From Bosea sp. 124 (GTDB lineage: Bacteria > Pseudomonadota > Alphaproteobacteria > Rhizobiales > Beijerinckiaceae), in contig NZ_PZZM01000001.1 in assembly GCF_003046175.1 (NCBI RefSeq), positions 4,543,001 to 4,607,000 of the forward strand: a stretch of 64,000 nucleotides of DNA, written 5' to 3'. The translations under genes and the position numbers were made by a program. Positions 1-64,000 of this stretch are shown here, piece after piece; positions within the stretch are counted from its first letter, which is position 1, and every line of letters starts with the position of its first letter. The notes beneath the pieces are model-generated. The model had not been told where the DNA came from and did not search any database. It worked only from the letters and a program-made list of their open reading frames with translations.

Positions 1-2
1 TC

Positions 3-341
3 CAGCTCTCCCGCCGGCGCGACGAACTGGCCGGCAATCTCTCGCATGGCGACCAGCGCCGGCTCGAGATCGCGGTCTGCCTTGCCTCGGAGCCCAAGAT
101 TCTGCTGCTCGACGAACCCACCCAGGGCATGAGCCATGGCGACACGGCCGATACGGCCAGGCTCGTCCGGAGCCTGACCGAGGACGTCACCGTGCTCCTG
201 ATCGAGCACGATATCGGGCTGGTCATGGATCTGTCGGACCATGTCGTCGTCATGCATCAGGGCCGCAAGCTGGCGGAGGGGCCGCCCGACGTCGTGCGCG
301 CCGACCCGGCCGTGCAGGCCGCCTATTTCGGACATCACTGA
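3..341 (+). CDS. livG: ABC transporter ATP-binding protein, LivG type (3' part only)
   Basis: This is the C-terminal part of an ATPase that powers a branched-chain amino-acid type (HAAT) importer at the inner face of the membrane. The reading frame is open from the window edge, so the N-terminus and Walker A lie outside. Visible are an ABC signature (LSHGDQRRLE, about residues 14-23 of the fragment), Walker B (ILLLDEP), and the switch His in LLIEHDIGLVMDL. The tail ends PAVQAAYFGHH, typical of LivG/UrtD proteins. The signature reads LSHG rather than LSGG, which is common in the LivG/UrtD branch. The stop is followed after one base by the livF start, so the two are co-transcribed. Substrate cannot be told; amino acid, urea or amide are all possible. 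Confidence 0.9.
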   Translation, partial: QLSRRRDELAGNLSHGDQRRLEIAVCLASEPKILLLDEPTQGMSHGDTADTARLVRSLTEDVTVLLIEHDIGLVMDLSDHVVVMHQGRKLAEGPPDVVRADPAVQAAYFGHH

Positions 342-342
342 C

Positions 343-1050
343 ATGCTCGACATCAGCGGACTGCACAGCCATTACGGGCGGAGCCACATCATCCAGGGCA
401 TCGACCTCAGCGCCGGACCGGGCGAGGTTATCGGCATCTTCGGCCGCAACGGCGTCGGCAAGACGACCTTGCTGAAGACCATCGCCGGCTGGGTGAAGCC
501 CAGCCATGGAGCGATCCGGCTCGACGGCAAGCCGCTCGGCGACCTGACGCCCGACCAGATCTGCCATGCCGGCGTCGGCTTCGTGCCGGAGGACCGGCGC
601 ATCTTCCCGGGGCTGACAGTGGAGGAAAACCTCTCGCTCGGCCTGCTGCAGGTGAAAGGCCGCTCGTCACGCGACGGGAAACGCGCCGTCGAGGGCATCT
701 ACGACCGCTTCCACCGTCTGGGCGAGCGGCGCCACCAGCTTGGCACGACCCTGTCGGGCGGCGAGCAGCAGATGCTCGCGATGGCCCGCGTCATGGTCGG
801 CAAGCCTCGCCTCGTCCTGATCGACGAACCCAGCGAGGGCCTTGCGCCGATGATCGTCGCCGAAGTCTTCGCGATCGTTCGGGAGCTTCGCGACCGCGGC
901 GCGATCATCCTGCTCGTCGAGCAGAACGTCCATGAGGCGCTATCGGTGGCCGATCGATTCCATGTCGTCGAACGCGGCCAGATCGTCTTCAGCGGCGAGG
1001 CCGAGGACCCGGCCGATCGCGAGCGTCTGCAGCAGTTGATCGCCGTCTAG
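343..1050 (+). CDS. livF: ABC transporter ATP-binding protein, LivF type
   Basis: Second ATPase of the same HAAT-type importer, 235 aa, a normal LivF length. Walker A is GRNGVGKTT (about residues 34-42), the signature is LSGGEQQML, Walker B is LVLIDEPSEGL, and the H-loop follows in LLVEQNVHEAL. The ATG at 343 was chosen because it sits directly behind the livG stop and starts the conserved MLDISGLHSHYG opening; a longer in-frame extension would run into livG. Solute-binding protein and permeases should lie upstream, outside the window. The binding protein gene that follows on the other strand belongs to a different family (peptide type) and is probably not its partner. Confidence 0.93.
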   Translation: MLDISGLHSHYGRSHIIQGIDLSAGPGEVIGIFGRNGVGKTTLLKTIAGWVKPSHGAIRLDGKPLGDLTPDQICHAGVGFVPEDRRIFPGLTVEENLSLGLLQVKGRSSRDGKRAVEGIYDRFHRLGERRHQLGTTLSGGEQQMLAMARVMVGKPRLVLIDEPSEGLAPMIVAEVFAIVRELRDRGAIILLVEQNVHEALSVADRFHVVERGQIVFSGEAEDPADRERLQQLIAV

Positions 1051-1235
1051 ACACGATGCCACGACGCTTCATCCCGGGGCGCTCGTGGCGCGGGGATCTC
1101 AGCCGCCGCTACGCCTTCGGCGAGGACGCCAGACGGCGCCGAGATCGATTTGACCAGCCAAACGCCGCGGCCCCGCAAGGCAGCGGCGTCGATGGCTTTG
1201 CAAGCGTCGGTAAGTCGCGGCGGCGAGCGCCGTTT

Positions 1236-2828
1236 TCACCCGCGCTTGACGTTGTAAAACAGCGGGAAGCCCTTGAGCATCCCCGTCAGGCTGCTTCTGT
1301 AAGCTGTTGGCTGGTAGAAGACGCCGAGCGGAATATAGGGCAGGTCCTGGAACGCCTGGACCTGCATGCGCTTGCTGATGTCGAGACGCGAAGCCTCGTC
1401 GGGAGCTGCGAACCAGTCGCCACGCATCTGTTCGAGTTCGGGGCTCGTCGGCCAGCCGAAGGTGCCGGTGCGGCCCACGCCGCGCAGATAGGTGTGGGCG
1501 GCCGGATTCACGGCGCTGACGCCGGTCGAGTAGTTGCACCACAGGTTCCAGCCACCGCGATCGATCGGCTGCTGTGAAGCGACCTTCTGCAGCACCGTTC
1601 CCCAGTCGAGCGCCTGGTAGTCGAGATTGATGCCGGCGCGCCGCATCATGTCTCCCGAGACCTCGCTCATGGCGTTGAGCGCCGGGAAGTCGGTCGGCAC
1701 CGGGAAGACGATGCGCTCGCCGGCGTAGCCGGCCGCCTTCAGCGCCTCCCTGACGCGTGCGATATCGGGTGTCTTCGGCAGGGCGTCGAGCCCGGCATCG
1801 TTGGCCATGGGCGAGCCCGGCGCGAAGAAGCCGACGCCGTCGGCCCAATAGCTGCGATCCTCCCCCGCCACGGCGATCATGTAGTCGTCCTGCCTGATCG
1901 CCCCGAGCAGGGCCCGGCGCATCTCCGGTCTGTCGAAGGGCGGCTGGAGATGGTTGAAGCGGATCATCGCGACGGCGCCGAAGCGGTCGAGCACCTCGAC
2001 CTTGAGGTTGCGATTGGCCTTGAGCGTCGGGATCAGATCGGAAATGGGTTGCTCCCACCAGTCGATCTCGCCGGTCTGAAGCGCGGCGGCGGCCGTGGCG
2101 GCGTCGGGAATCGTGCGCCATTCGATACGGTCGAAATACGCGACCTTGGGACCGGCCATGAAGCTCGGTTCGCCTTTGTCGCGCGGCGCGTAGCCGGCGA
2201 ACTTCTCATAGACGTTGAGCGAGCCGGGCACGCGTTCATTCGCCAGGTAGCGGAACGGTCCGCTGCCGACCATTTCGGTGACCCGTTGCATCGGGTCGGT
2301 CAGCGCCAAACGTTCCGGCATCATGACGCAGACATTCGTCCCCGGCTTGCCCAGAACATCCGCCAGCAGCGGGAACGGGCGTTTCAGGCGGAAGCGGATT
2401 TCCGTATCTGACGGCGCCGAAATCTCGTCGACCACCGTCATCAGCGAGAGACCATAGGTGTCGCGCGCGCCCCAGCGCCTGATGCTGGCGACGCAGTCGC
2501 GCGCCAGCACGCGCTCGCCGTCATGGAAGCGCAGCCCGTCGCGCAAGGTGATGCGCCAGACGAGGCCGCCATTTTCGACCACATGGCCCTGCGCCATCTG
2601 CGGCTGCGGACGCAATTGCTCGTCGACGCCATACAGCGTGTCGAAGACCATGAGGGCGTGGTGGCGGATGACGAGCCCGGTCGACTGGACCGGGTCCAGC
2701 AAAGCGAGGTCCGCCTGCGGGACGAATTTGAGGATTCGTGCGGACTGGCTTGCCGCCAGTCGCGGTGCGGCAATCGTTGCAGCAGCGGTGGCGGCCGTTC
2801 GGGCGATCAGGCTTCGACGTGTAATCAT
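1236..2828 (-). CDS. ABC transporter substrate-binding protein, family 5 (peptide/nickel type)
   Basis: A 530-aa periplasmic solute-binding protein of the SBP_bac_5 (DppA/OppA) type. The N-terminus MITRRSLIARTAATAAATIA has a twin-arginine-like start (RRSLIA) and an Ala-rich core, so export by Tat is likely. Family features are the opening FVPQADLALLDPVQ, the DGLRFHDGERVLARDCVASIRRW block and the closing PYIPLGVFYQPTAYR. Its start codon overlaps the amidase stop (ATGA, 2825-2828), so both are read from one mRNA with the amidase first. No family-5 permease or ATPase lies nearby; the protein either serves a transporter encoded elsewhere or its permease genes were lost. The ligand may be a peptide, amide or opine substrate of the linked amidase; this is an inference. 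Confidence 0.88.
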   Translation of the reverse strand: MITRRSLIARTAATAAATIAAPRLAASQSARILKFVPQADLALLDPVQSTGLVIRHHALMVFDTLYGVDEQLRPQPQMAQGHVVENGGLVWRITLRDGLRFHDGERVLARDCVASIRRWGARDTYGLSLMTVVDEISAPSDTEIRFRLKRPFPLLADVLGKPGTNVCVMMPERLALTDPMQRVTEMVGSGPFRYLANERVPGSLNVYEKFAGYAPRDKGEPSFMAGPKVAYFDRIEWRTIPDAATAAAALQTGEIDWWEQPISDLIPTLKANRNLKVEVLDRFGAVAMIRFNHLQPPFDRPEMRRALLGAIRQDDYMIAVAGEDRSYWADGVGFFAPGSPMANDAGLDALPKTPDIARVREALKAAGYAGERIVFPVPTDFPALNAMSEVSGDMMRRAGINLDYQALDWGTVLQKVASQQPIDRGGWNLWCNYSTGVSAVNPAAHTYLRGVGRTGTFGWPTSPELEQMRGDWFAAPDEASRLDISKRMQVQAFQDLPYIPLGVFYQPTAYRSSLTGMLKGFPLFYNVKRG

Positions 2829-4264
2829 GCGGCACCCCTCTCCTCATTGCGGTCCGCGAATTGCGGCCGGTGTTGCTGCCACGGGCGCACCGTCTCGAAC
2901 CCTGCCGAGGCCTGAAGGACGCCGAGATCGTCGAAACGCGGGCCCACGATCTGGAGGCCGACAGGCAGCCCATCCGTGGTGAAGCCGCAGGGAATGCTGG
3001 CGGCGGGATTGCCGGAGAGATTGAAGGGGTAGGAAAATTCCGCCCACATCAGCCAGTCCCAGGGATGCTGCGGCCAGGAGGGCGGCTGCAGCAGATGGGC
3101 GGGGAAGGCGGGGGTGCTGACCGCCGGCGTCAGCAGCAGATCCCAATTCTGGAAGAAACGGTGGATCTGCTCGACATAGGCGAGCTTGCGAAGCCGCATC
3201 AGGTGGTATTCTTCGCCAGTGATGCTCTTTGCCTCGTCGAGCATCGCGACGAGGCCGGGGTCCATTCTGTCGCGCCATTGCGGTAGATAGGTCGCGCCGC
3301 GCGCGAGATAGCCCGCTTTCCAGAAGAAGCGCGCGAGCTCCGGGCCGAGCGGCCCCCAGCCCGGCGTCACGAGTTCGACGGTGGCGCCGAGGTCCTCGAA
3401 AGCTTTCACTGCCTTCGCGGTCAGTTCGGCGACCTCGGGGTCGACCCGCGCATGGCCGAGATCGGGACTGAAGGCGATGCGCTTGCCCTTCAGATCGGCG
3501 GCGAGCATTTGCGCATAGGGCTCTGGTTGAGCCTCACAGCTCGTATGGTCCCAGGGGTGTGGCCCGGCCATCGCCTCCAGCATCAGGGCGCTGTCGGCGA
3601 CGGTGCGGGTCAGCGGCCCCATATGGGTGGCGTAGTCGTTGTTGGGCACCGGCCAGTAGGGAATGCGGCCATAGGTCGGCTTGAGGCCGTAGACGCCGCA
3701 GAAATGCGCCGGCATCCGGACCGAGCCGCCACCGTCGGAGCCGAGATGCAGCGGCCCGAAACCCGAGGCGGCCGCCACCGCCGCGCCCGCCGACGAAGCA
3801 CCGGCATTGTAACCGCGCCGCCAGGGATTATGCGTGATGCCGCTGACCGGGCTCTGGCTCACGCCTTTCCAGCCGAATTCCGGAACCGTCGTCTTGCCGA
3901 CGGTCACGCCACCTGCCTCGTAGAGGCGCGAGATCACGGGCGCGTCCGTGTCGGGCACCCAGTCGACCGTTGCCCAGGAGCCCTGCGACGTCCGCAGGCC
4001 GGCTGTCGGATGCATGTCCTTGATGGTGAGCGGAATGCCTTCCAGAAGCCGCGGCGGACGTTTGCCGGCATAGGCCTCCTCGGCGGCTCCGGCGGCCTTC
4101 AGAGCGATCTCGTGCGTGACCATCGTCATGGCGTTCAGCGGCGGGTCGATCGCCCCGATCCGATCGAGGACGGCGTTTGCGACCTCGACGGGTGACAGTT
4201 CCCGCCGCCTGAACAGGCTCTTGAGATCCGTCGCGCTCAAGAAGCCGAGATCCGTCTGGGGCAT
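2825..4264 (-). CDS. Amidase (amidase signature family)
   Basis: A 479-aa hydrolase of the amidase-signature family that splits C-N amide bonds. The Ser-cisSer-Lys triad is visible: Lys in TIKDMHP, the cis-Ser in GASSAGAAVAA, and the nucleophile Ser in SDGGGSVRMPAHFCG, followed by the usual YGLKPTYGR. The ATG at 4264 gives the normal start MPQTDLGFLSATDLKSLF; an in-frame ATG at 4369 would add 35 residues that look like untranslated leader. It is first in a two-gene operon with the family-5 binding protein and is divergent from a TetR regulator, which probably controls it. Residue patterns do not separate indole-acetamide, aryl-acylamide or other substrates. Confidence 0.9.
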   Translation of the reverse strand: MPQTDLGFLSATDLKSLFRRRELSPVEVANAVLDRIGAIDPPLNAMTMVTHEIALKAAGAAEEAYAGKRPPRLLEGIPLTIKDMHPTAGLRTSQGSWATVDWVPDTDAPVISRLYEAGGVTVGKTTVPEFGWKGVSQSPVSGITHNPWRRGYNAGASSAGAAVAAASGFGPLHLGSDGGGSVRMPAHFCGVYGLKPTYGRIPYWPVPNNDYATHMGPLTRTVADSALMLEAMAGPHPWDHTSCEAQPEPYAQMLAADLKGKRIAFSPDLGHARVDPEVAELTAKAVKAFEDLGATVELVTPGWGPLGPELARFFWKAGYLARGATYLPQWRDRMDPGLVAMLDEAKSITGEEYHLMRLRKLAYVEQIHRFFQNWDLLLTPAVSTPAFPAHLLQPPSWPQHPWDWLMWAEFSYPFNLSGNPAASIPCGFTTDGLPVGLQIVGPRFDDLGVLQASAGFETVRPWQQHRPQFADRNEERGAA

Positions 4265-4367
4265 GGACACACCTGATCGTTCGCGACCACAGTGCTGCGG
4301 TCGCGGGAGGGACGTTGAGCCTGCAAGCGAGGCGCTGTAAGAGGACTTCCCTAACGCGAGATATTTC

Positions 4368-4385
4368 AATACGGAGCGTAGCGTA
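4368..4385. promoter_or_regulatory. Possible operator between amidase and tetR
   Basis: An inverted repeat, ATACG-N8-CGTAT, lies in the divergent intergenic region and touches the tetR start codon. TetR proteins usually bind such short palindromes between their own gene and the divergent target. The arms are only 5 bp, so this is a weak guess. Confidence 0.25.
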
Positions 4386-5008
4386 TGTCAATAGGCGATC
4401 ACGCCGGCCGCCCCCCGCCGCCGTCCGAAGCGAAGGCCGGCCGGCCCCGCGATCCGGCGGTCCAGCGGCAGATTCTGCAGGCGGCCTATGACATCGTGCG
4501 GGAAGGCGGATATGCCGCGCTCTCGATGGAGGGGCTGGCCGGGCGCGCCGGTGTCTCCAAGCAGTCGGTCTACCGGCGCTGGTCGTCGCGGGGGGATCTG
4601 CTGGTCGATCTCTACTTGGGAACAGCCGAACACCAGGAGGCTCCGCCCGAAGGCGAGACATTCAGGAGCCGGTTCGAAAATTATCTGCAGTGGAGTGTGC
4701 GCCGCCTCTTCGATCCGTCCCGCGCCAATATGCTGCGGGCGCTCGCGACGGAAGGGCAGGTCGATCCCGCAGTCAGGCGGGCGTTGCTCTCCCGCATCGT
4801 CGAGCCCCGCCTTGCATTGGGGCGTGACATCATCCTGCGGGGTCAGCAGGCCGGCGAGGTCCGGGCCGATCTGGACATCGACATGGCGCTCGATTTCCTG
4901 TTCGGCTCGGTTTGGTTCAGCCTGCTTGTCACCGGCCGGCCGCTCAACCAGGCGTGGCAGGATCGCAGCCTGAGTGCCTTCTTTCTGCTGACGGAGCAGG
5001 CGGGGTAG
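4385..5008 (+). CDS. TetR/AcrR family transcriptional regulator
   Basis: A 207-aa repressor. The N-terminal TetR helix-turn-helix spans about residues 25-70, with the recognition region SMEGLAGRAGVSKQSVYRRW being typical. The C-terminal part is the ligand-binding and dimer domain (MALDFLFGSVWFSLLVTGRPLN). The gene is divergent from the amidase/binding-protein operon, with about 120 bp between the starts, which suggests local control of that operon and of itself. A clear hairpin terminator follows at 5115. The inducer is unknown. Confidence 0.9.
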   Translation: MSIGDHAGRPPPPSEAKAGRPRDPAVQRQILQAAYDIVREGGYAALSMEGLAGRAGVSKQSVYRRWSSRGDLLVDLYLGTAEHQEAPPEGETFRSRFENYLQWSVRRLFDPSRANMLRALATEGQVDPAVRRALLSRIVEPRLALGRDIILRGQQAGEVRADLDIDMALDFLFGSVWFSLLVTGRPLNQAWQDRSLSAFFLLTEQAG

Positions 5009-5114
5009 CTTCGTTCGGCGATCATAGGGCAGTCAGGGGAGGCGGGCCTCTTTGTCGGGCGAAAGCAGTGGTGGCGGTTTGCGTATCGGCGATTCATGAT
5101 TTGTTCGAGTTGGC

Positions 5115-5151
5115 GCAGGGAGGCGGCAATTGATGCCGCCTCCCTGCTTTT
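5115..5151 (+). terminator. Rho-independent terminator after tetR
   Basis: A perfect 14-bp stem (GCAGGGAGGCGGCA with its complement) around a 5-base loop ATTGA is followed by TTTT. The T-run is on the + strand, so it ends tetR transcription. It may also limit read-through from nrdJ, which ends at 5219 on the other strand. Confidence 0.8.
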
Positions 5152-5218
5152 GCGGAAGTCGAAGCTCAAAAACGGGGAACTTCGCCTCTCATTTCAGATC
5201 ATTCTAACTAAGCCTGTC

Positions 5219-8200
5219 TTACGAGCACCCGGTCGTTGATCCGCACGTATTGCACTTCAAACACGTCCCGTTCCGGACCAGCGTAAAGTTTCCGCACTCG
5301 CCGCACGAGTCCCCGACATAGCCCTTCATGATCGCCTCGGCGCGGCGCTCCGAGGCGCTCGGCTGGGCGGCCGGGGCCGAGAAGCCGAGCTTGGCCATGT
5401 CGGCCTCGCCATAGGCGTCCGGCTCCTCCTTGAGGGCGGTCGGGCTCGTGGTGATCAGCGAGGTCACCGTTGCGCCGCCACGCGCCATCGTCTCGGTGCC
5501 GGCCGCCAGACCGCCACCGCCCTGGATGGCGTGGAAGTTCATCGGCTTGCCGCGACGGAAGCCGGTCGAGGCCAGCGGGCTCGAGGTGATCGGCGTGGCC
5601 GTCTCCGGGGCCTTGTCCTGGCCGACGCCGCCGCCGATCACGTCATGGCCGATCTCGCTCGGGTCGATATGGGCGAGGTCGTGCCGGCCGAGATACGAAA
5701 TTGCCAGCTCGCGGAAGACGTAGTCGAGGATCGAGGTGGCGTTCTTGATCGATTGGTTGCCCTGCACGAAGCCCGAGGGCTCGAAGCGCGTGAAGGTGAA
5801 GGCCTCGACATACTCCTCCAGCGGCACGCCATATTGCAGGCCGAGCGACACCGCGATGGCGAAGTTGTTCATCATCGCGCGGAAGGCGGCGCCCTCCTTG
5901 TGCATGTCGATGAAGATCTCGCCGAGGCGACCATCGGCATATTCGCCGGTGTGGACATAGACCTTGTGGCCGCCGACGACCGCCTTCTGGATGTAGCCGG
6001 TACGGCGGGCGGGCATCTTCTCACGCTCGCGGACGACCTTCTCGACGATGCGCTCGACGATCTTCTCGGCGATCTGCGTGGCGCGGGCCGCCATCGGCTG
6101 CTGATAGAGTGCCTCGACGGCATCTTCTTCGTCGTCCTCGTCGGCGATCAGAGCAGAGTTCAGCGGCTGCGAGAGCTTCGAGCCGTCGCGGTAGAGGGCA
6201 TTGGCCTTCAGCGCCAGCTTCCAGGAGAGCATATAGGCGCTCTTGCAATCCTCGACGGTGGCGTCGTTGGGCATGTTGATGGTCTTGGAGATCGCGCCCG
6301 AGATGAAGGGCTGGGCCGCCGCCATCATGCGGATATGGCTCTCGACCGAGAGGTAGCGCTTGCCGATGCGGCCGCAGGGGTTGGCGCAATCGAAGACGTT
6401 GTAATGCTCGACCTTGAGGTGGGGTGCGCCTTCGAGCGTCATCGCGCCGCAGACATGGACGTTGGCGGCCTCGATCTCGGCCTTCGAGAAGCCGAGGAAG
6501 GGCAGCAGCTCGAACGACATGTCGGCGAGCTTCTCGGCCGGTACCTTCAGCGTGTTGACGAGGAAGTCCTCGCCCAGCGTCCATTTGTTGAAGACGAACT
6601 TGATGTCGAAGGCGGCCTTGAGGTCCTTCTCGATCGCGTCGATCTTGTCCTGGGTGAAGCCCTTGGCCCGCAAGCTACCGTGGTTGATACCCGGCGCCTG
6701 CGCCAGCGTGCCATGGCCGATCGCATAGGCCTCGATCTCGGCAATGTCGCTCTCGCGATAGCCGAGCGCCCTCAGCGCATCGGGCGCTGCCGCGTTGATG
6801 ATCTTGAAGTAGCCGCCGCCGGCGAGCTTCTTGAACTTCACCAGCGCGAAATCGGGCTCGATGCCGGTGGTGTCGCAATCCATGACGAGACCGATCGTGC
6901 CGGTCGGCGCGATCACGGTCGCCTGCGCGTTGCGGTAGCCATGCTTTTCGCCGAGTTCGAGCGCATGGTCCCAGGCGATGCGGGCGCGCTCGGACATCAG
7001 CGTCGAGGAGCCGCCGAGGCGGGCCAGCGTGCCATGGTCGAGCGGCACCGGCGTCACCTCCAGCCCCTCATAGCCCGAGGCCATGCCATGGGCGGCGGTG
7101 CGGTGGTTGCGGATGACACGCAGCATGTGCGCCGCGTTCTTCTTGTAGCCGGGGAAGGGGCCAAGCTCGCCCGCCATCTCGGCCGAGGTCGCATAGGAGA
7201 CGCCGGTCATGATCGCGGTCAGGGCGCCCGCCAGCGCGCGGCCCTCGTCTGAATCGTAGCCGAGGCCCATGGTCATCAGGAGGCCGCCGATATTGGCGTA
7301 GCCGAGGCCGAGCGTGCGGTACTCGTAGGAGAGCTCCGCGATCTCCTTCGAGGGGAACTGCGCCATCGTCACCGAGATCTCGAGCACGACGGTCCAGAGC
7401 CGGCAGAGATGCTCATAGGCCGCGACATCGAAGCTCTTGGATTCGGTATCGTAGAACTGCAGCAGGTTGGCCGAGGCCAGGTTGCAGGCGGTGTCGTCGA
7501 GGAACATGTATTCCGAGCAGGGATTGGACGCGCGGATGCGGCCCGATGCCTTGCAGGTGTGCCAGTCGTTCATCGTGGTGTTGAAGTGCAGGCCCGGATC
7601 GGCCGAGGCCCAGGCGGCGTAGCCGATCTTCTCCCAGAGGTCGCGGGCTTTCAGCGTCTTCATCACCTTGCCGGTGATGCGGCTGGTCAGGTCCCAGTCG
7701 CCATCGGTTTCCACGGCGCGCAGGAAGTCGTCGGTCAGCGAGACCGAGTTGTTCGAATTCTGGCCGGAGACCGTAAGATAGGCCTCGGAATCCCAGTCGG
7801 TGTCATAGGTGTCGAAGGCGATGTCCTTGTAGCCCTGGCGGGCGAACTGGATGACGCGCTTGATGTAGTTGTCCGGCACCATGGCCTTGCGGGCGAGCTT
7901 GATCTCGCGCTTCAGGGCCGGGTTCTTCTCGGGGTCGAAGCAGGAATCGCCTTCGCCTTCACAGTTCACGCAGGCCTTGAGCACGGCCTTCATGTGCTTC
8001 TGGACCGTCTTGGAGCCGGTGACGAGGGCCGCGACCTTCTGCTCCTCCTTCACCTTCCAGTCGATATAGGTCTCGATATCGGGGTGGTCGACATCGACCA
8101 CGACCATCTTGGCGGCGCGGCGCGTGGTGCCGCCCGACTTGATCGCGCCGGCCGCGCGGTCGCCGATCTTGAGGAAGGACATCAGGCCAGACGAGCGGCC

Positions 8201-8944
8201 GCCGCCGGCGAGCTTCTCGCCTTCGCCGCGCAGGTTCGAGAAGTTCGAGCCGGTGCCGGAGCCGTATTTGAACAGGCGGGCCTCGCGGACCCAGAGGTCC
8301 ATGATGCCGCCCTCGTTGACGAGGTCGTCCTGCACGCCCTGGATGAAGCAGGCATGCGGCTGCGGATGCTCATAGCTCGACTTCGACTTGGTCAGCTTGC
8401 CCGTCTTGAAGTCGACGTAGAAATGGCCCTGGCTCGGGCCGTCGATGCCATAGGCCCAGTGCAGGCCGGTGTTGAACCATTGCGGCGAGTTCGGCGCGAC
8501 GCGCTGGGTGGCGAGCATGAAGCGCAGCTCGTCATGGAAGGCCGCGGCATCCTCCTCGGAGGAGAAATAGCCACCCTTCCAGCCCCAATAGGTCCAGCAG
8601 CCGGCAAGACGGTCGAAAACCTGCTTCGACGAGATCTCGGAGCCGTAGCGCTCGCCCTCGGGCAGCGTCGCCATGGCCGCCTCGTCGGGCACCGAGCGCC
8701 AGAGGAAGGAGGGGACGTCGTTCTCCTCGACCTTCTTCATGCGCGCCGGCACGCCGGCCTTGCGGAAATACTTCTGCGCGAGCACGTCGCTGGCGACCTG
8801 CGACCAGGCGTCGGGCACTTCGATGCCCTCGAGCCGGAACACGATCGAGCCGTCGGGGTTGCGAATCTCGCTGACCGCCGATCGGAACGGGATCGCAGCA
8901 TAGGGTGACTGGCCGGCCGAGGTATAACGGCGCTCGATGCGCAT
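5219..8944 (-). CDS. nrdJ: Vitamin B12-dependent ribonucleotide reductase (class II)
   Basis: A 1241-aa adenosylcobalamin-dependent reductase that makes deoxyribonucleotides with or without oxygen. Visible are the [28 protein letters not shown] active-site block (about residue 470; shown in part: [11 protein letters not shown]), the phosphate-binding [11 protein letters not shown] (about 675), and a C-terminal zinc-ribbon-like tail with cysteine pairs in CGECGNF and CLKCNTCG that re-reduces the active site. Length and layout fit the long alphaproteobacterial NrdJ, which carries an extra segment before the tail. No class I nrdAB/EF gene is in the window. No B12-box motif was seen in the upstream region, so a cobalamin riboswitch is not supported. 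Confidence 0.96.
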
Positions 8945-9657
8945 GATCTGTCGTCCCTTAAGATCTGGCGCGGGCGGATGACGCCTCGCGCGGCCGGTTG
9001 ATCACCGGCTCCTGATTCAGCCCAACTCGGTTTGATGCCCCGTGGACGTCTCGGCGTTGTCACCCGCCTCGCTTCGTCCGGTTGCGGCCAGCCGGACCGC
9101 GCGCGCCTTCCCGACGCCACCGTCGCCGGTGTGCCGCGTAAGATCGCCTCGACCCCTCTGGAAACTCTTGCGCGGGTGTCGATTGGCGTTTCCGCCGGCC
9201 GTCACGCGACTGTCAAAACCTAGTCCCGGATGGGGCTTTCAGTCAAGGATTAGTGCCGCACAAAGCCTGTGGGCACGACATCTGGTAGGGATGTGTGGGT
9301 TATGGGGATAAGTTTCAAGGCGCCTGCTAAGCCTTGGGAATCGCGGGAGGATTTCCGCAATGCTGCGAGATTGCCACAATCCCCGGCCGAATAAATCCCT
9401 CAAATGCCGTCGATCCTGGTTAACCGGCGGTTGCCGGGGCGCGGCGGCAGGGGATAGCGAAGGCTGCATCTGCGCCGGCGCGATCAAGTGCTTGAAACCA
9501 TGCGAGGTTGAACCCCGCCGGGTCATCGTTGGCGGCAAAGCGAATCGAGGCCGAATCGTGGCGGTTTGGTTTCTGCGATCGCTGGAATGCGCGCGCCGTC
9601 ACAAACCGGATCTTAGGGGCGGGCATGGCATCGTCCCCGGCGAAGGGATTGTCAGCC
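8945..9657. other. Intergenic region between nrdJ and a divergent lipoprotein gene
   Basis: About 710 bp without a convincing gene; the short open frames here lack good start sites or family features. It must hold the nrdJ promoter (minus strand). Around 9285-9315 the minus strand reads TTATCCCCA, one mismatch from the DnaA box TTATCCACA, in a locally AT-richer stretch. DnaA control of nrd genes is known in E. coli, but here it is only a suggestion. Confidence 0.4.
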
Positions 9658-10140
9658 ATGCGCCACCTCGCCTTGGCCGGGTTCGCCCTGGCTGTGCCGA
9701 TCCTGCTGGCGGCGTGCACGCCGGCCGAGGAGCCGCTTGCGCCTGCCTTCGCCGGCTGGTGGCGTCCCGTGGACAGCCCGTTCGGCTGTGAATCCCGCGC
9801 CTTCCGGTTCGACAGGACGAGCGTGCAGTTTCGCCGCGATGCCCGGACCATCGCGACCTTCGACATCGTCGATGCGCGAATCGAGCGAAACGAGGTGCGG
9901 CTGACACTGCGTGTCGCCAATGAGGCCGCCACCCTGGCTGCAATGGAGACCAGGAAGCAGGCGATGCGGACAGAGCTGCCGAAGACGGAGATCGTGCTCA
10001 GCCTGCAGCGATCGGGCGACCGTCTCCTGCCGGGCAACATGCTGATCCGCGAGGACGGGCCGCGCGGCCTGCGCACCCCGCGCCGTGGCGAAGATGGCGC
10101 GATGCGCAAGTTCTTCACGATGGAAGCATGCCGGATCTGA
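9658..10140 (+). CDS. Hypothetical lipoprotein
   Basis: A 160-aa protein with a lipoprotein signal: MRHLALAGFALAVPILLAAC, lipobox LLAAC with the lipidated Cys at residue 20. The mature part is small and has FAGWWRPVDSPFGCESRAF near its start and mixed beta-strand character. The ATG at 9658 was chosen because it starts the signal peptide; an in-frame ATG at 9508 would put 50 unrelated residues before it. I do not recognise a domain. It precedes the NDUFA12 gene by about 90 bp on the same strand. Confidence 0.7.
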   Translation: MRHLALAGFALAVPILLAACTPAEEPLAPAFAGWWRPVDSPFGCESRAFRFDRTSVQFRRDARTIATFDIVDARIERNEVRLTLRVANEAATLAAMETRKQAMRTELPKTEIVLSLQRSGDRLLPGNMLIREDGPRGLRTPRRGEDGAMRKFFTMEACRI

Positions 10141-10229
10141 ACCCAGCGCTGCCGGCGAGGCGGCTGCGGACTGGACAGCGCAGCCACGCCTCTTCATAAG
10201 TCGGGCAGATAAACCGACCGGATACTCCC

Positions 10230-10640
10230 ATGAAGCCCTGGCTGCTGCAGATCTTCACCTGGTGGAACGGCCAGACCATCGGCACGCGCTTCCACACCTG
10301 GCGCTTCGGCGAGCGCGTCGGCGCGGACGAGTTCGGCAATGTCTATTACCGCACCAAGGGCGGGGTGAAGGACAAGGCGCTCGGCTTCCAGCGCCGCTGG
10401 GTCATCTACAACGGCGAGGCGGAGGCCTCGACGATTCCGGCAGGCTGGAACGGCTGGCTGCATCACACCGTCGATGTCGCGCCCTCCGAGGAGCGCTACG
10501 AGCCGCGCGAGTGGCAGCAGCCGCACCAGCAGAACTGGACCGGGACGGCGCTGGCCTACCGGCCCAAGGGCTCGACCCTGGCGGAGGGCGAGCGCCCGGC
10601 CGCGACGGGCGACTACGAAGCCTGGACCCCGGGCCGCTGA
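10230..10640 (+). CDS. NADH:ubiquinone oxidoreductase NDUFA12-type accessory subunit
   Basis: A 136-aa homologue of the mitochondrial complex I accessory subunit NDUFA12 (B17.2). The family signature is clear: FTWWNGQTIGTRF, VGADEFGNVYYRTK, RRWVIYNGEAEASTIPAGW, WLHH and NWTGTALAYRPKGS. It sits at the peripheral arm of the respiratory complex. Such accessory subunits occur in alphaproteobacteria and mitochondria but not in most other bacteria. It lies just upstream of DUF2155 and the aat-acc genes, the usual order in Rhizobiales. Confidence 0.95.
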   Translation: MKPWLLQIFTWWNGQTIGTRFHTWRFGERVGADEFGNVYYRTKGGVKDKALGFQRRWVIYNGEAEASTIPAGWNGWLHHTVDVAPSEERYEPREWQQPHQQNWTGTALAYRPKGSTLAEGERPAATGDYEAWTPGR

Positions 10641-10759
10641 GACTTCGCCGGGTGGCGCGGCCACCCGTCCTTGCCCCGCGCCCTTTTTCCGCTGCGATTG
10701 ACGTGTTACTGCGCGCGTCGCGGCTTGCCCGCGCCCTCGCAGAGATTCGCAAGGCTGCC

Positions 10760-11410
10760 ATGCCGTCGCCCCATCGCTTTCCGGTTCTGGCCGGCCTGGT
10801 CTCGACCACGCTTCTGTCGCTCGCGCTGACCGGCCCGGCCGCCGCCGACCGCATCCGCAACCCGACGGCGGTGTTCGCCGGGCTCGACAAGATCACCGGC
10901 CGGATCATCTCCTTCGAGGTCGCGGTCGACGAGACGGTGCAGTTCGGTGCGCTGCAACTGACACCGCGCGTCTGCTGGACGCGGCCGCCGACCGAGGCGC
11001 CGCAGACGACGAGCTTCACCGAGGTCGACGAGGTCACCTTCACCAACGAGTACCGGCGCATCTTCACCGGCTGGATGTATGCGGCGAGCCCAGGCCTGCA
11101 CGGCGTCGAGCACGCGATCTACGACGTCTGGCTGACCGACTGCAAAGGCGGCACCGAACTCGTCGTCGATCCGAAGGAGCCGGAGGCTCCGATCGCGGAC
11201 GAGCCGCGCCGGCCGCGCACGGCGCCGGCCCGCGACGTGAACCAGCAACCCGGCCTGCCGCCTCCGGGCGGTCGCGACGATATCCTGACGCCGCCGGGAG
11301 GGCGCATCGACGTGCTGCCGCCGCAGGGCGTGCCGGTGGCGCCGCGTCAGGCGCCGCGGCAGCGCTTCTTCCCGACCAATCCCGGCCGTGACCCGACCGG
11401 CGGCAATTGA
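10760..11410 (+). CDS. DUF2155 domain-containing exported protein
   Basis: A 216-aa protein with an N-terminal signal peptide (LVSTTLLSLALTGPAAA, cleaved before DRIRNP). The DUF2155 domain follows at about residues 30-125: FAGLDKITGRIISFEVAVDE, TPRVCWTRPPTEAPQT, RRIFTGWMYAASPGLHGVEH and YDVWLTDCKG, with two conserved cysteines that could form a disulfide. The last 80 residues are Pro/Arg-rich and low-complexity. The family function is not established. The ATG at 10760 matches the signal peptide; the open frame continues upstream through the NDUFA12 gene without meaning. Confidence 0.88.
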   Translation: MPSPHRFPVLAGLVSTTLLSLALTGPAAADRIRNPTAVFAGLDKITGRIISFEVAVDETVQFGALQLTPRVCWTRPPTEAPQTTSFTEVDEVTFTNEYRRIFTGWMYAASPGLHGVEHAIYDVWLTDCKGGTELVVDPKEPEAPIADEPRRPRTAPARDVNQQPGLPPPGGRDDILTPPGGRIDVLPPQGVPVAPRQAPRQRFFPTNPGRDPTGGN

Positions 11411-11420
11411 GGTCCGCACT

Positions 11421-12101
11421 TCAGTCCGGCTGGAGCGCGGCCAGGGCCTGCGCGCCGCCGACGCGCTCGCGGGGCGGCCAGACGTCCCAGTCGCCCGGCA
11501 CCACGATCGCGCGTTCGAGCAGGCCCTGATAGGCGGCGCGCGGCACCTCCTGCGTGCCGAACTGGGCGAGATGGGCCGTCTGGAACTGGGCGTCGAGCAG
11601 GCTGTAGCCACCTTGCCTCAGACGCGCGACGAGATGGACCAGCGCAACCTTCGAGGCATCGGTCACACGGTGGAACATGCTTTCACCGAAGAAGGCGCCG
11701 CCGAGCGACAGCCCGTAGAGACCGCCGACGAGGCGATCGTCCTGCCAGCACTCGACCGTATGGACGTGGCCGAGCCGGAACAGCGCCCCGAAGATTTCGC
11801 GGATACGGTCGTTGATCCAGGTCTCGGGCCGATCCGGCCGGGCTTCGGCGCAGGCGGCGATGACCGCCTCGAAAGCGCTGTCGACCCTGATCTCGAAGCG
11901 GTCGGCACGCACGGTGCGCGCCAGCCGCGCCGGCAGATGGAAGCGGTCGAGCGGGATGACGCCGCGCAATTCCGGTTCGACCCAGAACAGGTTCGGATCG
12001 TCCGCAGTCTCCGCCATCGGGAAGATGCCGGCGGCATAGGCGCGCAGCATGATCTCGGGCGTGATGTCGGGCGAGCGGACGGGGATGGCGCGGGCCTTCA
12101 T
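11421..12101 (-). CDS. aat: Leucyl/phenylalanyl-tRNA--protein transferase
   Basis: A 226-aa enzyme of the bacterial N-end rule pathway: it adds Leu or Phe from aminoacyl-tRNA to proteins with N-terminal Arg or Lys, marking them for ClpS/ClpAP. Typical blocks are [50 protein letters not shown] (in part), FFGESMFHR and [15 protein letters not shown]. Length fits the family. It is the last gene of the minus-strand run aroQ, accB, accC, aat. Confidence 0.96.
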
Positions 12102-12156
12102 CGGGGCAGGGGAGCGCGGCGCAGGTTTTGAGTCAAACGGATAAAGCCGCCGCCCC

Positions 12157-12255
12157 CGTCATGGTCGGGCCGGTCCCGACCATCTACGCCTTCGCTGGTC
12201 GAGCGTCGAGTTCAGACGTGGATGCTCGCCACAAGGGCGAGCATGACGGGTGACG
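12157..12255. repeat. Dispersed intergenic palindromic repeat, copy 1
   Basis: A stretch of about 100 bp between aat and accC holds two hairpins. The first is TGGTCGGG against CCCGACCA, the second GATGCTCGCC against GGCGAGCAT. It is bounded by CGTCAT and ATGACG and ends GCATGACGGGTGACG. A related copy lies at 27173-27268 and a variant at 28486-28600. These are REP-like elements. Confidence 0.7.
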
Positions 12256-12280
12256 CCCGACCGTGACGTCGCCCTGCCTC

Positions 12281-13645
12281 TCAGCCTTCGCTCGTCTCGT
12301 CCATCCCACCGGCCGCGAGGAATTTCTCGAGCCAGTGGATGTTGTAGTCGCCGTTGAGGATGTCCTGGTTGCGGACCAGCGTGCGAAACAGCGGCAGGGT
12401 CGTGTCGACGCCGTCGACGACGAACTCGTCGAGCGAACGGCGCAGGCGCATCAGGCATTCGGCCCGGTTGCGGCCATGCACGATCAGCTTGCCGACCAGC
12501 GAATCGTAATGCGGCGGAATGACATAGCCCTGATAGGCGGCGGAATCGACGCGGACGCCGAGGCCGCCGGGCGTGTGGAACGAGACGATCCTGCCAGGCG
12601 ACGGGCGGAAAGTCGCCGGATGCTCGGCATTGACGCGGCATTCGATGGCATGGCCCTCGATGACGACGTCCTTCTGCTGGATCGAGAGCGGCGCGCCGGC
12701 AGCGATCCGGATCTGTTCGTTGACGAGGTCGATCCCGGTGATCATCTCGGTGACCGGATGCTCGACCTGGATGCGCGTGTTCATCTCGATGAAGTAGAAC
12801 TCGCCCTCCTCGTAGAGGAACTCGATCGTGCCGGCGCCGAGATAGCCGAGCTTGGCCATCGCGGCAGCGCAGATGTTGCCGATCCGATCACGTTCGCCGG
12901 CGTTGAGCGCGGGCGAGGGGCCTTCCTCCCAGACCTTCTGGTGGCGCCGCTGCAGCGAGCAGTCGCGCTCGCCCAGATGGATCGCGTGGCCCTTGCCGTC
13001 GCCGAGGACCTGGATTTCGATATGACGGGGCTTCTCGAGATATTTCTCGATATAGACGGCGTCGTCGCCGAAATTGGCCTTGGCCTCGGTGCGTGCGGTG
13101 GAGAGCGCGACGGACATCTCGTCCTCGTTGCGCACGACCTTCATGCCCTTGCCGCCGCCGCCCGAAGCCGCCTTGATGATGACGGGGAAGCCGATCTCGG
13201 CGGCGATGCGCAAGGCCTCGCCATCGTCGGTGACACCGCCCTCGGAGCCGGGCACGCAGGGGATGCCGAGCGCCTTGGCCGTGCGCTTGGCCTCGATCTT
13301 GTCGCCCATGCTGCGGATATGCTCGGCCTTGGGGCCGATGAAGGTGATGTTGTGCCGCTCGAGGATCTCGGCGAAGCGTGCGTTCTCCGAGAGGAAACCG
13401 TAGCCGGGATGGACCGCGTCCGCGCCCGTGATCTCGCAGGCTGCGATCAGGGCCGGGATGTTCAGATAGCTCTCGCGCGCGCTTGGCGGGCCGATGCAGA
13501 CGCTCTCGTCGGCGAGGCGCACATGCATGGCATTGGCGTCGGCGGTGGAATGGACCGCGACGGTGGCGATGCCGAGTTCCTTGGCGGCGCGCAGGACCCT
13601 CAGCGCGATCTCACCCCGGTTGGCGATCAGGATCTTGTCGAACAT
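12281..13645 (-). CDS. accC: Acetyl-CoA carboxylase, biotin carboxylase subunit
   Basis: A 454-aa enzyme that carboxylates the biotin on AccB using ATP and bicarbonate, the first half-reaction of fatty acid synthesis. The start is [23 protein letters not shown]-grasp features are the Gly-rich loop [12 protein letters not shown], the [13 protein letters not shown] block, and [20 protein letters not shown] with the catalytic and metal-binding Glu. The ATG at 13645 is used; an in-frame codon 10 residues earlier is unlikely since the conserved N-terminus begins at MFDK. It is 26 bp downstream of accB and translated with it. Confidence 0.97.
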
Positions 13646-13671
13646 CTTGAAGGTGCCGTCTCGCGCGCCGC

Positions 13672-14133
13672 TCACTCGATCACCAAGAGCGGCTCGCCAT
13701 ATTCCACAGGCTGCCCGTCCTCGACCATGATCGCAACGATCTTGCCGGCGCGCGGGGCGACGATGTCGTTGAAGGTCTTCATCGCCTCGACGAGGAGCAC
13801 GCGCTCGCCCGCCTTCACCACCGAGCCGATCTCGACGAAGGGCTTGGCGTCGGGCGAGGGCCGGCGATAGGCGGTGCCGACCATCGGCGAGGGCACAGCA
13901 CCCGGATGGGCGGCCGGAGGCTTGCCGTCGACCGGCGCGGCGACGGCCGGTGCGAGCGCAGCGGCAAGAACCGGGGCAGCAGCGGCGGGAACCTGGACGG
14001 TCGCGGTGATGGTGCGCGCCACGCGGACGCGCAGATCACCCTTCTCGACCTCGATCTCGGTGAGATCGGTCTCGTTCAGGAGCTGCGCGAGTTCGCGGAC
14101 CAGTTCGGGGTCGATCGGGCTCTTGGTCGCCAT
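13672..14133 (-). CDS. accB: Acetyl-CoA carboxylase, biotin carboxyl carrier protein
   Basis: A 153-aa carrier for the AccC/AccA-AccD reactions. The N-terminal part ([21 protein letters not shown]) is the usual AccB interaction region, followed by an Ala/Pro-rich linker and a C-terminal biotinyl domain. The modified lysine lies in VEAMKTFN near residue 118. The Phe two positions after the Lys departs from the E. coli MKMMN pattern but is fine for alphaproteobacteria. The ATG at 14133 was chosen; an earlier in-frame ATG gives a non-homologous extension. Confidence 0.96.
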
Positions 14134-14218
14134 GGCGGGGTCACCGTCTTCGTGGTCTTGGATCGGGGTGGTCTTGAAACGGGTGCTGGATGCGCCCGCT
14201 GTGAACGGAATCCGCGGA

Positions 14219-14677
14219 TCAGGCCGCAGGTTTGGCCGCGCGCTTCTGCAGAAGCGGCACGATCGCGTCGAAAGCAAGGTCGTAGCTCGCCACGCCGAAG
14301 CCGCAGATCACGCCGACGCAGACCGGCGCCATGTAGGAATGGTGCCGGAATTCCTCGCGGGCATGGACGTTGGAGACGTGGACCTCAATGGCGAGCGCCT
14401 CGGTGCCCTTGATCGCGTCGCGCAGCGCCACCGAGGTGTGTGTGTAGGCGCCGGCATTGATGATGACGCCGGCACCGGCGAGGCCTGCCTCCTGGATGAA
14501 GCTGACCAGCTCGCCTTCGTAATTCGTCTGCCTGAACGAGAGTTCGACGCCGGCGGCCGTCGCCCGGGCCTTCAGCCGCTCCTCGACGCCGGCCAGCGTC
14601 ACCGCGCCGTAGGTGGCGGGTTCACGGGTGCCGAGCAGATTGAGATTGGGTCCGTTGAGAACGTGGACGGCGACCAT
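14219..14677 (-). CDS. aroQ: 3-dehydroquinate dehydratase, type II
   Basis: A 152-aa dodecameric-type dehydratase of the shikimate pathway. The N-terminus HVLNGPNLNLLGTREPATYG carries the conserved NLLG.RE.YG block with the lid Arg and catalytic Tyr. It is followed by RQTNYEGELVSFI, GVIINAGAYTHTSVALRDA and VHVSNVHAREEFRHHSY with the active-site His. It heads the run aroQ-accB-accC-aat; the accB start lies 85 bp downstream. Confidence 0.96.
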   Translation of the reverse strand: MVAVHVLNGPNLNLLGTREPATYGAVTLAGVEERLKARATAAGVELSFRQTNYEGELVSFIQEAGLAGAGVIINAGAYTHTSVALRDAIKGTEALAIEVHVSNVHAREEFRHHSYMAPVCVGVICGFGVASYDLAFDAIVPLLQKRAAKPAA

Positions 14678-14739
14678 GGCGCGGGTTGTTTCCAGCGCCG
14701 CGCGAAGGCGGCAGACGCCGCCCTCATAGACGTTGCGGG

Positions 14740-14760
14740 CCGGCAGGGGAAGCCTGCCGG
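14740..14760 (-). terminator. Hairpin after the dsbA-like gene
   Basis: An 8-bp perfect stem (CCGGCAGG with its complement) and a 5-base loop lie between the dsbA-like stop and the aroQ start. There is no T-run after it, so termination would be weak or Rho-dependent. Confidence 0.35.
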
Positions 14761-14791
14761 GATTCCCGCAGCCCCTCGCGCGGGAGGGTCT

Positions 14792-15628
14792 TCAGCCGTT
14801 GCAGGTGGCCTTGCCGCATTTGCGGACGGATTCGATCTTCTGCTTGAGGGCGGCCTGGCCGACCGCGCCGAAGATCACCTCGTCACCCAGAATGAAGGCC
14901 GGCGTGCCGGTGAGGCCGAGCCGGTCGCCGAGCGCGACCGTATCCTCGATCACCGCCCTGGTCTGGGCCGACTCCATCTCCTTCTTCAGCCGCTCGATGT
15001 CGGCCCCCGATTCCTTGGCGACCTCGAGCGCCTTGGCGCCGTTGATCCGGCCCTTGGTGGCCATCAGCTTGTTGTGGAAATCGAAATATTTGGGACCGGT
15101 GAGCTGAGCCATCGCCGCAACCGCGACGCGGCTCGCCTCAACCGAATCGGGGCCGAGGATCGGGAAGTCCTTGATCACGACCTTCAGCTTGGGGTCTTCC
15201 TTGGTGAGCGCGCGGACATCCTCCAGCGCCCTTTTGCAGAAGCCGCAATTGTAATCCATGAACTCGACGATGGTGACGTCGCCTTGCGGGTTGCCGACGA
15301 TCGCGGAGGTCGCCGGGTCGAGCAGGCGAGCCTTCTCGGCCGTGACGGCGCTGCGCTGTGCATCGGCCTGGGCGACCGTGTTGCGGCGCTCGAGTTCGAC
15401 CAGCGCCTCCTGGATCAGCTCCGGGTTCTGCAGCAGCGTCTCGCGAATCAGCGCGACCACAGCCTTGCGCTGCTCCGCCGTGAGGCCCGACGCCGGCGTT
15501 TGCGTTTGCGTTTGCGTTTGCGTCTGGGCCAGCGCAGGAGCGTTTGCCACAGCAAGGCCGAGGCAGAGCGCGAGGCCCAGCGGCCGGAGCATGCCACTCA
15601 ATCGGCGGGGCAGGGTGGGGAGGGCCAT
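14792..15628 (-). CDS. DsbA-family thiol:disulfide oxidoreductase (Com1-like)
   Basis: A 278-aa exported thioredoxin-fold protein. The signal peptide (LRPLGLALCLGLAVANAPALA) is followed by a QT repeat coded by tandem hexanucleotides. Next comes an N-terminal helical region (about 40-100) of the ScsC/DsbA_N type, then the thioredoxin domain with active site CGFC in MDYNCGFCKRALEDV. The cis-Pro lies in GLTGTPAFILGDEVIFG, and two extra cysteines are near the C-terminus (RKCGKATC). It probably oxidises or isomerises disulfides in the periplasm. The ATG at 15628 gives a good signal peptide; the upstream in-frame ATG adds a basic, unlikely extension. Confidence 0.9.
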   Translation of the reverse strand: MALPTLPRRLSGMLRPLGLALCLGLAVANAPALAQTQTQTQTQTPASGLTAEQRKAVVALIRETLLQNPELIQEALVELERRNTVAQADAQRSAVTAEKARLLDPATSAIVGNPQGDVTIVEFMDYNCGFCKRALEDVRALTKEDPKLKVVIKDFPILGPDSVEASRVAVAAMAQLTGPKYFDFHNKLMATKGRINGAKALEVAKESGADIERLKKEMESAQTRAVIEDTVALGDRLGLTGTPAFILGDEVIFGAVGQAALKQKIESVRKCGKATCNG

Positions 15629-15820
15629 CTGGTTATCCTTTCGGTTCCGGCGGCGCAGCCGGAGACGGCAGGCTGTCTCGACTGCCGGGTTCTTGAACAC
15701 TGCTTTGTCCCGCTTCTCGGCTGTCACGTGACGGGCGTCAATTCACAGCTTTGCCACTGGTTGCGAGCGGAGGACGGGTCGGCTACGCCCGCCGGCACAG
15801 ATCCATTGCCGGACGAGACA

Positions 15821-17023
15821 ATGCCAGACCCCAATCTTCCGCTTGCGCTCGCGCCGCAGGAGACGCTGCTGCCGGCGGCGCGAGCCGCCCGCGTCCAACC
15901 CTTCATCGTGATGGATGTGATGAATCAGGCCGCCGCGATCGAGCGCCGCGGCGGTTCCGTCGTGCATATGGAGGTGGGGCAGCCTTCGGCACCGACGCCG
16001 GCGACGATCCGCGCCGCCGCCGCGCGGGCGCTGGAGGATGGCCGGATCGGATACACCCAGGCGCTGGGCACGGATTCGCTGCGGGAGCGCATCGCCCGAC
16101 ATTACGGGGAAGCCTATGGCGTCGATGTGGCGGCAGAGCGCGTCGTCGTCACCACGGGCTCGTCGGGCGGCTTCATCCTGGCCTTCCTGGCCTGTTTCCA
16201 GCCGGGCGCGCGCGTCGCGATCACGGCGCCGGGCTATCCCGCCTATCGCAACATCCTGATCGCGCTCGGCCTCGAGCCGGTCGCGATCGAGGTCGGGCCC
16301 GAGACCCGTTTCGCGCTGACGCCGGAGCTGATCGCACGCGCGCATCGCGAGAAGCCGCTGGCCGGCGTGCTGACGATGAGCCCGGCCAACCCGACCGGCG
16401 TGGTGATGACGCCCGAAGCCATCGCGGCCGTCGCGGCCGAATGCCGGCGGCTTGGCCTCTGGTACATCTCCGACGAAATCTATCACGGGCTGACCTACGA
16501 CCAGCCGGCGACGACGGCACTCTCTGCCGATCCCGACGCGATCATCGTCAACTCCTTCTCGAAATACTATTGCATGACCGGCTGGCGCGTCGGCTGGCTC
16601 GTCGTGCCCCAGCGGTTGGTCAGGACGATCGAGCGGTTGCAGCAGAATTTCTCGATTTCGGTACCCTATCTCAGCCAGGTCGCGGGCGAGGCGGCATTCG
16701 AGGCCACCGCCGAATGCGAGGCGATCAAGGCCGGTTATGCCGAAAACCGCGCCTATCTGCTGAAGGCACTGCCCGAGATCGGGCTCGGCGATTTCCTGCC
16801 GGTGGACGGGGCCTTCTACATCTATTGCGACATCGGCCGTTATTCCAACGATTCCATGGCGTTCTGCCGCGATGTTCTCAACGGAGCCGGCGTCGCGATC
16901 ACGCCTGGGCTCGATTTCGACGAGGGCCGGGGGGCGCGCACGATGCGGCTCTCCTTCGCAGGGTCGCTGGGCGAATGCGAGGAGGCGGTCGCGCGTCTCG
17001 GTGGCTGGCTGAAGCGGCGCTGA
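15821..17023 (+). CDS. Class I/II pyridoxal-phosphate aminotransferase
   Basis: A 400-aa fold-type I aminotransferase. The PLP lysine is in NSFSKYYCMTGWRVGW, the ring-stacking and phosphate contacts are in TTGSSGGFILAF, and the Asn/Asp/Tyr contacts are in SPANPTGVV and YISDEIYHGLTY. The C-terminal Arg for the substrate carboxylate is in ARTMRLSFAG. It resembles the aspartate/aromatic aminotransferase branch, but the amino donor cannot be set from the sequence. The ATG at 15821 begins the homologous part; the frame is open far upstream on the other side of dsbA without meaning. Confidence 0.92.
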   Translation: MPDPNLPLALAPQETLLPAARAARVQPFIVMDVMNQAAAIERRGGSVVHMEVGQPSAPTPATIRAAAARALEDGRIGYTQALGTDSLRERIARHYGEAYGVDVAAERVVVTTGSSGGFILAFLACFQPGARVAITAPGYPAYRNILIALGLEPVAIEVGPETRFALTPELIARAHREKPLAGVLTMSPANPTGVVMTPEAIAAVAAECRRLGLWYISDEIYHGLTYDQPATTALSADPDAIIVNSFSKYYCMTGWRVGWLVVPQRLVRTIERLQQNFSISVPYLSQVAGEAAFEATAECEAIKAGYAENRAYLLKALPEIGLGDFLPVDGAFYIYCDIGRYSNDSMAFCRDVLNGAGVAITPGLDFDEGRGARTMRLSFAGSLGECEEAVARLGGWLKRR

Positions 17024-17118
17024 GCGGCATCCGCAGATCCGCACTTGCAAAGGTCGCGGCCTCGTCCGCATTCTCCCGGCAGGCGGCCGGCACGCCGCGA
17101 CGATCGGGGCGGGAAGCG

Positions 17119-19386
17119 ATGCTGCAGCACGGTGTTCGACGGTGGGCGCTGCCCGCAGCGCCGCGATGGCTGGCAGCCTTTGCATTGGCAGTGCTGTGCT
17201 GGTTTCCCCCAGTCCCGGTATCGGCACAGGCGGATGCGCCGGTCACGCTGACGCTGCGCGGCGACGAGACGCCCGAGACCGTCCGCAAGCTGGTCGATGC
17301 GCTCGCCGCCGGCGGGCGCAGGGTCGAAATTCGGGTTCTCGGCGCGGAAGCTGCGGTGCCGGCGCCGGCCAAGCCAGCGTCCGCCGCACCGGCCGTGCCG
17401 CCTCCAGCCGTGCCCGCTCCGGCCGATTCACGGATCGAGGAACTCTGGGATCATTTCGTTGATGGTTTCGACCATGGCAACGCGGCCATCCCGCATGTCG
17501 TGGACCTGCCGACGGATTGGTGGCGAGGCTGGGCCGCCAACCGCAACGGCGCGACCGGGCCCTCGGCGGGCTTGCGCATTCTGGCCGGGGTGGCGATCGC
17601 GCTCGCCGGCGCGCTGCTGTTTCGCCTCGCGACGGCGGGATGGTTCGCGCGGCGCATGCGCCCGACCGGACCGGAGCTGACGGCACGGCTGGTCGCATCG
17701 GCCTATGGCCTGCTGCAGGATTTCGCCTGCATCGCGTTGGCACTGGCGCTGGCGCGCCTGACGCGGGTCTTCTGGCTTCCCGATGCCGACCTGGCCATGA
17801 GCACCTTCCGCACCGCAGCGAACGGGGCGGCCATCGGCGCCGCCTACATCGCCGTCGGCCGCTTCCTGCTCTCGCCCGGTGCGCCGGATCGCAGGCTGCT
17901 GCCGCTGCCGCGCGCGGAACGGCATTTCGCCATCCTGACGATCTATGCCGTCGTGACCCCGATCGTGGTGACGAGCGCCTTGCTGATCCAGGACGTCGCC
18001 ATCAACCGTCAGGCCCTTGCCGGGCTGGTCGCAATCACCAGCCTCGCGGTCACGCTGTTCAAGGTCTGGTGGTTCTTCGATGCGCGTCATGACCTGACGA
18101 CGCTGATCTTGCGCTACGAGCCCGTGCCGGGACCGGGCCTGCGCCTGCTGGCGCTGGGCGCGCCCTGGTTCTACATCGCCAGCGCCATCGCGATCTGGAT
18201 GGTCGGCCGGGCGGCGCCGATGATGTCGGGCGGCGGGCGCTTCGTCGAGGCCGCCAGCCTGACCCAGATCATCATCGTGCTGGCCCCGGTGCTGGCGGTC
18301 GGGGTGACCGGCCTGATCGCCTGCCGCCAGGCCATGCGGGCGGCGATCGCGCCGCCGTCCCCGATGGCGCAGGCGGCAGGCTCCGCGCTCCGGGCGGCGG
18401 CGGGCGGCCTGATCTGGGTCGGCGGGCTGTATGTGATGGCGCGGCTCTGGGCCAGCTTCCTGCTCGGCGTCAGCTCGGCACAGTTCGCCGAGTTCACGCG
18501 CCAGGCGGCGGGCCTTGCGATCCTCGTCTTCCTCGGCTGGGTCGCGATCGTGTTCCTGCGCGCCTTTTTCGATGCCTATACGCCCCGGCGCGGCACGAGC
18601 GGGCCCATCGACGAGGATGCCGCGGTGGAGGAAAGCGTGCCGTCCCGGCTGGCGACGGTCATGCCGGTGCTGCGCGGCGTCGTGCTGGCTGCCGTCTTCG
18701 GTTTGACCGGCCTCGTCGTGTTGTCCCGGATCGGCGTCGATATCGGCCCTCTGCTCGCCGGCTTCGGTATTCTCGGCCTCGCCATCTCCTTCGGCTCGCA
18801 GGCGCTGGTGCGCGACATCGTCTCCGGCTTCTTCTTCATGCTGGAGGATGCCTTCCGCGTCGGCGAATATGTCGATACCGGGCGGCTCAAGGGCACGGTC
18901 GAGAAGATTTCCCTGCGCTCGATGCAGATGCGCCACCAGAGCGGGCAGATCCATACCGTGCCCTTCGGGCAGATCCAGTCGCTGACCAATGCCAGCCGCG
19001 ACTGGGCGACGGTGAAGTTCAACATCCGGCTCGACCACTCCGCCGACATCGAGTTGGCCCGCAAGACGATCAAGAAGGTCGGGCTCGCGCTGCTGGAGGA
19101 TCCGGAGTACGGGCCGAACTTCATCGCTCAGCTCAAGATGCAGGGGGTCGCCGACATCACGGACATCGCTATCGTGATTCGGCTGAAATTCACGTCCAAG
19201 CCAGCCTATGCTTCGAGCTTGCAGCGCGAGGCGCTGAAGCGCGTCTACCGCGCGCTGAACGAGGCCAAGGTGCCGTTCGCGTCGAACGCCGTCACGGTGC
19301 GCGGGGGTGAGGGCGCTCCGGCGTCAGGGGCGGCCGCGATCACGGCGCTGCCACCGCCGAGCCCGCTGGCGCCGGCGGCGGGCTGA
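17119..19386 (+). CDS. MscS-family mechanosensitive ion channel, large exported N-domain
   Basis: A 755-aa membrane protein. It has a signal peptide (FALAVLCWFPPVPVSAQA), a periplasmic segment with an Ala/Pro linker to about residue 110, then a series of transmembrane helices (about 150-520). The MscS pore helix and beta-domain come last: GPLLAGFGILGLAISFGSQ near 540, then LVRDIVSGFFFMLEDAFRVGEYV and the cytoplasmic beta domain with VPFGQIQSLTNASRDW. This fits the larger MscS homologues (YbiO-like) that protect against osmotic down-shock. It follows the aminotransferase by about 95 bp. Confidence 0.92.
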   Translation: MLQHGVRRWALPAAPRWLAAFALAVLCWFPPVPVSAQADAPVTLTLRGDETPETVRKLVDALAAGGRRVEIRVLGAEAAVPAPAKPASAAPAVPPPAVPAPADSRIEELWDHFVDGFDHGNAAIPHVVDLPTDWWRGWAANRNGATGPSAGLRILAGVAIALAGALLFRLATAGWFARRMRPTGPELTARLVASAYGLLQDFACIALALALARLTRVFWLPDADLAMSTFRTAANGAAIGAAYIAVGRFLLSPGAPDRRLLPLPRAERHFAILTIYAVVTPIVVTSALLIQDVAINRQALAGLVAITSLAVTLFKVWWFFDARHDLTTLILRYEPVPGPGLRLLALGAPWFYIASAIAIWMVGRAAPMMSGGGRFVEAASLTQIIIVLAPVLAVGVTGLIACRQAMRAAIAPPSPMAQAAGSALRAAAGGLIWVGGLYVMARLWASFLLGVSSAQFAEFTRQAAGLAILVFLGWVAIVFLRAFFDAYTPRRGTSGPIDEDAAVEESVPSRLATVMPVLRGVVLAAVFGLTGLVVLSRIGVDIGPLLAGFGILGLAISFGSQALVRDIVSGFFFMLEDAFRVGEYVDTGRLKGTVEKISLRSMQMRHQSGQIHTVPFGQIQSLTNASRDWATVKFNIRLDHSADIELARKTIKKVGLALLEDPEYGPNFIAQLKMQGVADITDIAIVIRLKFTSKPAYASSLQREALKRVYRALNEAKVPFASNAVTVRGGEGAPASGAAAITALPPPSPLAPAAG

Positions 19387-19394
19387 ACGGCGGC

Positions 19395-19748
19395 TCAGGC
19401 CAGGAACAGCATGCCGAAGCCAGCGGCAATCAGCGTCGCTCCGGCCAGCATGCCGAGCCGCGTGGCCGACATGAGGGCGGCGACATCGAACCGCCGCGAT
19501 GCCCGATCGCGCTCATTCGCCAGCGCCTCGGCGCGGTACTGGCTGGCATGGAGGTCAGGCGTCATCTGCGGGCCGACGGGTCGGTCCCGTTCCAGGTCGA
19601 TGCGGATGGCAACGAACAGAACGAACAGCCCGAGCGTGCCGACGCCGAGCCAGCCGACGATGCCGAAAGCCAGCCAGGCCAGTCCGGCCAGAGCGATCAG
19701 GCAGGCCCCTGTCAGAATCGGGCCTTCCGGGGTGCGGGGTGGCGGCAT
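19395..19748 (-). CDS. Small membrane protein of unknown function
   Basis: A 117-aa protein with about three membrane segments: two near the N-terminus (LIALAGLAWLAFGIVGWL and GTLGLFVLFVAIRI) and one at the C-terminus (LAGATLIAAGFGMLFLA). A charged loop with ANERDRASRRFD lies between. No family is recognised. It ends 9 bp from the convergent MscS gene, and its start faces away from the rne terminator. The coding frame keeps the GC-rich third position of its neighbours. Confidence 0.65.
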   Translation of the reverse strand: MPPPRTPEGPILTGACLIALAGLAWLAFGIVGWLGVGTLGLFVLFVAIRIDLERDRPVGPQMTPDLHASQYRAEALANERDRASRRFDVAALMSATRLGMLAGATLIAAGFGMLFLA

Positions 19749-19780
19749 GGCAATCCATCCTCCCGAGCAAATCGTCCAAG

Positions 19781-19816
19781 AAAAAGGCCGCTGCGGTTTT
19801 CCGCAGCGGCCTTTTG
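19781..19816 (-). terminator. Terminator of rne
   Basis: A perfect stem (GGCCGCTGCGG with its complement) around a 4-base loop, with A-run on one side and T-run on the other. On the minus strand it ends in TTTTT directly after the rne stop. The flanking A/T runs also allow some function in the other direction. Confidence 0.88.
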
Positions 19817-19820
19817 TTCG

Positions 19821-22622
19821 TCAGCCTCGTCCGGCCAGCTTGTTCCACCAGCCGCCACGCTTGGGGCGGTCCGGGTCGGGCGGGGTCAGCACGACTGCGA
19901 CCGGCTCCTCGACCACACGCGGTGCCGGAGCGGGCTCGGGAGCGACTTCCGGGGCCGCGGCTTCCGGGGCCACAGCTTCGACCGGCGCAGGGGCAGGGGC
20001 AGGAGATTTGGGCTCCGGCGCGGCGGCGACGGGCTCGGAGGCTTCGCCGCCTTCCGTGATCGGGACGACCTTCTTGCGCGAACGGCTGCGCTTGGGCTTC
20101 TCGGTCTCGGCGGGAGCCGCTTCGGCCGGGGTCGCTTCGGCTTCGGGCGCAGGGGCGGAGACCGTCTCGGCGACAGCTTCCAACGGTTCCGCCGGGGTTG
20201 CCTCGTCGGCGACCTTGGGCTTGCGGCCGCCACGGCGAGCACGCTTGGGCTTCTCCTCGGCGGCCGCTTCGGGCGCTTCGGCTGCGACCGGCGCGGCCTG
20301 CTCGGGTTCGGCTGCGATCACGGCGCCGTCGCTCGAAGCATCGCTGCCCTGCTCGTCGCCGTCCTCATCGCCGTCTTCGTCACCGTCCGCATCGTCGCTG
20401 CCGCCGTCGAGACGGACGCCATTGGCGTCACGCTCGCCGCCACGCCGCCGCCGGCGACGGCGACGGCGCTTGCGCCCGCCTTCGCCGCGGGCCTCGCCCT
20501 CGGGTCTGGCCTCGCGCGGATCGTCCTCGGCCGTTTCGACCTCGACAGGACCATTCTCGGCATCGAGCGCCTCGGCTTCGGCGGCTGCGTCGAGAGCCTC
20601 GTCGTCGACATCGGAGATCACGGCCTCGGCCTTGATGCCGCTGGGAACGATCCGGCCCTCATTACCGACGAACTCGCCGCGCTCGACCTCGAAATAGCGG
20701 GTGCCGAGCAGGGTGGCGTCGACCGTGACGCTGATGGCGATGGCAAAGCGCGCCTCGAGATCGGCGAGATGGGCGCGCTTCTGGTTGAGCACATAGAGCG
20801 CGACCTCCGGACGGGTCCGGACGGTGAGGTTGTGCGAGGCGCTCTTGATCAGCGTCTCCTCCAGCGCGCGCAGGATCTGCAGCGCGACCGAAGAGGAGGA
20901 GCGCATCATGCCGGCGCCGGCGCAATGCGGGCAGGGCACGGAGGAGCTCTCAAGAACGCCGGTGCGGATGCGCTGGCGCGACATCTCGAGCAGGCCGAAG
21001 GCCGAGATCCGGCCGACCTGGATGCGGGCGCGGTCGTCCTTGAGGCAGTCCTTCAACTTCTTCTCGACGGCGCGGTTGTTGCGGTTCTCCTCCATGTCGA
21101 TGAAATCGATCACGATGAGGCCGGCAAGGTCGCGCAGGCGGAGCTGGCGGGAGATTTCCTCCGCCGCTTCGAGATTGGTCTTGAGGGCGGTGTCCTCGAT
21201 ATTGTGCTCGCGGGTCGAGCGCCCCGAGTTGATGTCGATCGCGACCAGCGCCTCGGTCTGGTTGATCACGATGTAGCCGCCGGATTTCAGCGTGACGGTG
21301 TTGGAGAACATCGCGTCGAGCTGGCTCTCGATGCCGAAGGAGGCAAAGAGCGGCGTCTGCTCGCGATAGGCCTTCACGCTCTTGGCATGGCTCGGCATGA
21401 GCATGCGCATGAAGTCCTTGGCCTCGCGATAGGCCTCGTCGCCGGCGACGTGAACCTCGTCGATGTCCTTGTTGTAGAGGTCGCGGATCGAGCGCTTGAC
21501 GAGGTTGCCCTCCTCATAGACCAGCGCCGGGGCGACGGAGGCCAGCGTCAGCTCGCGCACGCTCTCCCACATCCGCATCAGGTATTCGTAATCGCGCTTG
21601 ATCTCGACTTTCGTGCGGGACGCACCGGCAGTCCGCAGGATCAGGCCCATCCCCTCGGGAACCTCGAGCTCCTGGGCGATCTCCTTGAGGCGCTTGCGGT
21701 CCTCGGTGTTGGTGATCTTGCGCGAGATGCCGCCGCCCTTGCCGGTGTTGGGCATCAGCACCGAATAACGGCCGGCGAGCGAGAGATAGGTGGTCAGGGC
21801 CGCGCCCTTGTTGCCGCGCTCCTCCTTGACGACCTGGACCAGGATGATCTGGCGGCGCTTGATCACCTCCTGGATCTTGTACTGGCGGCGCGAGCTGCGC
21901 TGCGGGCGCTCGGGCATGTCGTCGAGGGCGTCGCCACCGCCGAGCTGCTCGGGCTCGTCCTGCTCGGCGTCGTCGCCGTTCTCGCCGGAATCATCGTCGT
22001 CCGAAGGCTTGCGGGCTTCCGCATCCTCGGTCTCGGCGGTTTCAGTCTCGTCGCCGCGGGTCTCGAAGGTCAGGGGCGCGGCGTTCTCCGCCACCTCTTC
22101 GCTTGCCGACTCGGCGACGGCCGGAGCGAATTCCTCGCCAAAGGCGGGAGCGCCCTCGTTGACCATCGCGGCTTCCTTGCCGTCGGTCTCGACCGCGCCA
22201 TTCTCGTCGACCTCGGCGCTGACGGTCTCGTCGGCGGCGGCCTTCTTGGCGCGCCCGTCACGATCGCCACGGCGGCCGCGATCACGACGGCCGCGCTTCT
22301 CGCGCTTCTCCTCGTCGCGCTCGTCCTCACGCTCGGCACGGGCCTCGTCGGCAAGCAGAGCCTGACGGTCGGCGACCGGGATCTGGTAGTAGTCGGGGTG
22401 GATTTCGGAGAAGGCGAGGAAGCCGTGGCGGTTGCCGCCATACTCCACGAAGGCAGCCTGGAGCGAAGGCTCCACGCGCGTCACCTTGGCGAGATAGATG
22501 TTGCCGCGGAGCGGCTTGCGGCTTGCGGCCTCGAAGTCAAATTCCTCGATACGCGATCCGCGGACCACCACGACCCGGGTCTCTTCCGGGTGGGTGGCGT
22601 CGATAAGCATCTTGTTGGCCAT
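19821..22622 (-). CDS. rne: Ribonuclease E/G family endoribonuclease
   Basis: A 933-aa RNase E, the core of the RNA degradosome. The S1 domain starts at about residue 36 (GNIYLAKVTRVEPSLQAAFV) and is split by an acidic/basic low-complexity insert of roughly 150 residues (about 95-250) before resuming at IQEVIKRRQIILVQV. The catalytic DNase I-like region has VAIDINSGRSTREHN and IVIDFIDMEENRNNRAVEKK (metal-binding Asp residues); the Zn-link CPxC is in VPCPHCAGAG. The C-terminal 250 residues are an Arg-rich and Ala/Pro/Glu-rich scaffold. The ATG at 22622 begins the conserved MANKMLIDATHPEETR; a longer frame covers the structured leader. Confidence 0.96.
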   Translation of the reverse strand: MANKMLIDATHPEETRVVVVRGSRIEEFDFEAASRKPLRGNIYLAKVTRVEPSLQAAFVEYGGNRHGFLAFSEIHPDYYQIPVADRQALLADEARAEREDERDEEKREKRGRRDRGRRGDRDGRAKKAAADETVSAEVDENGAVETDGKEAAMVNEGAPAFGEEFAPAVAESASEEVAENAAPLTFETRGDETETAETEDAEARKPSDDDDSGENGDDAEQDEPEQLGGGDALDDMPERPQRSSRRQYKIQEVIKRRQIILVQVVKEERGNKGAALTTYLSLAGRYSVLMPNTGKGGGISRKITNTEDRKRLKEIAQELEVPEGMGLILRTAGASRTKVEIKRDYEYLMRMWESVRELTLASVAPALVYEEGNLVKRSIRDLYNKDIDEVHVAGDEAYREAKDFMRMLMPSHAKSVKAYREQTPLFASFGIESQLDAMFSNTVTLKSGGYIVINQTEALVAIDINSGRSTREHNIEDTALKTNLEAAEEISRQLRLRDLAGLIVIDFIDMEENRNNRAVEKKLKDCLKDDRARIQVGRISAFGLLEMSRQRIRTGVLESSSVPCPHCAGAGMMRSSSSVALQILRALEETLIKSASHNLTVRTRPEVALYVLNQKRAHLADLEARFAIAISVTVDATLLGTRYFEVERGEFVGNEGRIVPSGIKAEAVISDVDDEALDAAAEAEALDAENGPVEVETAEDDPREARPEGEARGEGGRKRRRRRRRRRGGERDANGVRLDGGSDDADGDEDGDEDGDEQGSDASSDGAVIAAEPEQAAPVAAEAPEAAAEEKPKRARRGGRKPKVADEATPAEPLEAVAETVSAPAPEAEATPAEAAPAETEKPKRSRSRKKVVPITEGGEASEPVAAAPEPKSPAPAPAPVEAVAPEAAAPEVAPEPAPAPRVVEEPVAVVLTPPDPDRPKRGGWWNKLAGRG

Positions 22623-22709
22623 ATGAATTTTCCAAGGGCGCGGCCGCCAGCGATACCCGCCGGGCTGCGGACAACAATCCGCTGCCGCGGGCAGGGGCGC
22701 CGCGCATAG

Positions 22710-22758
22710 GCCGGCGGAAGCCGGCATGTTGCAGGAGCAAAAGCCGGCGCGAGCCGGC
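22710..22758 (-). promoter_or_regulatory. Twin hairpins in the rne leader
   Basis: Two hairpins with the same 6-bp stem GCCGGC/GCCGGC and 4-base loops lie at 22710-22725 and 22743-22758, about 90-135 bases upstream of the rne start. Enterobacterial rne mRNA is autoregulated through hairpins in its 5' leader. These could play that role, but function is inferred. Confidence 0.5.
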
Positions 22759-23349
22759 GTCTGGGACGGGGAAGTGTTCAATCGAGACAGAAAAGCGGCT
22801 CGGGAAATCCGGCTGGGCGAAAAGCCCGGCGCAGTCCCGCAGGTATTGACGATTCACCGATGATCTATGCGGCGTCGTATGCCCCGACATCTGTCCTGAC
22901 CTGCGGCGCGCCTGCCCAAAAAAGACGAAGCACGCCGCGTTTGCACGCTCGCGAGACGTTGGCCTGATGCTGAAAAACACGGGCACCTGGCTCCGGCCGT
23001 CTGCGGACGATCCGTTGCAGTTGACCTCATGCCGCCGAACCCGGATGGGCCGGCCGGCCAGGCATGCCCCGGACGCCGACGGATCCTCGGATCCGGATGC
23101 GCACCATGGGCGGCCCTGTAAGGCAACCATCCCCATTACAGACAGGTGACAGTGATTTGCAAGTCACATCGCGCCGGGATCGACCTGCCCTTCGCGCCGG
23201 CCGGTTCACCGGCAGGTGCCGGCGTGGTAACCGACTGTTAGGATGTCGCGTCGCTATGGTTAAGCTTTGGTGACGACAGCTCGGGATTCATTGACCTGAC
23301 GCCTCCCTCAATCCTTTTCCGGATCCGCCCGAGGCGTGCGGGGGCGTCC
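22759..23349. other. Divergent intergenic region between rne and amiC
   Basis: About 590 bp more, with no convincing gene, between the rne leader hairpins and the amidase start. It should hold both promoters. Short open frames on both strands lack family features or ribosome sites. The AT-richer part around 23140-23290 is the likely promoter zone. Confidence 0.4.
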
Positions 23350-24570
23350 GTGCCGACATGGTTCGCCGCCTGCCTCTGGCTGGGGCTCGCGGGCGCCGCG
23401 GTCGCGCAGGGCAATGGCCGTCCGCAGAGCGAATTCCCGGTCGCGACCGATGCCAGGCTCGAGCAGTCGGGCGAGACGGTGCGGCTGACGATGGCGCTGT
23501 CGCGCCCGGTCGAGGTCGGTGCCTCGGTCCTGGCGGGGCCGGACAGGGTCGTCATCGACATGCCCTCGACCAATTTCCAGGTGCAGCCGGCCGCGGCGCG
23601 CAAGAGCGCAGGCGTCGTCAGCGCTTTCCGCTTCGGGCTGTTCACGGCGGACAGGGCCCGCATCATCATCGACCTGGCGCAGCCGGCTGTCGTGGTGAAA
23701 GCCGAATCGCGGCCGGTCCGTGGCGGCTTCGGCGAGCTCGTGATCGAACTGCGCCGCGCGACGCGGGCAGAGTTCCAGGCTGCCGTCGCGAAGACGCCGT
23801 CGCGCAATCCCGAGGCCACGGCTGCCATCCCCCCGCCGGCCAAGCCCGCGGGCGAGAGCCGCCAGACCATCGTCATAGATCCCGGCCATGGCGGCATCGA
23901 CCCGGGCGCCGTCGTGGCGTCGATCGCCGAGAAGGCGGTCGTGCTCGCCTTCGGCGCCAAGCTCAAGAAGCAGCTCGAGGCGAGCGGACGCTACCGCGTG
24001 CTGATGACGCGCGACGACGACCGCTTCGTGCCGCTGGCCGAGCGCGTCGGCATCGCCAGGGCGGCCGGGGCCGATCTCTTCATCTCGATCCATGCCGATT
24101 CGTTGACGCAGGCGCAGGAGGTGCGCGGCGCGACGGTCTATACCGGTTCGGAGCGGGCGACCGACGCCGAGGCTGCGAGGCTTGCAGCGAAGGAAAACCA
24201 GGCCGACGCGGTGGCGGGGCTCGAGGCCAGCGAAGACATGCAAGATGTCGCCGGCATCCTTATGGACCTTGCCAAGCGCGAGACGCGAACTTTCTCGGCG
24301 GTGTTCGCACGCAACCTCGTCGAGAAGCTCGGCGGCTCGGTGAAGATGCACAAGGTGCCGCTGCGCTCGGCCGGATTTCGTGTGCTGAGCGCTCCCGACG
24401 TGCCTTCCGTGCTTATCGAGCTCGGCTACATGTCGAGCCCGAAGGATGCCGAACTGCTCAATTCGGCGGAATGGCGCGGCAAGGCCGTCGAGGCCGTCGC
24501 CACCGCCGTGGAGGGCTATTTCGGCGGCCCGCGCGCGCCTGTCGGCAAGGCGGCGGCGAACGGGCGCTGA
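23350..24570 (+). CDS. amiC: N-acetylmuramoyl-L-alanine amidase
   Basis: A 406-aa exported zinc hydrolase that cuts the amide bond between MurNAc and the stem peptide, needed for daughter-cell separation. The N-terminal AMIN domain (about residues 25-135; VRLTMALSRPVEVG, DLAQPAVVVKAE) targets the septum. The Amidase_3 domain starts at about 170: zinc ligands His in IDPGHGGIDPGA, Glu in AEKAVVLAFG and His in SIHADS, with the catalytic Glu in LIELGYMSSPKDAELL. The start is GTG; no ATG lies in frame before the upstream stop at 23239. The predicted signal peptide lacks the usual basic n-region, while in-frame codons before the GTG read RIRPRRAG, so the true start may be a rare codon further upstream. 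Confidence 0.93.
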   Translation: MPTWFAACLWLGLAGAAVAQGNGRPQSEFPVATDARLEQSGETVRLTMALSRPVEVGASVLAGPDRVVIDMPSTNFQVQPAAARKSAGVVSAFRFGLFTADRARIIIDLAQPAVVVKAESRPVRGGFGELVIELRRATRAEFQAAVAKTPSRNPEATAAIPPPAKPAGESRQTIVIDPGHGGIDPGAVVASIAEKAVVLAFGAKLKKQLEASGRYRVLMTRDDDRFVPLAERVGIARAAGADLFISIHADSLTQAQEVRGATVYTGSERATDAEAARLAAKENQADAVAGLEASEDMQDVAGILMDLAKRETRTFSAVFARNLVEKLGGSVKMHKVPLRSAGFRVLSAPDVPSVLIELGYMSSPKDAELLNSAEWRGKAVEAVATAVEGYFGGPRAPVGKAAANGR

Positions 24571-24711
24571 CGGCGCCTGCCGCGATGTCGCGCGCTGCGA
24601 AATGTGGTCTCAAGGCCACGGTTCCGCCATGTCCGTGATGCTATAGACGTGATTTGCGAAACGCTGCTTTCGGGAGTACCGGGGCGGTAACGGCAAGGGC
24701 CAGGGCCTGAG

Positions 24712-27159
24712 ATGCGCTTTATCCTGCGAATGTTCGGATGGTTGTTCGCCGCCGGCGCGATCGTTTTCGTGATCGGCGCGATCGGCGCGGCCGGGTTCCT
24801 CTGGCACTACTCCAAGGACCTGCCGGATTCCGCGCAGCTGCGGAACTACGAGCCGCCGGTGATGACGCGCGTCCATGCCGGCGACGGCTCGCTGATCGCG
24901 GAATTCGCCCGCGAAAGGCGGCTTTATCTGCCGATTCAGGCCGTGCCGAAGCTGATCATCGACGCTTACCTCTCGGCCGAAGACAAGAACTTCTACAAGC
25001 ATGTCGGCGTCGATCCGGAAGGGCTCGTGCGCGCGGCCATCACCAATTTCCGCAATCGTGCCGCCGGCCGCCGGCCGCAGGGCGCCTCGACCATCACCCA
25101 GCAGGTGGCGAAGAACTTCCTCGTCGGGTCCGAGCAGAACATCGAGCGCAAGATTCGTGAGGCGCTGGTCGCGCTGCGAATCGAGGCGACCTATTCCAAG
25201 GACAAAATCCTCGAGCTCTACCTGAACGAGATCTATCTCGGCGCCCCGGCGCCGGGGCAGGGCAGCTACGGCATCGCGGCGGCCGCGCTGAACTATTTCG
25301 GCAAGTCGGTGCATGAGCTGAACCTGCAGGAAGCCGCCTATCTGGCCGCGCTGCCGAAGGCGCCGACCGATCTACACCCGTTCCGCAACCGCGAGCGCGC
25401 GATCGAGCGGCGCAACTACGTCATCGACCGCATGGTCGAGAACGGCTTCGTCGCGCGTGCTGCCGGCGATGCGGCCAAGAGCCAGCCGCTCGGCGTCAAT
25501 CCGCGCACGGTCTCGCCGAACAACATCGCAGCCGGCTACTTCGCCGAGGAGATCCGGCGCGAGCTGCAGGACCGCTATGGCGAGAAGAAGCTGCTCGAAG
25601 GCGGGCTTTCGGTGCGCGCCACCGTCGATCCCAAGATGCAGTTGATGGCGCGCAAGGCTCTGGTCGACGGGCTGGTGCGTTTCGACGAGGCGCGCGGCTG
25701 GCGCGGCGCGATCCAGAAGCTCGAACTCTCGGCCCGCGACTGGGGTCTGGCGATCGGCGAGCTGCCGGTGCTCGGCGATGTCGCGCCCTGGCGACTGGCC
25801 GTGGTGCTCGACGTGGCGGGCGACACGGCTCGTCTCGGCCTGCATCCGCTGCGCGAGACCTCCGGCCACCTGAAGAGCGACCGCGAAACGGTCGCGCTGG
25901 GCGCCGAGGGCATCAAGTGGACGCGTCGCGCGCGCGTTTCGCAGGCCGTTTCGGTCGGCGACGTCGTTTATGTCGAGCCCATGGACAACCGTCCGGGGCA
26001 GGTCCGGCTGCGGCAACTGCCCGAGGTCAACGGCGCGATCACCGTGATGGACCCGTTCTCCGGCCGTGTGCTCGCCATGGTCGGCGGCTTCAGCCACGAT
26101 CAGTCGGAGTTCAACCGGGCGACGCAGGCGCTGCGCCAGCCGGGATCGTCCTTCAAGCCCTTCGTCTACGCCACGGCGCTCGACAACGGCTACACGCCGT
26201 CCAGCATCATCCTCGATGCCCCGATCGAGATCGATCAGGGAGGCGGGCTCGGCATGTGGCGGCCCGACAACTACGACGGCAAGTCGACCGGGCCGCGCAC
26301 GCTGCGCTACGGCATCCAGTTCTCGAAGAACCTGATGACGGTGCGCCTCGCCAAGGATGTCGGCATGCCGCTGATCGCGGAGTATGCGCGCCGCTTCGGC
26401 GTTTATGACGACATGCTGCCGGTGCTCTCGATGTCGCTTGGCGCGGGCGAGACGACGGTCATGCGCATGACGGCCGGCTATTCGATGCTGGTCAATGGCG
26501 GCCGGAAGATCCGGCCGACGCTGATCGACCGTATCCAGGACCGCTGGGGCTCGACCATCTTCCGTCACGACCAGCGCATCTGCGAAGGCTGCAATGCCGA
26601 GAAATGGGCCGACCAGCGCGAGCCGCGCCTGATCGACAATCGCGATCAGGTGCTCGACCCGCTGACCGCCTACCAGATGGTCTCGATCATGGAAGGCGTG
26701 GTCAATGCCGGCACCGCGACCGTGGTCAAGTCGGTCGGCAAGCCGCTCGCCGGCAAGACAGGCACGACCAACGACGCCAAGGACGTCTGGTTCGTCGGAT
26801 TCTCGCCCGATCTAGCGGTCGGCGTCTATATGGGCTTCGACAAGCCGAAGTCGCTCGGCACCTCGGCGACGGCCGGCCAGTATGCCGCGCCGATCTTCCG
26901 CGACTTCATGATGGCGGCGCTGAAGGACAAGCCGGCGACCCCGTTCCGCGTGCCGGCAGGCATCAAGCTGATCCGGGTCGACCCCAAGACCGGCATGCGC
27001 TCGGGCGGCGAGGGCGGCATCCTCGAAGCCTTCAAGCCGGGCACGGCACCGCCGGACAGCTATTCGGTGATCGGCGTGGCGGGCGACGGCACGACGCCGT
27101 TCAGCGTCGCGCCGGGCGGCGGTCGTGGCGTCGGCTCCGGAACGGGCGGACTGTACTGA
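24712..27159 (+). CDS. mrcA: Penicillin-binding protein 1A (bifunctional glycosyltransferase/transpeptidase)
   Basis: An 815-aa class A PBP that polymerises and cross-links peptidoglycan. A membrane anchor (about residues 8-32) precedes the GT51 domain with SAEDKNFYKHVGVDPEGLVR (catalytic Glu) and RPQGASTITQQVAKNF. An OB-like region follows, then the transpeptidase with SSFK (active-site Ser in RQPGSSFKPFVYATAL), an SxN-type motif region, and KTGTTNDAKDVWFVGFS. Length is normal. It lies 140 bp downstream of amiC on the same strand, a common cell-wall pairing in alphaproteobacteria. Confidence 0.95.
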   Translation: MRFILRMFGWLFAAGAIVFVIGAIGAAGFLWHYSKDLPDSAQLRNYEPPVMTRVHAGDGSLIAEFARERRLYLPIQAVPKLIIDAYLSAEDKNFYKHVGVDPEGLVRAAITNFRNRAAGRRPQGASTITQQVAKNFLVGSEQNIERKIREALVALRIEATYSKDKILELYLNEIYLGAPAPGQGSYGIAAAALNYFGKSVHELNLQEAAYLAALPKAPTDLHPFRNRERAIERRNYVIDRMVENGFVARAAGDAAKSQPLGVNPRTVSPNNIAAGYFAEEIRRELQDRYGEKKLLEGGLSVRATVDPKMQLMARKALVDGLVRFDEARGWRGAIQKLELSARDWGLAIGELPVLGDVAPWRLAVVLDVAGDTARLGLHPLRETSGHLKSDRETVALGAEGIKWTRRARVSQAVSVGDVVYVEPMDNRPGQVRLRQLPEVNGAITVMDPFSGRVLAMVGGFSHDQSEFNRATQALRQPGSSFKPFVYATALDNGYTPSSIILDAPIEIDQGGGLGMWRPDNYDGKSTGPRTLRYGIQFSKNLMTVRLAKDVGMPLIAEYARRFGVYDDMLPVLSMSLGAGETTVMRMTAGYSMLVNGGRKIRPTLIDRIQDRWGSTIFRHDQRICEGCNAEKWADQREPRLIDNRDQVLDPLTAYQMVSIMEGVVNAGTATVVKSVGKPLAGKTGTTNDAKDVWFVGFSPDLAVGVYMGFDKPKSLGTSATAGQYAAPIFRDFMMAALKDKPATPFRVPAGIKLIRVDPKTGMRSGGEGGILEAFKPGTAPPDSYSVIGVAGDGTTPFSVAPGGGRGVGSGTGGLY

Positions 27160-27172
27160 CGGTTTCGTCCGT

Positions 27173-27268
27173 TTTGGTCGGGCTCGCCGCGACCAGGTGC
27201 GTCCTCGCCGATCCCATGCGGTGTTCAAGACAGGAATGCTCGCCCCAAGGCGAGCATGACGGGTGACG
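27173..27268. repeat. Dispersed intergenic palindromic repeat, copy 2
   Basis: This copy has the same order as 12157-12255: TGGTCGGG at one side, then after a spacer with GTTCAAGACAGGAATGCTCG a hairpin of TGCTCGCC against GGCGAGCA, ending GCATGACGGGTGACG. The first half has drifted more than the second. It sits between mrcA and prfB. Confidence 0.65.
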
Positions 27269-27339
27269 GCGCCGGCCGGTTTACAGCCGGGCTGTTCGCC
27301 CCTATCCCAGCCTCTCGTATTTTGACCAAGGCTCTTCGC

Positions 27340-28468
27340 ATGCGCCCAGAAATCCAGACCCAGCTCGACAACGCCAAGCAGTCGATCGGACTGCTGAGGA
27401 GGCATCTTTGACTGGGATGTCGCGCAACGCCGCCTCGCGGAACTGAACGCCCTCTCCGAAGGCCCCGATTTCTGGAACGATGCCGACGCCGCGCAGAAGC
27501 TGATGCGCGAGCGGACCTCGCTCGAGGACCAGATCGAGGGCATCACCAAGCTCGAACGCGATCTCGAAGACGCGCTGACCTTCATCGAACTCGGCGAGAT
27601 GGAGGATGACGCTGCCTCGATCAGCGAGGGCGAGGCGGGTATCAAGGCGGTGGAGGTCGAGGCGGCACGCCGGCAGGTCGAGACTCTGCTCTCGGGCGAA
27701 GCCGACATGCTCGACACCTATCTCGAAATCCACCCCGGCGCTGGCGGCACCGAAAGCCAGGACTGGGCCGAGATGCTGCTGCGCATGTATCGGCGCTGGG
27801 GCGAACGGCGGAAGTTCAAGGTCGAGACGCTGGAATACCAGGACGGCGACACGGCGGGCATCAAGTCGGCGACGCTGCAGTTCAAGGGCCATAACGCCTA
27901 TGGCTGGCTGAAGACGGAGAGCGGCGTGCATCGGCTGGTGCGGATTTCGCCGTTCGATTCGAATGCCAGGAGACAGACGTCGTTCGCGTCGGTCTGGGTC
28001 TATCCGGTGGTCGACGACCGCATCGTCATCGACATCAACGAATCGGATTGCCGGATCGACACCTATCGCGCGCAGGGCGCGGGCGGGCAGCATATCAACA
28101 CGACCGATTCGGCCGTGCGCATCACTCACATCCCGTCGGGGATCGCGGTGTCGTGCCAGCAGGAGCGCTCGCAGCACAAGAACAAGGCCAAGGCCTGGGA
28201 CATGCTGCGCGCGCGCCTCTACGAGGTCGAGCTGAAGAAGCGCGAGGACAAGGCGAATGCCGAGCAGGCCTCCAAGACCGATATCGGCTGGGGCCACCAG
28301 ATCCGCTCCTATGTGCTGCAGCCCTATCAGCTGGTGAAGGACTTGCGGACCGGCGTCAGCTCGACGGCGCCCTCCGAGGTGCTCGACGGCGCGCTCGACC
28401 CGTTCATGGAAGCCTCGCTGGCCCAGCGGGTCTATGGCACCGAAGTCGAGGTCGAGGACATCGACTGA
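27340..28468 (+). CDS. prfB: Peptide chain release factor 2, programmed +1 frameshift
   Basis: RF2 ends translation at UGA and UAA. The gene is in two frames: 23 codons from the ATG at 27340 to CTT (27406-27408), then an in-frame TGA. Reading resumes one base on, at GAC (27410), for 352 more codons, 375 aa in all. The joined protein has the SPF anticodon-like motif in RISPFDSNARRQTSFASV and the GGQ peptidyl-hydrolysis motif in AQGAGGQHINTTDSAVR. The frameshift lets RF2 level control its own synthesis. It would be missed or truncated by a frame-blind annotation. Confidence 0.97.
27397..27412 (+). promoter_or_regulatory. prfB frameshift signal
   Basis: AGGAGG (27397-27402), three bases, then CTT TGA C. 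This matches the E. coli prfB site, where an internal Shine-Dalgarno sequence three bases before CUU UGA C promotes slippage of the peptidyl-tRNA into the +1 frame. Confidence 0.95.
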
Positions 28469-28485
28469 CGCGGCGTCGTCAGGCA

Positions 28486-28600
28486 CGTCATGCTTGGGCT
28501 CGGCCCGAGCATCTCGCGACACGAAGGCTCCTGCCTGAAACGGGCGCCTCCCTCGGCAAGAGATTCCCGGGTCTGCGCTTCGCTGGGCCCGGTAATGACG
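28486..28600. repeat. Dispersed intergenic repeat, variant
   Basis: About 115 bp between prfB and the phosphatidyltransferase gene, bounded by CGTCATGC at the left and GGTAATGACG at the right. It holds a TGGGCTCGGCCCGAGCA hairpin and a second GC-rich hairpin (GGGTCTGCGC...). It shares the CGTCAT/ATGACG borders of the other two copies but differs inside. Confidence 0.5.
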
Positions 28601-28677
28601 CGCCCGGGTGCATCCGGGTTTCCGCTTTCCGGCCCGATGGTCTAGCGTCGCGCTCCGCCCGTCGCGAAGCCGCCCGC

Positions 28678-29208
28678 ATGACGCTGCCCAACCTGATCAC
28701 CATCGGCCGGCTGTTCCTGGTGCCGCTCGTGATCGTCATGATCCTGAACGGGCGCTGGCAGGCGGCCTTCATCATCTTCGTGGTCGCCGGGGTTTCTGAC
28801 GCCGTGGACGGTGTGCTCGCCAAGCGTTTCGGCATGGCGAGCGAGCTCGGCGCCTATCTCGACCCGATCGCCGACAAGGCGCTGATCGTCTCGATCTATC
28901 TCACCCTGGCGATCTCCGGGGCGATCCCGTCCTGGCTCGTCATCCTCGTGGTGTCGCGCGACGTGATGATCGTCTCGGCCGTGATCCTGTCCTGGGTGAT
29001 GGGCAAGCCGCTGGCGATGGCGCCCTTCGTCGTCAGCAAGCTGAACACGGGCGCGCAGCTCATCTTCGCCGCGCTGCTGCTGGCCTCGCGCGCCTTCGGG
29101 GTCGATCCGGGCCAGGCCGTGGCGGTCGGCCAGCTTCTGGTGGCGGTGTTGACGGTCGCTTCGATGACGGCCTATCTGGCCTTCTGGCTGCGCCACATGG
29201 CGGCGTGA
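28678..29208 (+). CDS. CDP-alcohol phosphatidyltransferase family protein
   Basis: A 176-aa integral membrane enzyme that joins a CDP-diacylglycerol-derived phosphatidyl group to an alcohol. The family motif D-x2-D-G-x2-A-R-x8-G-x3-D-x3-D is present as SDAVDGVLAKR...GAYLDPIADK, with all four Asp. About five or six membrane helices follow. Size and sequence fit phosphatidylglycerophosphate synthase or the CDP-alcohol-type cardiolipin synthase; I cannot choose. The ATG at 28678 gives MTLPNLITIGRLFLVP, the normal start; the open frame before it is a shadow of prfB. Confidence 0.9.
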   Translation: MTLPNLITIGRLFLVPLVIVMILNGRWQAAFIIFVVAGVSDAVDGVLAKRFGMASELGAYLDPIADKALIVSIYLTLAISGAIPSWLVILVVSRDVMIVSAVILSWVMGKPLAMAPFVVSKLNTGAQLIFAALLLASRAFGVDPGQAVAVGQLLVAVLTVASMTAYLAFWLRHMAA

Positions 29209-29321
29209 CCTCATGCGCAGGCCGCTGACGTCGCCGGGCAAGACGATTCGCCGGTTGGACAAATCAACGCCTGCCCCTATCTGAATGACCGCGCGCCGCC
29301 GGATCCGCGAAAGGCCAGAAC

Positions 29322-30431
29322 ATGACCCTGCAACGCCAAATCGGCTTCTGGCTGCTCTCGCTCGTCGTCTTCGTGCTGTTTCTCGTGGTGCTGCGCGACG
29401 TGCTGCTGCCGTTCATCGCGGCGCTGGCGCTGGCTTATCTACTCGACCCGCTCGCCGACCGCCTCGCAAAGCTCGGGATGAGCCGGCTGACCGCGACGAT
29501 CGCGATCCTCTTCGTCTTTCTGCTGATGTTCGTGATGGCGCTCGTGCTGCTGGCGCCGCTGCTCGGCCAGCAGCTCGCCGGGCTGATCGCGCGTCTGCCG
29601 GCCGATGCGGCCAAGCTGCAGGCGCTGGTGCTGGAGCAGGGCGGTCCCTGGCTCGAACGTTTCGGCGGTGCCAAGCTGACCGAGGAGGCGCAGAACTCGC
29701 TCGGCGAACTCGTCGGCCAGGCGACGAAATGGGTCGGCAGCGTCTTGCAGTCGCTCTGGACCGGCGGCACCGCCATCATCGGCGTGTTTTCGCTGCTGGT
29801 GCTGACGCCGGTCATCGCCTTCTACCTGCTGGTCGACTGGGACCGGATGTGCGCCACGGTCGATAGCTGGCTGCCGCTCGATCATCGCGAGACGATTCGC
29901 GGGCTGCTGCACGAGATGGATGTTGCGATCGCGGGCTTCCTGCGCGGGCAGGCGCTGGTCTGCCTGCTGCTCGGCATCTTCTATGCGGTGGGCCTGAGCC
30001 TGCTCGGCGTCAATTTCGGCGCGCTGATCGGCATCATCTCGGGCTTCCTGTCGTTCATTCCCTATGTCGGGTCGCTGACGGGGCTCGTGCTCTCGGTCGG
30101 CGTCGCGATCGTGCAGTTCTGGCCGGACTGGACCTGGCCGCTGGCGACGCTCGCGGTGTTCTTCGCCGGGCAGTTCCTCGAGGGCAACATCTTCCAGCCG
30201 AAATTCGTCGGCGATTCGATCGGTGTGCACCCGGTCTGGCTGATGTTCGCGCTGCTCGCCTTCGGCTCGCTGTTCGGCTTCGTCGGGCTGCTGCTGGCGG
30301 TGCCGCTGGCGGCCGTCATCGGCGTGCTCTGCCGCTTCGCGCTCAGGCAGTACCTCGCCAGCAACATCTATCATGGCGGCGACGCCACGCGCGCGGCGGA
30401 GGCGCGGGCGCGTATCGATGCCGATGGCTGA
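29322..30431 (+). CDS. AI-2E family transporter (PerM-like)
   Basis: A 369-aa membrane protein of the AI-2E/PerM family with about eight transmembrane helices. The first pair is FWLLSLVVFVLFLVVLRDVL and FIAALALAYLLDPLADRL, and the C-terminal block is FFAGQFLEGNIFQPKFVG and GVHPVWLMFALLAFGSLFG. Members export autoinducer-2 in some bacteria and act as Na+/H+ antiporters in others, so the substrate is open. The stop overlaps the hdaA start, so the two are coupled. Confidence 0.9.
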   Translation: MTLQRQIGFWLLSLVVFVLFLVVLRDVLLPFIAALALAYLLDPLADRLAKLGMSRLTATIAILFVFLLMFVMALVLLAPLLGQQLAGLIARLPADAAKLQALVLEQGGPWLERFGGAKLTEEAQNSLGELVGQATKWVGSVLQSLWTGGTAIIGVFSLLVLTPVIAFYLLVDWDRMCATVDSWLPLDHRETIRGLLHEMDVAIAGFLRGQALVCLLLGIFYAVGLSLLGVNFGALIGIISGFLSFIPYVGSLTGLVLSVGVAIVQFWPDWTWPLATLAVFFAGQFLEGNIFQPKFVGDSIGVHPVWLMFALLAFGSLFGFVGLLLAVPLAAVIGVLCRFALRQYLASNIYHGGDATRAAEARARIDADG

Positions 30432-31134
30432 GCCCCCGGCGCGTCCGCGCCAGCTCGCCTTCGACCTGCCGGTCGACAGCCGCTACGGCGTCGAGGACTT
30501 CCTGGTCGGCCCGTCGAACGAGGCGGCCTATGGCCTCGTCGAGGCCTGGCCGGCCTGGCCGGACGCCTGGCTGCGGCTCGTCGGGCCGGAGGGCGCCGGA
30601 AAGACCCATCTCGCCGCGATCTGGGCCAAGGTGGCCCATGCCTGGACGGTACCGGCGGCCGAGGTGGTCGAGGGCAACGTGCCGCATCTGGTCTCGGGCG
30701 GTGCGCTGGTCGTCGAGGATTGCGACCGGGGACTGCGCGACGAGGCGGCGCTGTTCCATCTGATGAACGCGATCAAGGCGCGCGGCGGCCATCTGCTGCT
30801 GACCGCGCGCGAGGCGCCGGACCTCTGGGGGCTGCGCGTGCCGGACCTGCTGTCGCGGCTGCGGCTTGCGCCGCATGCCACGATCGATCCGCCGGACGAT
30901 GCATTGCTGCGGGCGGTTCTGGTCAAGCTCTTCATCGACCGGCAGCTCATCGTCGACACCGGCACCATCGAGATGCTGGCGCTGCGGATGGAGCGCTCCT
31001 TTGCCGCTGCACGGGCGCTGGTCGACGCGCTCGACCGGCTCTCGCTGGAGCGCGGGCGCCGCGTGACGCGGGCGCTGGCGAGCGAGGCGCTGGCGGGCCT
31101 GTCCGTACAGGCCGGGCTCTCGGCGGAGGAGTAG
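30418..31134 (+). CDS. hdaA: Hda-like regulatory inactivator of DnaA
   Basis: A 238-aa short DnaA-like AAA+ protein without a DNA-binding domain. The N-terminal RQLAFDLP is the sliding-clamp binding motif of Hda. Walker A is GPEGAGKTH; the Walker B region ALVVEDCDRG has Glu-Asp in place of Asp-Glu/Asp. In Caulobacter, HdaA bound to DnaN makes DnaA hydrolyse ATP and prevents re-initiation. The start is at 30418 (or 30424, two residues shorter), overlapping the end of the AI-2E gene, a pairing often seen in alphaproteobacteria. Confidence 0.88.
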   Translation: MPMAEPPARPRQLAFDLPVDSRYGVEDFLVGPSNEAAYGLVEAWPAWPDAWLRLVGPEGAGKTHLAAIWAKVAHAWTVPAAEVVEGNVPHLVSGGALVVEDCDRGLRDEAALFHLMNAIKARGGHLLLTAREAPDLWGLRVPDLLSRLRLAPHATIDPPDDALLRAVLVKLFIDRQLIVDTGTIEMLALRMERSFAAARALVDALDRLSLERGRRVTRALASEALAGLSVQAGLSAEE

Positions 31135-31140
31135 GCCCGC

Positions 31141-32457
31141 TCAGCGCGGGCCGGGCGAAGCCTCGACCGGCAGCGCCACCAGGCGGGCATGCATCGCCTC
31201 GACCAGAAGCTCGTGGGCACGCGCTGCGATCGCGTCGAGCGAAGGCGTCTTCACGAACATCGCGGCGGCCTTCTCGCTCAACTGCTCGCGGCTGGGCAGG
31301 ACCGGCAGATGCCAGCTCGATGCATCCCAATGCGCCAGCACGTCATGGGCCTGCTGCTGAAGCGCGGCCAGCCCGTCGCTGGCGCGGTTCTGGAGTTCGG
31401 CCAGCGCCGCGCGCAGCTCGGCTGCGGTCAGGGTCGGCAGGTGGAGCTCCGGCAGCGAGGGCGTGGCGGCATAGGCCTCGCGGAAGGCCGCCACCACCCG
31501 GTCGAGCGGGACGGAAGCCGCGAGCCGCTCGGCCGAGCGCTCGATGACGCGCGGCGGCAGGGCCTGCGAGCGTTCGATCACGGCCTGCGGCGGCTGCTTC
31601 AGGTCCCAGACGAGGCGGAGCTTCGAAAGCCCGACGATGATGTAGTAGGTCGGGTCGATCTGCCACCAGCGGAAGCCCTGGCGGACGCTGTACTGATAGG
31701 CGTGGTGGTTGTTGTGCCAGCCTTCGCCCATGGTGATGATCGCCAGCCACCAGTTGTTGCGGCTCTCGTCGCCGGTGACATAGTCCTTGTCGCCATGCAC
31801 ATGGGCGAGCGAGTTGATGCAGAACGTCGCGTGGTAGACCGCGACCGTCGACCAGAAGAAGCCGACGAACAGGCCGGCCCAGCCATCGATCGCAAAGCAG
31901 ATCAAGGCGAGCAGGATCGCAGGCGCGATCTCGAAGCGATGCAGCCAGCGCAGCTCCGGGAATTTCGTCAGGTCCTGGATGCTCGAATCGTCGAAGACAT
32001 GATGGTCGCGGCTGAAGATCCAGCCGACATGGGAATAGGCGAAGGAGTTCTGCACTGGCGAATGCACGTCATGCTCGGTGTCGGAATAGCGGTGGTGATG
32101 GCGGTGCTTCGAAGCCCACCAGAACACGCTCTTCTGCGCTGTCGACTGCGCCAGCACGGCGAGCAGGAACTGGCCGAGCCGGCTGGTCTTGTAGGTGCGA
32201 TGCGAGAAATAGCGGTGATAGCCGCCGGTCACCGCGAACATGCGCAGCCAGTACAGGCCGATGGCGAGCCAGACGGAGCTTGCGGTCACGCCGCTCCAGA
32301 TGGCGCCGAAACAGGCGATATGCGCGAGAACGAAGGGGATCGCGGACGGATAGACGATGTCGCCTTCGTCATGGTGGGGCGTGCTGCTCAAGACGGCCTC
32401 TGTCGGATCGGGATGGCGGCCATTGCAGCCGCCGGGGAGGGCTCTCCCGCTACGCAT
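31141..32457 (-). CDS. Acyl-CoA/acyl-lipid fatty acid desaturase (delta-9 type)
   Basis: A 438-aa di-iron membrane desaturase that adds a cis double bond to fatty acids. The three His boxes are HRYFSH (HX4H), HRHHH (HXXHH) and HNNHH. Four membrane helices are visible. The desaturase fold ends near residue 320; a further 110 residues or so (from [19 protein letters not shown] on) have helical, Ala/Leu-rich character and no known domain. The ATG at 32457 is used; a TTG at 32391 giving 416 aa is a good alternative, since homology begins there. The gene is divergent from ppk1. Confidence 0.9.
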
Positions 32458-32626
32458 ACGAAACAGGACCGCAGCAGCCCGTGCAAGGGGACCGCTCGAC
32501 GCAGGCAAGCGACCGCCAAGGCGTATGGTGGCAAATGATTCGGCCGCAAATGACATGGCCGCAAATGGTCTCGCGTGTCATCGAAACGTCACGCTAGGAT
32601 GGCTCAAGACCGGCGAGGAGACCAAT

Positions 32627-34858
32627 GTGGCGAAAGCAGCGACCGTAACAAGAGCCAAGGGCATGAACACGAAACCCGGCGTCATCGAAGCCTCGGAAGC
32701 CGTTCCCGCCGCCGAGGCCGCCTCGCTGCGGGATTCGCCGGCGCGCTTCATGAATCGCGAGCTGTCCTGGCTGCAGTTCAACCGCCGCGTGATGGAGGAG
32801 GCCTCCAACCGCCATCATCCGCTGCTGGAGCAGCTGCGCTTCCTGTCGATTTCGGCGGCCAATCTCGACGAGTTCTTCATGGTGCGCGTCTCGGGCTTGC
32901 GCGAACAGCTCAAGGCCGGCGTCGTCACGCCTAGCCAGGACGGGCTGACCCCGGCTGAGCAGCTCGTCAAGCTCGGCAAGGCGGTCGCGGCGCTGACCGA
33001 CGACCAGCAGGCGCGCTGGGTCGAGCTCAAGCGCGACCTGCACGAAAACCGCATCCATCTGCTTGGCCCCGGAGACATCGGTCCGCAGGAGCGGGTCTGG
33101 CTCGAGGATTATTTCCTCAACTACATCTTCCCGGTGCTGACGCCGCTGGCGATCGACCCGGCGCATCCGTTTCCGTTCATCCCCAATCTCGGCTTCACGC
33201 TTGCGCTGGCGCTGGAGCGGGTGAGCGACGGCCGCCAGCTCGATGCGCTGATCCGCGTGCCGATCAAGATGGACCGCTTCATCGAGCTGCCGGACCTGGC
33301 GCGCGAGGGGCTGCGCCGCTTCATCACGCTCGAGGATGCGGTCTCGCTGTTCATCGGCAAGCTATTCCCGGGCTACGACGTCAAGGGCACCGGCTCCTTC
33401 CGCGTCATCCGCGACACCGATCTCGACATCGAGGAGGAGGCGGAGGATCTGGTGCGCGTCTTCGAGACGATGTTGAAGCTGCGTCGGCTCGGCGTCGTCA
33501 TCCGCCTCGAGATCAGCCGGGGCATGCCGCCCCATCTGCGCAAGCTGATCGTGCGCGAGCTCAAGGTGGACGAGGACGAGGTCGTCGCCATCGACGGCAT
33601 GATCGGCCTCAGCGAACTCGCCCAGCTCGTCGGGGTCGACCGGCCTGACCTCAAGTTCAAGCCCTACAACGCCCGCTTCCCCGAGCGCATCCGCGAGCAT
33701 GGCGGCGATTGTTTCGCCGCGATCCGCCAGAAGGACCTGCTCGTCCACCACCCCTATGAGAGCTTCGACGTCGTCGTGCAGTTCCTGCAGCAGGCGGCAC
33801 GCGACCCCAACGTCGTCGCGATCAAGCAGACGCTCTACCGCACCTCCTCGAACTCGCCGATCGTCAAGGCGCTGACGGAGGCGGCCGAGGCCGGCAAGTC
33901 GGTGACGGCGCTGGTCGAGCTCAAGGCGCGGTTCGACGAGGAAGCCAATATCCGCTGGGCCAAGGAGATGGAGCGCGCCGGCGTCCAGGTGGTCTACGGC
34001 TTCATCGAGCTGAAGACCCACGCCAAGCTCTCGCTGGTGGTGCGGCGGGAAGCCGGGCAGCTCGTCAGCTACTGCCATATCGCGACCGGCAACTACCATC
34101 CGATCACGGCGCGCATCTATACCGACGTCTCGTTCTTCACCGCCGATCCGGTGATGTCGCAGGATGTCGCGCGCGTCTTCAACTTCATCACCGGCTATGC
34201 CGAACCGGCCGAGCTGGAGAAGATGTCGGTCTCGCCGGTGGGGCTCAAGCAGCGCCTGCTAGACGACATCGCCGAGGAGGTCGCGAATGTGAAGGCCGGC
34301 CGCAAGGGCGCGATCTGGGGCAAGTGCAATTCGCTGGTCGATCCCGAGATCATCGACGCGCTCTATGATGCGAGCCAGGCCGGCGTCGAGATCGATTTCG
34401 TGGTGCGCGGCATCTGCTGCCTGCGTCCGGGCATTCCGGGGCTGTCGGAGAACATCCGGGTCAAATCGATCATCGGCCGCTTCCTGGAGCATACGCGGGT
34501 CTATGCCTTCGGCGCCGGACATGGCATGCCTTCGCCCAAGGCCAAGCTCTACATCTCCTCGGCCGATCTGATGCCGCGCAACCTCGACCGGCGCGTCGAG
34601 GCGCTGACGCCGATCCTGAACCCCACCGTCCACCAGCAACTGCTCGAGCAGATCATGCTCGCGAACTTCCTCGACAATGAACAGAGCTGGACGATCTTGC
34701 CCGATGGCGGCTCCCGACGCATTGTCCCGGCGCCGAACGAAGAGTCGTTCAACGCCCATAAGTACTTCATGACGAACCCGAGTCTGTCAGGACGTGGAAA
34801 ATCTCTCTCCAATTCCAGCCCCCGCTCCCTTTCGCGTCGAGGCGGACGCAAGGGCTGA
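32627..34858 (+). CDS. ppk1: Polyphosphate kinase 1
   Basis: A 743-aa enzyme that makes inorganic polyphosphate from ATP. PPK1 features are [20 protein letters not shown] at the N-domain start, [34 protein letters not shown] (about 375), the autophosphorylated His in [15 protein letters not shown] (about 465), and [18 protein letters not shown]. The GTG at 32627 has GGAG seven bases upstream and is preferred over the ATG at 32663. The last 65 bases overlap the ppx start, so the synthesis and breakdown enzymes are translated as a pair. Confidence 0.95.
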
Positions 34859-36371
34859 GGTCCTGAACGCGCCCGGCCGTCTCGGGCTCGGCGCCGGCAC
34901 GCTGGCGATCGTCGACATCGGTTCGAACTCGGTGCGTCTCGTCGTCTACGAGATGGTGGCGCGTGCGCCCGCCCAGGTCTTCAACGAGAAGGAGATGGCG
35001 GGCCTCGGCCGCCAGGTCGCGACGACCGGGCAGCTTGCCAAGGACGCGATGGAGAAGGCGATCGCGGCGCTGGTGCGCTTTCGCATCCTGTGCGAGGCCA
35101 TGCATGTCGGTGAAATCCGCGTCATCGCCACCGCTGCCGCGCGCTATGCCAGCAACGGGCCTGAGTTCATCGCGCGCGCCGAGGAGGCGATCGGCCAGCC
35201 GATCGAGCTGATCTCGGGCGACCGCGAGGCGGTTCTGTCGGGGCTCGGCGTGGTCTCGGGCTTCGACAACCCGGACGGCGTCGTCGGCGATCTCGGTGGC
35301 GGCAGTCTTGAGCTGATCTCGATCGCGCGCGGCGGGGTCGGGCAGGGGGCGAGCGTCCCGCTCGGCGGCCTCGCCTTGCTGGACCGCTCGAAGAACTCGC
35401 TCAGGCTGGCCGAGAAGATCGTCAAGGACGAGCTCGACAGGCTGCCCCAGATCGCCGCCATGAAGGGGCGCGACTTCTATGCCGTCGGCGGCACCTGGCG
35501 GGCGCTCGCGACGCTGCACCAGCACCAGGTGCACTACCCGCTCAACGTCATGCACGGCTATACGCTATCGGCGCGCGATGTCGCCGATTTCGTCAAGCTG
35601 GTGGAGAAGGCCGATCTGACGGGGCTCGACTCGATCGATTCCGTCTCCTCGGCGCGGCGTCCGCTGCTGGCCTATGGCGCGCTCGTCCTCGACGAACTGA
35701 TCAAGCGCGGCAAGCCGCGCGCCGTGATCATCTCGGCGCAGGGCGTGCGCGAGGGGTTGCTGCACGAGCAGCTTGCTCCGGAGGAACGGGCGGCAGACCC
35801 GCTGCTGCGCGCGGCGCGCGACTACAACCATCTGCGGGCGCGCGATCCGCGCCACGCCGCCGAGCTGATCGCCTGGAGCCGCGCCATCCTCGAGACGGCG
35901 GGTCTCCCAGAGGACGAGCCGTCAGCGCGGCTGACCGAATCGGTCTGCTTGCTCTCCGACATCGGCTGGCGCGCCCATCCCGATTATCGCGGCGAGCAGA
36001 GCATGAACGTGATCGCGCATGCCTATTTCACCGGGATCGACCATGTCGGGCGCGCTTTTCTCGCACTGGCGATCTTCCACCGCTATGCGGGACTGAAATC
36101 GACGTCGCCGACGGCCCTGGCGCTGCGCGCGCTGCTGCCACAGCCCATCCTGGAGCGGGCCCTGCTGCTGGCAGCGATCTTCCGAGTCGCCTATCTGCTC
36201 TCTGCCGGCATGGCCGGGCTGCTGCCGCGTATGCCGGCGACCTGCGTCGACGGCCGGCTCATCCTGCGTTTTCCCGACGATCTGCGCGCGCTGGCAAGCG
36301 ACCGCGTGATTGGCCGGCTGAAGCAGCTCGCCAAGCTGCTCGGGCGCGAGGTCGAGATCACACGAGCCTGA
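34794..36371 (+). CDS. ppx: Exopolyphosphatase, Ppx/GppA family
   Basis: A 525-aa phosphatase that removes terminal phosphates from polyphosphate (and perhaps pppGpp). The actin-like ATPase fold shows [15 protein letters not shown] (about residues 38-52), the catalytic Glu region [16 protein letters not shown], and [15 protein letters not shown]-terminal HD-like helical domain follows ([20 protein letters not shown]). The start is GTG inside the ppk1 end. The order ppk1-ppx is conserved in many proteobacteria. Confidence 0.94.
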
Positions 36372-36421
36372 GGCGAGCGTCCAGGAAACGGGGCCGGTTC
36401 TTCCGAGACCCTGCGCGAAAC

Positions 36422-37561
36422 CTAGCCCACCACGACGCGGCCGCGCACGACACGCAGGCCTAGCGTGCCGCTTTTCAGCGCCAGCGCCTTGTCGCCGAAG
36501 ACGCTGCGCCGCCAGCCTTGCAGGGCCGGCACGTCGGCCTCGTCGTCGGAGGCGATCGCCTCGAGATCGTCGGCGGAGGCGATGATCTTCGGCGCGACAC
36601 GCTCGGCTTCTGCCACAGCCTTGAGCAGGACCTTGAGCAGGTCGAGCACGGCGCCGTTGCCGCCGCGGCCGCGTTCCCGCTCGAGCCGGGGCAGGGTCTT
36701 GGGATCGAGCGCCAGGCCGCGCTCGATCGCCGCCAGCACCTCGCCGCCGGAGCGCGAACGCTCGAAACCGTTGGGCACCGAGCGCAATTCCGCCAGCGCC
36801 TCGACCGAGCGCGGCGCACGCTGGACGATGTCCATCAGCGCGTCGTCCTTGAGCACGCGCTGGCGCGGCACGTCACGGTGCTGCGCCTCGCGTTCGCGCC
36901 AGGCCGCCAGTTCGATCAGGGCGGCGAGTTCCTTCGGCTTGCGAATGCGGCCCTTGAGGCGCAGCCAGGCGTTCTCGGGCTTGACCTCGTAGGTGCCGGG
37001 CGAATTCAACACCGCCATCTCCTCCGCGACCCAGCTCTCGCGACCGCTCTGTTCGAGATCGGCCTTGAGGGCGAGATAGATGTCGCGCAGATGGGTGACG
37101 TCGGCCTCGGCATAGACGAGCTGAGCGTCGTTGAGCGGCCGGCGCGACCAGTCGGTGAAGCGCGACGACTTGTCGATGCGAGCCTTGGCGAGGTCGTTGG
37201 CGAGCTGTTCGTAGCCGACCGAGTCGCCATAGCCGCAGACCATGGCTGCAACCTGCGTGTCGAACAGCGGCGTCGGCAGCACCCGGCCGAGCATCCAGAC
37301 GATTTCCAGATCCTGCCGCGCGGCATGGAAGACCTTGACCACCGCTTCATCGACCATGAGGCCGAAAAACGGTGCGAGGTCGAGATCGGGCGCCAGCGGA
37401 TCGACCAGCACGGCCTCGTCGGGCGAGGCGAGCTGGATCAGGCAGAGCTTCGGATAATAGGTCGTCTCCCGCAGGAATTCGGTGTCGACCGTGACGAAGG
37501 GGTGCAGGGCCAGCCGCGCGCAGGCGTCGGCGAGGTCGGCGGTGGTGGTGATGAGGTTCAT
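36422..37561 (-). CDS. rnd: Ribonuclease D
   Basis: A 379-aa 3'-5' exoribonuclease that trims tRNA and other small RNA ends. DEDD motif I is in [20 protein letters not shown], motif II in [12 protein letters not shown], and motif III with the Tyr in [18 protein letters not shown]. An HRDC domain follows ([20 protein letters not shown], about 215-295). Length is normal. The gene is divergent from aspS with about 125 bp between. Confidence 0.95.
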
Positions 37562-37687
37562 AGGCCCGGCTCATAGCAGACGGAGCAGCGCCATGTCGCG
37601 GGCGTTCTTGACAATCTGCTCCCCTGCGTGTGCTTACCCGGAAAACCGCCCGCGCGATCATGCCCGCGTGCGCGCCATCGCGGCCGA

Positions 37688-39496
<1,809 letters not shown>

Positions 39497-39501
39497 TCCA
39501 A

Positions 39502-39873
39502 ATGTCCGTCGTCTCCGTCGCGCGGCCCTTCGCGCTCGCCTGCCTCGTGGCTGCGCCGCTCGCCGCCTGCGTCTCCGGCCCGGCCAATCCGAGCGCGGGG
39601 CGTGCTTCCGAGCTCGCGACGCTGGTCTCGCGCTCGGTCGCCTGCCGGGCGGGCGCGCCGCGCGCCAGCACGCTGGAGCGCTTCCTCGCCTCGGAGCGCG
39701 AGCGCGGTGCCACGCCGGAGCAGCTTGCGAGCGCGCGCTCGACCTATCTCACGGTCTCCGAGGCCGAGACGATCAATCAGGGGGTCAAGCCTGAGGCTTG
39801 CGACCGCGAGGAGCGCGCGGCGGTCAAGGAAAAGATGGCGCGGGTCCGCGCCGGCGATTTCAGCGCGTTCTGA
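39502..39873 (+). CDS. Small hypothetical lipoprotein (copy A)
   Basis: A 123-aa protein starting five bases after the aspS stop. It has a lipoprotein signal (FALACLVAAPLAAC, lipobox LAAC). The mature part is helical and charged, with two cysteines (VACRAGAP and PEACDREERAAV). It seems related to the next gene: both have a Cys at the start of the helical part and a C-D-x-x-E-R block near the end. No family is recognised. Confidence 0.65.
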   Translation: MSVVSVARPFALACLVAAPLAACVSGPANPSAGRASELATLVSRSVACRAGAPRASTLERFLASERERGATPEQLASARSTYLTVSEAETINQGVKPEACDREERAAVKEKMARVRAGDFSAF

Positions 39874-39894
39874 TTTCCGACCGCTGCCGCTGCG

Positions 39895-40194
39895 ATGCCC
39901 GTCCTGAAACGCTGTCTGGCCCTGTCCGTACTGCTCGGCCTCGCCGCCTGCACCACGGCCGGGCCGGTGCCGGGAACCCCCGAATTCGCGGCGGCGCAGG
40001 TTTCGCGCGCCTATGATTGCGGCGTGCGGGTCGATCGCGGGCGGGTGATGGCCAGGCTTCCGCGCGAGGAGCGGCAGCGCTTCATGACGGCCAATGCCAG
40101 CTTCGCGGTGAAATCCTACAAGGCGCCACGCTCCTGCGACGCCTCCGAGCGCAGCAGCGTCCAGCGAGACGTCGCAGTTCTGGGCCGGCGCTGA
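39895..40194 (+). CDS. Small hypothetical lipoprotein (copy B)
   Basis: A 99-aa protein with lipobox LAAC in LSVLLGLAACTTAG. Its two later cysteines lie in YDCGVRVDR and SCDASERSSVQRD, placed like those of the preceding lipoprotein, so the pair may be an old tandem duplication. It is 21 bp downstream of copy A. Function unknown. Confidence 0.65.
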   Translation: MPVLKRCLALSVLLGLAACTTAGPVPGTPEFAAAQVSRAYDCGVRVDRGRVMARLPREERQRFMTANASFAVKSYKAPRSCDASERSSVQRDVAVLGRR

Positions 40195-40237
40195 ATTTCG
40201 CTTGCGTCGGGTGAGCCATCGCGGTCACAAGGCGCCG

Positions 40238-41122
40238 ATGCCCGCCGCCAGCCCGATCACCGCCATCGTCGTCGCCTATGACAGTGCCGAGGTGCTGCCG
40301 GCCTGTCTCTCGGCGCTGGCAGGCGAGGGCGTGCCGGCGATTGTCGTCGACAATGCCAGCGGCGATGCGAGCGCTACGCTGGCTCGCGGCCTTGGCGCGA
40401 CCGTCATTGCGAATGCGCACAACGAGGGCTATGGCCGCGCCAACAACCGGGGCGCAGCGTCTTGCGCCACGCCTTACGTGCTGATCGTCAACCCGGATGT
40501 CGAGATCAGGCCGGGTGCGGCCGAGGCGCTGCTGGCCGCTGCCGAGCGCTATCCCGACGCCGGGATGCTGGCGCCGCGCATCGTCGAGCCCTCCGGCCGC
40601 GTCTTCCTGCAGCCGCGCTCGCTGCTCTCGCCGCCGCATCTCAATCGTTCCGGAGCGATCGCGGTGCCGACGGGCGATGCCTGCCTGCCCTTCCTGTCGG
40701 GCGCCTGTCTGCTGGTCCGGCGCGAGCTGTTACTGTCGCTCGGCGGTTTTGATCCCGCGATCTTTCTGTTCTACGAGGATGACGATCTGTGCCGGCGGAT
40801 GCGCGACGCGGGGCATGCGCTGGTGCATGTGCATGAGGCGGAGGCCGGGCATGGTCGTGGCCGCTCCACCGCTCCGTCGCCGGGGCGCCGCTTCAAGGCG
40901 CGCTGGCATCTCGCCTGGTCGGAGGGATATGTCGCCGGCAAATACGGGCTGCCGCGGCCGGCCGTCGCGAAGATCCTCGAAAATCTCGCCAAGGCAGCGG
41001 GTTACGGGCTGCTGCTGAAGAGCGAGAAGATGTTCGCCCATGCCGGTTCAGCAGCGGGCGCGCTGGCCTGGCGTCGCGGCCGGACGGCTATGGCCCGCGA
41101 GGGGCTGGAGGCGCTTTCGTGA
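40238..41122 (+). CDS. Glycosyltransferase family 2 protein
   Basis: A 294-aa GT-A fold transferase, probably building a surface polysaccharide. It has ITAIVVAYDSAEVLPACLSAL at the N-terminus, VVDNASGDAS, NEGYGRANNRGA, and the metal-binding NPDVEIRPG (DxD-like). Acceptor-side FLSGACLLVRRELLLSLGGFD and FFYEDDDLCRR-like (FLFYEDDDLCRRMR) blocks follow. This matches the rhamnosyltransferase (WcaA/RfbN) type. The ATG at 40238 begins the conserved part; TTG or GTG codons shortly upstream are possible. Its stop overlaps the next gene (GTGA). Confidence 0.9.
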   Translation: MPAASPITAIVVAYDSAEVLPACLSALAGEGVPAIVVDNASGDASATLARGLGATVIANAHNEGYGRANNRGAASCATPYVLIVNPDVEIRPGAAEALLAAAERYPDAGMLAPRIVEPSGRVFLQPRSLLSPPHLNRSGAIAVPTGDACLPFLSGACLLVRRELLLSLGGFDPAIFLFYEDDDLCRRMRDAGHALVHVHEAEAGHGRGRSTAPSPGRRFKARWHLAWSEGYVAGKYGLPRPAVAKILENLAKAAGYGLLLKSEKMFAHAGSAAGALAWRRGRTAMAREGLEALS

Positions 41123-42174
41123 CGGGGTTGCGCAGCATCAGCGTCGGCGGGGCTATGTCCGGCGGCCACAACAATTTCGGCCTGCTGCGGCTGGTGCTGG
41201 CGCTGGCCGTTGTGGTGTCGCACGCCTTCAGCGTCGCGACGGGGCGCGTCGAGGACGAGCCCTGGGCGCAGTCGACCGGCTTCACGCTGGGCGAGCACGG
41301 GGTGAACGGCTTCTTCGCGATCTCAGGCTTCCTGGTGACGATGAGCTATGACCGGCGTGGCTGGCGAGACTATGTGCTGGCCCGCACCTTGCGGATCGGG
41401 CCTGGGCTCGTCGCCGCGACGCTGGTCGTGGCGCTGCTGCTTGGCCCGGCGATGACGCGGCTCGATCTCTCCGCCTATCTCGCCCACCCGCAGCTCTGGC
41501 GCTTCATCACCGGTACGCTGACGACCTTCAAGAGCGCGACCTTCCTGCCCGGTGTCTTCGAGGACAATCCGCTGCGCTCGCCGATGGGCACCGTCTGGAC
41601 GCTGAAATACGAGACGCTGTGCTATCTCGGCGTGCTGGTCGCAGGGCTTGTGGGCCTGCTTGGGTGGCCGAAGCTGGCGCTCGGGATCGGCGGCGTGCTG
41701 CTGGCGGCGACGGTGCTGCGCGAGATCGTGACGCCCGATGGCCCCAAGGGCGTCGAAACGGCGCTGCGCCTGCCGCTGATCTTCCTGACTGGGGGACTGA
41801 TCTATCTGTTCCGCGCGCGCGTGCCCGTGTCGCTGCCCGGCCTTGCGGTCGCGCTGGTCGCTCTGGCATTGCTGTCGCCGACGCCGCTCTACAAGGCGGG
41901 GCTCTATCTGGTCACTGCCTGGGGCGCCCTGGTGCTGGCGCTCGCCCCGGCACTGACGCGCTGGCGCACCGACCCGCCGGCCGATCTGTCCTATGGCGTC
42001 TATCTCTATGGCTGGCCGGTACAGCAGGCGAGCCATGCGCTGTTTCCGACGATCGGCGCCTTCGCGCTGTTCTGGCCGGCGCTGGTGGTGACGCTGGTCT
42101 TGGCGATGCTGTCCTGGCTCCTCGTCGAGAAGCCGGCTCTCGCTCTCAAGCGCCGGTTGTTGCGCGGCTCCTGA
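41119..42174 (+). CDS. Acyltransferase 3 family membrane protein (OafA/ExoZ type)
   Basis: A 351-aa integral membrane acyltransferase, likely adding acetyl or other acyl groups to a polysaccharide. About ten membrane helices, the conserved His in [16 protein letters not shown], the [16 protein letters not shown] block and the Arg in [10 protein letters not shown] are typical. The C-terminal helix ends with the family's [15 protein letters not shown] start overlapping the glycosyltransferase stop; an ATG at 41155 is the alternative. The 3' end overlaps the convergent acetyltransferase by 29 bp. Confidence 0.9.
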
Positions 42175-42865
42175 GCGCGGCGAGCAATGCGTCGATCCGC
42201 TCCGACATCAAGAGCGGCATCAGTTCGTTCACGGTCTCGCGCGGGAGCTCCCACCAGCGCGTCGCGAGCAGAGCCGCAATCGTCTCCTCGCCGAAGCGCA
42301 GCCGCAGCACCCTGGCCGGGTTGCCCCCGACGATGGCGTAAGGCGGCACGTCACGGGTGACGACGGCGCGGGCAGCGATCACGGCGCCGGTGCCGATGGT
42401 GACGCCCGACAGCACCATGCATTGCGAGCCGAGCCAGACGTCGTGCCCGATCGCGACATCGCCGCGCGTCGTATGGCTGCCGGCGATCCCGGTGGCGTCA
42501 GGCCAGAGCCGCGCCAGTTCGGGGAAAGGATAGGTGGTCGCCCAATCCGTGCGGTGGTTGCCGCCAAGCAGGATTTCGACGCCGTCCGCGATCGAGCCGT
42601 AGCGGCCGATCGTCAGCTTCGCGCCGCTTTCGGGGAAGCGCACCTTGGGGCGGCCATAGGTCCAGGCCCCGACCGCGACCTGCCCGGGCCGCCGCGCGAT
42701 CAGCTTCGCCAGATGCAGCCGCGTCTGGTTGTCGGGATTGAAGCGCTTCCGCAGCAGGCCGTTCGCCGCCGGTGCGAGCCCCGCCCACCAGGCGACGAGC
42801 GGGCCCGGCCGCCAATTCGTGTCCTCCGGCGGTAGAGCGCCCGCCGGATCAGTCTCCCGGCTCAC
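42146..42865 (-). CDS. Hexapeptide-repeat acetyltransferase (CatB/xenobiotic type)
   Basis: A 239-aa left-handed beta-helix acyltransferase of the CatB/VatD type. The hexapeptide part runs from [23 protein letters not shown] to [40 protein letters not shown] and [12 protein letters not shown]. The catalytic His is in GGNHRTDW. Such enzymes O-acetylate sugars or antibiotics; next to a glycosyltransferase and an acyltransferase, a surface-sugar substrate is more likely. Its start overlaps the stop of the large exported protein upstream (ATGA). Confidence 0.88.
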
Positions 42866-44685
42866 TGCGCATTGGCCTTGAGGTCGATCTTGTCGAGGAT
42901 CTCGGTCGGGTCGGTGATCGCGATCACGTCGGCGAGGCCGAGTCCGCTCGCCGATCTGGCGCTGGCCTCGACCGTGAGCGTGCCGGGCTTGGCGGCAAAG
43001 CGCGACACCGCCGCCGTCAGCGTCTTGGCCGCGTCGGAGGGGCCGAGGATCGAGGCGAGGCCGAGGCTCGCGATCATCGCGAATTGCTGGCGCATCTCGT
43101 CGGGCTTGCGGCCGGCCTTGCGGGCCTCGTTGGCGATCAGCTTCTCGACCAGCCCGAAATTCTCAAGCCTGGCGGTGAGGCCGCGCGCGGTCGCACCCAG
43201 CGCCGCGACCTGGGCGAGCGCGGTGTCGCTCGAGAACAGGTCCTTCGTGACGTTGCCGAGCGTGGCCGAGGCCTCGAGCCGGGCGAGGCCGGCGCCGCCG
43301 AAAGCGATCTGGCGAATCGCGAGCTCGTTGCGCGCGGCCTCCCAGGCGAGGTCGAGCTTCGCCGAGAGATCGAGCGAGCGGATCCCCATCGCGATCATGT
43401 CGCGGGCAGCCGGGTTGCCGGCGCCTTCGATGATCGGTGCGACGAGCTTGTCGATGGTCAGGACGAGGCTGGTCGGGATGCCGTTGAGCTGTTCGCCGGC
43501 CTTCAGCTCGAAAGTGCCGAGTCCGATCTTGATCGGCTGGCCGCCTGGCAGCATCGGCGGGGCATCGACCGAGAGACCGGCCAGCCGGATGGTGCCGAGG
43601 ATCGGGATGTAGCGACGCCAGTCGATCGTGTCGTTATCCGTCTCGGGCTTGGCCAGCGCGGCCTGGAGTTCGCGAATCACGGGTGTGAAGGAGAAGCCGG
43701 AATAGCTGATCGAATCGATCAGCCCCTTGCCGCCGCCGCCCCCGAACTGCAGCCCTTCGAGAGCAAAACCGGATTTTGCCGCGGTGTCCTCGCCATAGGC
43801 GATGCGGGCGATCTTCACCTCGACCGGGTCCGGCTTCGCGCCAGGCTTGCCATCGGGCTTCGGGTTGACGACGTTCATCGTCATGTCGCGGATTTCGCCG
43901 CTGCCGTAATCGATCCGGTCGTAGAGTGCGAGCAGGGACAGGCCCATGCGCTTCTCGGCCTCGCGCCTTGCGGGGTCCTGCTTGTCGCCGGGAGTGTTGA
44001 CCTCCTCGGACGTCGCCATGACGCGGTTGAGCACCTCGCCCAGCGGCTCTTCGCCGACGCGGGCGGCGAAGTCGCGGCCGACCATCCGGCCGAAGCTCAC
44101 CTTGCCGGCCGCGCCCATATCGACCGTGTAACCGTCCTGCTCGAAGCGCCGGAACAGCGGCTTGGCCGGCTCGCTGGCGCCCGGCGGTGTGCGCTCGGTC
44201 ACGACCCGGGCGGTATGACGCAGGTCGAGCCCCTCGAAGCCGAGACGCTTCAGCGTGCCGGTCATCTTTCCGGCGGCCGGGCTCTCGCCGGTCAGCGTGC
44301 CGCCGGTCGATTCGCCGCGCGCGACCTTGCCATCGCGGATCTCCGAGAAACGGACGTCGCGATAGGTCGTGACCTGTCGCTGCTTGCCCTGGCTGTGCTC
44401 GAAGACGAGCTCGGGGGCGGTGATCTCGGTGGCGTTCAACCGCCCGATGCGCGCGACCGCGCTCTCGCCGCTGCCGGTGTTCAGCAGCGTGGCGAAGGCC
44501 TCGCGCTCCAGCGCCGAGCCCTTGACGAGCAATTTGGGCGCCGAGATCACCATCGCCCCGAAATCGAGCCGGACATTGTCGAGCTGGAAATCGGCCGCCG
44601 CCACGGGCCGCGCCAGAACCAGCAGGGCGAGTGCGAGGGCGGCGGTGGCGCAAGGGGCCGGCCGGCGAAGGCGCGGAGCGGTCAT
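42862..44685 (-). CDS. Large exported protein of unknown function
   Basis: A 607-aa protein with a clear signal peptide ([20 protein letters not shown], mature from about ADFQLDNV). The rest is free of membrane segments and looks beta-rich and repetitive in style: [39 protein letters not shown], and [19 protein letters not shown]. This suggests stacked strands as in AsmA-like or lipid-transfer-type periplasmic proteins, but I recognise no family. It overlaps the acetyltransferase start by four bases, so both form one operon. It is divergent from the DUF192 gene. Confidence 0.75.
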
Positions 44686-44849
44686 GACGATCTCCTGTTC
44701 TGTGGGCGCGACCCTGCCGCAAGCAGGCCGCCAAGGAAAGACGACAACGCCGAAGATGCTGACGAAAAGCTTGACCGGCGGGCTGCCTTGGCCGGTATCT
44801 GTCGAAGAAATGCCATCTCCGGCGTCATAGGATCGGAGGATGCAGCGTC

Positions 44850-45428
44850 ATGGAGCTGAGACCGATGCAGGCCCATATCCGGCAAGCCAAGACCCCGCGG
44901 GCCAAGCCCCCGCGGACCAAGACCCGTTTTTCCGCCGCCGGCGTCGCGGCGGCCTGCATCATGCTCGCCGGCACCCTGGCGATTCCCGTTCCGGCGCTCG
45001 CACAGCCGCTGCGACTGGCGCAGGCCGCGCCGGCAGGGCAGGCGGCCTCGGCCCTGGAAACACTGTCGATCCTCAGCGGCGACAAGCGCCACGCCTTCCA
45101 GGTCGAGGTGATGCGCACCCCCGAGCAGCGGGCGAGGGGCTTGATGCATCGCCGCTACATGCCGGCCGATCGCGGCATGCTGTTCGACTTCGCGCGCGTC
45201 GAGCCGGTGGCGATGTGGATGGAGAACACTTTCATTCCGCTCGACATGCTGTTCATCCGGGCGGACGGCACGATCGCGCGCATCGCCGAGAACACCGAGC
45301 CGCTGTCGCAGCGCACGATTCCCTCGGGCGAGCCGGTGCTGTCGGTGCTGGAGATCAATGGCGGCGTCAGCCGGACGCTCGGAATCAAGCCGGGCGACCG
45401 CGTCGAGCACGTGCTGTTCAAGCGCTGA
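44850..45428 (+). CDS. DUF192 domain-containing exported protein
   Basis: A 192-aa protein with a basic n-region and signal peptide (AACIMLAGTLAIPVPALA). The DUF192 domain spans about 70-190: FQVEVMRTPEQRARGLMHRR, MLFDFARVEPVAMWMENTFI, LDMLFIRADGTIARIAENTE and GINGGVSRTLGIKPGDRV-type ending. DUF192 proteins are small beta barrels with conserved Met/Trp; function is not settled. The ATG at 44850 or the one at 44865 may be used. Confidence 0.88.
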   Translation: MELRPMQAHIRQAKTPRAKPPRTKTRFSAAGVAAACIMLAGTLAIPVPALAQPLRLAQAAPAGQAASALETLSILSGDKRHAFQVEVMRTPEQRARGLMHRRYMPADRGMLFDFARVEPVAMWMENTFIPLDMLFIRADGTIARIAENTEPLSQRTIPSGEPVLSVLEINGGVSRTLGIKPGDRVEHVLFKR

Positions 45429-45515
45429 GCCCAGTCAAACGCCGGGCTTGCCGGCTTTCGCTTGCGGCGCAGGCGCGTGACGTGATAGCCAACCGCGACG
45501 CGTGGAATGACAAGT

Positions 45516-45592
45516 CGGGGTATAGCGCAGCCCGGTAGCGCATCTGCTTTGGGAGCAGAGGGTCCCAGGTTCGAATCCTGGTGCCCCGACCA
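45516..45592 (+). tRNA. tRNA-Pro (anticodon UGG)
   Basis: 77 nt with encoded CCA. The acceptor stem CGGGGTA pairs with TGCCCCG. The anticodon stem TCTGC/GCAGA holds loop TTTGGGA with anticodon TGG, and the T-arm has GGTTCGAATCC. The D-arm AGCGCAGCCCGGTAGCGC is normal. Confidence 0.96.
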
Positions 45593-45697
45593 TTCCGGGT
45601 GTTTCGCAAGGCCCGCGCGAGCGCGGGCGGCGAGGAATTCGAGACCGTCCAGCGGATCAGATGATCCGGGATATCAGGTGAGGGCCGAGCGAGAGCC

Positions 45698-46003
45698 ATG
45701 ACCGCACGCATCTACCGCCCCGCCCGCACGGCCATGCAGTCCGGCACCGCCAAGACCGAGCGCTGGCTGCTCGAATATGAGCCCGAGCAGCCGCGCCAGA
45801 TCGAACCGCTGATGGGCTGGACCTCGTCCGGCGACATGAAGAGCCAGCTCAAGCTCTGGTTCGACAGCGAGGCCGAGGCTGTCGCCTATGCCACGCGCAA
45901 CGGCATCGCCTATCGCGTCGAGCAGCCCAACGAACCGGCGCGCCGGACCGTCGCCTATTCCGACAATTTCAAGTATTCGCGTCTGGGACAGTGGACGCAC
46001 TGA
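45698..46003 (+). CDS. NDUFS4-type complex I accessory subunit
   Basis: A 101-aa homologue of the 18-kDa NDUFS4 subunit (ETC complex I subunit conserved region). Diagnostic pieces are ARIYRPARTAMQSG, WLLEYEP, PLMGWTSSGDMKSQLKLWF, EAVAYATRNGIAYRV and YSDNFKYSRLGQWTH. It stabilises the NADH-binding arm of complex I. With the NDUFA12 gene at 10230 it shows a mitochondrial-like complex I. It lies between two tRNA genes. Confidence 0.96.
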   Translation: MTARIYRPARTAMQSGTAKTERWLLEYEPEQPRQIEPLMGWTSSGDMKSQLKLWFDSEAEAVAYATRNGIAYRVEQPNEPARRTVAYSDNFKYSRLGQWTH

Positions 46004-46041
46004 ATTTTTGAGACAGGCGAGGGCGCCGCGCCTTCGCTCAC

Positions 46042-46118
46042 GGGCCCGTAGCTCAGATGGATAGAGCAGCAGCCTTCTAAGCTGCTGGTCGCTGGTTCGA
46101 ATCCAGCCGGGCTCGCCA
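46042..46118 (+). tRNA. tRNA-Arg (anticodon UCU), island attachment gene
   Basis: 77 nt with encoded CCA. The acceptor GGGCCCG pairs with CGGGCTC (one G-T pair). Anticodon stem GCAGC/GCTGC with loop CTTCTAA gives TCT; the T-arm is GCTGGTTCGAATCCAGC. Its last 17 bases recur at 60506-60522, marking it as the integration target of the following island. Confidence 0.96.
46102..46118 (+). other. Attachment site, tRNA-side copy
   Basis: TCCAGCCGGGCTCGCCA, the 3' end of tRNA-Arg. An identical 17-bp copy lies at 60506-60522 in the same orientation. The tRNA stays intact because the element restores its 3' end. Confidence 0.88.
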
Positions 46119-46589
46119 CTATTGTTTTTATTAAGGAATTTCGCGTTTTAGGACTGGTTTGCCGAGGTCGTTAGGACCGGTTTTTAGGACCGCTTTTCGC
46201 GGCATGAAGTCGGCCAGCACTACGGTCTTCGAGGCCGTTCGGTTCGCCAAGACGCTCGTGGTCTCGTCGTGGTCGATGATGGTCAGCGGCAGCTTCGGCC
46301 ACTCACGTGGCCCGCGCCGATCGTCGCCGGATGGTCGAGGAGACGCTCGGGGAACTGCCGGGCGAGCCGCCGAGCACAGCGGTCGAGATGCTGAGCTTAG
46401 AAAATGGGACGGTGCGCATATCGCGTGGGACGCTGCGCATAGATGCGCTGTGCCGGACTAAGAATGCTCGCATGATCGACGAGGGGTGAGCGCGTCGCGC
46501 CCACCCGGCTCGCGTCGGATGACCGGGCCGGGCAACTTCGGCCGCTGCGCGACCTCGACCCGCCCGCTCACCCGCCGATGCCTTCGTCA
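46119..46589. other. Island left edge, no intact gene
   Basis: 470 bp between the tRNA and the IS21-type element. The first 80 bp are AT-rich and hold three TTAGGAC repeats (46148, 46171, 46184). A frame at 46307-46489 (GTG start, 60 aa, MVEETLGELPGEPPSTAVEM...) has no ribosome site or recognised family and is probably a remnant. Confidence 0.5.
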
Positions 46590-46699
46590 TGTGCAGGGCG
46601 GTGACAAAACCATCCAATGAAGCGCCGTCGTTTGTGCTGGCGCGGGCGGCGTAAAAGCCATCCATTTGGATAGGCTGATCCCTTTTGGGGTTGGCGGGG

Positions 46700-48199
46700 A
46701 TGTTCGCGGTGGAGGTCTACGCGGCGGTTCGGCAGTTCGTGTTCAATCAGGGGAAGAGCCGCCGGGAGGCGGCGCGTGTTTTTGGTCTGAGCCGCGAGAC
46801 GATTGCGAAGATGTGCCGGTTCTCGCTGCCGCCGGGGTACACGCGAACGAAGCCTGCCGGGAAGCCGAAGTTGGGTCCGTTGCTGCCGGTGATCGACGCA
46901 ATCCTGGAGGCTGACCGGAGCGCGCCGGTGAAGCAGCGCCATACGGCCAAGCGGATCTTCGAGCGCCTGCGCGACGAGCATGGTTTCGCTGGCGGCTACA
47001 CGGTGGTGAAGGATTACGTGCGGATCGGCCGGGCGCGTGGGCGCGAGACCTTCGTGCCGCTGGCGCATCCGCCGGGACACGCCCAGGTGGATTTCGGCGA
47101 GGCGATCGCGGTGATTGGCGGGGTTCGGCAGAAGATCCATTTCTTCTGCATGGACCTGCCGCAGTCGGACGCCTGCTTCGTGAAGGCCTATCCCCGCGAG
47201 ACGACGGAAGCGTTCCTGGACGGCCATGTCTCGGCCTTCGGCTTCTTCGAAGGGGTGCCGCTGTCGATCCTGTACGACAACACGCGCATCGCGGTGGCGA
47301 AGATCTGCGGCGACGGCAAGCGCGAGCGAACCCGCGCCTTCACCGAGCTGGTCAGCCATTATCTGTTCCGGGATCGCTTCGGCCGTCCAGGCAAGGGCAA
47401 CGACAAGGGCAAGGTCGAGGGCCTGGTGAAGTACGCCCGCTCCAACTTCATGACGCCGATCCCGGTGGTGGCAAGCTTTGAGGCGCTGAACGCCAGGCTG
47501 GCTGAGCGTTGCCGTCTCCGGCAGGGGGAACGAGCCGGGCGGCATGCCGGGACGATCGGAGAACGGCTTGTCGCCGATCTGGCGGCGTTGCGCGACCTGC
47601 CGGCCGTGCCGCTGGAGCCGTGCGAGAAGCGCAGCGCGCGGGTCTCCTCGACCGCATTGGTGCGCTACCGCTCAAACGATTACTCCGTGCCCACAGCTTA
47701 CGGCTTTCAGGATGTCGTGGTGAAGGGCTTCGTCGATGCGGTCGTGATCCTGTGCGGTGGCGCCGAGATTGCCCGTCACCCGCGCTGCTATGGCGAAGGC
47801 GTGTTCGTCTCCAACCCACTGCATTATCTCGCCCTGATCGAGACCAAGCCCAATGCGCTCGACCAGGCGGCGGCGCTCCAGGGCTGGGATCTGCCCGAGG
47901 CCTTCCAGCACCTGCGCCATCTGCTGGAGGCGCGCATGGGCAACCGTGGCAAGCGCGAGTTCATCCAGGTGCTGCGGCTGATGGAGGCGATGCCGCGAGA
48001 TATGGTGACCTTCGCGGTGACCGAGGCGATCCGCCTCGGTGCCATCGGCTTCGACGCGGTCAAGCTGATCGCGCTGGCGCGGATCGAGCGCAGGCCCGCC
48101 CGTCTCGACCTGTCGGCCTATCCCCATCTGCCGAGGACGACGGTCAGGACAACCGCGGCCGCCGACTATGCCGTGCTCCTGCCGGAGGAAGCGGCATGA
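46700..48199 (+). CDS. istA: IS21-family transposase IstA
   Basis: A 499-aa DDE transposase. The N-terminal helix-turn-helix has KSRREAARVFGLSRETIAKM. The integrase core carries Asp in HAQVDFGEAIAVIGG, Asp in LSILYDNTRIAV and Glu in KGKVEGLVKYARSNF. The C-terminal Mu-transposase-like domain has YRSNDYSVPTAYGF. The ATG at 46700 is used; a TTG five codons earlier is possible. It overlaps istB by ATGA. The frame appears intact. Confidence 0.93.
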   Translation: MFAVEVYAAVRQFVFNQGKSRREAARVFGLSRETIAKMCRFSLPPGYTRTKPAGKPKLGPLLPVIDAILEADRSAPVKQRHTAKRIFERLRDEHGFAGGYTVVKDYVRIGRARGRETFVPLAHPPGHAQVDFGEAIAVIGGVRQKIHFFCMDLPQSDACFVKAYPRETTEAFLDGHVSAFGFFEGVPLSILYDNTRIAVAKICGDGKRERTRAFTELVSHYLFRDRFGRPGKGNDKGKVEGLVKYARSNFMTPIPVVASFEALNARLAERCRLRQGERAGRHAGTIGERLVADLAALRDLPAVPLEPCEKRSARVSSTALVRYRSNDYSVPTAYGFQDVVVKGFVDAVVILCGGAEIARHPRCYGEGVFVSNPLHYLALIETKPNALDQAAALQGWDLPEAFQHLRHLLEARMGNRGKREFIQVLRLMEAMPRDMVTFAVTEAIRLGAIGFDAVKLIALARIERRPARLDLSAYPHLPRTTVRTTAAADYAVLLPEEAA

Positions 48200-49062
48200 C
48201 CAGTAACACCAGCGACGCGATGCCGGCGGGAACGACCAGCGGCACGCCGCAGGTCCTGCTGGCGCATCATCTCAAGCAGCTGAAGCTGCCGACGGTGCTG
48301 CGCGAGTACGACAAGGTCGCCCGCGAATGCGCGCGCGATGGCGTCGATCATCCGCGCTATCTGCTGCGCCTGATCGAGCTCGAACTGATCGACCGCGAGC
48401 GCCGCACGGTCGAGCGGCGCATCCGGGCGGCGCGCTTCCCGGCGGTGAAGAGCTTCGACACCTTCGACTTCGCCGCCATCCCCGACCTCAACAAGATGCT
48501 CGTCCTGGAGCTGGCACGCTGCGGTTATCTCCTGCGCCGGGAGAACATCATCGCGCTCGGCAATAGCGGCACCGGCAAGACCCATGTCGCGCTCGCACTT
48601 GGCCTGGCGGCTTGCCAGAAAGGCTTCTCCGTCACGTTCACGACGGCGGCTTCTCTGGTCAACCAGTTGCTGGAGGCCCGCGACGAGCGCCGCCTGCTCA
48701 AGCTTCAGCGCGATCTGCAGGCGGTCAAGCTGCTCATCGTCGACGAACTTGGCTACGTGCCGTTGTCGCCGACCGGAGCCGAGCTCTTGTTCGAGACCTT
48801 CTCGCAACGCTACGAGCGCGGCTCGACCATCGTCACCTCGAACCTGCCCTTCGAGGACTGGACCTCGGTCCTGGGATCGGAGCGTCTCACCGGCGCACTG
48901 CTCGACCGGCTCACCCACCACGTCAGCATCCTGGCCATGAACGGCGACAGCTACCGGCTCAAACAATCCGCCGGCCGACGCCGCGCTATCGCCGCGGCGG
49001 AGCAAAACCAGGCCACCGTCGAGCACATCGATCCAAACACCGGCGAGATCACCGAAAGCTGA
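48196..49062 (+). CDS. istB: IS21-family helper ATPase IstB
   Basis: A 288-aa AAA+ ATPase related to DnaC that assembles on target DNA and activates IstA. Walker A is GNSGTGKTH (about residue 123), Walker B is KLLIVDELGYVPLS, and the sensor region is STIVTSNLPFEDW. The start overlaps the istA stop, so translation is coupled. The N-terminal 100 residues are helical (LAHHLKQLKLPTVLREYD). Intact. Confidence 0.95.
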   Translation: MTSNTSDAMPAGTTSGTPQVLLAHHLKQLKLPTVLREYDKVARECARDGVDHPRYLLRLIELELIDRERRTVERRIRAARFPAVKSFDTFDFAAIPDLNKMLVLELARCGYLLRRENIIALGNSGTGKTHVALALGLAACQKGFSVTFTTAASLVNQLLEARDERRLLKLQRDLQAVKLLIVDELGYVPLSPTGAELLFETFSQRYERGSTIVTSNLPFEDWTSVLGSERLTGALLDRLTHHVSILAMNGDSYRLKQSAGRRRAIAAAEQNQATVEHIDPNTGEITES

Positions 49063-49076
49063 TCAGAAACGAACGC

Positions 49077-49120
49077 GACGATAAGCCAAGGGCCCCGATC
49101 GGGGCCCTTGGCTTATCGTC
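49077..49120. repeat. 44-bp perfect palindrome after istB
   Basis: Each arm is 22 bp (GACGATAAGCCAAGGGCCCC then GA, followed by the exact complement) with no loop. It lies 15 bp after the istB stop, within the IS21-type element. It could be a bidirectional terminator without a T-run, or a protein-binding or recombination site. Confidence 0.85.
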
Positions 49121-49186
49121 CTCCGGCGCCATCGCTGGCCTGGTTTTGCTCCGCCACGCTGGCCTGGAAACCGACCGCCGTTGACA

Positions 49187-49508
49187 GCGTTCACATTAGT
49201 CTGTGTCGATCCGGTCGTGTGCGATGCCACACGACCCTGCCCCTGTGGCGCGGCGTGGCTTTGGGCTCAGATGCCCGGAAATCCGTGGCAAATAGCTTTG
49301 GTTTCGAAATGGCTGACCCGTGCAAACGTTTCTTAGTACGGAATGGCACGGGACGAACTGGATGTAGATCGGACTGGCCCGAACATCGACCTTGCGCCGT
49401 CACCAGAGCGCCGAGGGCATGCAGGTCGTTCTCATTGACACGCGCGGAAATCGCACCCGGAATGTCGGAATAAGCCGAGAGCTATCTCGCGACGATGGGA
49501 CGTAGATC
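49187..49508. other. Non-coding stretch before nitronate monooxygenase, with hairpin
   Basis: About 320 bp with no convincing gene. At 49213-49236 a perfect 9-bp stem (GGTCGTGTG with its complement) with a 6-base loop could be an operator or terminator. The monooxygenase promoter should be here. Confidence 0.45.
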
Positions 49509-50576
49509 ATGAAGTTCGACCGCCGCATCCAGGACCTGTTCGGCATCGACCTACCGATCATCCAAGCGCCGATGGCGGGCTCAGTGGGCTCTGAAATGGT
49601 CATCGCAGTTTCCGAGGCCGGGGGGATGGGCTCGCTCCCATGTGCGATGCTTTCGGTCGAACAGGCGCGCGCGGAGATCGGCATCATTCGGCAACGCACA
49701 TCCCGCGCTATCAACCTCAACTTCTTCTGCCATACCCCGCCGCTACCAGCCCCCGAGCGCGAGATAGCCTGGAAAGCGCACTTAGAGCCTTACTACCGGG
49801 AACTCGGGCTTGATCCTCAAGCACCAATACCCAATGCGGCCCGAACGCCGTTCAACAGCGAGATGTGCGATGTCATTGCTGAGTTCCGGCCGGAGGTCGT
49901 GAGCTTCCACTTCGGGCTGCCCGAGGCCGGTCTCGTCGATCGGGTGAAGGCGACCGGCGCTAAAGTCATCTCTTCAGCAACGTCCGTCGATGAAGCGCGG
50001 TGGCTCGAGGGCCAAGGTTGCGATGCGATCATTGCCCAAGGTTACGAGGCCGGTGGGCATCGCGGAATTTTCCTTTCCGACGACATACGTACGCAAGCCG
50101 GAACCATGGCTCTTGTGCCGCAGGTCGTAGACGCAGTGCGAGTGCCGGTCATCGCGGCAGGCGGGATAGCCGACGCACGTGGAATAGTTGCCGCGTTCGC
50201 GCTTGGAGCTTCGGCCGTGCAGATCGGGACGGCGTTCCTTCTATGCCCTGAGGCAAAGACCAGCGCCGTCCATCGCGCTGCGTTGAAGACCGCGAAGGAC
50301 AACAGCATGGTGCTAACAAACGTTCTTACAGGCCGACCCGCGCGAGGCATCCTAAATCGCTTACTGCGCGAGGTCGGACATCTCTCCGATCTTGCTCCCG
50401 CCTTTCCACAAGCGGGTAGCGCGGTTGCGCCGCTCCGGGCCAAAGCGGAAGCGGCCGGATCGGGGGACTTCTCGCCATTGTGGGCAGGGCAGTCAGCAGC
50501 GTTGGCGCGGGAGATGCCAGCGGGTGATCTGACACGCCAACTCGCTGATGGCATGCTCGCTGCATTGCGGAGCTAG
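49509..50576 (+). CDS. Nitronate monooxygenase
   Basis: A 355-aa FMN-dependent TIM-barrel enzyme (former 2-nitropropane dioxygenase) that oxidises propionate-3-nitronate and alkyl nitronates. Class I features are PIIQAPMAGSVGSEMVIAVS, GGMGSLPCAM, the catalytic His in QGYEAGGHRGIF (about residue 183), IAAGGIADARGIVAAFALGA and QIGTAFLLCPEAKTS for FMN phosphate binding. It is the only clear metabolic enzyme on the island and may detoxify nitro compounds. The base composition is a little lower in GC than the chromosome genes. Confidence 0.92.
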   Translation: MKFDRRIQDLFGIDLPIIQAPMAGSVGSEMVIAVSEAGGMGSLPCAMLSVEQARAEIGIIRQRTSRAINLNFFCHTPPLPAPEREIAWKAHLEPYYRELGLDPQAPIPNAARTPFNSEMCDVIAEFRPEVVSFHFGLPEAGLVDRVKATGAKVISSATSVDEARWLEGQGCDAIIAQGYEAGGHRGIFLSDDIRTQAGTMALVPQVVDAVRVPVIAAGGIADARGIVAAFALGASAVQIGTAFLLCPEAKTSAVHRAALKTAKDNSMVLTNVLTGRPARGILNRLLREVGHLSDLAPAFPQAGSAVAPLRAKAEAAGSGDFSPLWAGQSAALAREMPAGDLTRQLADGMLAALRS

Positions 50577-50613
50577 AGGTAGAGTGACAAGCTCCAAAAG
50601 GCGCTACCTCAGA

Positions 50614-50874
50614 TTAGGTCTTTGACTTTCCGGTATCTGAAACTCGTGCTCCTCGGCTTCGGCTGACGTTTTCCACATGCGTTCCCTGAATTCCAGGAGC
50701 CATGTCGGTCGGATCGACCTGGGCCTTTTGCACGCCGCCCTCGTGCGATGTCCGGTGTTCCGGGGTTGTCGTCTGTGATCCGGCGTCGTTCTTCATTCGC
50801 AATGCCTTCGCCGCGTTCTTTTCCAACTCGGTTGCCCCGCCGGGCTGTTTCGACCATTTTTTAGGATCGAGCAT
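50614..50874 (-). CDS. Small hydrophilic hypothetical protein
   Basis: An 86-aa charged protein starting MLDPKKWSKQPGGATELEKN. A strong ribosome site (GGGAGG, six bases before the ATG) supports it over the overlapping frame that ends at 50609. It has no signal peptide or membrane segment and looks disordered, rich in Lys, Thr, Gln and Gly. Family unknown; it is convergent with the nitronate monooxygenase. Confidence 0.55.
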   Translation of the reverse strand: MLDPKKWSKQPGGATELEKNAAKALRMKNDAGSQTTTPEHRTSHEGGVQKAQVDPTDMAPGIQGTHVENVSRSRGARVSDTGKSKT

Positions 50875-51019
50875 GGTTATCCTCCCTTATTTTCGGCCGA
50901 TGCGATTCTATGCGCGTTGCCTGTGGGACAACTCGCCAACGCGGTCTTTGTGCCGGTGGGCACGAAAGCTACGACATACAAGCGGCAGCAAGGTCCAGAC
51001 CCGAATAGTGATCAGCCCG
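50875..51019. other. Short intergenic stretch
   Basis: About 145 bp with no gene seen. It should carry the promoter of the 86-aa protein on the minus strand; no clear sigma-factor motif is visible. Confidence 0.3.
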
Positions 51020-51328
51020 CTATTTACTTGCGACCCACTTTCGAAACCGAGCCCATCGATCAGCGCCTGATAACGTAAAGCGCGCCACCGGCTTCTGGAG
51101 AAACGGAACATCGGCGGCGAGCAACAGGAGCCCAAGCGGCAACATCCAGATACCAAGTCCCGGCAGAATTGAAAAAATGCCGCCCATCATGAGCAGAATA
51201 CCGACCGGTAAGCGAAGCCATCGCGAAGCAGGGTGGCGAAGCCAGCGCAGGCCAGCGCCGAGCCAAAGCGGCACCTCCTGCTCGAAGCGTCTGAAAGCCT
51301 GCCGTAGGGCCTGCTTGCCTTTGGGCAT
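51020..51328 (-). CDS. Small membrane protein (PGPGW-type)
   Basis: A 102-aa protein. A basic amphipathic N-terminus (KQALRQAFRRFEQEVPLWLG) is followed by two membrane helices around the turn ILPGLGIWMLPLGLLLLAAD. This resembles the PGPGW family of small transmembrane proteins. The ATG at 51328 was chosen for its upstream AGG-rich ribosome site; an ATG six codons earlier lacks one. Role unknown. Confidence 0.7.
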   Translation of the reverse strand: MPKGKQALRQAFRRFEQEVPLWLGAGLRWLRHPASRWLRLPVGILLMMGGIFSILPGLGIWMLPLGLLLLAADVPFLQKPVARFTLSGADRWARFRKWVASK

Positions 51329-51363
51329 TGTGCCTATTCCTATCATTTTCAGCGCAACAAGCG

Positions 51364-51391
51364 CGACGATCTCGGCCGACCGAGACCGTCG
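51364..51391 (-). terminator. Imperfect hairpin after a small exported gene
   Basis: CGAC and TCTCGG arms pair with CCGAGA and GTCG around a short loop, with a 2-base internal mismatch. It lies just after the stop of the gene at 51402-51686. There is no T-run. Confidence 0.35.
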
Positions 51392-51401
51392 CGGCGCAAA
51401 G

Positions 51402-51686
51402 TCACCAGGAGCGGTAGTAGCCGAAGTCGCGGGCGCGCCGCCCATAGGCCCGAGCGTGCGGCGGGGGACCTCCATAATAGCGACCGTAGCCACGCCCCTG
51501 GTCCCAATGACGGGACTTTCCCCAACCCTTATGGCCCTTGTAACCGTGACCACCTTTTTTGATCTGCTCAATGTGATCGGGCGTCTCAATGGTTGTCAGG
51601 CTCGCTACCGGGGAGGCGCGGGAAGTCGATGGCATGATGGAGCCCAAGCCCATCATGGTCACTGCGATAAGAACGAATGTGCGCAT
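51402..51686 (-). CDS. Small exported Gly/His/Tyr-rich protein
   Basis: A 94-aa protein. The signal peptide is MRTFVLIAVTMMGLGSIMPS and cleavage is likely after SRA. The mature part is rich in Gly, His, Tyr, Arg and Trp (IKKGGHGYKGHKGWGKSRHW, GRYYGGPPPHARAYGRRA). Such proteins are common in Rhizobiales and may bind metal or the cell envelope, but the function is unknown. The ribosome site is AAGGAGAG, the same as in the next gene upstream. The ATG at 51686 is chosen over one 12 codons earlier. Confidence 0.7.
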   Translation of the reverse strand: MRTFVLIAVTMMGLGSIMPSTSRASPVASLTTIETPDHIEQIKKGGHGYKGHKGWGKSRHWDQGRGYGRYYGGPPPHARAYGRRARDFGYYRSW

Positions 51687-51721
51687 TGGTCTCTCCTTCG
51701 GTTGCACCGGTTTGAAGAGCA

Positions 51722-51753
51722 AGCGGTTGGGTCTGCGACCAAATCCAACCGCT
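51722..51753 (-). terminator. Hairpin between two small exported genes
   Basis: A perfect 9-bp stem (AGCGGTTGG with its complement) and a 14-base loop, placed after the stop of the gene at 51768-52040. There is no T-run on the minus strand, so it may be an attenuator rather than a full terminator. Confidence 0.45.
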
Positions 51754-51767
51754 GAAAAAATGCTGTG

Positions 51768-52040
51768 TCAGTCGCAGATTCGCATCCGGCGAACGACGAC
51801 CTCGCCGTAGCGATTGACGCGACGCTTGATGACCATGCGGCAATCGTCATCGTCATCGTAGACGGGGCCACGGAAGCCACGTCGTTCTCCCGCAAAGCGG
51901 TAGCCACGGGGCTCGTGATAGCGTGGACCATCATAGCCGGGCCGGTCGATCCCAAGCTCGAACTGGACCTGTGCTTGGGCCGGAGCGGTGAAGGCGGCGG
52001 TAGCCGCGACAGCAGCGGCGATCAGGATTGGCCTTAACAT
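51768..52040 (-). CDS. Small exported basic/acidic protein
   Basis: A 90-aa protein with a signal peptide (LIAAAVAATAAFTAPAQAQ). The mature part has Arg/Gly/Tyr-rich stretches (IDRPGYDGPRYHEPRGYRF), a DDDDD run, then IKRRVNRYGEVVVRRMRICD with two cysteines near the end. This pattern is seen in small envelope proteins of Bosea/Methylobacterium-like bacteria. The ATG at 52040 follows AAGGAGAG. Function unknown. Confidence 0.7.
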   Translation of the reverse strand: MLRPILIAAAVAATAAFTAPAQAQVQFELGIDRPGYDGPRYHEPRGYRFAGERRGFRGPVYDDDDDCRMVIKRRVNRYGEVVVRRMRICD

Positions 52041-52080
52041 GGCGTCTCTCCTTAAGTTGATCAGATGAGCCCGATCGAAA

Positions 52081-52108
52081 GAAGCCCACCCCGTGAGGGG
52101 TGGGCTTC
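52081..52108 (-). terminator. Terminator of the DUF1236 gene
   Basis: A perfect 12-bp stem (GAAGCCCACCCC with its complement) and 4-base loop, six bases after the stop codon, followed on the minus strand by TTT. Confidence 0.75.
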
Positions 52109-52114
52109 CGCTGA

Positions 52115-52540
52115 TCACTCGATGATCTGAACGATCTTGCGCGTCTTCGGCTCGACCAGGACCGTCTGGTCGTTGACGACCGTGTAGCGGTACTCGGTCT
52201 TGCCGTACTTGGTCGGGACTTCGCGATACGTGACAGTCTCGGGCAGGGTCGCGCCGACCACGACCTTCTCGCGATACGCCACCGAAGGCACCTTCTGCTC
52301 CTTCACGTAGGTGCGGAACTCGGTGCGGTTGTCGGCGGAAATGCCACCGACGATCGCGCCAGCCGCAGCACCACCAACTGCGCCGACAGCGGCACCGGCC
52401 GGACCGCCGACAATCGCGCCACCGACAGCGCCAGTCGCAGCGCCGCCCGCAGCACCACCGGCTGCACCGGAGCTAGACTGAGCGAAGACAGTTGCGGGGG
52501 CTAAGGCGAGGGCCGCTACAAGAGCAATGTGCTTGATCAT
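52115..52540 (-). CDS. DUF1236 domain-containing exported protein
   Basis: A 141-aa protein. Signal peptide MIKHIALVAALALAPATVFA is followed by a glycine-zipper-like Gly/Ala repeat (about 25-70) that may insert in a membrane. The C-terminal DUF1236 domain has FRTYVKEQKVPSVAYREKVV, GATLPETVTYREVP and YRYTVVNDQTVLVEPKTRKI. DUF1236 proteins are typical of Rhizobiales; their job is unknown. The ATG at 52540 follows GGGAGAAG. A general-stress-type promoter lies at 52589-52613. Confidence 0.88.
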   Translation of the reverse strand: MIKHIALVAALALAPATVFAQSSSGAAGGAAGGAATGAVGGAIVGGPAGAAVGAVGGAAAGAIVGGISADNRTEFRTYVKEQKVPSVAYREKVVVGATLPETVTYREVPTKYGKTEYRYTVVNDQTVLVEPKTRKIVQIIE

Positions 52541-52588
52541 GATCTTCTCCCTTTTTGACCGGGCTTCATGCCCTTTAGTCGAATTAAA

Positions 52589-52613
52589 AACTGCGGACAA
52601 AGCCGTCAGTTCC
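52589..52613 (-). promoter_or_regulatory. EcfG-type promoter candidate for the DUF1236 gene
   Basis: On the minus strand GGAAC, 17 bases, then GTT. The known alphaproteobacterial general-stress sigma factor EcfG reads GGAAC-N16-CGTT, i.e. the same spacing with C before GTT; here that base is A. It lies about 50 bases before the start codon. Confidence 0.55.
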
Positions 52614-52724
52614 ATGAATAACCGTTCATAATGAGAGGCTTAGCGAGAACCGGCGGGAGCTAGATCGCTCAGGGTTGTGCCAGTACTCGCAGGAGGTTCG
52701 GCGCACGTGCGGATTTTGCCCGCA

Positions 52725-52749
52725 GGAACTTTGCTGAGCCCGCAACGTA
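52725..52749 (+). promoter_or_regulatory. EcfG-type promoter candidate, exported paralogue 1
   Basis: GGAAC, 16 bases, CGTA, 35 bases before the ATG of the gene at 52785. It differs from the EcfG consensus only in the last base. Confidence 0.6.
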
Positions 52750-52784
52750 TGAACTGAACAAGGCAGCGTTTTGGGGAGGCCGCG

Positions 52785-53225
52785 ATGATATCGCAATTGG
52801 CAGTGCTGATGATCCCGAGCGCGATATTGCTGGCAAACCACGCACAGCCCGATGCGGACGTGTCTTACACCTGTAAATTCGAGGCCGGTGTGATCGTGAT
52901 TGATCATCCTCAGGCAACGGGCCGGGCGACCGTCCAAATTGGTGGAGATGCCCGGCCCTACATTGTGGACGAGCAAAAGCTGGTGCCCATGGAAGCGGGC
53001 TTGCCGACCTATTATTTCCAGTCAGAACTGAAGCGATGGAAGAGGCTCAATCAGAGCGGCGAGACGGTCGAAACGACGGTCTGCAAATCGGCCATCTCCT
53101 CATCCAAAGCTGACGCGCGAACCCCTCCCGCCGTGACGAACAGTCCTAATGGCGATCGGGCGTCAGAGGTCGGATTTCAAGCTCCATCCCATCCACCACC
53201 GTCCCCGCTTCATCACGCACGATGA
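52785..53225 (+). CDS. Exported two-cysteine protein, paralogue 1
   Basis: A 146-aa protein with an N-terminal hydrophobic signal (MISQLAVLMIPSAILLANHA). A domain of about 75 residues follows: YTCKFEAGVIVIDHP, DARPYIVDEQKLVP, FQSELKRWKRLN, ending with Cys in TTVCK. It matches the gene at 53489 without gaps at 35 of 75 positions by hand count. The last 45 residues (Ala/Pro/Ser-rich) are absent from the paralogue and overlap the antisense DUF6894 gene. The ribosome site is GGGGAGG. No known family is recognised; the two conserved Cys may form a periplasmic disulfide. Confidence 0.72.
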   Translation: MISQLAVLMIPSAILLANHAQPDADVSYTCKFEAGVIVIDHPQATGRATVQIGGDARPYIVDEQKLVPMEAGLPTYYFQSELKRWKRLNQSGETVETTVCKSAISSSKADARTPPAVTNSPNGDRASEVGFQAPSHPPPSPLHHAR

Positions 53226-53394
53226 GAGCGACCTTAGCTGGTCCAGGTGGGAGTTCAGCGACCATTTCGCGCAAGGCTTCGTCTGCAACTTGGCGCGCCG
53301 CTTCGACGCTCGGCAATTCGAGCGCCGCGTCCGGCTTTAGCATGTTCTGACGTTTATCGGCGTGCCGGATCGCCGCAAAGTGAAATCGCTTCAT
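53146..53394 (-). CDS. DUF6894-like protein
   Basis: An 82-aa protein: MKRFHFAAIRHADKRQNMLK, then LPSVEAARQVADEALREMVA and VALIVRDEAGTVVDGMELEI. This fits the small DUF6894 family found widely in Rhizobiales (start MxRFxF, LPD.EAAR.EA, V.DE.G). The ATG at 53394 follows GGAGGTG; two ATGs slightly upstream lack it. Its 3' 80 bp run antisense to the end of paralogue 1. Confidence 0.75.
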   Translation of the reverse strand: MKRFHFAAIRHADKRQNMLKPDAALELPSVEAARQVADEALREMVAELPPGPAKVALIVRDEAGTVVDGMELEIRPLTPDRH

Positions 53395-53435
53395 GGTCAC
53401 CTCCATCATCTAGCCAACTAGCCGAGCAACGTGAC

Positions 53436-53460
53436 GGAACTTGGGAAGGCGCGGGGCGTA
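53436..53460 (+). promoter_or_regulatory. EcfG-type promoter candidate, exported paralogue 2
   Basis: GGAAC, 16 bases, CGTA, 28 bases before the ATG at 53489. The arrangement equals that of paralogue 1, although the spacer sequences differ. Confidence 0.6.
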
Positions 53461-53488
53461 GTAGAGTGGCGGGAATCTGGAGAACGTT

Positions 53489-53818
53489 ATGATCTCACAC
53501 ATTGCGGTTCTTTTCGCGCCGATGGTTTTTGCCTTAGTCGCAGATACCGATCCCGTCACTAACCCGGTTTATACCTGCCCATTCAAGGCCGGTCAGGTCG
53601 TCATTGAGCAGGCCGAGCCTTCGGGTGACGTGATAGTCCAAGTCGATGGGCAGGCCCGGCCGTATGTCATGGACAAGCTGAAACTCGTCCCGAAGGATCG
53701 GGGTCTGCCCTCCTTCCTGTTCCAGCCGGACCTGAAGCGCTGGCAATGGCTCAACGACCAGGGCGACCCCACAGAGAGTGTTGGATGTACCGAGAAGCCA
53801 TCACTTAAAACGGGCTGA
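53489..53818 (+). CDS. Exported two-cysteine protein, paralogue 2
   Basis: A 109-aa protein with a hydrophobic N-terminus (MISHIAVLFAPMVFALVADT). The same domain as the gene at 52785 follows: YTCPFKAGQVVIEQAEPSG, ARPYVMDKLKLVPKD, GLPSFLFQPDLKRWQWLN and GCTEKPS. Nearly the whole mature part is this domain, so it is the cleaner form of the family. The ribosome site GGAG lies before the ATG. Its last codons overlap the start of a response-regulator remnant, suggesting that a deletion or insertion joined the two. Confidence 0.72.
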   Translation: MISHIAVLFAPMVFALVADTDPVTNPVYTCPFKAGQVVIEQAEPSGDVIVQVDGQARPYVMDKLKLVPKDRGLPSFLFQPDLKRWQWLNDQGDPTESVGCTEKPSLKTG

Positions 53819-54054
53819 CGGACAACGGCGAGAATACCTTCGATCTTGTGATCACGGATCAGGCGATGCCACGCATGACAGGCGTGCAGTTCGCCTCTGA
53901 GGTGCGGGCAGTCCATCCCGATCAACCGATCTTGATTGCCACGGGCTATGCAGAGTTGCCCCCCGGCGTAGACCTGCCTCGGCTGAACAAACCATTCGAC
54001 CAGACGGCGTTGACCCGAGCGATAACGGCTTGCCTGGAGGCTCACGGTCGATGA
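53809..54054 (+). pseudogene. Remnant of a response-regulator receiver domain
   Basis: The frame, open after a stop at 53806, encodes about 81 residues: FDLVITDQAMPRMTGVQFAS, HPDQPILIATGYAELPPGVD and LNKPFDQTALTRAI. This is the C-terminal two-thirds of a receiver domain, with the phospho-acceptor Asp in VITDQAMP, Thr in IATGYAE and Lys in NKPF. The N-terminal strand with the acidic pair is missing, as is any sensor kinase part. The wording resembles receiver domains at the end of hybrid histidine kinases. It is probably non-functional; a GTG at 53848 could start a 68-aa piece. Confidence 0.7.
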
Positions 54055-54143
54055 GGCGGGCGCGACGCTTGTAGAGTGTCCAGACGTTAAACGGATTTCT
54101 GCGCAACCCGCCTCTTATCCCTCACCCCCCAAGGGCAGGTCTT

Positions 54144-54341
54144 TTAGCCGCCGAGCCAAGAGTATGCCCAAAAAGTACCGTAAACGAGCAGAGCAAGCCA
54201 AGCCACTATGACTATACTCAAAACCGAGGCAAATGACCGCTCATGAACGGGCGCTAGTTGACTGATGGAAGCGTCCGCCTCTGCTGGATCGGTATTCTCT
54301 CCAGCGTCCAAGGGCCGGTGTGATCGCTTGGTAGATGTCAT
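54144..54341 (-). CDS. Small single-pass membrane protein
   Basis: A 65-aa protein with a polar, acidic N-terminal half (KRSHRPLDAGENTDPAEADA) and one C-terminal membrane helix (LSIVIVAWLALLVYGTFWAY). The ribosome site GGGAGGAG before the ATG is strong. An EcfG-like promoter lies just upstream (54367-54391). Function unknown; possibly an envelope-stress peptide. Confidence 0.65.
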   Translation of the reverse strand: MTSTKRSHRPLDAGENTDPAEADASISQLAPVHERSFASVLSIVIVAWLALLVYGTFWAYSWLGG

Positions 54342-54366
54342 CTTCTCCTCCCGAAATGACGTGAAA

Positions 54367-54391
54367 AACGTCGCAGCGGAGGAAAGTTTCC
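54367..54391 (-). promoter_or_regulatory. EcfG-type promoter candidate, small membrane protein
   Basis: On the minus strand GGAAA, 16 bases, CGTT, 25 bases before the ATG. One base in the -35 element departs from GGAAC; the -10 element is perfect. Confidence 0.5.
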
Positions 54392-54485
54392 AGGCACGTT
54401 AGAAAAAATCTAAACTCATGCCTAGCTGCGACGGAGCGCTTTTGCTGGTCGTCTGGGAGAGCCCGCTGACCGAATAACTCGGGCG
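54392..54485. other. Short intergenic stretch
   Basis: About 95 AT-richer bases between the 65-aa gene's promoter and the 3' half of the IS66-split gene. No feature seen. Confidence 0.3.
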
Positions 54486-54650
54486 TCAGTCGATCTCATA
54501 GACCGCCTTGCGCATGGCAGGAGGTAGAGGACGCCAATGAGTCGGCTGCCATTCTAGGTCCCGCCCTATGTCGTCGATCCAGGCCGCACTGCTCTTCGAA
54601 GCGTCACCATCGAGAATTTTCCGCAATCGGGCATTCTGGACGAGATTACC
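54486..54650 (-). pseudogene. 3' half of a 77-aa gene split by IS66
   Basis: 54 codons plus stop: GNLVQNARLRKILDGDASKS, AAWIDDIGRDLEWQPTHWRP and so on to AVYEID. Joined in frame to 57178-57246 (removing the IS and one target copy) it gives a continuous 77-aa protein with its own ATG and ribosome site. The longer frame that runs into the IS66 end is an artefact. Family unknown. Confidence 0.75.
54643..54650. repeat. IS66 target-site duplication, left
   Basis: AGATTACC, repeated exactly at 57170-57177 on the other side of the element. An 8-bp duplication is the norm for IS66. Confidence 0.92.
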
Positions 54651-54691
54651 GTAAGCGCCACGCCGGTCCCCTCGTGTGGGGCGGGAGGTGA

Positions 54692-55165
54692 ATGTGCCAA
54701 GAGTCCTCTGATCGCGAGAGACGGAGGGCTTGGGTGGGAGCGGACGGCAAAATGGACGTCCATTTGGACGTCTCGACACCTGGCTACGTAGGCCGACTTG
54801 AGGTTGTTGAGGGTCCGACGGGTCGGCGGGTTCGCTCGGCGTCGGAGAAGGCGCGGATCGCGGCGGAGAGCCTGATGCCGGGGTCGCAGGTGACGGCGGT
54901 TGCCCGCAAGCATGGCGCGACGCGCTGGCAGGTTTATGATTGGCGGCGTCGCCTTCGTCAGGGACAGTTGGCCCTTCCGGAGAGCCGGGAGCCGCTGTTC
55001 GCGCCGCTGCTGGTGGAAGAAGCGCCGTCGCCCCGACCGCCGACGAAGCCGCCGAAATCGACGCTGGCGAAGGTTGAGATCGTGATCGACGGCATGGTGA
55101 TCCGCACGACGGTCGAGGTCGAGCGGTTGGCGCAGGTGATCCGTGCGGTGCGGGCCTCGCGATGA
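54692..55165 (+). CDS. tnpA: IS66 accessory protein TnpA
   Basis: 157 aa (137 aa if the ATG at 54752 is used). The HTH part is SEKARIAAESLMPGSQVTAV, then ARKHGATRWQVYDWRRRL, typical of the IS66/IS3-type orfA helix-turn-helix. The start at 54692 follows GGGAGG very closely. The stop overlaps the tnpB start (ATGA). Confidence 0.88.
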   Translation: MCQESSDRERRRAWVGADGKMDVHLDVSTPGYVGRLEVVEGPTGRRVRSASEKARIAAESLMPGSQVTAVARKHGATRWQVYDWRRRLRQGQLALPESREPLFAPLLVEEAPSPRPPTKPPKSTLAKVEIVIDGMVIRTTVEVERLAQVIRAVRASR

Positions 55166-55515
55166 TTGCGCCGGGCGCCGATCTGAAGATCTACATGGCG
55201 ACGCGACCTGTCGACTTCCGGCGCGGCCTCGACGGGCTGGCCGCGGCGGCGCAGGAGGTCCTCGGCCTTGATCCCTATAGTGGCGCGGCCTTCGTCTTCC
55301 GCGCCAAAAGGGCCGACCGGATCAAGATTTTAGTCTGGGATCGCACCGGGCTGGTGCTGGTGCACAAGCGCCTGGAGGGCTCGAAGTTCGTGTGGCCGCA
55401 GGTTCGCGACGGCGTGATGAGACTGTCACCGGCGATGTTTGCGGCGTTGTTCGAGGGGCTGGATTGGCGCTTGGTTCGGCCTGAGAGAGTTCGGCGTCCG
55501 CAGCTCGCCGGGTGA
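55162..55515 (+). CDS. tnpB: IS66 accessory protein TnpB (IS66 Orf2)
   Basis: 117 aa, the usual length. The family pattern is complete: LKIYMATRPVDFRRGLDGLA, AAFVFRAKRADRIKILVWDR, TGLVLVHKRLEGSKFVWP and LSPAMFAALFEGLDW. It is needed together with TnpA and TnpC for transposition of IS66 elements in experimental work on family members. Confidence 0.95.
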   Translation: MIAPGADLKIYMATRPVDFRRGLDGLAAAAQEVLGLDPYSGAAFVFRAKRADRIKILVWDRTGLVLVHKRLEGSKFVWPQVRDGVMRLSPAMFAALFEGLDWRLVRPERVRRPQLAG

Positions 55516-55583
55516 GTGCGGCAGACTGACTCAGGTCCGTGCCAGGCATGGCGCAGACGGCGGATCCGTGCTCGAAATAGTGG

Positions 55584-57149
55584 ATGAACGTCGCAGTTCT
55601 CCATGGTGAGGTCGAGCGTCTGAAGGCCGAGCTGGCGCAGACGCAAGAGGCCCTGGCTCAGTCCGAGGAAGCGCGGCGGCGGCTGGAGAGCATCGTCAGC
55701 GACCTCCAGCGCGAGAAGTTCGGCTCCCGATCCGAGAAGCTCTCCGGCGAGCAATACCATCTACCGCTGGAGGACGTCGAAATCGCCCAGGGCGTGCTCG
55801 ATGCCGCCCATGAGAAGGCGCAGCGGATCATCGAGGGCCGCCCGGACGGCGCCTGTGCTTCTCACCGGCGCAACCGCGGTCACCTGCCGGCCCATCTGCC
55901 GCGGGTGGAGCGGATCATCGAGCCGCAGAGCAGGCTGTGTCCGTGCGGCTGCGGCGAGATGTCCAGGATCGGCGAGGACGTCAGCGAGCGGCTGGACGTG
56001 GTGCCGGCGCAGTTGCGCGTGCTGGTCACCCGCCGCCCGAAATATGCTTGCCGCCGCTGCTCGGGCGCGGTCGTGCAGGCCCATGCTCCCGAGCATGTGG
56101 TGCCGGGCGGCCTGCCGACCGAGGCGCTGATCGCCCAGGTCATCGTCGCCAAGTTCGGCGATCACCTGCCGTTCTATCGGCAGGCCGAGATCTATGCGCG
56201 CCAGGGCATCCGGCTCGATCGCGCGACACTGGGCAACTGGGCCGGCCGGGCCTGCTTCCATCTCAAGCCCATCGCCGAGCGCATGCGCTGGCATCTGGCC
56301 GCGGCGGGTCGTCTGTTCATGGACGAGACCACCGCACCGGTGCTCGATCCCGGACGCGGCAAGGTCAGGAAGGGCTTCTTCTGGGCGATCGCTTCCGATG
56401 ACCGCGGCCATGGCGGCCAGGGCCCGCCCATCGTGCTGTTCCACTATGCGCCGGGACGCAGTGGCGAGCATGCCGAACGCTTCCTTCAGGGCTTCCGCGG
56501 GCAGTTCCTGCAGGTCGACGCCTATGAGGGCTACGATCGGCTGACGCGCCTGGAGAGGCCGCAGGGGCCATGGAGGCTCGTCCATTGCTGGGCTCATCTG
56601 CGCCGACGCTTCGTCAAGCTGGCGCGCAACACCAAATCGCCGATCGCCGAGGCGGCGATACGCCAGATCGCGGCGCTCTATGCCATCGAGGCAACGGTTC
56701 GCGGTGTCTCGCCGCAACTGCGGCTTGCCGCCCGGCGGGAGCATTCCACGCCGATCATCACCGCCCTGAAACCGTGGTTCGAGAAGCAACTGTCGCTGAT
56801 CTCCTCCGGCTCCAGGCTGGCCGAAGACATCCGCTACGGGCTCGCCCACTGGGAGGGGCTCACCCGCTTCCTTGACGATGGCCGCCTCGAGCTCGACACC
56901 AACCCGGTTGAAAACGCGATCAGGCCCGTCTGCCTGACCCGAAAAAATGCTCTGTTCGCCGGCCACGAGGTCGGCGCCGAAAACTGGGCACTGCTCTCGT
57001 CCCTCGTCGCCACATGCAAGCTCAACGACGTCAATCCCGTCGCCTATCTCGCTGAAACCCTCGACGCCGTCATCAACGGCCACCCACAAAGCGCCGTCGA
57101 AGATCTCATGCCATGGCGCTTCCGGAAAACCTCAACCCCAAATCCGTAG
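55584..57149 (+). CDS. tnpC: IS66 transposase TnpC
   Basis: 521 aa. The N-terminal leucine-rich coiled coil (about 1-45) precedes the LQREKFGSRSEKLS block. A zinc-binding region with CPCGCGEMSRIGEDVSERLD and CRRCSG follows, then the DDE core: Asp in LFMDETTAPVLDPG, Asp in QVDAYEGYDRL and Glu in TNPVENAIRPVCLTRKNALF. The C-terminal IS66_C tail is LAETLDAVINGHPQSAVEDL. Apparently intact. Confidence 0.96.
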   Translation: MNVAVLHGEVERLKAELAQTQEALAQSEEARRRLESIVSDLQREKFGSRSEKLSGEQYHLPLEDVEIAQGVLDAAHEKAQRIIEGRPDGACASHRRNRGHLPAHLPRVERIIEPQSRLCPCGCGEMSRIGEDVSERLDVVPAQLRVLVTRRPKYACRRCSGAVVQAHAPEHVVPGGLPTEALIAQVIVAKFGDHLPFYRQAEIYARQGIRLDRATLGNWAGRACFHLKPIAERMRWHLAAAGRLFMDETTAPVLDPGRGKVRKGFFWAIASDDRGHGGQGPPIVLFHYAPGRSGEHAERFLQGFRGQFLQVDAYEGYDRLTRLERPQGPWRLVHCWAHLRRRFVKLARNTKSPIAEAAIRQIAALYAIEATVRGVSPQLRLAARREHSTPIITALKPWFEKQLSLISSGSRLAEDIRYGLAHWEGLTRFLDDGRLELDTNPVENAIRPVCLTRKNALFAGHEVGAENWALLSSLVATCKLNDVNPVAYLAETLDAVINGHPQSAVEDLMPWRFRKTSTPNP

Positions 57150-57169
57150 GGCCCCGGCAGGGCGCTTAC

Positions 57170-57177
57170 AGATTACC
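57170..57177. repeat. IS66 target-site duplication, right
   Basis: AGATTACC, identical to 54643-54650. Confidence 0.92.
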
Positions 57178-57246
57178 GTCAGTCACCTCCACTACGTCGC
57201 TGTACGTCTTCGGGAGTGGCGGCCCGCCTAATTTCCAACCGGTCAT
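57170..57246 (-). pseudogene. 5' half of the 77-aa gene split by IS66
   Basis: Starts with ATG at 57246 after the ribosome site AGAGGA and reads MTGWKLGGPPLPKTYSDVVE then VTD, 23 codons, before the target duplication. The rest is at 54486-54650. It begins 9 bp after the stop of the gene at 57256-57537, so the two once formed an operon. No domain recognised. Confidence 0.72.
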
Positions 57247-57255
57247 AAGTCCTCT

Positions 57256-57537
57256 TTATCGCCATCGCGTCGGGCTTGGAGCAGGCGGCACAATGGCTCG
57301 CAACTGTGACGCACTGTCCTGATGCGCGGCCACGAATTTCTTTGCTTCGCTCACAAACAACAGCCACGTGGGAACATCGCTGCTCATCAGGCTATCAATG
57401 AATGGCCTAGCGCCAGTGATTGCCGGTAGCGCCCCATCCAGGGGCTGGTCGGGGTCCAATCGCCGCGATCGACACATGGCACACGCGATCCGAATGATCC
57501 GGGCATGGCCGCTTCCCTCCGGCCGATAAGCGTACAC
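57256..57537 (-). CDS. Hypothetical protein upstream of the split gene
   Basis: 93 aa from a GTG at 57537 with AAAGGA just upstream. It has two Cys in RIACAMCRSRRLDPDQPLDG, a mid part ALPAITGARPFIDSLMSSDV, and VPTWLLFVSEAKKFVAAHQD near the end. No membrane segment or known domain is seen. It would be translated with the 77-aa gene now broken by IS66, so the insertion may have removed a partner. Confidence 0.5.
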   Translation of the reverse strand: MYAYRPEGSGHARIIRIACAMCRSRRLDPDQPLDGALPAITGARPFIDSLMSSDVPTWLLFVSEAKKFVAAHQDSASQLRAIVPPAPSPTRWR

Positions 57538-57691
57538 ATCGTCCTTTACCGGCGGAACGGCAAAGATGAGACAGGGTGGGGAGCGGTCTGCCCGTTAAGG
57601 GACGCCCCCTACCAGCGCGCAAGAGGGCCTAAAGTCCCGTTACGTCAGTAATCTGAACAGAATAGAACCAACGCGGGACTGAAATAGGAAT

Positions 57692-57958
57692 TCAAATCCG
57701 GCCGGGCAGCATTGTGCCGGACTGGCCGGTGGCCTGATTTCGGTCGGCGGTCGATATGAACCTCTCCAAAGCCAGCCGGGCGAGATCGGTATCGGTCTTT
57801 GCGTGCGGGAATAGTGCCGCGACTGCGTACGCCAGCCGCGTCCGTTCGCGAGTGCGATCTTCCTCGGCGATTGTGTCGCGCACCTCAGCCCAAACGGCGT
57901 CGAGCGCGCCTTGGACCCGCGCCAGATCGCTGGGATCGTTGAATGACGAGAACGGCAT
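57692..57958 (-). CDS. Conserved small hypothetical protein
   Basis: An 88-aa helical protein: MPFSSFNDPSDLARVQGALD, AVWAEVRDTIAEEDRTRERT and RLAYAVAALFPHAKTDTDLA. Similar short proteins are common in Rhizobiales genomes near two-component or stress genes; their role is unknown. The ATG at 57958 follows GGGGGGA; an in-frame start eight codons earlier is less likely. Confidence 0.68.
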   Translation of the reverse strand: MPFSSFNDPSDLARVQGALDAVWAEVRDTIAEEDRTRERTRLAYAVAALFPHAKTDTDLARLALERFISTADRNQATGQSGTMLPGRI

Positions 57959-58353
57959 TGTGGTCCCCCCGGAACCGCGCAACGCACCTACTATTCAACA
58001 AGGCATCCGCACGACGCAACCGTATCTGCGGCTACATGCCAGCCGTGGCCATTCCTATGCCGAGCATCCCAAGGGATGTGCTCACCGCTCCGACGGGATC
58101 GGTCGCGGCCAAGGAAATCTCTGGCCTAGTCTCGGTGGTTTTCGTCTCTTTCGCATTCAGATCATCCGGCCAGACGTTCCCCACCCCTCCATTCACCGCT
58201 GTACCAAAAACCCTCCCGCTCCCGCAGACCTCGCAGGTCCCATAAACCTCTGCAAACACGGGCCTGACGCTCGGCCGCGAGAGCCGTGCAGACCGTAGCT
58301 AGAACCATCTGTTTTTGATTGCGGTCTGGACGATCCATGAGAGGGTCGAGACC
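57959..58353. other. Stretch without a firm gene
   Basis: About 395 bp before the serine recombinase. The only candidate is a minus-strand frame at 58032-58259 (GTG start, 75 aa) with a CxxC pair in GTCEVCGSGRVFG; it lacks a good ribosome site. The recombinase promoter should be near 58300. Confidence 0.4.
58032..58259 (-). CDS. Possible small CxxC protein
   Basis: 75 aa. The CEVCG near the N-terminus could be half of a zinc site; the rest (NGGVGNVWPDDLNAKETKTT) looks disordered and ends in a Gly/Met-rich tail. Support is weak: GTG start, no clear ribosome site, no family recognised. Confidence 0.28.
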   Translation of the reverse strand: MFAEVYGTCEVCGSGRVFGTAVNGGVGNVWPDDLNAKETKTTETRPEISLAATDPVGAVSTSLGMLGIGMATAGM

Positions 58354-58974
58354 ATGAAGCGCGTCGCCCTCTACGCCAGGGTCTCGGTCGCCCGCAGCAG
58401 CCAGACCACCGAGAACCAACTGCGCCTGCTCCAGGATGCCGCTGCGCGCCTGGGCTGGACCATCGTCGCCGTCCATACCGACGAAGGCATCAGCGGCGCG
58501 AAGAGCCGGGAGAAGCGGCCGGGCTACGACGCCTTGTTGAAGGGCGTCACCCGAGGTGAGTACGACCTCGTCGCAGCATGGTCGGTGTGCAGGCTGGGCA
58601 GGTCCCTCCAGGACCTCGTCGCTTTCCTCGCCGATCTCCAGAGCCGAGAGACGGGGCTCTACCTGCACGTCCAGGGCCTCGACACCTCGACGCCATCAGG
58701 CAGGATGTTGTTCGGCATGATCTCGGTCTTCGCCGAGTTCGAGCGGGCGATGATCCGCGATCGCATCCTGGCTGGGCTCGATCGGGTCCGGGAGACGAAG
58801 CGGCTGGGCCGCCCGCCGATGTCGATCGAGAAGACCGAAGCCATCCGCACCATGCTGGCCCAGGGGCTGGGCGTGCGCGAGACGGCCCGACGAACCGGAG
58901 CCGGGACCGCTACGGTGCAGCGGCTGAAGCGCGCGATGGCGGTCGAGGACGGTGAGGAGACCGTGGCGGCGTAG
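58354..58974 (+). CDS. Serine recombinase (resolvase/invertase family)
   Basis: A 206-aa small serine recombinase. The catalytic Ser is residue 11 in VALYARVSVARSS; the arginines lie in AAWSVCRLGRSLQDLVAFLA. The block LDTSTPSGRMLFGMISVFAE then FERAMIRDRILAGL forms the E-helix, and a C-terminal Hin-type HTH follows (LAQGLGVRETARRTGAGTAT). The ATG at 58354 is preferred over one 13 codons earlier. It could resolve cointegrates or invert DNA within the island. It is convergent with the integrase. Confidence 0.93.
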   Translation: MKRVALYARVSVARSSQTTENQLRLLQDAAARLGWTIVAVHTDEGISGAKSREKRPGYDALLKGVTRGEYDLVAAWSVCRLGRSLQDLVAFLADLQSRETGLYLHVQGLDTSTPSGRMLFGMISVFAEFERAMIRDRILAGLDRVRETKRLGRPPMSIEKTEAIRTMLAQGLGVRETARRTGAGTATVQRLKRAMAVEDGEETVAA

Positions 58975-58987
58975 CCTGCTTCATCCT

Positions 58988-59043
58988 GGTCTACATGGAC
59001 ATGTACACCGACCTGGACATGATCATGTAGACCATGTCCAGGT
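58988..59043. repeat. Nested inverted repeats between the two recombinase genes
   Basis: GGTCTACATG (58988-58997) pairs with CATGTAGACC (59024-59033), and ACCTGGACATG (59011-59021) pairs with CATGTCCAGGT (59033-59043). The two stems overlap, so only one can form at a time. TGGACATG units recur inside. It lies just after the recombinase stop. Confidence 0.75.
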
Positions 59044-59083
59044 CGTTGTTCACGAACAGCAGTCAGTAAAAAACGACCCCTTC

Positions 59084-60364
59084 TCAGGCCCTGATCCGCC
59101 GCAGGAAGGGGAAGTCGATCTCGTCGATGTGCCTCTTCAGCAGCGGCATGTCATCCTGGAGCATCAGATAGTGCTCCTCTGAGATGTCGCCCGGCTTGTG
59201 GCCGGTGATCGCGTTGATCGTCGCCTTCGGCACCCCCGTCGTATAGGCGGCGTGCTCGAACGTCTTCCTGAGCGAGTGCACCGTCAGCCTGCGATTGGTG
59301 CCAAGCGCCGCGTCGATCTCGCGGTTCAGTCTCATGCTGATCGCACTGCTCCAACTCTCGGCCGAGGCCCGGTACTTCAACTCGGTGAACAGCCGGTCCG
59401 GTGAGCGCTGAACCAGATCGAGGACGCCCAGGTCGAGCAGATCGCGGTGGAGCGGGATGTACCGCTTGTTGTGCGCGTTCTTCACCTTCGCCTCGTTCAA
59501 GTCGATCACATCAATGCCGTCCCGGCGCACAAACCATGCCGCACGAAGCTGGGCCATCTCTTCGAGCCGGGCACCGGTCAGAAGCAGCAGCCGGGGAAGC
59601 CACAGGACCGCGCCGTCATCGCGCTCGGTCCTGCCGAAGAACCGGGCAAGCTGGTCATGATCGAAGCGGGAGTAGCTGCGGCGTGCCGCGACGATGGCGG
59701 CACGATCTGGCCCTAGGCCCCGGAACGCGTTGCTGCTGATCATCCCGGCCGCGACCGCCGCGTTACAGATCGTCGAGAGGCAGGTCACGGTCTTCTTAGT
59801 CGTCGCAACCGAGCCTACCTTCAGCCCGCGCACGAACTTCTCCGCGTCCTGCCGGGTGATGGTGTTGACGGCGAGGTCCCCGGCCGAGGCCACGAAGCGC
59901 GTGATGGCCTTCTCCATATCGAGCCTAGACCTTCGGCGGGGCACCGCTCCCTTCCGTTCCTGGCGGCGTGGCAGATAGACCTCCTGATAGACACGTCGCA
60001 GTGTCATGCCATCCGGCGTCGAGGTGGTCGGGCTAACTTGCTTCGAGCCAGACTGCTTCTGGCCGGTGACCGGTACGATGATCCGGCTCTCCCGATAGGC
60101 GGCAGGATCGAACTGCCAAAGTGGGACCGTCCCCGAGCGAACGGCTGCGATCATCTCCCCGACATCCGCCGCAGCGCGCAGAGCCCGACTTCGTGCGACC
60201 AGAGGATCACGGGTCTTGAGGGAGAAGGTCACCGTCCGTCGTGCGCCACCAACATCAGCAGCTACCAGGGCCTGGAACACGTCGGCGGGAAGCTGGAGCC
60301 GAAAACCAAAGACGCCGCCTCGCGTCCCTTGGCGAGAGAACGGCACCAGCCCCAAACGCGGCAT
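59084..60364 (-). CDS. Tyrosine-type site-specific integrase
   Basis: A 426-aa phage-type integrase. The N-terminal part has FGFRLQLPADVFQALV (DUF6538-like arm region), then a SAM-like core-binding domain (about 150-240). The catalytic set is Arg in LTGARLEEMAQL (about 264), His and Arg in TVHSLRKTFEHAAY (about 362 and 365), His in ITGHKPGDISEEHY (about 389) and the Tyr nucleophile at its end (about 398). It reads inward from the distal attachment copy and is the likely enzyme for integration at tRNA-Arg. Confidence 0.95.
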   Translation of the reverse strand: MPRLGLVPFSRQGTRGGVFGFRLQLPADVFQALVAADVGGARRTVTFSLKTRDPLVARSRALRAAADVGEMIAAVRSGTVPLWQFDPAAYRESRIIVPVTGQKQSGSKQVSPTTSTPDGMTLRRVYQEVYLPRRQERKGAVPRRRSRLDMEKAITRFVASAGDLAVNTITRQDAEKFVRGLKVGSVATTKKTVTCLSTICNAAVAAGMISSNAFRGLGPDRAAIVAARRSYSRFDHDQLARFFGRTERDDGAVLWLPRLLLLTGARLEEMAQLRAAWFVRRDGIDVIDLNEAKVKNAHNKRYIPLHRDLLDLGVLDLVQRSPDRLFTELKYRASAESWSSAISMRLNREIDAALGTNRRLTVHSLRKTFEHAAYTTGVPKATINAITGHKPGDISEEHYLMLQDDMPLLKRHIDEIDFPFLRRIRA

Positions 60365-60505
60365 CCTCGATCCTGACCTCGCTCAACTTCTTCGACCCTA
60401 TTGCTGGGCCGATCTGCTCCAAATCGAGGAGAACGCTACTTCGAATCGAGGATAGCACAATCAAAAGAACGGCTTGCCGAAGCCCCACAATCCAGCATGG
60501 TGGCC

Positions 60506-60522
60506 TCCAGCCGGGCTCGCCA
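60506..60522 (+). other. Attachment site, distal copy
   Basis: Exact 17-bp copy of the tRNA-Arg 3' end (46102-46118), same orientation, 142 bp beyond the integrase start codon. It marks the right border of the island. Confidence 0.88.
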
Positions 60523-60562
60523 TTCTCTTCATCGAGGAATTCCCTTCGCGGGGCCTCGTTCG

Positions 60563-60581
60563 GACCGGCCCGGTGCCGGTC
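60563..60581 (-). terminator. Hairpin after aspT
   Basis: A 7-bp perfect stem (GACCGGC with its complement) and 5-base loop about 45 bp after the aspT stop. No T-run follows on the minus strand. Confidence 0.35.
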
Positions 60582-60627
60582 ATTCTCGCCTTCGGCCGTT
60601 TTCCGTTCTGGTCATCGGGCCGGTGCT

Positions 60628-62310
60628 CTAGATCGACATCAGCGCGACGAGGATCGGCCCCCAGGCGGTCAGCAGGATGTTGCCGATGGCATAGGGCACC
60701 GTGTAGCCCAAGGCCGGAATGCTGCTCTGGGCCTCGTCCTGGATGGCCCTGAGCGCGGCCGTGATGGTGCCGGCGCCGGCGCAGGCGCCGAGGACGATGA
60801 GCGGGTCCATCTTCAGGACGTAGCGCCCGAAGAGAATGCCCACGGTGTGGGGCAGCAGCGACGAGACGAGACCGACGGCGACCAGGCTGAGCCCGGTCGT
60901 CTTCAGGCCCGAGACGAAGCTCGGCCCGGCACCGAGCCCGACGATGCCGATGAACATGCAAAGCCCGACCGTATCGAAGATCCAGATCGCCGGCTCGGGA
61001 ATGCGCCCGAAAAAGGGGTAGACCGATCGCAGCCAGCCGAAGACGAGCCCCATGAAAAGCGCACCACCGCTGGCTGTCAAAGTCAGCGGGACGCCCCAGA
61101 CGACCACGGACAGCAGGCCGAACAATCCGCCGAGAAAAATCCCCAGCCCGACGAAGATCATGTCGGTCGCCGAGGTGCGGCGGTCCGGATAACCGAGGAT
61201 GGCTGCGGCCCGTTCGACCTCGGGCAACGGGCCGACCAGCGACATGACGTCGCCGCGATTGATGCGCGTCGTGGCGACAACCGGCATGGTTATGCCCGAG
61301 CGCATCAGCTTGGAGAGAAAGACGCCGCGTGCGAACTCGCCCTCGGCCAGTTCCGCCAGCGATGTCCCGTCGATGCCACGGCCCGTCACGATAACGTCGA
61401 GCGCTTCGAGCGGGATGTCGAGGAGCTCGGGATCGCTGACTTCGGGGCCGATCACGTCGCCGCGGGCGGCGTGAATTTCATATCGTGCCATGACGGCGAC
61501 GATGTCACCCAGCTGTATCCTGCGATCGGATGCGTGATCGAACAGGGCCGCGCCGCTGCGAAAGCGCAGAACGAAGGCACGGGCGGCCCGCGGAGCGGCT
61601 TCGATCTCGGCGATCGTCTTATTCGTCAGAGCAGGATTTTCCACCCGATAGGCCCGAACATCGAATAGTCGGGCGGCCGATGTGACCCCCTCGACGTCGC
61701 CGGCCGGACCGGCCTTCTCCGACCGCTGCGCCGCGATCTCGCGCAGGTTGATGCCCATGAGCCTGGGGCCGACCTTCGGCAGGAACCAGACCAGGGCCGC
61801 CGTCCCGACCAGATAGGTAACGGCATAGGCGACGGGGATGTTGTTGACGAGCGCGGTCCGCTCGGCCTGCGGAAGATCGAGCCGCTGGATCGCTTCGCCC
61901 GCCGTGCCGATGACCGTCGATTCGGAAAACGCTCCGGCCAGCAGCCCGGCCGCCGTGCCGATGTCGAAATTCAGCAGCTTTGAGAAGCCGAGGGCCATCA
62001 GCAGGCACGTGACGCACAGCACGACCGTCAGCGCCATTTGCGGAAGAGCGTCCCGCTTCAGCGCACGGAAGAATTGCGGGCCGACCTTGTAGCCGGTCGT
62101 GAACAGGAAGAGGTCGAAGAAGACCGTCTTCACGATGGCAGGCACCTTGATGTCGAGCTGGCCGACCAGGACACCGGCCAGCAGGCAACCAACGACGACG
62201 CCGAGGCTGAAGCTCCCGAATTTCAGCTTCCCGATCAGAAAGCCGAGAGCGACCGTCAGGAAGATGGCGAGCTCCGGATTGTTGCGGAGGGCTTCGACGA
62301 CGTAATTCAT
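60628..62310 (-). CDS. aspT: Aspartate:alanine exchanger, AspT/YidE-YbjL family
   Basis: A 560-aa membrane antiporter. Two homologous AspT membrane domains (about 1-165 and 385-560) flank two RCK-C regulatory domains (about 200-370). Recognisable are GFLIGKLKFGSFSLGVVVGC, LFTTGYKVGPQFF, LAGAFSESTVIGTAGEAI, and in the second half GLVFGWLRSVYPFFGRIPEP and GACAGAGTITAALRAIQDEA. In Tetragenococcus AspT swaps Asp in for Ala out. Here its gene follows an aspartate 4-decarboxylase gene by about 120 bp, supporting the same exchange. Confidence 0.92.
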   Translation of the reverse strand: MNYVVEALRNNPELAIFLTVALGFLIGKLKFGSFSLGVVVGCLLAGVLVGQLDIKVPAIVKTVFFDLFLFTTGYKVGPQFFRALKRDALPQMALTVVLCVTCLLMALGFSKLLNFDIGTAAGLLAGAFSESTVIGTAGEAIQRLDLPQAERTALVNNIPVAYAVTYLVGTAALVWFLPKVGPRLMGINLREIAAQRSEKAGPAGDVEGVTSAARLFDVRAYRVENPALTNKTIAEIEAAPRAARAFVLRFRSGAALFDHASDRRIQLGDIVAVMARYEIHAARGDVIGPEVSDPELLDIPLEALDVIVTGRGIDGTSLAELAEGEFARGVFLSKLMRSGITMPVVATTRINRGDVMSLVGPLPEVERAAAILGYPDRRTSATDMIFVGLGIFLGGLFGLLSVVVWGVPLTLTASGGALFMGLVFGWLRSVYPFFGRIPEPAIWIFDTVGLCMFIGIVGLGAGPSFVSGLKTTGLSLVAVGLVSSLLPHTVGILFGRYVLKMDPLIVLGACAGAGTITAALRAIQDEAQSSIPALGYTVPYAIGNILLTAWGPILVALMSI

Positions 62311-62429
62311 GGGTCGCCTCGGCGAGGAAAGAGAACCCCGGGCCGGGCTGATCCCCGACCCTGCAAATGCCTGTGGCAGCTCCGCCGCCGATCGGCCTCG
62401 TCAAGCCGCCTGTTCGCCTGCAACCAGGG

Positions 62430-64000
62430 CTATCGCTTCTGGGACAGCGCCAGCTTGTACGCTTCGAATTCCTGGCGGTAGCCGCGCGCCACGGCCCGCG
62501 TAGCGCGGCCGATCTGGCTGTAAACCTCATCGTCGAGATTGGCGAAGGACACGCGGACCGACCAGTCCGGCGCGGAGAAGCCACCGCCGTTGAGCAGGAC
62601 GATGCCGTGGTCCTCGGCGAGCCGGAAGACGATGTCGAGCGGGTGAATGTGCTCCTTCATATAGGCCACGACCTCCGGGCCGACATATTTGTTCGCCCAG
62701 AACTCGAAATCGACGAGCCCGTAGTAGCGATCGTGGAGAGGATTGTCGGGCACATCGATGCCGAGCCCCTCGACCATCCGATCGGCTCTCGCCCTGACGA
62801 TCGACATGCAGGTCTTCTGGTAGAGCTTGGCCTCGTCCATCATCTCGGACAACGAGAACAGCGACATCATCACCTGCTGCGGCAGCGACAGCCCGGCTGT
62901 GTGATTGAGCGCGATGTCGCGGCTGTCGGCGACGATGCGGTCGATCAGCTTCAGTTCGCGCGGCTTCAGCGTGATCGGGCCATATCGCTTGTCGAGCGCC
63001 GCCAGGGTCTTCTCCGGGTGGTTCGCGATCGCCTTGTCGAGGATGTTGTCGCGGTGGATGGCGATGACGCCGAGCCGCCAGCCGGTGCAGCCGAAGTATT
63101 TCGAGTAGGAGTAGACCCCGATCGTGTTGTGCGGGAGCGCGCCAAGCAGGCCGCGGAAACCCTTGACGAAGGTGCCGTAGACATCGTCGGTGAGCAGCAG
63201 CAGATCGGGGCGCTTGGTCTGGACGAGCTTGACGATCTTGGCGATCGTTTCGTCGCTGAGCGCCACCGCATAAGGATTGCCCGGGTTGACGACGAAGAAG
63301 GCCTTGACCTTGGGGTCTTCGAGCTTCTTCAGCTCCTCGTCGGTGAACTGGAAGCGGTTCTCCTGCGGCGCCGCGACCGTGATCACGTTGAGGCCGTAAT
63401 CCTCGAGATGCGGCATTTCGAGATAGGGCGTGAAAATCGGCGTGGCGAGCGCGATCGTGTCGCCGGCGTTCAGCAGCCGATTGGCCTTCAGCGATTTGAA
63501 AATATAGCACATCGCCGCCGTTCCGCCCTCGACGGCATAGAGATCGAACTGGCCGGACGGGCGCGGCTCCCCGGACATCGCCCACATCAGATATTCGTGG
63601 ACGATGCGCTCATTGTGCACGAGCATGCGGTCGGGCACGGGGTAGTTGTCGCCGATGATCGAGTCGACGAGCTCGTGCACGAAGGCATCGGGCTTGAACT
63701 CGAATTTCTTGACGGCGAAGGCGACCATGTCTCGCAGGAAAGTCGCACCGGGGGAATCCTTGTGCCCGGCGAGCCAGTCCTCAAGTCGCGCGGCGATGCC
63801 GTCGGGCTTGGGCATGCCACCGATTCCCGCCGGCTTGTTCATCACGCGCCGACTTTCCGTGATCGCGAACTGACCGAGCAGGAAGAATCCTTCGCGCGGC
63901 GTCATCGCGACCCAGTTCGGGTTGCCGCGCCCGGCATTGAGAAGCGCGATGGAGGATGTCTGGGCCGTCTGCTTGGCAAGCCGGATGAGCTCGTCCTTGA
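62430..64000 (-). CDS. aspD: Aspartate 4-decarboxylase / aspartate aminotransferase (5' end outside window)
   Basis: At least 523 residues; the frame stays open to the window edge (LLNAGRGNPNWVAMTPREGF and beyond), so the N-terminus is missing. It is a PLP fold-type I enzyme of the bifunctional aspartate 4-decarboxylase type. The PLP Lys is in GVYSYSKYFGCTGWRLGV, the Tyr/Asp contacts are in LLTDDVYGTFVKG and VVNPGNPYAVALSD, and the long insert KDELIRLAKQ to ALLNAG typical of Asd is present. It removes the beta-carboxyl of Asp, giving Ala and CO2 while using a proton. Confidence 0.92.
   Translation of the reverse strand, partial: KDELIRLAKQTAQTSSIALLNAGRGNPNWVAMTPREGFFLLGQFAITESRRVMNKPAGIGGMPKPDGIAARLEDWLAGHKDSPGATFLRDMVAFAVKKFEFKPDAFVHELVDSIIGDNYPVPDRMLVHNERIVHEYLMWAMSGEPRPSGQFDLYAVEGGTAAMCYIFKSLKANRLLNAGDTIALATPIFTPYLEMPHLEDYGLNVITVAAPQENRFQFTDEELKKLEDPKVKAFFVVNPGNPYAVALSDETIAKIVKLVQTKRPDLLLLTDDVYGTFVKGFRGLLGALPHNTIGVYSYSKYFGCTGWRLGVIAIHRDNILDKAIANHPEKTLAALDKRYGPITLKPRELKLIDRIVADSRDIALNHTAGLSLPQQVMMSLFSLSEMMDEAKLYQKTCMSIVRARADRMVEGLGIDVPDNPLHDRYYGLVDFEFWANKYVGPEVVAYMKEHIHPLDIVFRLAEDHGIVLLNGGGFSAPDWSVRVSFANLDDEVYSQIGRATRAVARGYRQEFEAYKLALSQKR

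Follow-up and report, generated by a model that had tools for sequence, protein, structure and literature searches.

Four genes on an integrated genomic island of a Bosea chromosome are preceded by elements that each lie one mismatch from GGAAC-N16-CGTT, and we hold it highly likely that these are general stress response promoters which the host sigma factor EcfG would read and which the cargo brought along with it, the one before a DUF1236 gene probably having a second input. The finding sits within a 4-kb islet of the island, in a 64-kb stretch of DNA (hereafter the window) that corresponds to bases 4543001–4607000 of a one-contig, 5.47-Mb genome. The elements and their genes, in window positions, are:

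52589..52613, minus strand: EcfG-like promoter of the DUF1236 gene; GGAAC at 52613–52609, N17, GTT (equivalently N16-AGTT, 52592–52589); 48 nt before the ATG
52725..52749, plus strand: EcfG-like promoter of the first exported gene; GGAAC at 52725–52729, N16, CGTA at 52746–52749; 35 nt before the ATG
53436..53460, plus strand: EcfG-like promoter of the second exported gene; GGAAC at 53436–53440, N16, CGTA at 53457–53460; 28 nt before the ATG
54367..54391, minus strand: EcfG-like promoter of the 65-aa gene; GGAAA at 54391–54387, N16, CGTT at 54370–54367; 25 nt before the ATG
52115..52540, minus strand: DUF1236 gene, with a glycine-zipper-like segment and the DUF1236 domain; start ATG at 52540
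52785..53225, plus strand: exported paralogue 1, a small protein of 146 aa with an exported-type N terminus
53489..53818, plus strand: exported paralogue 2, a small protein of 109 aa with an exported-type N terminus and a predicted all-beta fold
54144..54341, minus strand: 65-aa protein with one likely membrane span, judged by eye

The −35 element reads GGAAC in three of the four cases and GGAAA at the 65-aa gene, while the −10 element is AGTT at DUF1236, CGTT at the 65-aa gene and CGTA at both exported genes; all four sites have a spacer of 16–17 nt and lie on the right strand less than 100 nt from the start. The first-pass annotation of this DNA had reported GGAAC-N16-CGTA twice, GGAAC-N17-GTT and GGAAA-N16-CGTT, 25–50 bases before the start codons and on the right strand, and the sequence bears this out, with matching coordinates and distances of 25–48 nt in all four cases. 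The DUF1236 domain scores 82.3 bits with PF06823, above the curated Pfam cut-off of 32.4, and we place the start of this gene at MIKHIAL, the ATG at 52540, because homologues share this start and the longer open reading frame (52615) begins inside the promoter.

In the alphaproteobacterial general stress response, phosphorylated PhyR removes NepR from EcfG when cells are stressed. The host genome has one NepR match in Pfam, with a PhyR-like frame divergent from nepR and EcfG downstream, the latter two recognised from the frames neighbouring nepR, and GGAAC-N16-TGTT precedes nepR itself. The consensus is given as GGAAC-N16-CGTT for Rhizobium etli EcfG1 in one report (PMC3892343) and as GGAAC-N17-20-GTT for Sphingomonas melonis EcfG in another (PMC6599016), whose Table 1 includes GGAAA...CGTT, GGAAC...AGTA and GGAAC...CTTT among the putative motifs of EcfG-dependent S. 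melonis genes. The variants in the window thus fall within the reported range, given that these S. melonis motifs have GGAAA among their −35 elements and GTA or CTTT among their −10 elements. Like the EcfG promoters of other Alphaproteobacteria, the window elements combine a GGAAC −35 (three of the four), 16–17 nt spacing to a −10 that is of the nGTT type at DUF1236 and the 65-aa gene, a position less than 100 nt from the start and a host with PhyR, NepR and EcfG; unlike them, they are one mismatch off, the exported family has CGTA, CGTC or GCTT, the DUF1236 copy has an abutting inverted-repeat box and the location is an integrated island.

The island spans 14.4 kb and is defined by these features:

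46102..60522, no strand: integrated genomic island, with 17-bp direct repeats at 46102–46118 and 60506–60522
46042–46118: tRNA-Arg(TCT), whose last 17 bases (46102–46118) are the left-hand repeat
59084..60364, minus strand: tyrosine (phage-type) integrase (Pfam Phage_integrase and DUF6538), adjoining the right-hand repeat

The 17-bp 3′ end of the tRNA-Arg gene is exactly duplicated and occurs only in these two copies in the window. G+C content is 62.8% in the island and 58.8% in the 4-kb islet, compared with 66.1% for the whole window, and the island also contains a Mu-type transposase, which we take to be IS21-like, an IS66 transposase and a resolvase. With a duplicated tRNA 3′ end, an integrase at one end and deviating composition, the island is a real tRNA-integrated element. 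Additional islet genes are a DUF6894 gene and a partial receiver domain, neither with a one-mismatch site in the region upstream (130 nt for the former):

53146..53394, minus strand: DUF6894 gene, between the two exported genes
53848..54054, plus strand: partial receiver domain that seems to be what is left of the C-terminal end of a hybrid histidine kinase

The receiver matches the C-terminal end of an MHYT-PAS-HisKA-HATPase-receiver hybrid kinase, of which genome G110 has a full-length copy close to the same genes (stretch L020, 6982–9222); the window copy looks like a remnant. Two more small islet proteins with exported-type N termini (51402–52042) are likewise encoded without a one-mismatch EcfG-like site upstream.

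Chance is the first explanation to be weighed, namely that in G+C-rich DNA a one-mismatch rule throws up four GGAAC-like pairs near genes by coincidence. The exact motif, GGAAC-N16/17-CGTT, is absent from the 64-kb window and occurs 101 times genome-wide compared with 72 for a backward-read control pattern, and among 149 genes sampled initially, one-mismatch sites stood upstream of 6 on the right strand and 5 on the wrong one. A bare motif match therefore proves little. One-mismatch sites number 175 in 580 kb of background (29 stretches of the same chromosome, both strands), or about 0.3 per kb, and density by itself is weak evidence, with 4 sites where the 4-kb islet would be expected to hold 1.2 (p = 0.034); it is placement upstream of genes that is significant. 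A site lies within 130 nt upstream of 4 of 10 islet genes compared with 13 of 448 chromosome genes sampled (Fisher p = 2.4e-4), a difference that persists with a generous choice of background starts (17 of 448, p = 5.8e-4) and against genes with free upstream DNA (10 of 259, p = 8.2e-4), and none of 2,000 dinucleotide shuffles of the four upstream regions reached four hits. The same 130-nt search found no one-mismatch site at the other six of the ten islet genes. Background genes were called crudely, from open frames of at least 80 aa and G+C by codon position; we picked the ten islet genes, and the four genes and the motif were picked in the first-pass annotation, so that these placement p values are partly post hoc and serve as supporting figures. 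Raw motif density was rejected as evidence, being barely above background with the exact motif mildly over-represented genome-wide.

Two features of this background stand apart from the island. Thirteen of the 101 exact GGAAC-N16/17-CGTT sites fall within 117 kb of the same genome (996–1113 kb, parts of which are in stretches L014–L017), possibly a large stress-gene region. Divergent pairs of GGAAC sites lie 25 bases apart in stretch L011 (12816–12841) and 99 bases apart in L018 (9681–9780), and are possibly divergent stress promoters.

Homologues provide data that are largely independent of the choice of genes and motif, and are stronger evidence than the placement statistics. For DUF1236, a search of the genus with a 26-base pattern that took in the box (described below) together with GGAAC, allowing at most three mismatches, returned 25 places in 17 of 67 genomes, and a slightly different pattern added one further locus in an eighteenth genome (G132). 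An open frame with a DUF1236-type N terminus follows all 26 boxed sites, the three copies in our own genome being confirmed by Pfam, and GGAAC-N16/17-[ACG]GTT is retained in every one of the 26 upstream regions. With a spacer of 16 the −10 element is AGTT in 13, CGTT in 10 and GGTT in 1, and with a spacer of 17 it is CGTT in 2; the exact EcfG consensus is present in 12 of the 26. Because the search pattern itself contained GGAAC, we also scanned with the box alone (at most five mismatches, first 52 loci), blind to GGAAC, and found GGAAC directly after each of 15 distinct boxes. Across the 22 distinct loci with a spacer of 16, GTT is invariant and 12 of the 16 spacer columns carry less than 1 bit, a pattern of conservation that, judged from the alignment, is a promoter footprint. 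Coincidence is hard to reconcile with GGAAC and GTT being kept around a mostly variable spacer, and with the conservation found in the exported family described below, and we consider it very improbable as the source of the four elements.

Our own genome holds seven DUF1236 genes, and in upstream stretches that exceeded the 130 nt examined for background genes, six of them have GGAAC-N16-nGTT (three without the box) and the seventh has TGAAC-N16-CGTT. A near-consensus element is thus present at the four other DUF1236 genes too, which makes a stress-type promoter look like the ancestral state for DUF1236 and the box like something added in a single branch. A DUF1236 gene is described as strongly induced by aluminium in Rhizobium phaseoli (PMC8909678), and a search of one open-licence literature collection found nothing on DUF1236 together with EcfG.

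The exported pair belongs to a family with matches in 11 of the 67 genus genomes, where 19 match rows correspond to 17 gene loci, two genes having given two rows. GGAAC stands 52–72 nt before the start at 15 of these 17 loci, two of the 15 being the window's own; it is not in place at the remaining two (in G182 and the second copy of G161), both of which are partial matches. Over the 15 GGAAC-aligned loci mean information is 0.50 bits in the spacer columns and 0.27 bits in the 20 columns before GGAAC, and the four −10 columns carry 1.16, 1.16, 1.65 and 0.54 bits. Agreement at the −10 is imperfect, with CGTA (8), GCTT (4), CGTC (2) or CGCC (1) in place of nGTT, and 13 of the 15 loci are within one mismatch of the consensus at a spacer of 16 or 17. 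Eleven aligned members share two invariant cysteines, and a structural model of the exported protein is all-beta (mean pLDDT 78), its best Foldseek match being the lysozyme inhibitor PliC (3oe3, E = 0.11). The protein is small and all-beta like the PliC/MliC inhibitors (3oe3, 4mir), with PliC as its best fold match; unlike them, it has no Pfam match to their family, so that with E = 0.11 at best this is a resemblance only, and the modelled likeness to PliC is a lead only. No Pfam assignment for the exported family exceeded the cut-off and no lysozyme-inhibitor family matched at E 0.1, and a tblastn search of plasmids with the second exported protein returned no homologues.

The 65-aa gene is the weakest of the four cases. 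A single close relative turned up elsewhere in this genome, at 3.18 Mb, with an identical promoter element; because the neighbouring upstream bases are alike too, conservation does not single the element out, and the three distant homologues have no such element. A promoter there is plausible. The description of the four as EcfG-like promoters, proposed in the first-pass annotation, is thus favoured by sequence, placement, the host PhyR–NepR–EcfG locus and conservation in homologues, but comparative support is thin for the 65-aa gene: the promoter interpretation is supported strongly for DUF1236 and the exported genes and weakly for the 65-aa gene.

Relatives of the islet occur at two other places in this genome (3.18 and 4.95 Mb), in G110 and in Bosea sp. 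LC85, and a Bosea Tri-49 plasmid carries a relative of the DUF1236 part and one neighbouring stretch only, together with a box variant. With a DNA identity of about 65–79% over the main blocks, the relatives do not have the look of recent copies, and no tRNA gene was found in any of the five related stretches (3.18 Mb, 4.95 Mb, G110, LC85 and the Tri-49 plasmid). When plasmid DNA was searched with the promoter region, there was a single chance-level match (E = 4), and the box-bearing Tri-49 plasmid was missed. Exact consensus sites number two per 20 kb at each of the 3.18- and 4.95-Mb islets, compared with 6 in the 580-kb background. Also present are DUF892 and YflT-like stress genes in the 3.18-Mb islet and genes for an HWE kinase, a receiver and a DUF1206 protein in the 4.95-Mb one; according to PMC12148442, activation of the general stress response is coordinated by HWE/HisKA2 kinases.

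These data also bear on whether the elements are read by an ECF sigma factor other than EcfG whose −35 specificity is likewise of the GGAAC type. Seven further places in the genome match EcfG at 28–42% identity, the exported promoters prefer CGTA or GCTT, and GGAAC-like −35 elements are common to several ECF groups. Yet only one close EcfG was found in the genome, its nepR neighbour is itself preceded by GGAAC-N16-TGTT, the exact EcfG consensus recurs among the boxed DUF1236 promoters at the frequency given above, and two paralogue islets lie among stress-type genes. We regard another sigma factor as improbable and keep EcfG as the candidate reader.

The DUF1236 promoter has an additional part that a specialist would not expect, a conserved box with an inverted-repeat core:

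52614..52645, minus strand: conserved box of about 32 bp abutting the DUF1236 −35 element, with its core at 52614–52629 (ATGAACGGTTATTCAT on the minus strand); putative operator

The box sequence, CGCTAAnnCnCTnATTATGAACGnTTATTCAT, has many invariant columns, those within the searched pattern being biased towards that pattern, and the centre of its core lies 8 nt before GGAAC. The core fits ATGAAY-N4-RTTCAT at all three places where the box occurs in our own genome, and a search of the 5.47 Mb found it at those three places only, each at a DUF1236-type EcfG-like promoter (six strand matches, the core being self-complementary; control 0). Eight core variants are self-complementary at 10 to 16 of 16 positions, and the perfect palindrome ATGAATAGCTATTCAT occurs in G166, G181 and the Tri-49 plasmid. 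With at most three mismatches allowed, the box with GGAAC turned up in 15 of 397 genomes of the family, every one of them from our own genus, which by our count makes up 46 of the 397; the 351 others had none. On strict sites, with the core at three genome places only, we rejected the idea that the box is a general repeat or the mark of a large regulon. Because the strict core is confined to three promoter-linked places in the genome, it suggests a second, dedicated regulator at the box.

As the box sits in a divergent intergenic region, it might instead be a promoter or control site of the divergent exported gene and no operator of DUF1236; read in reverse it contains TTCATAAT, by eye like a housekeeping −10 element. 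Seven of the 17 box-bearing genomes (G151, G153, G157, G166, G171, G181 and G208), however, have no exported-family match at E 0.001 and keep the box beside DUF1236, although G153 may hold a remnant; G196 has the exported family and no box; and each of the 15 boxes found blind to GGAAC abuts it exactly. Assignment of the box to the divergent gene therefore seems unlikely, if slightly less so than a different sigma factor, and we retain it as a candidate DUF1236 operator. A protein bound there may be a repressor, or may act on the divergent gene too. Searches of one open-licence collection on DUF1236 and EcfG, islands with EcfG, and upstream elements of stress sigma promoters found nothing on such a box, and one on Bosea with general stress response and sigma factor found nothing.

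Activators at class II promoters, for example CRP at −41.5, bind directly upstream of the −35 element. The DUF1236 inverted repeat is placed similarly, with its centre near −41 if transcription starts about 7 nt past the −10 element; unlike class II promoters, the sigma specificity is ECF-type and the box is a putative binding site. As a tentative proposal, to which we give somewhat less than even weight, the DUF1236 promoter could be a dual-input one, with EcfG at GGAAC-N16-nGTT and a dedicated dimeric regulator at the abutting ATGAAY-N4-RTTCAT, forming a genus-private switch for a mobile set of stress genes, a set which lies on a plasmid as well as at several sites in the chromosome and is recruited into the EcfG regulon of each host.

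We infer EcfG dependence, stress induction and a regulator at the box from these comparisons, and propose the following course. Under stress, phosphorylated PhyR would remove NepR from EcfG, and the freed EcfG with RNA polymerase would start at the GGAAC-N16-nGTT-type promoters of DUF1236, both exported genes and, probably, the gene of the 65-aa membrane protein. Promoters that came with the cargo would function in the new host because EcfG is core host machinery, and a protein, perhaps a dimer, on the inverted-repeat box would be the probable second input at DUF1236. The island cargo is thus probably turned on by stress. The first-pass annotation had imported cargo wired into the stress response of the host, a reading to which the tRNA, repeat and integrase anatomy, the lower G+C and the EcfG-type promoters lend indirect support. 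The wiring probably came with the cargo, since similar promoters precede homologues elsewhere in Bosea, among them those at two other places on this chromosome and, for DUF1236, on a plasmid.

As a system this appears to be of a known kind, EcfG-type stress promoters, with a new member on an integrated island. The conserved box offers a specific bait for finding the second regulator, and the promoters give testable leads on DUF1236 and on a small exported family without Pfam assignment. Mobile cargo of this kind could be useful on arrival, its promoters being suited to a sigma factor already present in likely recipients.
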